In this document: piece by piece, positions 1 to 24,930 of the stretch | Layout: every line of letters starts with the position of its first letter | How positions within the stretch are numbered: position 1 is the first letter of the stretch | IMG/VR virus record: IMGVR_UViG_3300010158_000301 | Location: 1-24,930 of that record | Direction: 5' to 3' (one strand) | Source: a virus | Length of the DNA: 24,930 nt | Notes under the pieces: model-generated | What the model saw: only the letters and a program-made list of their open reading frames with translations | Told to the model about the DNA's origin: nothing | Database searches by the model: none | Made by a program: the position numbers and the translations under genes

Positions 1-5
1 CAGAA

Positions 6-782
6 ATGCTCTCCCATTCTCATATGAAATTAGTTTGGCAAAAAACTGGCGACTATATTAATTGTGATCCCGTTGATCATGGTTTTGTAGAATATTGGCT
101 TGATAAACAGCAAGAGTTCATCTGGAAAACAACTAGTGTTCTGCCTCAACAAGAATTGTTGGAAGAATTATCTAATCTAGTAGATCGTGTTCATACCAGA
201 TTAGGTAAACTTAAGATACAGTTAGTCGAAACTCCTGCTGATTATATGTCTCAGAATACTCTTAACACGTTGCATAGGAATTGGGTACAGTTACACTTAA
301 AGTATCCAAATTTTTTAAGTTTATTTGACAAACAATTTAGTATAGATGTTGCTAGAATTAATAAAGCATTGCACGAATTGGAAATTTCATGGTCTTTACT
401 ATTAGAGAGCAATAATACTATATTGCCAACTATGGGAGATTTACCTAGTTTGTTTGGGCAATCCAATATAAAAGTACCATATGAAAATTTAGGAAGAAGC
501 AGTTATAATAAATGGTTAAACTTTGATGAAAGTTTGGAAACAAGTGATACAAACAATTTCAAAGAGATTTATAATAAATTGTCTATCAATCTAAACAGAA
601 GTTTTATTAGTGATGCTCCAGTTGATTATGTTAATTGGATATCCTATAAAGGGTTTCCTGTTACACCAAACGAATTACTATTGGCAAATTTTGCTGATTT
701 AGATACTAAACAACACACTTATAGGACACTATTCATGAAGAATTTTGTCTTAGGGTGCAATGATGTTATATTCATACAATAA
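6..782 (+). CDS. Hypothetical phage protein, 258 aa, 5' end possibly incomplete
   Basis: I do not recognise this protein. It is soluble-looking, with no signal peptide or membrane segment, and rich in Asn, Leu and Trp. The first half (about residues 40-135) looks helical; the last third contains YVNWISYKGFPVTPNELLLA. The frame is open to the window edge before the ATG at 6, so the true start may lie outside. A second in-frame ATG is at 24, and neither has a clear Shine-Dalgarno sequence. It ends 9 bases before uvsX, so it may share transcription with the recombination operon, although a promoter-like sequence sits inside its 3' end. Codon use matches the neighbouring phage genes. No function is proposed. 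Confidence 0.75.
   Translation: MLSHSHMKLVWQKTGDYINCDPVDHGFVEYWLDKQQEFIWKTTSVLPQQELLEELSNLVDRVHTRLGKLKIQLVETPADYMSQNTLNTLHRNWVQLHLKYPNFLSLFDKQFSIDVARINKALHELEISWSLLLESNNTILPTMGDLPSLFGQSNIKVPYENLGRSSYNKWLNFDESLETSDTNNFKEIYNKLSINLNRSFISDAPVDYVNWISYKGFPVTPNELLLANFADLDTKQHTYRTLFMKNFVLGCNDVIFIQ
745..772 (+). promoter_or_regulatory. Possible sigma70-like promoter for uvsX
   Basis: A TTGTCT box (745-750) is separated by 16 bases from TATATT (767-772). Transcription would start near 780, giving a short leader with the AGGAAAAG ribosome site of uvsX. The 16-base spacer matches the clearer promoters at 6880, 10144, 10624, 10990 and 11245. The -35 match is partial and the element lies inside a coding region, so it is tentative. 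Confidence 0.35.
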
Positions 783-791
783 GGAAAAGAC

Positions 792-1856
792 ATGGCAAAA
801 CCATTTGATATTTCAAAGTTCCGTAAGGATCTGACAAAAAGCATTGACGGACTTAGTTTTGGGTTCAATGATCCAACAGATTGGGTTTCGACAGGAAATT
901 ATACACTCAACTATCTCATTAGTGGAGACTTTCATAAAGGCGTTCCTCTAGGCAAGGTTACTGTATTTGCTGGAGAATCGGGTGCAGGTAAATCTTATAT
1001 CTGTTCTGGCAACATTATTAAGAACGCACAGGAACAAAATATATTTTGTATCTTGATTGATAGTGAGAACGCACTGGATGAAGCCTGGCTACACGCACTT
1101 GGTGTTGACACTCATGAAGACAAACTGCTAAAGATGAACATGGCAATGATCGACGACGTTGCCAGAACTATCAGTGAGTTCATGAAGGGCTATAAGGCAA
1201 TGGATGGCAATGAACGTCCTAAGGTATTGTTCGTAATTGATTCGTTGGGCATGTTGCTTACTCCTACTGACGTTAATCAGTTCGAAGCGGGTGAGATGAA
1301 GGGTGACATGGGTCGTAAGCCTAAGGCATTAACAAGTCTTGTTCGTAACTGCGTTAACATGTTTGGCAGCATGAATGTTGGTATGGTCTGTACTAATCAT
1401 ACATATGCAAGTCAAGACATGTTTGATCCAGATGACAAGATCAGCGGCGGTCAGGGCTTTATCTATGCCTCATCTATTGTTGTAGCTATGCGTAAACTTA
1501 AGTTAAAGACTGATGCTGATGGCAACAAGACTAGCCAAGTACATGGTATCCGTAGTGCTTGTAAGGTCATGAAGACACGTTATTCGAAACCTTTCGAGAG
1601 CGTACAAGTTGAGATTCCATATGAGACTGGTATGAGTCCAACTAGTGGATTGCTTGACATGTTTGAAGCAAAAGGCATCCTTGTCAAAGAAGGTAATAAA
1701 CTTAGTTACACTAGCACAACAACTGGCGAGATTATCAAGGAATTTCGTAAAGGCTGGACAGATGATAAATTAATGACAGTGATCAATGAGTGGAATGAAA
1801 CTTCTACTAAATCAACAGTTGTTATCACTGAAGAAGAGGAAACATTAGATGAGTGA
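792..1856 (+). CDS. uvsX: UvsX, RecA-like recombinase
   Basis: T4-type RecA/Rad51-family strand-exchange protein that coats single-stranded DNA and drives strand invasion in recombination-dependent replication and repair. The 354 aa are close to the usual UvsX length. Visible motifs: Walker A GESGAGKS at residues 61-68, an acidic segment LIDSENALDEAW at 88-99 after strand 2, Walker B KVLFVIDS at 144-151, and the DNA-binding-loop region VCTNHTY at 199-205 followed by KISGGQGFIYAS. The acidic C-terminus (TEEEETLDE) is typical of RecA-like proteins. The ATG at 792 has an AGGAAAAG Shine-Dalgarno 5 bases upstream. The 3' end overlaps the next gene by 8 bases, which suggests translational coupling, and a UvsY-like mediator lies two genes downstream. 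Identification is firm. Confidence 0.95.
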   Translation: MAKPFDISKFRKDLTKSIDGLSFGFNDPTDWVSTGNYTLNYLISGDFHKGVPLGKVTVFAGESGAGKSYICSGNIIKNAQEQNIFCILIDSENALDEAWLHALGVDTHEDKLLKMNMAMIDDVARTISEFMKGYKAMDGNERPKVLFVIDSLGMLLTPTDVNQFEAGEMKGDMGRKPKALTSLVRNCVNMFGSMNVGMVCTNHTYASQDMFDPDDKISGGQGFIYASSIVVAMRKLKLKTDADGNKTSQVHGIRSACKVMKTRYSKPFESVQVEIPYETGMSPTSGLLDMFEAKGILVKEGNKLSYTSTTTGEIIKEFRKGWTDDKLMTVINEWNETSTKSTVVITEEEETLDE

Positions 1857-2067
1857 TTCAGAATACCTAGTGGCCATGTGGGAAACTGTTAAAGAATATA
1901 TTCCTACTAAAGATCGTCAAACAGCGGCTGATCATATCGTAAATGAATTGGTTGAGTTGGGAATCGACGATGATGATTTGGAAGCACTTGCAGTTGACCG
2001 ACCGATGCTTACTGCTATCAAAGAGCATGTGGAAATCAAAGACAGAGAAGACGAAGACGACGATTAA
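1849..2067 (+). CDS. Small acidic hypothetical protein between uvsX and the uvsY-like gene
   Basis: The protein has 72 aa and I cannot assign a function. It is very acidic, with two Asp clusters: IDDDDLEAL near residue 40 and the terminal DREDEDDD. The first half (EYLVAMWETVKEYIPTKDRQ) is probably helical. Its start overlaps the end of uvsX by 8 bases in another frame (ATGAGTGA), and the uvsY-like gene follows after 8 bases, so it is translated as part of the recombination operon. Similar small acidic proteins occur next to replication genes in T4-like marine phages, from memory and unchecked. A role as a DNA-mimic or a UvsX/UvsY partner would be a guess. Confidence 0.8.
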   Translation: MSDSEYLVAMWETVKEYIPTKDRQTAADHIVNELVELGIDDDDLEALAVDRPMLTAIKEHVEIKDREDEDDD

Positions 2068-2075
2068 GGTATCAG

Positions 2076-2528
2076 ATGTGGTATGCTAAGGTAACCAGTG
2101 ATCTTGGGAACATACCCGCTTTCATTGAATATTATGAAAACGAAATCGAAGAAGCCAGGCGTGACATTTCAGTCAAAGGCAATGTTGAGAAAAACATTGC
2201 CGCTTTGCCTGGCATCACCGAACAACGATTTAATCAACTTCAAGAGATCGAAGCAGTTTTAAATTATCTTAACATTCAAATTAGATTGATTAGACGTAAG
2301 CATTTCCAAAAATACTTGGAACATTATGCTCGTGCTCTTAGTAGTCGAGATGCTGAAAAATACGTCGACGGCGAGCCCGAAGTTGTTGACTACGAAACAA
2401 TCATCAATGAAGTAGCACTACTGCGTAATAAGTGGTTGGGTGTAATGAAGGGCATCGATAGTAAGCAATGGCAACTTAGTAATTTAGTTAAACTTAAAGT
2501 TGCTGGAATGGAAGATTTCAGTATCTAA
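2076..2528 (+). CDS. uvsY: UvsY-like recombination mediator
   Basis: Probable UvsY, the mediator that loads UvsX onto gp32-covered single-stranded DNA. The 150 aa compare with 137 in T4 UvsY. The basic helical centre contains RLIRRKHFQKYLEHYARAL (about residues 92-110). A segment ending in NKWLGVMKGIDSKQWQLSNL can be aligned by eye with the T4 UvsY C-terminus (YWGILLDFCSGALDAIKSRGF), keeping the Trp-x-Gly/Trp-Gly core and the late Arg/Lys plus Gly-Met pattern. Position two genes after uvsX in one operon supports this. The ribosome site AAGG overlaps the stop of the upstream gene. Its 3' end overlaps the convergent epimerase gene by 11 bases. The assignment is by pattern and context, not by search. 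Confidence 0.7.
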   Translation: MWYAKVTSDLGNIPAFIEYYENEIEEARRDISVKGNVEKNIAALPGITEQRFNQLQEIEAVLNYLNIQIRLIRRKHFQKYLEHYARALSSRDAEKYVDGEPEVVDYETIINEVALLRNKWLGVMKGIDSKQWQLSNLVKLKVAGMEDFSI

Positions 2529-3333
2529 GAAATCCTAACGGTAATCCCATCTTGTTTGTGTTATAACTATAGAATCTTGTAAAATCACCCGTATAATTGA
2601 ATCCTTCTGGATCATCCACGATGATATTTGTATTGCTCATAGTTATAGCATTAAACATTGCTGCCATTTCGCTTAACTTGAGTTTATCTCTATAAACTAT
2701 ATTCATGTCATGATGCTTACATTCGCCATTCATGATAATATCGATGATCGGTGGTAAATCTTCGAGATTTACAAAGTCAAAGAATCTATCTGCGTAGATA
2801 TGATAATTTTGTCTAGCATAAGTTTGAATTTTCTTAAAGAAACGCTTACTGCTTTCGGTGTAATGAAAGACCCCGAACAATCTCAAGTTATAGAAGTTTT
2901 CGTATTGTCGCATATCTTTACTGATTTGATTCTTTACAAAGCCATATGTGTACTTTGGTTCTCTTTCAAAGATTAGATCCTCATGGACCATCATGATATC
3001 TTGATCAGTATCAAACTCGTTGCCACTACCAAAATTAATTAATCTCTTGAACCTGTGTCTGTTGGCAACAATGTTGTCCCACATTCTAAGATTGTCCTTG
3101 ATAATCATGTCGCTATATGACTGTTTAAGTTCATATAGATTCTCTCGGCCAACAAGCGCAGTGTGGATAACTAGATCAAAATAACGGCTATTAAAAAAAG
3201 CATTAACAGCAACTGGATCTAATAGATCTAATTTATCTCTTGAACATTCGAATACTTGATGTCCTACTTCTCTAAAATAAGCAGACAAATAACTTCCAAT
3301 GAACCCATTAGAACCTGTGATCATAATACGCAT
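2518..3333 (-). CDS. NAD(P)-dependent sugar epimerase/reductase (extended SDR)
   Basis: Nucleotide-sugar epimerase, dehydratase or reductase of the extended short-chain dehydrogenase family, 271 aa. The N-terminal Rossmann motif is GSNGFIG (residues 7-13, GxxGxxG). DKLDLLDP at 33-40 resembles the second-strand segment of RmlD/GDP-fucose-synthase-like enzymes. The catalytic set is visible: Ser in NFGSGNEFD (S103) and Tyr130-x3-Lys134 in YGFVK. FDLVIHTAL at 52-60 is the usual strand-4 segment. The C-terminal half is the variable substrate domain, so the sugar cannot be named; GDP-fucose synthase or dTDP-rhamnose reductase are the nearest models. It is transcribed with the next minus-strand gene, overlapping it by 13 bases, and faces the UDP-galactopyranose mutase unit. 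This is a host-surface or glycan function carried by the phage. Confidence 0.88.
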   Translation of the reverse strand: MRIMITGSNGFIGSYLSAYFREVGHQVFECSRDKLDLLDPVAVNAFFNSRYFDLVIHTALVGRENLYELKQSYSDMIIKDNLRMWDNIVANRHRFKRLINFGSGNEFDTDQDIMMVHEDLIFEREPKYTYGFVKNQISKDMRQYENFYNLRLFGVFHYTESSKRFFKKIQTYARQNYHIYADRFFDFVNLEDLPPIIDIIMNGECKHHDMNIVYRDKLKLSEMAAMFNAITMSNTNIIVDDPEGFNYTGDFTRFYSYNTNKMGLPLGFLRY

Positions 3334-4166
3334 GAGTTAATCCAATCATTGCCCCAGTTATAACATTGTTTGCCTTCTCCATTGGGATCTATTAGAGCAG
3401 GTCTCTTGTTCAGATATTCTTTTAGCAAACTGCGATTTTTGCTAGTTGTACCTATTTCTTTGAGTGATAAAACTTCTTTAAAAGAAGGATTATGATGTGC
3501 TTCACTTTGATATATTTCTAAGAATGGTCTAATGCGTAGATGTCCATTCATCTTCATATAGATGCCAATCATACGTTCACATAAGAATCCTTTATAGTTC
3601 AAACTCATGTTAGTACGATAATCTGCACAGGTATTCAATTTCTCCAGCCATTCACCTTCAAACTTATCCATGACATCAACAAACTGTTTTAAGAAAGATA
3701 AGAGTCCATCCCAGAATTTCTTATTGCCCACAAAGTAATTTCCCACGAGATAATGATTCATTCCTTCCGGTTGCTTCAACAGCGACGGATCTAAGCCCAT
3801 GTCTTTAAATATCTTTTCGGCAAGTTCTAGAATCAATGGAAAGCAATGGTCTCCGTGTTCCCATACATTCCAATATTTTACTATCTCTTGTGGGTATGGA
3901 TTAAATGTATAGACATCGTAAGTCAAATCCAGATTGATGATGTCAACAATCTGTTGAGCAGAAACACCTGGTATCCTACTGCGCCATTTCCAACTGAAAT
4001 GCCCCCAGAGATCCTCGTTGGTCTTCTGTGCTTCTTCGTATATCCTCGTGTAGATGTAATACTCATGAAGATTGACGACAGGGTTGGCAGTATTATCAAA
4101 TGGGGTAAATTCTGAATCTAGATAAATTTTTTGTTCATCTTTATAATATGCTTGAAATATTTTCAT
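3321..4166 (-). CDS. Unknown protein in glycan island, possibly glycosyltransferase-like
   Basis: The protein has 281 aa and no motif I can name with confidence. It is soluble and rich in aromatic residues. Segments LWGHFSWKWRSRIPGV (about 53-68), DVYTFNPYP (about 84-92), NHYLVGNYFVGNKKFW (about 143-158) and a late CERMIGIYMKMNG recall the layout of small capsule or LPS glycosyltransferase-related families, in which a late Glu-Arg-hydrophobic helix is common. That is a weak resemblance only. It is the first gene of a two-gene minus-strand operon with the sugar epimerase, with a 13-base overlap, and is divergent from UDP-galactopyranose mutase. Context therefore points to sugar transfer or polysaccharide modification. 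The start has an AGAAG sequence just upstream on the minus strand. Confidence 0.8.
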   Translation of the reverse strand: MKIFQAYYKDEQKIYLDSEFTPFDNTANPVVNLHEYYIYTRIYEEAQKTNEDLWGHFSWKWRSRIPGVSAQQIVDIINLDLTYDVYTFNPYPQEIVKYWNVWEHGDHCFPLILELAEKIFKDMGLDPSLLKQPEGMNHYLVGNYFVGNKKFWDGLLSFLKQFVDVMDKFEGEWLEKLNTCADYRTNMSLNYKGFLCERMIGIYMKMNGHLRIRPFLEIYQSEAHHNPSFKEVLSLKEIGTTSKNRSLLKEYLNKRPALIDPNGEGKQCYNWGNDWINSCVL

Positions 4167-4209
4167 CTTCTATACTTATTAATGTTATAATTAGTTATAG
4201 AGGATCCAG
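4167..4209. promoter_or_regulatory. Divergent AT-rich promoter region of the glycan island
   Basis: This 43-base gap separates the minus-strand operon from UDP-galactopyranose mutase. On the plus strand a perfect TATAAT (4186-4191) lies 18 bases before the ATG, leaving a short leader with an AGAGGA ribosome site. No good -35 box stands at the right distance. The minus strand also has TATAAC-like boxes, so transcription probably leaves in both directions. Confidence 0.4.
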
Positions 4210-5361
4210 ATGCAAGAATCAATAAATGATTGCGACATAGTAGTAGTAGGAGCAGGTATATTTGGATCTGTTATTGCTGAACAATGCAGCAGAGATGGAC
4301 TTAAAGTTTTAGTTATCGAATCACGTAATCATATCGGCGGCAACTGCTATACTGAAGATGATTCAAATACTGGTATTAATATACATAGATATGGTCCTCA
4401 TATATTCCATACTAGCGATGAACGAGTATGGCGTTATATCAATCAGTTTACTGAATTCAACAGTTATAGACATCAATGTATGAGTCGTGTAGGCAAGAAG
4501 ACTTATTCTATGCCAATCAATCTTGCTACAATTAATCAATACTTTAAAAAGAATTGGTCTCCAACACAGGCAAAAAAGTTCTTTGAGATTTACGCAAAAG
4601 CATATCCTGATCCCAAAAACTTTGAAGAACAAGCAATGGCCCTGATGGGTAATGACTTATACAGAATGTTATTCCGTGAATATACAATCAAGCAATGGAA
4701 CAGAGATCCTAAGGATTTGCCTGCTAGTGTAGCCAGAAGATTACCAGTTAGATACAACTACAATACTAGATATTATAATGATCTTTGGGAAGGCATACCT
4801 AATATGGGATATACACCTATTTTTCAAAAGATGTTGAATCATATTAATATCGAAGTAATGCTGAATATAGATTTCTTCGAAGTTAGACATATGATACCAT
4901 CAAATAAACTCATTGTATATAGTGGTCCAATTGACAGATACTTCGATTATAAGCATGGTATTCTAAATTGGCGTACTTGCGATTTTGAATTTAAGACTTT
5001 TGATATGGAAGACTATCAGGGTGTTACACAGATTAATTACCCAAAGTTAGATATTCCGTATACCAGAACTATCGAGTTTAAACATTTCCATCCTGAGCGT
5101 AATTATACTAAAGATCACACTGTTGTGAGTTTTGAATATAGCAGAGCAGCAGGAATAAATGACATGCCTTACTATCCTGTAAATACAGATGAAGATAGAT
5201 TAAGGTATTCGATGTATCATATCGAATCAAAGCAATTATCAAATACAATCATTGGAGGCAGGCTTGGTCAATATATGTACTATGACATGCATCAAGTGAT
5301 CGGTGCTGCTTTATCAACTTACGAAAAGAGAATTAAAAATGTTTACAGTAATCAATCCTGA
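4210..5361 (+). CDS. glf: UDP-galactopyranose mutase
   Basis: Flavoenzyme that converts UDP-galactopyranose to UDP-galactofuranose, the donor for galactofuranose in O-antigens and capsules. The 383 aa match bacterial Glf. FAD-binding GAGIFGS is at residues 14-20 after a hydrophobic strand (DIVVVGAG). IESRNHIGGNCY at 36-47 and HRYGPHIFHTSDERVW at 59-74 are hallmark Glf segments. The C-terminus has GGRLGQYMYYDMHQVI from residue 349, with the conserved flavin-contacting Arg. The AGAGGA ribosome site supports the ATG. The 3' end overlaps the methyltransferase start by 23 bases, so the two are coupled. Such a gene is not a core T4-like function; with the epimerase and glycosyltransferase-like genes it suggests the phage remodels host surface glycan or decorates virions. 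Annotation is firm, purpose inferred. Confidence 0.93.
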   Translation: MQESINDCDIVVVGAGIFGSVIAEQCSRDGLKVLVIESRNHIGGNCYTEDDSNTGINIHRYGPHIFHTSDERVWRYINQFTEFNSYRHQCMSRVGKKTYSMPINLATINQYFKKNWSPTQAKKFFEIYAKAYPDPKNFEEQAMALMGNDLYRMLFREYTIKQWNRDPKDLPASVARRLPVRYNYNTRYYNDLWEGIPNMGYTPIFQKMLNHINIEVMLNIDFFEVRHMIPSNKLIVYSGPIDRYFDYKHGILNWRTCDFEFKTFDMEDYQGVTQINYPKLDIPYTRTIEFKHFHPERNYTKDHTVVSFEYSRAAGINDMPYYPVNTDEDRLRYSMYHIESKQLSNTIIGGRLGQYMYYDMHQVIGAALSTYEKRIKNVYSNQS

Positions 5362-6091
5362 GCAGAGCCATTGGCATGCTGTTGAAACTCTAACTGCATT
5401 GAATCGATATCAAGATTTTATGGATAACATTAAAATTGTAGCAGATATGGGCTGCGGTATTGGACTAGATGCAGCATGGTGGGGTAGATTAACTAAGGAC
5501 GATGGGACATCTAGAAATATACAAGTTAATGCTATAGATCGCAAATTAGAATGGCATGCATTATCTAGAAATGATAACATAAATTATATCGAAGCAGATT
5601 TTTCAACATCTGGATTAGAACCTAACAGTCATGACTTAGTATGGGCACATAATAGTCTACAATATAGTCTAAGTCCAATCGGTACATTGATACATTGGCA
5701 CAGTATACTAAAAACAGATGGTATGTTATTGGTAACCGTTCCATTTAATTTCAAGATTTACAATAATAAAGATATGCTCAATATTAATAGTACCTATACG
5801 AATGGGTGTTATTTTAATTGGACAATGGGGAATTTAATAATGACTTTGGTAGGCTCAGGCTTTGATTGTAGAAATGGGCATTTCAAGATTGATAAAGTTA
5901 ACAATTGGATTCAGGCTGCGGTATATAAATTACCCCAAGAACCCGACCCATATATGAATTGGTATGATATGTGTGATCGTAAACTGTTACCTTTATCAAT
6001 TGAAAACAGCATTATGAAGAATGGAAACTTTGAAGACGTAGATATAGTAGTAGAATGGATTGATCGAACACAATATATGCTAACAGTTTAA
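5339..6091 (+). CDS. Class I SAM-dependent methyltransferase
   Basis: Putative S-adenosylmethionine methyltransferase, 250 aa from the ATG at 5339. A frame extension to 5303 exists but lies wholly within glf. Motif I is VADMGCGIGLD at residues 34-44, the acidic end of strand 2 is in VNAIDRKLEW, motif II/III is the EADFSTSGLEPNSHDLVWAHNSLQYS stretch (cut here into IEADFS and HDLVWAHNSLQY), and motif post-II is HSILKTDGMLLVTVPF. These are the usual order of a UbiE/COQ5-like fold. The substrate is unknown; coupling to glf by a 23-base overlap suggests a sugar or a glycan precursor rather than DNA, and no target-recognition domain is visible. It is the last gene of the glycan island before the outer-membrane gene. 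Confidence 0.85.
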   Translation: MFTVINPEQSHWHAVETLTALNRYQDFMDNIKIVADMGCGIGLDAAWWGRLTKDDGTSRNIQVNAIDRKLEWHALSRNDNINYIEADFSTSGLEPNSHDLVWAHNSLQYSLSPIGTLIHWHSILKTDGMLLVTVPFNFKIYNNKDMLNINSTYTNGCYFNWTMGNLIMTLVGSGFDCRNGHFKIDKVNNWIQAAVYKLPQEPDPYMNWYDMCDRKLLPLSIENSIMKNGNFEDVDIVVEWIDRTQYMLTV

Positions 6092-6112
6092 AAATAAAAT
6101 TGTTGATTTTAC

Positions 6113-6150
6113 TTGACTTTCGAACTAGGTAAGTTTATATTAGATAAATA
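6113..6150 (+). promoter_or_regulatory. Sigma70 promoter plus late-type motif before beta-barrel gene
   Basis: TTGACT (6113-6118), a 17-base spacer and TATATT (6136-6141) form a near-consensus sigma70 promoter. Directly after it is ATAAATA (6144-6150), the T4-type late promoter core seen at three other sites in the window. The beta-barrel gene may therefore be read both early by host polymerase and late. The transcript would carry a leader of about 100 bases (to 6249) with no gene and no obvious riboswitch; it ends in a GGAAAGAG ribosome site. Confidence 0.65.
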
Positions 6151-6249
6151 ATAGACGGTTGTTGTGTGCATCAAAAAACGTAGCACAGTCTATTTTATAC
6201 AACCCAGCTGATACAATAGTGTGTCGGTGCAGAACAAAAGGAAAGAGAA

Positions 6250-6822
6250 ATGAAGAAACTTATTACAGCATTGTTTGCCCTAGTGGCAGGCGTATCAGTA
6301 GCAGCCGCTGCCGATCTACCATCCAAGAGTGCAGCCGCTGCTCCAGCAGTTTCAACAAGTGCTTTTAACCTAAGTGGCTGGTACGCAGGTGGTTATGTCG
6401 GCGGAAACTTCGACGATACCAACAAGTTCAAGTACGACAACACTCCTAAGGTTTTTGGTGGTGTTGCTGGCTATCAGTGGAACAAGTACCTACGCACTGA
6501 AGCAACTTTAGACTATAATACCAAGGCAAAGCCAACTACTACTAAGACTGGCGAAACTGCTTTTGCCAACGCAGTAGTAAGTTACCCAGTATTTGGAGTA
6601 ACACCATACATCCTAGCAGGTGTTGGATATGGTTGGGGTTCATGGGATAAGGTCACTGTTACAAACAAGGATCGCACCCTTTACAACGTAGGTGGTGGTG
6701 TTCGTTATGACATCACTAAGGCTTTTGAAATTGACGGGCGTTATCGTTACATCGACGGTCTAACCGGCAAGAAGTATGATAACAATCATGTTGTTACACT
6801 TGGTGTAAACTACAAGTTCTAA
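6250..6822 (+). CDS. Outer-membrane beta-barrel protein, opacity-porin type
   Basis: The 190-aa protein has a clear Sec signal peptide: MKKLITALFALVAGVSVAAAADL, with probable cleavage after AAA near residue 20. The mature part starts with an Ala/Ser-rich linker, then NLSGWYAGGYVGGNF (about 40-54), alternating strands, and ends in TLGVNYKF, the C-terminal aromatic BAM signature of outer-membrane barrels. Size and pattern fit an eight-stranded OmpA/opacity-type barrel. The closest style is that of alphaproteobacterial opacity porins (inference from memory). It has its own sigma70 promoter and a terminator, which is the layout of a moron gene. Its codons look richer in G+C than the glycan genes before it. 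Possible roles are receptor masking against superinfection, replacement of a host porin, or membrane alteration; none is shown. Confidence 0.88.
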   Translation: MKKLITALFALVAGVSVAAAADLPSKSAAAAPAVSTSAFNLSGWYAGGYVGGNFDDTNKFKYDNTPKVFGGVAGYQWNKYLRTEATLDYNTKAKPTTTKTGETAFANAVVSYPVFGVTPYILAGVGYGWGSWDKVTVTNKDRTLYNVGGGVRYDITKAFEIDGRYRYIDGLTGKKYDNNHVVTLGVNYKF

Positions 6823-6835
6823 TCTGAACTTAGTG

Positions 6836-6867
6836 AAAAGGTGCTGCTTATCGGTAGCACCTTTTTT
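6836..6867 (+). terminator. Rho-independent terminator after beta-barrel gene
   Basis: Stem AAAAGGTGCT (6836-6845) pairs with AGCACCTTTT (6856-6865). Two further inner pairs (G-T, C-G) leave a 6-base loop, and the T run (6862-6867) follows directly. An outer GTG/CAC extension also exists. It lies 14 bases after the stop codon. Confidence 0.9.
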
Positions 6868-6879
6868 CACGACTTTTAT

Positions 6880-6907
6880 TTGACTTTGTTTTAGATTCTG
6901 TTATATT
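6880..6907 (+). promoter_or_regulatory. Sigma70-like promoter, TTGACT-N16-TATATT
   Basis: TTGACT (6880-6885) and TATATT (6902-6907) with a 16-base spacer stand just after the terminator and before the GTG gene at 6932. The sequence around the -35 box (TTTTATTTGACTTT) is nearly the same as that of the promoter at 6113 (TTTTACTTGACTTT), so the beta-barrel gene is bracketed by two similar promoters. Confidence 0.65.
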
Positions 6908-6931
6908 AAGATTCTTAATGGAGATAACACG

Positions 6932-7183
6932 GTGAGAACTAGCAGTGAAATTGTCGAAGATCTTATTGATTCGTTAGAGAAAATGATCGACGCTCAGGAT
7001 GACAAATGGCAAGAAGAAAAGTATGCTAATTATCGAGAAGCAAATAAGATTCATGATGAACGACTAGTTCCTGCCAAAGATAATTTTAAAAAACATTTAG
7101 ACGATTATATCGATAGACGTATTGAAACATATTGCATCAAGCATATGATTACCAGGACTACTTTCGTAGGAGAAACTGAATGA
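6932..7183 (+). CDS. Small charged hypothetical protein
   Basis: The protein has 83 aa and I do not recognise it. It is almost entirely charged and probably helical or coiled (IVEDLIDSLEKMIDAQDDKW, then KDNFKKHLDDYIDRRIETYC). No membrane segment is seen. Translation starts at GTG 6932, supported by GGAG 8 bases upstream and by the TTGACT-N16-TATATT promoter. The stop overlaps the next start as ATGA, so it is coupled to the membrane protein that follows. The two-gene unit precedes tRNA-Ala. Function unknown. Confidence 0.75.
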   Translation: MRTSSEIVEDLIDSLEKMIDAQDDKWQEEKYANYREANKIHDERLVPAKDNFKKHLDDYIDRRIETYCIKHMITRTTFVGETE

Positions 7184-7485
7184 AATTTGTCACCGTAATG
7201 GATATGTGGCTGCTGATCTGTAATATCGGCTTGCTGGGTTGTCTTATCTATGTTGTGCGTCAGTTGATTGCGTTGGCTAAAGATTTTCAGGCATGGAAAT
7301 ATTCAGAAGTTGTTGACAAAGAGATGAAGTATGTTATACAATTGATTAAAGATGAAAGAGATAATCTTGAAAGCAGCATGACTACTGCTGATATTGATAT
7401 CAAAATGGAATTCTGTGATGATATCATCAATCAAATTGAACGCCGTAGAACAAAGAATATTATTGCGGCAGCTCAAGTAAAGTGA
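7180..7485 (+). CDS. Small single-pass membrane protein
   Basis: The 101-aa protein has one probable transmembrane helix at residues 9-28 (MWLLICNIGLLGCLIYVVRQ). A long charged, probably coiled cytoplasmic tail follows (KDERDNLESSMTTADIDIK and a basic ERRRTK near the end). The start codon overlaps the stop of the previous gene (ATGA), which predicts translational coupling. It ends 13 bases before tRNA-Ala. This is a typical phage accessory membrane protein of unknown role; the size and topology also fit a small inhibitor or a lysis-control protein, but nothing specific shows it. Confidence 0.75.
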   Translation: MKFVTVMDMWLLICNIGLLGCLIYVVRQLIALAKDFQAWKYSEVVDKEMKYVIQLIKDERDNLESSMTTADIDIKMEFCDDIINQIERRRTKNIIAAAQVK

Positions 7486-7498
7486 TATATAAAGCATA

Positions 7499-7574
7499 GG
7501 GGGATTAGCTCAGTTGGGAGAGCGTCTGATTTGCATTCAGAAGGTCATCGGTTCGATCCCGGTATCCTCCACCA
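7499..7574 (+). tRNA. tRNA-Ala (anticodon UGC), with encoded CCA
   Basis: A complete 76-base cloverleaf can be folded by hand. Acceptor 7499-7505 pairs with 7564-7570; the D arm is GCTC/GAGC (7508-7511, 7520-7523). The anticodon stem is TCTGA/TCAGA (7525-7529, 7537-7541) with loop TTTGCAT, anticodon TGC at 7532-7534. The T arm is ATCGG/CCGGT with TTCGATC loop. Discriminator A is 7571 and CCA is 7572-7574. The third acceptor pair is G-T, the G3:U70 identity element of alanine tRNAs. It decodes GCA and, by wobble, other Ala codons. The encoded CCA avoids the need for host CCA addition. Confidence 0.96.
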
Positions 7575-7595
7575 CTCAATTAGAAATAGGCATCA

Positions 7596-8291
7596 ATGAA
7601 AAAGATTAAAGTATTTTGGAACATTAACGAACTAGCAAACTGGGATAAAGTATTCAAGCAACAGTGGGACTGCATGGTATCAAGCGGTCTTTTGGCGGCT
7701 GCGGAAGATGTTATCCTAATGGGGAATGGCAGGATTAGAACTTTCACACCCATTATTGATTCTCACCCCGAATATCCACAGTTGGCTTTTACAAGTGTTT
7801 GTGATAGTGCTGCTCTTTGGGAATATCCCGGGCTTATGTTTATGCAACAACAAGCTAAGGAAGCAGAAGAACCCTTCCATATCTGTTATATTCACCTCAA
7901 AGGTCTTACACGGTGGGGAAACCCCAATGTAGAAGACTGGAAGGCATGGCTCAATTGGTGTGTCATCGAACGCTGGCAGGACAATGTAGCAGCATTGCAG
8001 ACACATGATACTAGTGGGCCAAACTGGGAAATCGAACCGTGGCCGCATCATTCCAGCAATTTTTGGTGGGCTAATAGCGATTATATTGCCAAACTTCAAC
8101 CACTTGTTCATCCGCATAAGTTAGTATCTCACAATGCTACACAATTCAAAGGACACGGGCATTGGAGATTTGATCACGAAGCCTGGCTAGGTAGCGGAAA
8201 CCCAAATGTTTTTGAAATCGCTCGTAGTTTCGAAGCAGGCGGTGATCATTACGAAAAACCATATCCAAGAGAACTTTATAGAAATGACTGA
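7596..8291 (+). CDS. Glycosyltransferase-like protein
   Basis: The 231-aa protein is probably related to a group of short, uncharacterised glycosyltransferase-like proteins found in bacteria, phages and giant viruses. Visible hallmarks (from memory of that group): FHICYIHLKGLTRWG at about 94-108 (the group's Y-hydrophobic-H-x-K-G), GPNWEIEPWPHH at 141-152, SSNFWWANSDYIAKL at 153-167 (matching the usual H-F-S-G-N-F-W-W-A), and HEAWLGSG near the end. No membrane segment. It begins 21 bases after tRNA-Ala with an AGG sequence upstream, and overlaps the oxygenase gene by 8 bases. With glf, the epimerase and the methyltransferase it supports a glycan-modifying set. Donor and acceptor are unknown. 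Confidence 0.75.
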   Translation: MKKIKVFWNINELANWDKVFKQQWDCMVSSGLLAAAEDVILMGNGRIRTFTPIIDSHPEYPQLAFTSVCDSAALWEYPGLMFMQQQAKEAEEPFHICYIHLKGLTRWGNPNVEDWKAWLNWCVIERWQDNVAALQTHDTSGPNWEIEPWPHHSSNFWWANSDYIAKLQPLVHPHKLVSHNATQFKGHGHWRFDHEAWLGSGNPNVFEIARSFEAGGDHYEKPYPRELYRND

Positions 8292-8874
8292 TATACCTGT
8301 TAGGAAGTTTCTATTAGAATCTTTCTATACTATTGGTAAATTACCCAATCATGAATCAGTAAAAACATCAGTTTTAGATCTGCTATCAACGACTCGATCA
8401 GATTCCTTGGTAATGAAGGATAATTACTATGCTGACAGTGTTAATAAACTAGATTGGAGCAAGGCTCGAGATTTTACAAGACCATGGGTACAACTACTAA
8501 AGCCTCAAATAGAAAATTATCTAAACAAACTGGCTGTTGGATTGGGATACCAAAGTTCAATAATTGATGAACTTTGGTATCAACAGTATACTACTGGAGA
8601 TGCACATGGATGGCATACACATGGTAGTAATTTTACTGGTGTTTATTATTTAGAATTAGATGAATCCAGTCCTAAAACAGAAATAATTGAACCCAGCAAG
8701 CAAGACAAGAAGATCACGCTTGATGTTAGTGAAGGGGATGTTGTTATGTTTCCCAGTTATACAATACATCGAGCACCTATAATTAAAAACGATAAGAGAA
8801 AAACTATTGTTAGTTTCAATTTTGTAATGGATCTAATAGAGCCAAATACACTGTTACATATTAATCAATTATGA
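8284..8874 (+). CDS. 2-oxoglutarate/Fe(II)-dependent oxygenase
   Basis: Putative dioxygenase of the double-stranded beta-helix fold, 196 aa from the ATG at 8284. The longer frame from 8206 would lie wholly in the upstream gene. Iron- and cosubstrate-binding features: HGWHTHG with H111 and H113, then TGVYYLEL; a distal GDVVMFPSYTIHRAP with H162; and R172 in KRKTIVSFNF for 2-oxoglutarate. The HxH...FPS...H...R...SFN layout matches the putative 2OG-Fe(II) oxygenase family common in T4-like marine phages. The substrate is unknown; protein hydroxylation or DNA-base modification are possibilities. Its start overlaps the glycosyltransferase-like gene by 8 bases, and the 3' end overlaps a convergent minus-strand gene by 6 bases. 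Confidence 0.88.
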   Translation: MTDIPVRKFLLESFYTIGKLPNHESVKTSVLDLLSTTRSDSLVMKDNYYADSVNKLDWSKARDFTRPWVQLLKPQIENYLNKLAVGLGYQSSIIDELWYQQYTTGDAHGWHTHGSNFTGVYYLELDESSPKTEIIEPSKQDKKITLDVSEGDVVMFPSYTIHRAPIIKNDKRKTIVSFNFVMDLIEPNTLLHINQL

Positions 8875-9336
8875 TTTATTAATTGTTTCTTCAGTTGGCC
8901 AAACAACATTGAATGGATCTGTTAAATCTATCTCTTTTGTTGCATCAATCCATTTTTGTATGATCATAAGTTCTGATGGAGTTTCTTTTGGATCTTTCAG
9001 TTGTGCAGCATATACATCTAATAGATGTTTCTGATAGTCGGTTACGTCTTTTAGTTTTTTATCAAAAATAATTTTCTTTTCAGCAGTGGATACTTCACTT
9101 ACAGCCCATGATTGACCCCAAGTTCCATCAGACTTTTTACTGTTGGATTCAGTGACATTTTGATAGGGAGTAAGTTTTGGTCTATCGCTTGTACTAATAA
9201 CCGCATAACCTAATTTTTCAAAATCTGCAGGTTTTGGATTAGAATCAAAATCAATTTGAGTTAATACATGTCTTAAATTATCTTCAGTAATCAAATATCC
9301 TATAGGTATATTATTTTCTAATTTTTTAAAAAACAT
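8869..9336 (-). CDS. Small protein paired with the tail-tip protein, possible fibre accessory
   Basis: The protein has 155 aa, starting at the ATG 9334-9336, which has GGAG 7 bases upstream. An earlier ATG at 9348 overlaps the previous gene and lacks such a site. The N-terminal part has PIGYLITEDNLRHV; the middle contains LTPYQNVTESNSKKSDGTWG and QSWAVSEVS; the C-terminal half is helical (DYQKHLLDVYAAQLKDP). A variable N-terminus, then G-x-W-x-Q-x-W and a helical tail, is reminiscent of small proteins encoded after tail-fibre genes, such as assembly factors. It follows the glycine-rich fibre gene within 2 bases in the same late-type unit. Role inferred from position only. Confidence 0.7.
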   Translation of the reverse strand: MFFKKLENNIPIGYLITEDNLRHVLTQIDFDSNPKPADFEKLGYAVISTSDRPKLTPYQNVTESNSKKSDGTWGQSWAVSEVSTAEKKIIFDKKLKDVTDYQKHLLDVYAAQLKDPKETPSELMIIQKWIDATKEIDLTDPFNVVWPTEETINKS

Positions 9337-9338
9337 TT

Positions 9339-10112
9339 TTAACTCCATGTAATTTTAACTTGCCCATCACCGCCATTGCCACCTGCACCAGCAATATGTA
9401 TATTAACACTTGTTCCCCTAGTCAATTGACCTGAATTATAAGTCTTACCAGCGAAACCAGATCCGCCTGCGCCGCCGCCTCCGCTGAATCCGGGATCACC
9501 AGAACCATCATATCCAAACGAACCGCTGCCTCCTCCACCTGGGGTATTTCCTGGAAATGCTGTAAAATTTGCTCCAGGATTGGTTCCGCCTGCACCACCA
9601 CCATAACTCGTACCACCAGCATTTCCGCCAGGCCCTCTTATATCACCTGAACCACCTTGCCCATCTTCGCCAAACGAACCGCCAGAATGACCACCGCCAG
9701 CACCTGGAGGTCCAACATATCTACGTCCTCCACCGCCACCTTGTTGCCCACCATTGGCAGTTAGCGTAGTAGCAGGTAAAGTCACAGTTGAAGTTCCGCC
9801 ATCCCCGCCAGCAAGACTACCACCGCCACCGCCCCATGCATAGAAGTTGATATTATTTCTATATAGTGGGGTTACGAATGTATAATCACCTGGACCATTG
9901 ACCCAATTGCCATTTCCGGCAGGATCGGTTGCACGTTTAGAATACATGCTACTAAAACTAATATTTGTAGTAGGAAAGTTTGCAGTGGTTAAAGAATCAT
10001 CTATATACCAAGTTCTACTTCTCATACTGCTCATATTTTTACCTGTATTAGCAGTAAATTCAGCTACAATTTCAGACATTTTAATGGGAGTACCAGAAGC
10101 ATGAATGGTCAT
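9339..10112 (-). CDS. Glycine-rich tail-tip/fibre protein (putative adhesin)
   Basis: Probable virion tail-tip or fibre protein, 257 aa from the ATG at 10110-10112. The frame continues to 10193, but MTIHASGTPIKMSEIVAEF is a typical phage fibre N-terminus and lies downstream of a late-type motif. Residues about 1-90 are a compact N-domain (SRTWYIDDSLTTANFPTTN). From about 95 to 235 the chain is glycine-rich, with many GGG and GGxGG runs such as GGGGGSLAGGDGG and GPGGNAGG. It closes with GGNGGDGQVKITWS, the usual last strand of glycine-rich phage domains. By analogy with polyglycine-II sandwich adhesins (T4-like gp38 of S16 type) it may contact the host receptor. The adhesin role is inferred. 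Confidence 0.82.
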   Translation of the reverse strand: MTIHASGTPIKMSEIVAEFTANTGKNMSSMRSRTWYIDDSLTTANFPTTNISFSSMYSKRATDPAGNGNWVNGPGDYTFVTPLYRNNINFYAWGGGGGSLAGGDGGTSTVTLPATTLTANGGQQGGGGGRRYVGPPGAGGGHSGGSFGEDGQGGSGDIRGPGGNAGGTSYGGGAGGTNPGANFTAFPGNTPGGGGSGSFGYDGSGDPGFSGGGGAGGSGFAGKTYNSGQLTRGTSVNIHIAGAGGNGGDGQVKITWS

Positions 10113-10132
10113 TTTTTTGTTCCGTTTAGTAA

Positions 10133-10139
10133 TATTTAG
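10133..10139 (-). promoter_or_regulatory. Late-type promoter motif for the fibre gene
   Basis: On the minus strand GCTAAATATT (10140-10131) differs by two bases from the CATAAATATT found before the late genes at 18938 and 24306. It ends 20 bases before the ATG at 10112, a spacing like that of the other late sites. It is a degenerate match, so confidence is moderate. Confidence 0.5.
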
Positions 10140-10143
10140 CAGG

Positions 10144-10171
10144 TTGACAGTATCTTGTTTGAGTGTATCAT
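10144..10171 (+). promoter_or_regulatory. Sigma70-like promoter, TTGACA-N16-TATCAT
   Basis: A perfect TTGACA (10144-10149), a 16-base spacer and TATCAT (10166-10171) stand back to back with the late-type motif of the minus-strand fibre gene. It should transcribe the small-gene module starting at 10194. Confidence 0.7.
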
Positions 10172-10193
10172 AAGCATTATGAGAGAGAAACAA

Positions 10194-10388
10194 ATGTACA
10201 CAGAACTTACCGAAGAACGTGTTATGTATCTGGTTGATCTTGCTACAGAATATGCTATCTCACGAAATTTAGATGTGGATTGTTATTTAGAATCCATGCT
10301 AAATCCCAACAAGATTGGGGATCGCGATGCAGGTCAAATCGTTGAACTGCTGATCAAATACCACAGAGAATGGACGGATCGTAAATGA
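10194..10388 (+). CDS. Small hypothetical protein, early-type module
   Basis: The 64-aa protein starts at the ATG at 10194, chosen because GAGAGA sits 8 bases upstream and the promoter at 10144 would begin the transcript close by. A longer frame from 10155 would begin upstream of the transcript start. The sequence is mostly helical and acidic at the start (TELTEERVMYLVDLATEYAI), ending with a basic WTDRK. It overlaps the next gene (ATGA at 10385-10388). I do not recognise it. As the first gene of a sigma70-driven module it is probably expressed early. Confidence 0.75.
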   Translation: MYTELTEERVMYLVDLATEYAISRNLDVDCYLESMLNPNKIGDRDAGQIVELLIKYHREWTDRK

Positions 10389-10591
10389 AAAACTGTGTGA
10401 ATTATGCAACGGCACTGGAAACAGTCGGTCTCAACGCTCGTGATTATCCACAAGAAAAGTTTGTGGAATCTCACCCTGTTTGGGTAGTTCTTCCCAAGGT
10501 AGAATCTATCGTTTATGGGCATGAAGGATGGGAAATCACGAAGGTTTCCAATGATTTATACTCCATTGAAATCATTGAGAAATTTGGGTAA
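10385..10591 (+). CDS. Small hypothetical protein, early-type module
   Basis: The 68-aa protein is unrecognised. It is coupled to the upstream gene by an ATGA overlap. The second half (VWVVLPKVESIVYGHEGWEI) looks like alternating beta strands, so a small beta-rich fold is likely. There is no membrane segment or cysteine pair; one Cys is at residue 4. It ends 14 bases before the repeated promoter region at 10605. Confidence 0.72.
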   Translation: MKNCVNYATALETVGLNARDYPQEKFVESHPVWVVLPKVESIVYGHEGWEITKVSNDLYSIEIIEKFG

Positions 10592-10604
10592 AATTGTAAG
10601 TAAA

Positions 10605-10629
10605 TTTGTTACAAAAATATCAGTTGACG
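10605..10629 (+). repeat. 25-bp direct repeat, copy 1 (promoter upstream element)
   Basis: The 25 bases from TTTGTTACAAA to CAGTTGACG are identical to 10971-10995. The repeat contains a short palindrome-like TTTGTTACAAA and ends in the -35 box of a promoter. Both copies are followed by TATTATGTAT and GGGAATGAGGAG at similar distances, so a whole promoter and ribosome-site cassette was duplicated. Confidence 0.9.
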
Positions 10630-10651
10630 CTTATCCCATACGTGCTATTAT
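10624..10651 (+). promoter_or_regulatory. Sigma70-like promoter, TTGACG-N16-TATTAT (copy 1)
   Basis: TTGACG (10624-10629) and TATTAT (10646-10651) are separated by 16 bases. The transcript should start close to 10658 and carry AGGAG just before the ATG at 10678. The inverted TTTGTTACAAA directly upstream could be an operator or activator site. Confidence 0.75.
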
Positions 10652-10677
10652 GTATTATAGGGAATGAGGAGAGCAGC

Positions 10678-10965
10678 ATGTCTTACGTCGTTTACAATGT
10701 TGGAACCACCCAAACTGTTAATGAGAAGCGTTGGGGTCGTGAGACTTTCAAAACTGAAGCGGCTGCTAAGGCTGCTCGCACGAGGATGATCAAGAAGTGG
10801 AAGTATGAGTCTACTCAACTTGAGATTGCTGAAGTTGCTTTTTATACACAGAACATTGCTGCTACTGTTACACGCACCAATTTGATGACGGGTAATACCT
10901 ACCAAGAAAGCGTCAATACGCCCCTGTGCTGCTCGCCCTCCAGTGAGACATATTGGTCAATGTAA
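10678..10965 (+). CDS. Small basic hypothetical protein
   Basis: The 95-aa protein starts at the ATG at 10678, which follows AGGAGAG; a longer frame from 10606 would run through the promoter. The N-terminal half is basic and helical (KRWGRETFKTEAAAKAARTR, then MIKKWKYES); the second half looks beta-rich with many Thr and ends in CCSPSSETYWSM with a Cys pair. It could bind nucleic acid given the basic first half, but no named motif is seen. It stands alone between the two duplicated promoter cassettes. Confidence 0.75.
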   Translation: MSYVVYNVGTTQTVNEKRWGRETFKTEAAAKAARTRMIKKWKYESTQLEIAEVAFYTQNIAATVTRTNLMTGNTYQESVNTPLCCSPSSETYWSM

Positions 10966-10970
10966 CTATA

Positions 10971-10995
10971 TTTGTTACAAAAATATCAGTTGACG
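10971..10995 (+). repeat. 25-bp direct repeat, copy 2 (promoter upstream element)
   Basis: Exact copy of 10605-10629, starting 6 bases after the stop codon of the previous gene and ending in the -35 box TTGACG. The distance between the copies is 366 bases, about one gene plus its promoter. Confidence 0.9.
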
Positions 10996-11017
10996 TATAC
11001 TAGTTTGAGCGTATTAT
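10990..11017 (+). promoter_or_regulatory. Sigma70-like promoter, TTGACG-N16-TATTAT (copy 2)
   Basis: TTGACG (10990-10995), a 16-base spacer and TATTAT (11012-11017). The spacer sequence differs from copy 1, while the -35, upstream element, -10 and GGGAATGAGGAG leader are kept, which suggests selection on those parts. Confidence 0.75.
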
Positions 11018-11044
11018 GTATACATAGGGAATGAGGAGCCAAAC

Positions 11045-11248
11045 ATGTCCAATGTTATCCGAGTTGACTTCCGCAAAGGTAAGATGAGCGAGCGTGAACA
11101 GTACCTCAATCATCTTGCTGTGGAACTGGACGAGATGGACTTCCAGGACTTTGTGGAAGCAGTAAACGATCCTGATGGCGCAGTATACCGGGATCTCGAC
11201 GAAGACATGCAGATTTTGGTCTGCGAATTCTTTGCCAAAGCAGGTTGA
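11045..11248 (+). CDS. Small acidic hypothetical protein
   Basis: The 67-aa protein is driven by the second repeated promoter, with a GAGGAG ribosome site before the ATG. A short basic N-terminus (VIRVDFRKGKMSER) is followed by a strongly acidic region (ELDEMDFQDFVEAVNDPDG, then DLDEDMQ). It is predicted mostly helical with no cysteine pairs beyond one Cys. Not recognised. Its stop codon lies inside the -35 box (TTGACA at 11245) of the promoter for the AAA+ ATPase gene. Confidence 0.75.
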   Translation: MSNVIRVDFRKGKMSEREQYLNHLAVELDEMDFQDFVEAVNDPDGAVYRDLDEDMQILVCEFFAKAG

Positions 11249-11272
11249 CATAATAGCATAAGGTGCTATTAT
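11245..11272 (+). promoter_or_regulatory. Sigma70-like promoter, TTGACA-N16-TATTAT
   Basis: A perfect TTGACA (11245-11250), a 16-base spacer and TATTAT (11267-11272). GTGCTATTAT around the -10 is shared with the promoter at 10624. A TATAAT also overlaps at 11272-11277 but is 21 bases from the -35 box. Confidence 0.75.
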
Positions 11273-11303
11273 ATAATTGTAATCCAAACTAACGAGGTAC
11301 AAA

Positions 11304-12299
11304 ATGGCTAATGTGCTTATTAAGTCGGGAACGTATCGCAATGCTCCCGTCGTTAACATGTCCTTCCCTCTGGTTAAGGACTATCAAGAAGGTGCTAAGG
11401 GAGGTTACGTGACTGTAGATGGGACATCAATGGGTCGTGATCGCATCCGCATTACAGTGGACCCTACAGAATATGAGATTGAGGGTGAGGTTGCTACTCC
11501 AATCGTTGCTGCTAAGGTAGAGGAAAGCGACGAAGCAGTCATGGAGCGTATCGGCGAACGCTTCGACATTATGGATTCAATGACGCAGGCAGTTGTTGAC
11601 GGTGTTGTGCGTTCAATGATCGTTGTTGGTCCCCCAGGTGTTGGCAAGAGTTTTAATGTTGTCAAGAAACTCGAAGAAGCCAACCTCTTTAACATGATCG
11701 GTGGCGACATCCGTTTCGAAGTGGTCAAAGGTGCTACTACTGCGCTGGGTCTTTATGCTAAGCTCTACGAGTATAGCAAGGAAGGCGATGTGCTTGTGTT
11801 TGACGATTGCGATAGCATTTTGATGGACGAACTTAGTCTCAACATCCTCAAGGCTGCGCTGGACACTAATAAGAAGCGCACCATCCACTGGAACAGTGAC
11901 AGTAAGTTGCTTCAGCGTGAGGGCATCCCCAACAAGTTTGACTTCAAAGGTGCTTGCATCTTTATTACTAACATTAAGTTTGAGAATGTTCGCAGTGCTA
12001 AGTTGCGTGACCATCTCAGTGCGCTTGAGTCACGTAGCCACTACATTGACCTTAGCATGAACACTATGCGTGATAAGATGTTGCGTATCAAACAGATTGC
12101 TCGTAGCGGAGAACTGTTTAAGGGTTATAACTTCCAGAATGGTGAAGAGCAAGAGATCTTGAACTTCATGGAGGAGTGCCAAGGTCGACTGCGTGAGATG
12201 AGCTTGCGTTGCGCTGTTAAACTTGCTGATCTGCGTAAGACCATGCCAATGAACTGGAAGCGTACCGCTGAGGTTACGCTGATGAAGAACGCTTTTTAA
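11304..12299 (+). CDS. AAA+ ATPase
   Basis: The 331-aa protein has a single AAA+ module. Walker A is GPPGVGKS at residues 109-116, Walker B VLVFDDCD at 163-170, sensor-1-like CIFITN at 218-223, and a likely arginine-finger region LRDHLSALESRS at 234-245. The first 90 residues are a separate beta-rich domain that I do not recognise, and residues 260-331 are a helical lid ending in NWKRTAEVTLMKNAF. It is not gp44: the gp44 layout and partners are missing. It may act as a remodeller or loader in replication, or on a host complex. GAGG is 6 bases before the ATG and a strong promoter precedes it. The gene is richer in G+C than its neighbours, a possible sign of separate origin. Small genes follow in the same unit. 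Confidence 0.88.
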   Translation: MANVLIKSGTYRNAPVVNMSFPLVKDYQEGAKGGYVTVDGTSMGRDRIRITVDPTEYEIEGEVATPIVAAKVEESDEAVMERIGERFDIMDSMTQAVVDGVVRSMIVVGPPGVGKSFNVVKKLEEANLFNMIGGDIRFEVVKGATTALGLYAKLYEYSKEGDVLVFDDCDSILMDELSLNILKAALDTNKKRTIHWNSDSKLLQREGIPNKFDFKGACIFITNIKFENVRSAKLRDHLSALESRSHYIDLSMNTMRDKMLRIKQIARSGELFKGYNFQNGEEQEILNFMEECQGRLREMSLRCAVKLADLRKTMPMNWKRTAEVTLMKNAF

Positions 12300-12311
12300 G
12301 GGAGACTAAAA

Positions 12312-12440
12312 ATGGTGCGTCGGTATAACACTGAACTTCGTGTGTGGGAAGTGGGCTACTGGGTCAACAACACTTTGTTTCAAGTTGTTGACCTTGTGCG
12401 GGACTATGATGAGCTTGAGATCTATAGGGAGGCGGCGTGA
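12312..12440 (+). CDS. Very small hypothetical protein, 42 aa
   Basis: A short frame of 42 codons plus stop, ATG at 12312, with AGGGAGA about 6 bases upstream just after the ATPase stop. The protein begins MVRRYNTELRVWEVGYWVNN and ends DELEIYREAA. Its stop overlaps the GTG start of the next gene (GTGA). The good ribosome site and coupled overlap make it a likely real gene despite its size. The sequence looks like a small beta-sheet fragment with a Val/Trp-rich core; function unknown. Confidence 0.65.
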   Translation: MVRRYNTELRVWEVGYWVNNTLFQVVDLVRDYDELEIYREAA

Positions 12441-12667
12441 AAGACTTTGAATTTTGTGACCGTGTAGGCAAGTGGTATCGTCCATGTGATTGGACTACCT
12501 GTTATGACTACAAAGGTCCCAGCAAAGCTCTAAAGCGACAAGCAGAGTATGCTTGGGAGTTGCCTTTGCCTTTCGCAAAACTAATGGTCGAAACTGAAAC
12601 TTACGTTGGCGCACTGTGCCAGACATGTGGTAAGTTTATCAAAAAGGATAAAACAGATGAACAGTGA
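12437..12667 (+). CDS. Small cysteine-containing hypothetical protein
   Basis: The 76-aa protein starts at GTG 12437 (AGGGAGG upstream), overlapping the previous stop. It has CDRVGKWYRPCDWTTC near the start (Cys 7, 17 and 22) and a CQTCGKFIKK motif near the end, so it may bind one zinc ion through CxxC and an earlier Cys pair. Trp and Tyr are frequent. Its last codons overlap the next gene by 11 bases. No family is recognised. Confidence 0.72.
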   Translation: MKDFEFCDRVGKWYRPCDWTTCYDYKGPSKALKRQAEYAWELPLPFAKLMVETETYVGALCQTCGKFIKKDKTDEQ

Positions 12668-12860
12668 AGATGACTTTAAGAAATGGCAGTATGGCTTTAG
12701 ACTGAAGATACAGCACATGCAACCTTACTATTATTCAAATAAAGAAAAACCTGATGCAGTGGTTCAAGAACTAGAACGTCTAGACAGACTCGAACAGGTT
12801 GTCGAAGCACGGAATACTAAGTGGGTAGAAGACCTTTGTGCTGCACTTCAACGTAAATAA
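12657..12860 (+). CDS. Small charged hypothetical protein
   Basis: The 67-aa protein starts at the ATG at 12657, chosen because AGGA lies 8 bases upstream; an earlier in-frame ATG at 12606 falls deep inside the upstream gene. The sequence is helical and charged (MNSEDDFKKWQYGFRLKIQH, then a likely coiled coil ELERLDRLEQVVEARNTKW). It overlaps the previous gene by 11 bases and is followed by another small gene after 13 bases. Not recognised. Confidence 0.7.
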   Translation: MNSEDDFKKWQYGFRLKIQHMQPYYYSNKEKPDAVVQELERLDRLEQVVEARNTKWVEDLCAALQRK

Positions 12861-12873
12861 TAGGGAGATAATC

Positions 12874-13176
12874 ATGTACTTGGATTATTGGGCGATTGGT
12901 CTACTATTTTTGCTTTTTATTGCTAATACTATTTTCCAATTTAGAATTGGATTTAGTCAGGGATCCAAGGGCGGGTACGCTATTGGCATGTATCACGCAG
13001 TAGGTTGGCTTATGAAAAATCAAGCAATTGAATGCGAGGATAAGATCACTGGCAAGCCTGCATCAGCAAGTGATATTGTGGTTCATATTATTAAGAGCGA
13101 TACATATGACGATTTTAAACTTACTTCTTGTAAGGACGATCTCAGAAAAATTGTAGAAGCAACACTGTTAGATTAA
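12874..13176 (+). CDS. Small membrane protein
   Basis: The 100-aa protein starts at the ATG at 12874, with GGGAGA 6 bases upstream. The N-terminal part is one strong hydrophobic segment (DYWAIGLLFLLFIANTIFQF, residues 3-22), followed by a Gly-rich turn FSQGSKGGYAIGMYHAVGWL that could approach the membrane. The remaining half is soluble and charged (DKITGKPASASDIV, then CKDDLRKIVEATLLD). Last gene of the early-type module, 22 bases before a terminator. Function unknown. Confidence 0.75.
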   Translation: MYLDYWAIGLLFLLFIANTIFQFRIGFSQGSKGGYAIGMYHAVGWLMKNQAIECEDKITGKPASASDIVVHIIKSDTYDDFKLTSCKDDLRKIVEATLLD

Positions 13177-13198
13177 ACTTTCTTCTTACCTGACAATT

Positions 13199-13234
13199 AA
13201 AGGTAGCAGGCAATGTCTGCTACCTTTTCTTTTT
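13199..13234 (+). terminator. Rho-independent terminator ending the early-type module
   Basis: Stem AAAGGTAGCAG (13199-13209) and CTGCTACCTTT (13217-13227) form 11 perfect pairs around a 7-base loop, followed by TCTTTTT to 13234. The T run merges into the -35 box of the next promoter. Confidence 0.92.
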
Positions 13235-13261
13235 GATTCTAACAAAAAAAGGATGTATATT
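13233..13261 (+). promoter_or_regulatory. Sigma70-like promoter of uvsW, predicted leaderless
   Basis: TTGATT (13233-13238), a 17-base spacer and TATATT (13256-13261). The ATG of uvsW begins 7 bases after the -10 box, where transcription itself would start. The only AGGA is upstream of the -10 and so would not be in the mRNA. Confidence 0.65.
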
Positions 13262-13267
13262 AACTAA

Positions 13268-14710
13268 ATGCCAAGTTGTAAAATAGTTATTTCGGACGAA
13301 GTTAACTGCAAGATTGAGGGATTAGAAGTTGATGCACGGCGCAGACTTGTAGCAAAGTTTAAATTCGAACTGCCATATGCTCGTCATCTTCCTGCTGTGC
13401 GTTTAGGAAGATGGGACGGCAAAGTTGCTTACTTCCAATTAAGTGGTAGCACTTATGTTAATCTATTGCCCGATATTATCGAGTGGTTGACCGAACGTAA
13501 TTATGTAATTGACCTTGACGATAAGAGACCTCCTGCTATTCAATTTAATTTTGTTGAAACAACCGAAGATAGTTTTAGTAATGTATGCTGGCCAAAAGGT
13601 CATCCTGCTGCTGGGCAACCTATAATGCTGCGTGACTATCAAGTCGATATCATCAATAATTTCCTTGCTAATCCACAGTGCCTACAGGAGGTGGCTACAG
13701 GTGCAGGTAAGACAATCATGACCGCCGCGCTTAGTTACAAATGCCAAGAGTATGGTCGTACATTGGTAATCGTTCCTAATAAAAGCCTTGTTACCCAAAC
13801 AGAAGAAGACTATATCAACATGGGATTGGATGTTGGTGTATATTTTGGGGACAAGAAGGAACTAGGCAAGACTCATACTATCTGCACTTGGCAAAGCCTA
13901 AACAATATCCTTAAAGGTGATAAGGAATTGGCAGCGGACTTCATCGACAATGTTGTTGCTGTCATTGTTGACGAGGTACATATGGCTAAAGCAGAAGTAC
14001 TTAAAGATATTCTCACGGATTACCTTGCTCGTGTTCCAATTCGCTGGGGATTGACTGGAACTATACCTAAGGAAGACTTTGCTTTTGTTGCACTTAAGAT
14101 TGCACTAGGTGAGGTAATCAATAAACTCAGTGCCAGTGAATTGCAAGACCGAGGGGTGTTGGCAAACTGTCACGTGAACATTATTCAAACTGAAGAGCAT
14201 AGTGAGTTTACAGATTATCAAAAAGAACTAAAATATCTAACTACTAATCCTGAAAGATTAGATTACATTGCAAAATTAACAAGTGAGATTATTAAAACTG
14301 GTAATACATTGATACTAGTGGATCGCATTAGTGCAGGGGAAGAACTTGCTGCTAGGATCTCAAACAGTATCTTTATCTCCGGCGATATGAAGACCGCAGA
14401 TCGCAAAGGACATTATGATGAGATCGCCGAAACAATGGACAGAACTATTATTGCTACCTACGGCGTTGCTGCTGTGGGGATCAATATTCCTCGTATCTTT
14501 AATCTTGTACTCATTGAGCCTGGCAAGTCTTTTGTTCGTGTCATACAGTCTATCGGTCGTGGTATTCGCAAGGCACAAGATAAAGACCATGTTCAGATCT
14601 GGGATGTGACTGGTAATTGTAAATTCGCCAAACGTCACCTTACTAAGAGAAAACAATTCTATAAGGAAGCGAATTATCCATTCACTATAGATAAAATAAG
14701 TTATAAGTAA
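13268..14710 (+). CDS. uvsW: UvsW, superfamily 2 DNA/RNA helicase
   Basis: T4-type UvsW/RecG-like helicase that unwinds R-loops and branched DNA, and switches replication from origin use to recombination-dependent initiation. The 480 aa match the family (T4 UvsW about 500). Residues 1-110 are the UvsW N-terminal substrate domain, with RLGRWDGKVAYF at 45-56. Q/Walker A ATGAGKT at 143-149, LVIVPNKSLV at 166-175, DEVH at 235-238, LTGT at 262-265, motif V region ATYGVAAVGINIPR at 396-409, and motif VI QSIGRGIRKA at 427-436. Start codon: the only ATG in a sequence with a promoter -10 directly upstream. The gene after it follows within 14 bases. Confidence 0.94.
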   Translation: MPSCKIVISDEVNCKIEGLEVDARRRLVAKFKFELPYARHLPAVRLGRWDGKVAYFQLSGSTYVNLLPDIIEWLTERNYVIDLDDKRPPAIQFNFVETTEDSFSNVCWPKGHPAAGQPIMLRDYQVDIINNFLANPQCLQEVATGAGKTIMTAALSYKCQEYGRTLVIVPNKSLVTQTEEDYINMGLDVGVYFGDKKELGKTHTICTWQSLNNILKGDKELAADFIDNVVAVIVDEVHMAKAEVLKDILTDYLARVPIRWGLTGTIPKEDFAFVALKIALGEVINKLSASELQDRGVLANCHVNIIQTEEHSEFTDYQKELKYLTTNPERLDYIAKLTSEIIKTGNTLILVDRISAGEELAARISNSIFISGDMKTADRKGHYDEIAETMDRTIIATYGVAAVGINIPRIFNLVLIEPGKSFVRVIQSIGRGIRKAQDKDHVQIWDVTGNCKFAKRHLTKRKQFYKEANYPFTIDKISYK

Positions 14711-14724
14711 ACCAAGGAATTTTA

Positions 14725-15225
14725 ATGCGCATACTAACAGTTGATAATACAGTATTTGAAATGACACAGTTGCCCGACGAAGTAACTGACTTAAGATTTT
14801 GTGTACTTGATAATTCAAACCCAGCAGACCCTGACTACTTCTTCTTACCGTTGATATTTCTAGAATCATTCAATGATCCTGCATTAGTCTTAAAGATTGG
14901 ACCTCACACGATCAAGATGCCATACAATTGGCGAATACTAATCGGTGAGGCTGAGATTGGTGATTTGGAAGCATTGCCTCTTACTAAACTAAATGACAGA
15001 GGATTCGAAGCATTTACTTTCAATCCACTTAAGAGTTTCAGAGCAGAATTCTTTCCAATCGAAATTACAGATGTATATCAAGATGTAAAATGGTTCTTTC
15101 CAAAATTAAGAAATGGGCAATTACTGTGTGTACCTATTAGTAGTGGACCAAATCCAGTCTGTGCTTACTTTGTTAAAGATATCAGCCGTGCAAGCGAATG
15201 CATTGACATTTCTAAGATTGTATAG
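14725..15225 (+). CDS. Hypothetical protein between uvsW and the gp62-like gene
   Basis: The 166-aa protein has no named motif. AAGGA lies before the ATG, and uvsW ends 14 bases earlier. The sequence is beta-rich; the C-terminal half contains FEAFTFNPLKSFRAEFFPIE, then DVKWFFPKLRNGQLLCVPIS and CAYFVKDISRASECIDISKI. It resembles conserved proteins of unknown function in marine T4-like phages (from memory, unchecked). Position among replication genes is compatible with a replication or transcription accessory role, but the sequence does not show one. Its last 23 bases carry the promoter of the next gene. Confidence 0.75.
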   Translation: MRILTVDNTVFEMTQLPDEVTDLRFCVLDNSNPADPDYFFLPLIFLESFNDPALVLKIGPHTIKMPYNWRILIGEAEIGDLEALPLTKLNDRGFEAFTFNPLKSFRAEFFPIEITDVYQDVKWFFPKLRNGQLLCVPISSGPNPVCAYFVKDISRASECIDISKIV

Positions 15226-15231
15226 TAAAAT
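15203..15231 (+). promoter_or_regulatory. Sigma70-like promoter of the gp62-like gene, predicted leaderless
   Basis: A perfect TTGACA (15203-15208), a 17-base spacer and TAAAAT (15226-15231). The ATG at 15237 begins 5 bases after the -10 box and has no Shine-Dalgarno. The -35 is inside the previous coding region. Confidence 0.6.
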
Positions 15232-15236
15232 AAAAC

Positions 15237-15713
15237 ATGGCTAAAAAAGAACGTGCATTAGACTTGACATATCTTTTGAACTCGATCGACAAGAAGAATC
15301 GAGATTTTTATGAAGATCTCGATACAGAACAGTTGAAAGAGTATAGTTCCTATGTGGCATTACGGTGGGCAAGTAGCATTAATCAAGATGGCGATATCGC
15401 CAAGTATTATTTGCTTAGTGCGAATCAACAGGCTAACAAACATCTGTGGGATCTAAATAAACATCCCAAGTTACAATGGTTGGCAATTAGTTGTATCAGT
15501 CCAGGGATGGGAATACAGCGACATGAATTTATTGCATTTAAAAATAAATCTGCTAAGAATAAGAGAGCACAAATAATTGCTAATCTGTATCCTGCGATGA
15601 AAATCAAAGAAGCAGAAGACCTAAGTGATCTAATGAGCGACAAAGAATTCAGTGAATACCTTAAAGATTTAGGGTGGGACGACAAAAAGATTAAAGAGGC
15701 AGTGAGCAAATGA
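15237..15713 (+). CDS. Clamp-loader small subunit, gp62-like
   Basis: Probable gp62, the small subunit of the T4-type sliding-clamp loader (with gp44). The 158 aa are somewhat below T4 gp62 (187). Visible: FYEDLDTEQLKEYSSYVALRW (split as FYEDLDTEQLK and EYSSYVALRWASSI), YYLLSANQQANKHLWDLNKH at about 61-80, then KLQWLAISCISPGMG at about 82-96, and a C-terminal LGWDDKKIKEAV. The NK-H-x-x-DLNKHP-x-LQW and SPGMG pattern is what I associate with marine T4-like gp62 (memory, not search). No gp44 is adjacent. Its stop overlaps the next start (ATGA), and it opens a coupled operon running to 18545. Confidence 0.68.
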   Translation: MAKKERALDLTYLLNSIDKKNRDFYEDLDTEQLKEYSSYVALRWASSINQDGDIAKYYLLSANQQANKHLWDLNKHPKLQWLAISCISPGMGIQRHEFIAFKNKSAKNKRAQIIANLYPAMKIKEAEDLSDLMSDKEFSEYLKDLGWDDKKIKEAVSK

Positions 15714-15973
15714 CAGTTAGGAACTTTTATACCAACGATCCAAGTGTTTTAACAACTAGTATCTCAGACACATATGGCGGTCAGGAACTTATGATCAATA
15801 TCAGTTATGAATTTCAAGAATTGTTAAATTGGTGGAGACAATGGGGACCGATATTTAAAGATGGTAATGCTACTGTGCAGGATGCATTAGTACAAGCAAG
15901 AGTACTACATGAGTTGGCTAAAGAACAAAATGGGCAACCTAAAACTTACAGTTGGACCGAAACAACACTATGA
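15710..15973 (+). CDS. Small hypothetical protein, replication operon
   Basis: The 87-aa protein is unrecognised. ATGA overlaps at both ends (15710-15713 with the gp62-like gene, 15970-15973 with the radical SAM gene) show strict coupling. N-terminal TVRNFYTNDPSVLTTSISDT is polar; the middle ISYEFQELLNWWRQWGPIFK has a helical Trp-rich segment, and QDALVQARVLHELAKEQNG is a probable helix. No membrane helix. It could be a small partner of a neighbouring enzyme. Confidence 0.75.
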   Translation: MTVRNFYTNDPSVLTTSISDTYGGQELMINISYEFQELLNWWRQWGPIFKDGNATVQDALVQARVLHELAKEQNGQPKTYSWTETTL

Positions 15974-17028
15974 TTCGATTAGAGGATATAACTTGGATAC
16001 ATGCTGAATTGAGCACATTATGTCAGGCTGCTTGTCCTCTGTGTGCTAGAAATGATTATGGATTCAAAACAAGAACAGATTTTCCCAAGTGCGAATTATC
16101 CATCGAAGATTGGGCTAAGATCTTTGACAATGCCACTTGTAATCCAAATAGATTTTATTTCAATGGCAACTTCGGTGATCCTATAATTGCCAAAGATGTG
16201 GTTGAGATAACTGAATATTGTTTCAATCGGTGGCCAAGAATGAAAATTCAGATATCCACTAATGGTGGGATACGGTCCGAAGAATGGTGGACTGAATTTG
16301 CTACAAAGTTTAGTAAAAATCAATTAGTTGTTCAATTTTGTATCGATGGTCTCGAAGACACTAATCAAATATATAGAATAAATGTTCCATATCAAAAAGC
16401 AATGGCAAATGCTAAAGCATTCATTGCAGGCGGCGGAAATGCTCAGTGGCGGATGATAAAGTTTAAACATAACGAACATCAATTCGAAGAAGCACAGCGT
16501 AGAAGTAAGGAAATTGGGTTTGCTGCATTTTTAGAAACAGATGATGGTAGAAACAGGGGGTTTGCATTTACGAATGAAACCGACGGTTATTGGATTTTGC
16601 CATCTGAAGGAGCAGGGTCAGATCAATCTCCTCAACTTATCAGACCAAAATTGTTTGAAAGTAAACCACCTAAGATTAAGGACGATGGATTGGTTCCTAT
16701 GCTTGAAAGCAAGTGGCTTGCTAACAATAAAAACATTGATTGTTTTGTTAAGAAAGAAAAGTCTTTATACGTCGCTGCAAATGGGGAAATATATCCCTGC
16801 TGTTTTATCGGATTCTTTCCAAAAGAATATAAAGGTTGGTACACTAATTTCAATACAGTAGTGGGTGATATTGAAAACAATGCCATCACACATGGACTAG
16901 AAAAGTCTGTGGAATACTTTAATAAGGTGGAAGAATCTTGGAGCAAAGAATCTGTCGCAGATGGCGTGATAACAACTTGTCTAAACTGTTCTAAAGAATG
17001 GCGTTCAACAGTGAAAAAATCTAACTGA
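15970..17028 (+). CDS. Radical SAM enzyme with SPASM-like C-terminus
   Basis: The 352-aa protein from the ATG at 15970 (ATGA overlap with the previous gene). The [4Fe-4S] motif CQAACPLC is at residues 18-25 (Cys 18, 22, 25; CxxxCxxC), followed by CARNDYG-like sequence. NGNFGDPI near residue 62 replaces the usual GGEP segment, and QISTNGG near 95 fits the next strand. Late cysteines occur in VAANGEIYPCCFIGFF and a terminal TTCLNCSKEW, in the style of a SPASM/twitch domain that holds auxiliary clusters. The usual jobs are peptide or protein modification; here the substrate is unknown. A second such enzyme lies at 20747-21877. Chromosomal location in a replication operon is notable. Confidence 0.85.
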   Translation: MIRLEDITWIHAELSTLCQAACPLCARNDYGFKTRTDFPKCELSIEDWAKIFDNATCNPNRFYFNGNFGDPIIAKDVVEITEYCFNRWPRMKIQISTNGGIRSEEWWTEFATKFSKNQLVVQFCIDGLEDTNQIYRINVPYQKAMANAKAFIAGGGNAQWRMIKFKHNEHQFEEAQRRSKEIGFAAFLETDDGRNRGFAFTNETDGYWILPSEGAGSDQSPQLIRPKLFESKPPKIKDDGLVPMLESKWLANNKNIDCFVKKEKSLYVAANGEIYPCCFIGFFPKEYKGWYTNFNTVVGDIENNAITHGLEKSVEYFNKVEESWSKESVADGVITTCLNCSKEWRSTVKKSN

Positions 17029-17029
17029 C

Positions 17030-17758
17030 ATGAAATCGGATATGGCAAATTTTATAGCAGAAGCCGTGGCAAATGCAAAGCCAGGAGACCACGTCTGTCA
17101 GTATTGTAACAAAGGCTTTATCAAAGAAAGCACACTTGCTGCACATCAATGTGAACCAAAACGTCGTGCTCAACAGCGCACTGAAGTTGGTGTTAGTCTT
17201 GCTTATCAGGCATGGATTAGATTCTATGAACTTACTCAGGGCAGTGCCAAGTTAAAGACATATGATGACTTTTGTAAAAGTCAGTTCTATGCAGCATTTG
17301 TTAAGTTTGGGAGATATTGTCACAGCATACGTGCTATCAATGCTACTCGCTTCATTGACTATGTAATCAAGAATAACATCAAACTTGATCATTGGTGTCG
17401 TGAAAAAATATATGATGTATATCTGTTGCAGTTACTAACAACTGAAGCAGCCGAGGATGCACTTGCAAGAGGAATCGAGCATATGCAGGAGTGGGCCGAA
17501 ATAAATGGTACTCTGTTTAGTGATTATTTCAAATGTGTATCATCTAATCGTTTGGTGACAGACATTAGAAACGGCCGTATTAGTGCTTGGTGTTTGTTTT
17601 GTTGTGATTCTGGTAATATTGCTCTCTCAAATCTAAACGAAGAGCAGATTAAATTAATTTGGCCATATATAAACTCTGACATTTGGCAGAAGAAGTTAAA
17701 GGATTATCCTGCTGATGCAGAGATGGCAAAGTATATCCTCAATGAGGCTGGATTATGA
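17030..17758 (+). CDS. Conserved phage protein with N-terminal zinc finger
   Basis: The 242-aa protein begins one base after the previous stop; an alternative ATG at 17042 exists and neither has a clear Shine-Dalgarno. Residues 23-41 form a C2H2/C2HC-like finger, CQYCNKGFIKESTLAAHQC, followed by a basic EPKRRAQQR. The rest is helical and conserved in style: YELTQGSAKLKTYDDFCKS, then FGRYCHSIRAINATRFIDY, a hydrophobic core, and the ending YPADAEMAKYILNEAGL. I remember closely similar proteins in T4-like marine phages annotated as hypothetical. The finger suggests nucleic-acid or protein binding in replication or repair. The stop overlaps the next start (ATGA). Confidence 0.85.
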   Translation: MKSDMANFIAEAVANAKPGDHVCQYCNKGFIKESTLAAHQCEPKRRAQQRTEVGVSLAYQAWIRFYELTQGSAKLKTYDDFCKSQFYAAFVKFGRYCHSIRAINATRFIDYVIKNNIKLDHWCREKIYDVYLLQLLTTEAAEDALARGIEHMQEWAEINGTLFSDYFKCVSSNRLVTDIRNGRISAWCLFCCDSGNIALSNLNEEQIKLIWPYINSDIWQKKLKDYPADAEMAKYILNEAGL

Positions 17759-17979
17759 ATTACGGTGGAATTGATGCAGCACCCCCTAACAGGAAATGGG
17801 GAATATGGCAAACTGAATTTTTATGGAGACCAAAGCGTATAGACAATAAATGGTATTGGTTACGTCGCATTCATTATAGATTTCGTATGATATCATGGGC
17901 GCCAGGATTAGGTGAAGAAAAATATGAATTTCAATATGCTGTTGACGTATTTGATCTAATGCAGAAAGATTCACAGTGA
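17755..17979 (+). CDS. Small basic aromatic hypothetical protein
   Basis: The 74-aa protein is rich in Trp, Tyr and Arg (RKWGIWQTEFLWRPKRIDNK, then WYWLRRIHYRFRMISW). The middle is strongly basic with an acidic C-terminal tail (DVFDLMQKDSQ). ATGA overlap with the zinc-finger gene and GTGA overlap with the DnaE-like gene place it inside the coupled operon. It is not recognised; basic and aromatic composition would suit nucleic-acid contact. Confidence 0.75.
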   Translation: MNYGGIDAAPPNRKWGIWQTEFLWRPKRIDNKWYWLRRIHYRFRMISWAPGLGEEKYEFQYAVDVFDLMQKDSQ

Positions 17980-18545
17980 AATTTGCAGCAGATATTGATA
18001 TTGATTTTGCTGATAGAGAAGCAGTGCTTAAAGTAATAAAGCATACGCCTGCTAGTATACATCGCAATGGTGAATGGACCAAACATAATACAGGAGTATA
18101 TGTTAATCCTATACCTTCAGATCCATTAACTGGCCTGAGTAACATTGATTATCAGTCTGCTGAGGACATTGGTTATATTAAACTTGATCTGTTGAATGTG
18201 CATGTATACAGTATGATTAGGAATGAATCTCATTTAAATAGTTTGATTGCACAGGAACCAAATTGGGATTTATTAAATGATAAGACCTTTGTGGAGAAAC
18301 TTATTCATATTGGCAACCATTATGATCTTATCCATCGTATGCCTGATCCTATTACTTCCATACCTCGCATGGCTATGTTTCTTTCTATTATTAGGCCTGC
18401 AAAGCGCCATCTCATAGGATTAACGTGGAAAGAAGTTGCTAAGACAATTTGGGATAAGCCATTGGATGATAGTTATTTCTTTAAGAAAAGCCATGCTGTG
18501 TCTTATGCACAGTTAGTAGCAGTTCACATGAATTTATTAGTTTAA
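17976..18545 (+). CDS. DnaE-like mini-protein (DNA polymerase III alpha-related motifs)
   Basis: The 189-aa protein starts at GTG (GTGA overlap with the previous gene). Four segments resemble the DnaE/PolC-family alpha subunit in the right order: DIDIDF at residues 6-11 (cf. P-D-x-D-x-D-F, the two catalytic Asp), YIKLDLLNVHV at 67-77 (cf. K-F-D-F-L-G-L with the third Asp, D71), IIRPAKRHLIG at 138-148 (cf. A-L-Y-R-P-G-P), and FFKKSHAVSYAQL at 168-180 (cf. F-N-K-S-H-A-x-x-Y). Real DnaE is over 1000 aa, so this is a strongly reduced relative of the palm and thumb region, without PHP, fingers, OB-fold or tau-binding parts. Function is unknown: a remnant, a catalytic mini-protein or a scaffold. 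Similar proteins may be common in T4-like marine phages. Operon mates include a clamp-loader subunit. Confidence 0.75.
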   Translation: MKFAADIDIDFADREAVLKVIKHTPASIHRNGEWTKHNTGVYVNPIPSDPLTGLSNIDYQSAEDIGYIKLDLLNVHVYSMIRNESHLNSLIAQEPNWDLLNDKTFVEKLIHIGNHYDLIHRMPDPITSIPRMAMFLSIIRPAKRHLIGLTWKEVAKTIWDKPLDDSYFFKKSHAVSYAQLVAVHMNLLV

Positions 18546-18911
18546 TTTACGAACTAACTGTACTACTCTACGCTTAGTTCTTTTATTTGCTAGATTTGCC
18601 AAACTTACAAAATGCCCTTGCTGTTCTTTGATATCTTTAACATTAAGAGTAACTAGACTATATCTAAATTCGCTCCATGTATGTTTCATAAAGATATTAA
18701 TGGGTATGAGTCTATTAGATTCCCACCACCAGATATCGGCTTGTTCCAGAAATCTTCGTTTGTGTTCTTCTGTCTTTAATTTATTGAATGCATACATGCT
18801 GACAATATCGCCATCATGATTTTGAATAACTCCTACATAGTCGCTATGTGTGTACTTGATGAAGCTAATAAAGGGATAATTTTCTAACAATTGTTCCAAA
18901 CTCAATGACAT
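18537..18911 (-). CDS. Hypothetical phage protein, minus strand
   Basis: The 124-aa protein is unrecognised but its composition and codon use look coding. It carries EQLLENYPFISFIKYTHSDY at the start, then ADIWWWESNRLIPINIFMKH, and a basic C-terminus KRTKRRVVQLVRKLN. The start codon (18909-18911) overlaps the late promoter motif of the divergent gene at 18938. The 3' end overlaps the DnaE-like gene by 9 bases. A minus-strand TATAAATA at 18963-18956 could be its own late promoter. The basic tail suggests nucleic-acid or partner binding. Short orphan gene between two plus-strand genes. Confidence 0.72.
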   Translation of the reverse strand: MSLSLEQLLENYPFISFIKYTHSDYVGVIQNHDGDIVSMYAFNKLKTEEHKRRFLEQADIWWWESNRLIPINIFMKHTWSEFRYSLVTLNVKDIKEQQGHFVSLANLANKRTKRRVVQLVRKLN

Positions 18912-18916
18912 AAATA
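18910..18916 (+). promoter_or_regulatory. T4-type late promoter motif, GACATAAATATT
   Basis: ATAAATA within GACATAAATATT, identical over 12 bases to the motif before the gene at 24306. It ends 21 bases before the GTG at 18938. In T4-like phages this core is read by a gp55-type sigma factor. Confidence 0.72.
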
Positions 18917-18937
18917 TTCTAAGAGACGGGGTTTAAA

Positions 18938-19738
18938 GTGCAATCAATCTCAGGATATTTATATAACCAAACCATGGATGTGGTAATTATTCTGGACGCA
19001 CTGCCTAATCGGGAGAATATGCTAGTGTATGCAAAGCCCTTACAGATTTACAAAGGTATCGATAATAAGATTAAGTTATTGATCAAGAATCAAGATCAAA
19101 AACTTCAAAACCTATTAGATACAACGATCATCTTTAATTTAATTGATAGTGCAACTAGCGAATTGATTTTTACACGTTTGGTAACAGCATATGTTAATAA
19201 AGGATCTGCTTATATAACATTGGATCAAATGGATCTAAATGATTTACCTGCAGGAATCTACAACTACAGTCTACAATTAAACAGTGGCGAAGGCGAAGCC
19301 AGAATCATTTATAGTGATGACAATTATAATGCTCAGGGACAAGCAAGAGTAGTGGATGGTGTGTATCCAACATTTCGACCAAGCATAAAACCAACACTTG
19401 GTCCATTCTATAATAACAACCCCAATTCCAATGGATATCGATCTGATCAAAGTACTATAATATCCGATGCTATCAATGTATTAGATCGAGTTAAATCTCG
19501 TAGTATTCTGCAGACTGTACAGTATTATGGATCAGGATTTACTGGAACAGTAAAAATTCAAGGTAGCCTTAGTGCTACTATAACTGCATATCCAGATGAT
19601 TGGTTTGATATCGACACTCAGGCTTTTGATGAACTTACTGGATGCCAGTTTAGCACTTTTGTTGGTAAGATTGGGCTAGTACGCTTTAGAGTTCATACTA
19701 CTAGCGGTTCATTAGACAAGATACTTTACAGACCATAA
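18938..19738 (+). CDS. Probable virion structural protein
   Basis: The 266-aa protein starts at GTG 18938, which has a G-rich GAGACGGGG upstream; an ATG at 18974 lacks a ribosome site. It has a Thr/Ser-rich beta pattern typical of virion proteins: YLYNQTMDVVIILDAL, KPLQIYKGIDNKIKLLIK, FNLIDSATSELIF and DLPAGIYNYSLQLNSGEG, then a linker GPFYNNNPNSNGYRSDQST and a second beta-rich domain from about residue 195 (YYGSGFTGTVKIQGSLSAT) closing with SLDKILYRP. The layout of two beta domains fits a tail, baseplate or fibre component, and a late promoter precedes it. Exact role is not recognised. Confidence 0.8.
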   Translation: MQSISGYLYNQTMDVVIILDALPNRENMLVYAKPLQIYKGIDNKIKLLIKNQDQKLQNLLDTTIIFNLIDSATSELIFTRLVTAYVNKGSAYITLDQMDLNDLPAGIYNYSLQLNSGEGEARIIYSDDNYNAQGQARVVDGVYPTFRPSIKPTLGPFYNNNPNSNGYRSDQSTIISDAINVLDRVKSRSILQTVQYYGSGFTGTVKIQGSLSATITAYPDDWFDIDTQAFDELTGCQFSTFVGKIGLVRFRVHTTSGSLDKILYRP

Positions 19739-19753
19739 TTAATCTGTTATAAT
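19725..19753 (+). promoter_or_regulatory. Sigma70-like promoter of primase gene, predicted leaderless
   Basis: TTTACA (19725-19730), a 17-base spacer and perfect TATAAT (19748-19753). The ATG at 19759 starts 5 bases after the -10 box, and no Shine-Dalgarno is present. The -35 box is in the last codons of the previous gene. Confidence 0.7.
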
Positions 19754-19758
19754 AAAGT

Positions 19759-20775
19759 ATGTTCATCCAGCAGGAAATACTATCAGCATGGACTAGAGGT
19801 CGTAAGACTAAAAGCACTGCCACTGGCTGGATCAGTGCCAATGCTGTCTGTTGTCACCATAATGGGCAGAATACCGACCAGCGTGGACGTGGGGGTCTGC
19901 TACCCACGCAAGAAAGTGGGATCAGTTACCATTGTTTTAACTGCGGGTTTACTGCCAACTGGCAACCCGGGCGTCGCATCACTCTTAAGATGCGTAAACT
20001 ATTGGCCTGGATGGGTGTAGGTGAAGATGAAATTCGTCGTCTCAGTTTATTTGCATTGGGACAACTTGATAACAGCATGGATGTCAAGAAGGAAGTAATC
20101 CGAGAACTTCCAAAATTTGAATGTAAGGAAATCTGTCCGGGGCATGATCTATTAGATTGGTTTATCATGCAGGATATTAGCCAGGAAGATTTAGATCAAG
20201 CAATGCTTATTCTTGATTATGTTGATTCGAGAGGACTTGGAGATAAGATAGAATACTTCAAGTGGCACAATGATAAGACAACACATGTATATAACCGTGT
20301 ATTAGTTCCATTTGCATGGTTAGGGCAACCCATGGGATATAGCGGGCGCAGCATTGTACCAACTAAACGAAAATACTACACAGAACATCCTCCACATTTT
20401 GTATTCAATTATGATAGGCAGCAGCAGGATGCTAAGTTTTGCTTAGTAGTCGAAGGTGTACTCGATGCGATCGCAGTAGATGGGCTATCAATCTTAACGA
20501 ACGAATGCAACGAATCGCAAGCACATATCGTTGATAGCCTGAATCGTGAGGTTATTGTTGTTCCAGATCGTGATAAAGCAGGCATGGAATTAGTTCGACA
20601 TGCAATGGAATATGGATGGAATGTTGCATTTCCAGATTGGGGTCCAAACATTAAAGATTGCTCGGACGCTGTACAAAAATATGGTCAACTGTTTACAATG
20701 CGTAGTGTTCTAAACAGTGTTGAAACTAACAATCTTAAAATTCAACTCATGATGAAGCGTTGGCTTGATAACTAA
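19759..20775 (+). CDS. DNA primase, gp61-like
   Basis: T4 gp61/DnaG-type primase that makes RNA primers for lagging-strand synthesis with the gp41 helicase, 338 aa (T4 gp61 is 342). The N-terminal zinc domain has CCHHNGQN at 31-38 and HCFNCGF at 58-64, giving likely Cys/His ligands. The TOPRIM core has VVEGVLDAIAVDG at 230-242 (catalytic Glu232) and VVPDRDKAGM at 267-276 (D270, D272). GYSGRSIVPTKRKYY at 193-207 is the RNA polymerase-fold basic segment before it. Downstream, after one convergent gene, is the helicase. Its 3' end overlaps the minus-strand radical SAM gene by 29 bases. The promoter is discussed separately. Confidence 0.92.
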   Translation: MFIQQEILSAWTRGRKTKSTATGWISANAVCCHHNGQNTDQRGRGGLLPTQESGISYHCFNCGFTANWQPGRRITLKMRKLLAWMGVGEDEIRRLSLFALGQLDNSMDVKKEVIRELPKFECKEICPGHDLLDWFIMQDISQEDLDQAMLILDYVDSRGLGDKIEYFKWHNDKTTHVYNRVLVPFAWLGQPMGYSGRSIVPTKRKYYTEHPPHFVFNYDRQQQDAKFCLVVEGVLDAIAVDGLSILTNECNESQAHIVDSLNREVIVVPDRDKAGMELVRHAMEYGWNVAFPDWGPNIKDCSDAVQKYGQLFTMRSVLNSVETNNLKIQLMMKRWLDN

Positions 20776-21877
20776 CATACTTCTTAAAGATTTTATCAAA
20801 TGAATCTCTGTTGTCTGCTTTTGGAGCACATAGTCCACAGAAGCAAGATTTCTTAGCACAGGTAATAACAGGCATATCTTTTCCCATCATATCTCTTAGA
20901 TTCTCTAAAATTAAATCTGCCTGATCTACTGTGCCAATTGGACCAACTGTTCCATCAAACTTCATTCGACAGTCTTTGTTATGAAAAACTTCTCTGGAAG
21001 TCTGTCTGATATAGAGGAAGAACCAATTAACACTACAACTCCAGTTGGTAAAGTTATTTTTGATAAAAAAGTTACGTTCCTTAAAATTACCATCTGTGCA
21101 TATTTGTCGTCCGCCGCAACATGCCCTACCAACATTAGTTAAATTAACATCGTGATTGCTATTAATTTTAATTTCTTCAGTATTAAAGGATTTTTTATTA
21201 TATAAGTCATTGAACCAATTTATCTGTTGGGGAGAATACATGTGAGTGTCATTGACCCTGTCTAATTGTCTTGGCAAGAATTCAATATTATTTTCTTTAC
21301 AGAAATCGATCATTTGGATAGAATCATCAAACCTAGTAGGATTCATCAATACAATGACTTTAACTCTTTTCTTGTTTGAAATGAGTGTAAGGATGTTTTG
21401 TCTGACTTGTGATTTTTGTTTTGGACTTGCTTCGCTGTGATAACTCACTGTCCAATAATCTATTAGATCTTTTAACTTATTAATAAGTGTTTTACCAGCA
21501 ACCAAGTTGGTAGTGGTTTGTATAGTTAGTACCCAATCATCTTTAAACTTTTCATATTTTTCTCTGATTGCTTCGTATACATTTATAATGTCAGGGTGGA
21601 ATATACTTTCTCCCCCATAGACATTTAGAATTACTTCTCTTGCCCATTTTGGTTTGTTCTGCATATAGATGTTGACATACTCAAACATAAAGTCTATAGT
21701 TTTTAAACATTCTTCGAGTGGGGGGTGTCTTAATTTATTATCATGCCATTCTGGACCGCAATAACTACAATCCAAATTACAGCGTAGTGTAATCTCCCAA
21801 TCTAGTAGAAAACTAATTTTATTAGCGGGATCGATTGCAGGCTCGACTGTTCTTAGCATGTGGTACTTATAAGTCAT
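20747..21877 (-). CDS. Radical SAM enzyme, minus strand
   Basis: The 376-aa protein starts at the ATG 21875-21877. A longer frame reaches 21958, but its first part is a hydrophobic translation of the AT-rich promoter zone and overlaps the helicase gene. The Fe-S motif CNLDCSYCG has Cys 33, 37 and 40 (CxxxCxxC). Later come VYGGESIF (the GGE segment), TIQTTTNLV, and late Cys groups GRACCGGRQIC and KKSCFCGLC, which suggest a SPASM-type auxiliary cluster. Likely substrate is a peptide or protein. No partner peptide was found nearby. It converges with the primase (29-base overlap) and lies between primase and helicase, splitting two genes that work together. Confidence 0.88.
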   Translation of the reverse strand: MTYKYHMLRTVEPAIDPANKISFLLDWEITLRCNLDCSYCGPEWHDNKLRHPPLEECLKTIDFMFEYVNIYMQNKPKWAREVILNVYGGESIFHPDIINVYEAIREKYEKFKDDWVLTIQTTTNLVAGKTLINKLKDLIDYWTVSYHSEASPKQKSQVRQNILTLISNKKRVKVIVLMNPTRFDDSIQMIDFCKENNIEFLPRQLDRVNDTHMYSPQQINWFNDLYNKKSFNTEEIKINSNHDVNLTNVGRACCGGRQICTDGNFKERNFFIKNNFTNWSCSVNWFFLYIRQTSREVFHNKDCRMKFDGTVGPIGTVDQADLILENLRDMMGKDMPVITCAKKSCFCGLCAPKADNRDSFDKIFKKYVSYQANASS

Positions 21878-21896
21878 AAAAATATAGTAATATATA

Positions 21897-21926
21897 ATGA
21901 CATTAAATGCAAGATAAGTGTATAAT
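21897..21926 (+). promoter_or_regulatory. Sigma70-like promoter of helicase gene, predicted leaderless
   Basis: ATGACA (21897-21902), an 18-base spacer and perfect TATAAT (21921-21926). The ATG at 21933 starts 6 bases after the -10 box. The -35 box is close to the start of the divergent radical SAM gene. Confidence 0.6.
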
Positions 21927-21932
21927 AAGAGC

Positions 21933-23318
21933 ATGACAACATCGTACGATACAGGCATCCAGAAGTTATTTCTCGAGATGATGATGCAAGATCCTCAGAG
22001 TTTTGTCAGAGTTCAAAACATCTATAATGTAGAAAACTTTGATCGTAGTTTGAAAGCGCCTGCAGACTTTATTAAATCGCATTGCGAAAAGCATAATACA
22101 ATGCCTACGTTCGAGCAGATCAATGCAGTATGTAAGAGTGATCTGCAACCAGCTCCTGGACTCAATGAAGATCACTATAATTGGTTCCTTGATGAGTTCG
22201 AAGGCTTTACCAGACAGAAAGAACTCGAACGTGCAATTCTAAAAGCAGCAGACTTGCTAGAAAAAGGTGAGTATGATCCAGTTGAGAAATTGATTAAAGA
22301 CGCAGTGCAGATTAGTCTTACCAAAGACATGGGAACGGATTATTTTGCTGATCCCAGGGCACGTCTTATGAAGATTAAAGATAATAACGGACAGGTCAGT
22401 ACTGGTTGGACTACGCTGGATAAACTGTTATATGGCGGATTTAACAGAGGTGAACTTAATATCTTTGCTGGCGGATCCGGCAGTGGTAAGAGTTTGTTTA
22501 TGCAGAACATTGCTGTGAATTGGATGCTATTAGGACTTAACGGTGTTTATATAACACTAGAACTCAGCGAAGAACTGACTAGTATGCGCATCGATAGTAT
22601 GCTTGCAAACATTAGCAGCAAGGATATCTTCAAAGAAATCGATACTGTGGACATGAAGATTCGTATGGTCGGGAAGAAAGCAGGAAACTTACAGATCAAG
22701 TATATGCCTGCACAGAGCAACGTAAATGATATTCGTGCTTATCTTAAAGAACTACAGATTAAGACTGGTAAGAAATTAGACTTTGTTATGTTAGATTATA
22801 TGGATCTACTGATGCCAGTTAGTGCTAAAGTAAGTCCCAGCGATCTGTTCGTCAAGGACAAGTATGTTGCAGAAGAAGTTCGCAATCTTGCTAAAGAATT
22901 ACAGATGTTGTTAGTGACAGCCAGTCAGTTGAATCGCAGTGCAGTTGAAGAGATCGAATTTGATCACAGTCATATCAGTGGCGGTATCAGTAAGATTAAT
23001 ACAGCAGATAACCTGTTTGGTATCTTTACGAGTCGTGCAATGCGCGAGCATGGTAGATATCAATTACAGTGTATGAAGACACGCAGTAGTAGTGGTGTCG
23101 GACAAAAAGTCGAACTTCAATTTGATGTTGATACATTGCGAATCATGGATGCTACTGAAGAGGATAGCGGCATTTCTAAGAGGCCCAGCAGTATTATGGA
23201 ACAGATACGTTCTAATCCAGTGGTAAGACCAGCAGAAAGACAAGAACCTAAGATTACTGCTAATGTCGAAAGCAGTAAATTAAAGCAGATGTTATCGCAA
23301 ATCAAAACTACGAGTTAA
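21933..23318 (+). CDS. Replicative DNA helicase, gp41/DnaB-like
   Basis: Hexameric 5'-3' helicase of the T4 replisome, DnaB family, 461 aa from the ATG at 21933 (T4 gp41 is 475). A GTG at 21918 in frame would add five residues but lies in the -10 box. The N-terminal helical domain is residues 1-130, then the RecA-like domain: GWTTLDKLLYGGFNRGEL at 158-174, Walker A GGSGSGKS at 180-187, catalytic Glu in YITLELSEE (E210), Walker B DFVMLDYMD at 283-291, TASQLNRSA at 329-337, and a late CMKTRSSSGVGQK before the core ends. The C-terminal tail after about 400 is linker-like. Primase lies upstream, beyond the convergent radical SAM gene. Confidence 0.94.
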   Translation: MTTSYDTGIQKLFLEMMMQDPQSFVRVQNIYNVENFDRSLKAPADFIKSHCEKHNTMPTFEQINAVCKSDLQPAPGLNEDHYNWFLDEFEGFTRQKELERAILKAADLLEKGEYDPVEKLIKDAVQISLTKDMGTDYFADPRARLMKIKDNNGQVSTGWTTLDKLLYGGFNRGELNIFAGGSGSGKSLFMQNIAVNWMLLGLNGVYITLELSEELTSMRIDSMLANISSKDIFKEIDTVDMKIRMVGKKAGNLQIKYMPAQSNVNDIRAYLKELQIKTGKKLDFVMLDYMDLLMPVSAKVSPSDLFVKDKYVAEEVRNLAKELQMLLVTASQLNRSAVEEIEFDHSHISGGISKINTADNLFGIFTSRAMREHGRYQLQCMKTRSSSGVGQKVELQFDVDTLRIMDATEEDSGISKRPSSIMEQIRSNPVVRPAERQEPKITANVESSKLKQMLSQIKTTS

Positions 23319-23340
23319 TTTCTATATGACATGTTTTTCA

Positions 23341-23347
23341 ATAAATA
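23341..23347 (+). promoter_or_regulatory. T4-type late promoter motif
   Basis: CAATAAATAATT contains ATAAATA (23341-23347), 16 bases before the TTG start at 23364. A GAGG ribosome site lies between. Confidence 0.6.
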
Positions 23348-23363
23348 ATTTTGAGGATTGATT

Positions 23364-23615
23364 TTGCGCAAAACTACTCGTAGTATATTAGATGAAATTA
23401 GTAACATTGTCCCACATCACGATAAAGATTTTGTGATTGAGAGCAGGGCAACTCATATCATTAACTCAGCAATTAATTTACTTAGAATGATAAACGAATC
23501 CTACGATGGCGACGATGCTTCTGAGTTAGAACGTAGACTAATAAATAGTATTAGAAATAAAGATCCTAACAAATTTATTAGAGGTCTCAGAAGGATTCGT
23601 AATGAAGATCAGTGA
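23364..23615 (+). CDS. Small hypothetical protein, late-type
   Basis: The 83-aa protein starts at TTG 23364, chosen because GAGG is 7 bases upstream; the frame extends to 23358 but that TTG would be one base from GAGG. The sequence is helical and basic: KTTRSILDEISNIVPHHDKD at the start, then SAINLLRMINESYDGDD, and a C-terminal [14 protein letters not shown] late promoter precedes it, so it is probably expressed with virion genes. It overlaps the next gene by 14 bases. Not recognised. Confidence 0.72.
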   Translation: MRKTTRSILDEISNIVPHHDKDFVIESRATHIINSAINLLRMINESYDGDDASELERRLINSIRNKDPNKFIRGLRRIRNEDQ

Positions 23616-24246
23616 TATAATTTTAAATGAACAGTCTTTAGATGAAGGCTTTTGGGACGATATTAAGGCTGCTTATAAAAGCGGAAAAGAAGATTATATT
23701 AAGCGCAAAGCAGCAGAACTTGGGATGACTCCAGGGAATATAGTTGCTACTGCGAATAAAAAGACAGGCGGAAAAGTAGCAGGCCAAACTAGCAATACAC
23801 CCAATGCTATTCGTAAGCGTAATAGCAGAGCAGCAGCAAAAGGCGGAGCACCTGCGCCAGCAGCACCGGTACCTAAAAGAACTAAGACAGCACCAGGCGG
23901 AGCACCAGCAGCACCAGGCGGAGCACCAGCAGCACCTGCACCAGCAGCACCTGCACCGGGCGCTCCTAAACCTAGAGTTAGAGTACCGGCAGGATCGGCA
24001 CCAGCAGCACCAGCACAAGGTGGAGCACCAGGTGGAGCACCAGCAGCACCAGCAGCGCCAGTACCTAAAAGAACTAAGCCAGCACCAGGTGGAGCACCAG
24101 CAGCACCAGCAGCGCCGGGCGGAGCACCGGCAGCAGCACCAGTTACATTTGATGTTGTAAAGCAATCTGTTGATGGACTATCTAAGAAAGAAAAACAGAA
24201 ACTTTTGACAAATTTGTTGTCTGATTTAGGTACTCCAGTTAGGTAA
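23602..24246 (+). CDS. Pro/Ala/Gly-rich repetitive protein, probably virion-associated
   Basis: The 214-aa protein has three parts. Residues 1-80 are ordinary and basic ([20 protein letters not shown], then [19 protein letters not shown]). Residues 81-180 are a low-complexity region of GGAPAAP and APA units containing two copies of APVPKRTK (88-95 and 152-159). Residues 181-214 are a conserved-looking helical tail ([20 protein letters not shown]). The N-terminal MK-(I/L)-S-D-I-(I/L) with a following Asp/Glu-Gly-Phe start is frequent among proteins of marine T4-like phages (from memory). A flexible linker with basic patches would suit virion assembly or nucleic-acid contact. It overlaps the upstream gene by 14 bases. 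Confidence 0.8.
23842..24141 (+). repeat. Low-complexity coding repeat (GGAPAAP units)
   Basis: About 300 bases of GCA/CCA/GGN codons code for residues 81-180 of the host protein. The APVPKRTK block with flanking GGAPAAP units occurs twice, 192 bases apart, which points to an internal tandem duplication followed by divergence. Such tracts change length readily. Confidence 0.85.
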
Positions 24247-24262
24247 TTTTTTGTCTTCAGAC

Positions 24263-24269
24263 ATAAATA
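24263..24269 (+). promoter_or_regulatory. T4-type late promoter motif, GACATAAATATT
   Basis: ATAAATA inside GACATAAATATT, a 12-base match to the site at 18910. It ends 36 bases before the ATG at 24306, and a GGAG ribosome site sits 8 bases before that ATG. Confidence 0.72.
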
Positions 24270-24305
24270 TTTACAGCGTAAACACGCAAATATTGGAGAA
24301 ATAAG

Positions 24306-24698
24306 ATGGCAGATTTTTATCGCACAAATGGTAGTGTTGGTACAATTGGTACTTTCGTAAGTCTAATCGGTAAGACACCTAAGGCTTTCGGAATTAGAAT
24401 TGCTGGTACAGCAGGTCAAAAGGACGTAAGTGGCGAACTAGGCGTTAATGGCGCAGTTCAGGATATTTTCAAGATGCTTAGTGCAAATGCAACTATCCTA
24501 GGTTATCAGATTGAAAACAATTCAACTGGTAATGTTAGCGTACTAATTGAAGGCGGCGACAACCTTTCAGCAGCAACAGTACAGAGCATCATCCGTACTG
24601 GTGGTAACGGTGCTGGTGGTTATGGTAACAGCAGCCCACAGTTGGATGCAGGTTCAACACTTGTAACCGATGTTGGTTTCAAGCTAGCATACTCATAA
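24306..24698 (+). CDS. Small probable virion protein
   Basis: The 130-aa protein is low in charge and rich in Gly, Ser and Thr. It begins MADFYRTNGSVGTIGTFVSL, has VSGELGVNGAVQDIFKML (a possible helix) and a glycine turn GGNGAGGYGNSSPQLDAGS before a last strand VTDVGFKLAYS. A single-promoter, single-terminator unit with a strong late motif suggests an abundant late product, such as a decoration, tail or tube component. I know of similar proteins in marine T4-like phages without assigned role (from memory). A terminator follows 21 bases after the stop. Confidence 0.82.
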   Translation: MADFYRTNGSVGTIGTFVSLIGKTPKAFGIRIAGTAGQKDVSGELGVNGAVQDIFKMLSANATILGYQIENNSTGNVSVLIEGGDNLSAATVQSIIRTGGNGAGGYGNSSPQLDAGSTLVTDVGFKLAYS

Positions 24699-24719
24699 TA
24701 ATAGTTAATATTAGAATTG

Positions 24720-24747
24720 AAAGGGCGTTTATTCGCCCTTTCTTTTT
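24720..24747 (+). terminator. Rho-independent terminator after the small virion gene
   Basis: AAAGGGCG (24720-24727) pairs with CGCCCTTT (24734-24741), eight perfect pairs with a 6-base loop, followed by CTTTTT (24742-24747). The T run joins the TTGACT at 24746. Confidence 0.92.
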
Positions 24748-24776
24748 GACTTGAATTTGGGCAGTATAAGTATGTC

Positions 24777-24930
24777 GTGACTACATATACTTGCTATACA
24801 CTATTTGATATACCAAATAAAGGTTCGAGATCTGAAATCAGAAATTGGAATACATTGATCCAATTGCTCAGTCTAAAGACACAACCTTTTATCATTGATT
24901 TTCCCAGTTTTCAAATTGATTATCTAGACA
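24777..24930 (+). CDS. Partial hypothetical protein, cut by window end
   Basis: An open frame of 51 codons from GTG 24777 runs out of the window. It begins MTTYTCYTLFDIPNKGSRSE, then IRNWNTLIQLLSLKTQPFII. The R-N-W-N-T-x-x-Q-x-x-x-L-x-T-Q-P pattern is one I associate with a conserved hypothetical protein of T4-like marine phages (memory, unchecked). TTGACT at 24746 and TATAAG at 24765-24770 lie upstream but are 13 bases apart, so the promoter is uncertain. The -10-like box ends 6 bases before GTG, again without a Shine-Dalgarno. Confidence 0.65.
   Translation, partial: MTTYTCYTLFDIPNKGSRSEIRNWNTLIQLLSLKTQPFIIDFPSFQIDYLD

Follow-up and report, generated by a model that had tools for sequence, protein, structure and literature searches.

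A gene for an outer-membrane beta-barrel protein, carried on a 24,930-nt (24.9-kb) viral fragment (IMG/VR record IMGVR_UViG_3300010158_000301; this whole stretch of DNA is termed the window), appears from comparison with related phages to have resided in phages for long at a constant site and not to be a fresh insertion. The window phage is T4-like and infects freshwater bacteria, and the gene is preceded by overlapping early and late promoters and by a leader that contains a candidate pseudoknot. The overall reading, to which an even chance is given, is that of a resident gene of a T4-like clade, expressed early as well as late from an mRNA stabilised by its leader, whose exported barrel alters the surface of the infected cell and most likely blocks the adsorption of competitors.

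UvsX is encoded in the window, as identified by profile search. From sequence and gene order, the ORF at 13268-14710 is taken to be UvsW, and those at 19759 and 21918 are taken to be primase and helicase. The barrel gene lies between a variable cassette (2518-6091), encoding an epimerase, an unknown 281-aa protein, a UDP-galactopyranose mutase and a methyltransferase, and the small conserved ORF o6932 (6932-7183; GTG start). The latter is followed by the 101-aa ORF o7180 (7180-7485), conserved in relatives and used as a marker of the site, and by a tRNA-Ala(TGC) gene (7499-7574) that is likewise conserved downstream in relatives. The barrel gene, its signals and these three downstream features are all on the plus strand. 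Elsewhere in the window, a radical SAM gene (20747-21958) gives a weak match to a viperin-family antiviral model (5e-7, far below the cut-off), and a second one (15952-17028) matches SPASM-type maturases. A run of small unknown ORFs at 10155-11248 precedes an AAA ATPase-like gene (11304-12299).

The hosts of the clade are probably Alphaproteobacteria, judging from the ADLP-like start of the mature barrel protein, the alphaproteobacterial hosts of cultured relatives, and the occurrence, next to sister genes, of permuted tmRNAs with ANDN-type tags. In L184, L194, L201, L210 and others, tRNA genes stand immediately upstream of the barrel gene, in many cases a permuted tmRNA together with tRNA-Arg(TCT).

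The barrel protein and its family

The gene (6250-6822) encodes a 190-aa protein with a signal peptide at about residues 1-20, a conserved DLPSK motif and a predicted 8-strand barrel at residues 43-190. The original prediction of a signal peptide and a C-terminal Phe agrees with the protein, which has an N-terminal helix at residues 2-16 and ends in Phe190. The Pfam family PF13505 (OMP_b-brl) is matched with E=2.9e-17 and 63.8 bits, against a gathering threshold of 28.7, over residues 8-190 and profile positions 2-175 of 175, and the attributes of this family, a signal peptide and a transmembrane barrel with a terminal aromatic residue, are both found. An AlphaFold2 model built from 17 phage homologues predicts eight strands (43-54, 67-76, 81-93, 98-111, 117-130, 141-154, 159-170, and 180-189), with pLDDT values mostly about 90 in the strands. 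Together with the conserved signals described below, the family match and the model bear out the view that the phage encodes an outer-membrane barrel served by a promoter and a terminator of its own, and the protein would be exported and assembled in the outer membrane of the host.

Structure comparison of the model gave OmpA, OprF, Ail, and NspA as the nearest solved folds in the PDB, with TM-scores of 0.52/0.63 against the Ail crystal structure 3qra. The description of the protein as porin-like does not hold up well. General porins form water-filled barrels of 16 or more strands, and 8-strand barrels do not belong to them; with eight strands predicted, a porin-like character is unlikely. The opacity porins (PF02462) scored 14.1 bits, under the curated cut-off of 21, and over residues 142-190 only. 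The Ail/Lom family (lambda Lom, Ail, Rck, and OmpX) is characterized by 8 strands and 4 loops (PMC5727353). Eight strands with four exposed loops are also seen in the predicted barrel, which resembles this family as a small phage-carried outer-membrane barrel with Ail among its top structural matches. However, no Ail/Lom profile in Pfam matches it, Ail is missing from the matches of a sequence search of the PDB, and the carrier here is a lytic T4-like phage and not a prophage.

Cellular PF13505/COG3637 barrels, including the alphaproteobacterial Omp25/31-like proteins with ADLP after the signal peptide, share the family match, the eight strands and the ADLP-like mature N-terminus. In contrast to them, the phage proteins group separately and are short (190 aa, with short loops), whereas the cellular ORFs mostly have about 210-290 aa and are at most 41% identical. 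The genes annotated 'outer membrane protein' in three jumbo phages, Ochrobactrum vB_OspM_OC (p344), Sinorhizobium Phosso and Agrobacterium Atu_ph07, are homologous (31-39% identical over the matched part) and fall on the same phage-only side of the tree, but they have another gene neighbourhood and no matching leader. Of the cultured phages with such a gene, Ochrobactrum OC and Sinorhizobium Phosso are the closest. The main texts of the papers on OC and Atu_ph07 gave no mention of an outer-membrane protein, and a search of a limited collection of papers found no functional study of the barrel family; barrels of this kind have been annotated in numerous uncultured phages, and many BFVD entries carry the annotation outer membrane protein beta-barrel. 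Phage-encoded outer-membrane barrels such as Lom are already known, and the present family is a new, well-defined member of them. In L172 (1558-2283) and L173 (5657-6418), a second barrel-like ORF directly follows the barrel gene; the pair have the DLPSK mature N-terminus in common and diverged barrels, forming a tandem pair.

A host donor clade, with top matches to host opacity porins, had been anticipated. In a search of one genome per species for 84,980 bacterial and archaeal species, no donor-like match appeared, the best reaching 28% identity across most of the sequence, or 37-41% within the N-terminus alone. In a maximum-likelihood tree, 41 phage rows (including the three cultured alphaproteobacterial jumbo phages) and 22 cellular rows lie on opposite sides of a branch with support of 92/87. 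With limited cellular sampling and long branches in this tree, a single origin of the phage barrels is favoured, not proven.

Early and late expression signals

The gene is preceded by an early sigma70-type promoter, TTGACT-N17-TATATT, at 6113-6141, whose TTGAYTT and -10 region are retained by all ten close relatives despite divergence of the spacer. The late motif GATAAATA (6143-6150), which includes ATAAATA at 6144-6150, stands immediately 3' of the early -10, so that the early promoter overlaps a late promoter of the NATAAATA type. The same 7-mer precedes tail tube, gp32, and fibre genes, and within 60 nt upstream of 359 ORFs of related phages it occurs 43 times in sense and 7 times in antisense orientation. 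This excess on the sense strand upholds the suggestion of a late motif and indicates that ATAAATA is the late promoter of the clade, in keeping with the T4-type NATAAATA, which is also the late promoter of T4-like cyanophages (PMC2984593). Among the ten close relatives, the segment TAGATAAATAATAGACGGTTGTT differs at a single base, in L006. The gp32 genes of relatives have the same early/late overlap (TTGACT-N17-TATAAATA), and in RB49 and S-PM2 such overlapping promoters are thought to serve middle-mode genes (PMC2984593). For the barrel gene, the overlap would keep expression on throughout infection. In the gp32 genes of uncultured T4-like phages (L142, L146, L148, and L051-L129), overlapping early/late promoters were seen with strongly structured leaders that contain repeated AGGCA motifs, which are candidate autoregulatory sites in dozens of phages.

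An intrinsic terminator with an 8-bp stem, a 10-nt loop and T6 follows the gene at 6838-6867 (stem 6838-6845/6856-6863, the last two T overlapping the stem end as counted). It was missed by the terminator scanner because its loop exceeds the limit of 8 nt; it is nevertheless real, for ten relatives keep the stem, and L008 shows a compensated G-C to A-T change within it. A second promoter, TTGACT-N16-TATATT, is located after it at 6880-6907. Both promoters have the predicted sequences. As consensus matches alone are at chance level in the region (55 found against 50.4 expected), the evidence for the two promoters is their conservation in relatives.

The barrel gene ranks first of 34 genes in the window for codon bias, with 15 of its 16 Lys codons being AAG, and the ATPase-like gene at 11304-12299 ranks second. 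In the relative G001 the barrel gene ranks second of 79, close to gp32 and the ATPase gene. For the comparison of codon use, gp32 and tail-tube genes served as references, since a PF07068 search of the close relatives yielded no capsid gene. With dN/dS of about 0.10-0.24 between relatives, the gene is evidently under purifying selection, and its synonymous distance to L003 is 0.26, compared with 0.59-2.4 or saturation in the neighbouring genes measured. High expression accounts for the codon bias and the low synonymous distance more readily than a recent foreign origin does, since the phage's own genes, such as gp32, have the same bias; the barrel gene is apparently tuned to very high expression throughout infection. 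The bias could in part reflect the base composition of a donor and not expression.

Possible roles of the barrel

From its predicted location alone, the barrel most likely remodels the surface of the infected cell. Several phage-made envelope proteins block receptors, namely T5 Llp, Cor, and the porin of phage PA-2. By analogy with these proteins, and considering the presumed continuous expression and the nearby surface-sugar genes, receptor masking or superinfection exclusion is plausible, and the barrel would most likely serve to keep competing phages from adsorbing while the infection proceeds. Superinfection exclusion is thus the likeliest single purpose, held with somewhat less than even confidence. 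A study of Cor is cited in PMC11893012. The neighbouring sugar genes fit a surface role but vary independently of the barrel gene.

A competing reading, rather unlikely although it deserves weight, is that the barrel maintains the integrity or the nutrition of the infected cell, through outer-membrane stability or a nutrient or permeability role, and does not exclude phages. The OmpA/NspA-like fold agrees with such a role, and high continuous expression would make sense if the barrel took the place of a major structural protein of the outer membrane whose mRNA the host loses in infection. However, at 190 aa the protein has no periplasmic OmpA domain and hence no peptidoglycan anchor, and an 8-strand barrel is not a general porin.

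A structured leader with a candidate pseudoknot

About 100 nt separate the promoter from the ribosome site, and the ends of this leader are near-invariant whereas its middle is variable. Two helices can be drawn at its start. In S1, AATAGAC (6150-6156) pairs with GTCTATT (6188-6194) in 11/11 leaders, with the innermost pair lost in 4; in S2, GGTTGT (6157-6162) pairs with ACAACC (6199-6204) and crosses S1. With positions set by hand, 96% of the S1 and S2 cells are paired across the 11 leaders, whereas sliding the partners by 1-3 bases leaves 34-45% paired. Double compensatory changes affect five pairs in total, at four S1 positions (L171 and L209) and one S2 position (G-C to A-T in L209), and all of them come from these two divergent relatives; S2 is almost invariant and offers this one informative covariation. 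Automatic consensus folding missed S1 because MAFFT misaligned L006 and L010. A crossing pair arises by chance in 6-20% of shuffles of single leaders, so the case for the pseudoknot rests on consistency and covariation. Within the candidate pseudoknot, a variable hairpin (6164-6187) diverges in sequence and is mostly kept as a hairpin. It is followed by hairpin P3 (6207-6228), which folds in close relatives and L171 with a compensatory change at columns 94/115, and by the ribosome-binding region AAAAGGAAAG (6236-6245), which is predicted to be unpaired.

A pattern scan of 2.9 million viral contigs returned 13 stretches, 12 of them on contigs already known to carry the barrel gene; the remaining one, in L240, is a chance match in the coding sequence of an unrelated Mu-like prophage. 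A known riboswitch or RNA family was considered and rejected, as no Rfam family matches the leader; the Rfam search gave only the tRNA-Ala and a sub-threshold chance match to a snoRNA. The leader is a candidate new RNA element.

Two known leaders offer models for its function. The ompA mRNA is stabilised by a 5'-terminal stem-loop (PMC2777011). The E. coli ompA 5' UTR is similar in being a structured 5' leader on the mRNA of an abundant outer-membrane protein, and in the barrel leader the crossing of S1 and S2, P3 and the unpaired A-rich ribosome site may stabilise the mRNA in the same manner. To our knowledge, crossing helices have not been described for ompA. The second model is the T4 gene 32 mRNA, in which the helices of a leader pseudoknot cross each other ahead of an A-rich ribosome site (PMC3014915). 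The barrel leader of this T4-like phage has the same layout, with crossing helices that have covariation support at the hand-set positions. It differs in that it precedes another gene, has another sequence and contains an extra internal hairpin. The leader may also add control, for example feedback as in the gene 32 pseudoknot.

The leader could also be regulatory instead of stabilising. By analogy with T4 gene 32, it would act as a switch that limits barrel synthesis, bound for example by gp32 or another phage protein. Both the resemblance to the gene 32 operator layout (PMC3014915) and the segments ACGGUUGUU, invariant, and ACAACCCAGCUG, near-invariant, are in line with this idea, but the strong codon bias points to high output and the gp32 leaders of these phages share no evident sequence with it, which leaves the idea unlikely. 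More speculative by a shade is the proposal that the leader represents a novel type of phage mRNA element. In it, a conserved pseudoknot, located outside gene 32, would sense a phage protein or the capacity for outer-membrane assembly and would set the dose of a phage-made surface barrel early and late. A DNA element, such as a replication origin or recombination site, with incidental RNA pairing is an improbable explanation for the conserved upstream block: the block does begin within the promoter and stays near-invariant over 23 bases, but the compensatory changes in S1 and S2 and the crossing topology favour RNA, and the block is found only before the barrel gene. Stabilisation of the mRNA remains the preferred function of the leader.

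Site history

The original prediction was that of a recently inserted, self-contained gene bracketed by two near-identical promoters. Part of this stands. The only exact matches of TTTTANTTGACTTT in the window are the 14-mers at 6107 and 6874, and these two -35 contexts differ from each other by one base. The similarity is, however, not conserved. In L003 the upstream context is AAAACCGTTGACTTT and the downstream one TTTTATTTGACATT, and in the aligned flanks the extended similarity is confined to the window genome and its near-identical copy L002. Duplication of the promoter was therefore rejected. What the relatives retain after the terminator, in nine of ten, is TTTGAC and TTATA. In a more distant lineage, a second promoter again follows the T-run of the terminator (TTTTTTATTGACTT), and the gp32 genes of relatives show the same juxtaposition of terminator and promoter; the pairing of promoters is thus an old and ordinary arrangement. 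Moreover, L006 has an extra ORF exactly between the barrel terminator and the o6932 promoter, which assigns the second promoter to o6932, and it would simply be the promoter of the next gene. The ORF inserted in L006 (6645-7511) looks glycosyltransferase-like by eye, without an NCBIfam match, and marks an apparent insertion slot.

Ten IMG/VR contigs carry barrels that are 78-100% identical, and in all ten the gene lies upstream of o6932/o7180; the upstream neighbour, where readable, is the methyltransferase gene, except in L006, which has a different one. These relatives were found with the barrel gene itself. A search with the flanking o7180 recovered the same ten and, at more than 45% identity, no relative without the barrel gene. 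Flanking-gene and family-profile searches added carriers at 60% (L171/L174) and 38-45% identity (L028, L036, L038, L040, L043, L048, L049, L050, L178 and others), in which the gene again adjoins o7180 or o6932, often after the uvsX-o1849-o2076 block. In L040, L050, and L195 it directly follows o2076 and the epimerase-UGM-methyltransferase cassette is missing, which identifies the sugar cassette as the movable part; this cassette is wholly or partly missing in relatives that retain the barrel gene. What varies between relatives is the flanking sugar/methyltransferase cassette and the insert after the terminator. Larger sugar cassettes occupy the place of the 2518-6091 cassette in L063 and L075.

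The empty site with a single promoter that had been expected in related phages was not encountered, as no clean one was found in the clade. L063, L066, and L075 keep uvsX-o1849-o2076 and their contigs end inside a large sugar cassette, and L025-L027 have o6932-o7180 without the barrel gene in an unrelated neighbourhood. The gene is absent from 80 more distant uvsX loci, which places the gain or loss of the whole module at a deeper point in the tree. Recombination among relatives also exchanges alleles of the gene: L010 and L011 have 90% of the barrel gene in common but 83% of o7180, while the window and L011 share 95% of o7180 but 80% of the barrel gene. This exchange and the absence from distant uvsX relatives constitute residual support for mobility. 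Of the attributes of a moron, the gene thus has its own promoter and terminator but not an absence at the same site in close relatives, being present in 10/10 of them and in distant ones. The pattern named beforehand as speaking against insertion, namely the same site in most relatives, phage-only homologues and no similarity between the flanks, is largely the one observed.

The recent capture of a host gene, inserted beside a promoter or with duplication of it, is accordingly very improbable, for the self-contained unit, the 14-mers one base apart, the allele exchange and the 80 loci without the gene are outweighed by a site constant throughout the clade down to the 38-45% identical carriers, a promoter similarity that relatives do not share, a phage-only clade of homologues, a codon bias like that of the phage's own gp32 and ATPase genes, and a sugar cassette that is itself the movable part.

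Significance

Two similar promoters that flank a gene are not necessarily the scar of an insertion. With more than 40 phage loci, a site, promoters and a testable RNA leader, the barrel family is now defined. A lytic T4-like lineage maintains, and does not briefly carry, an outer-membrane barrel, under strong selection and apparently with expression control of the grade seen for gp32. Thus, the question why lytic phages build outer-membrane proteins becomes directly testable with a defined family.
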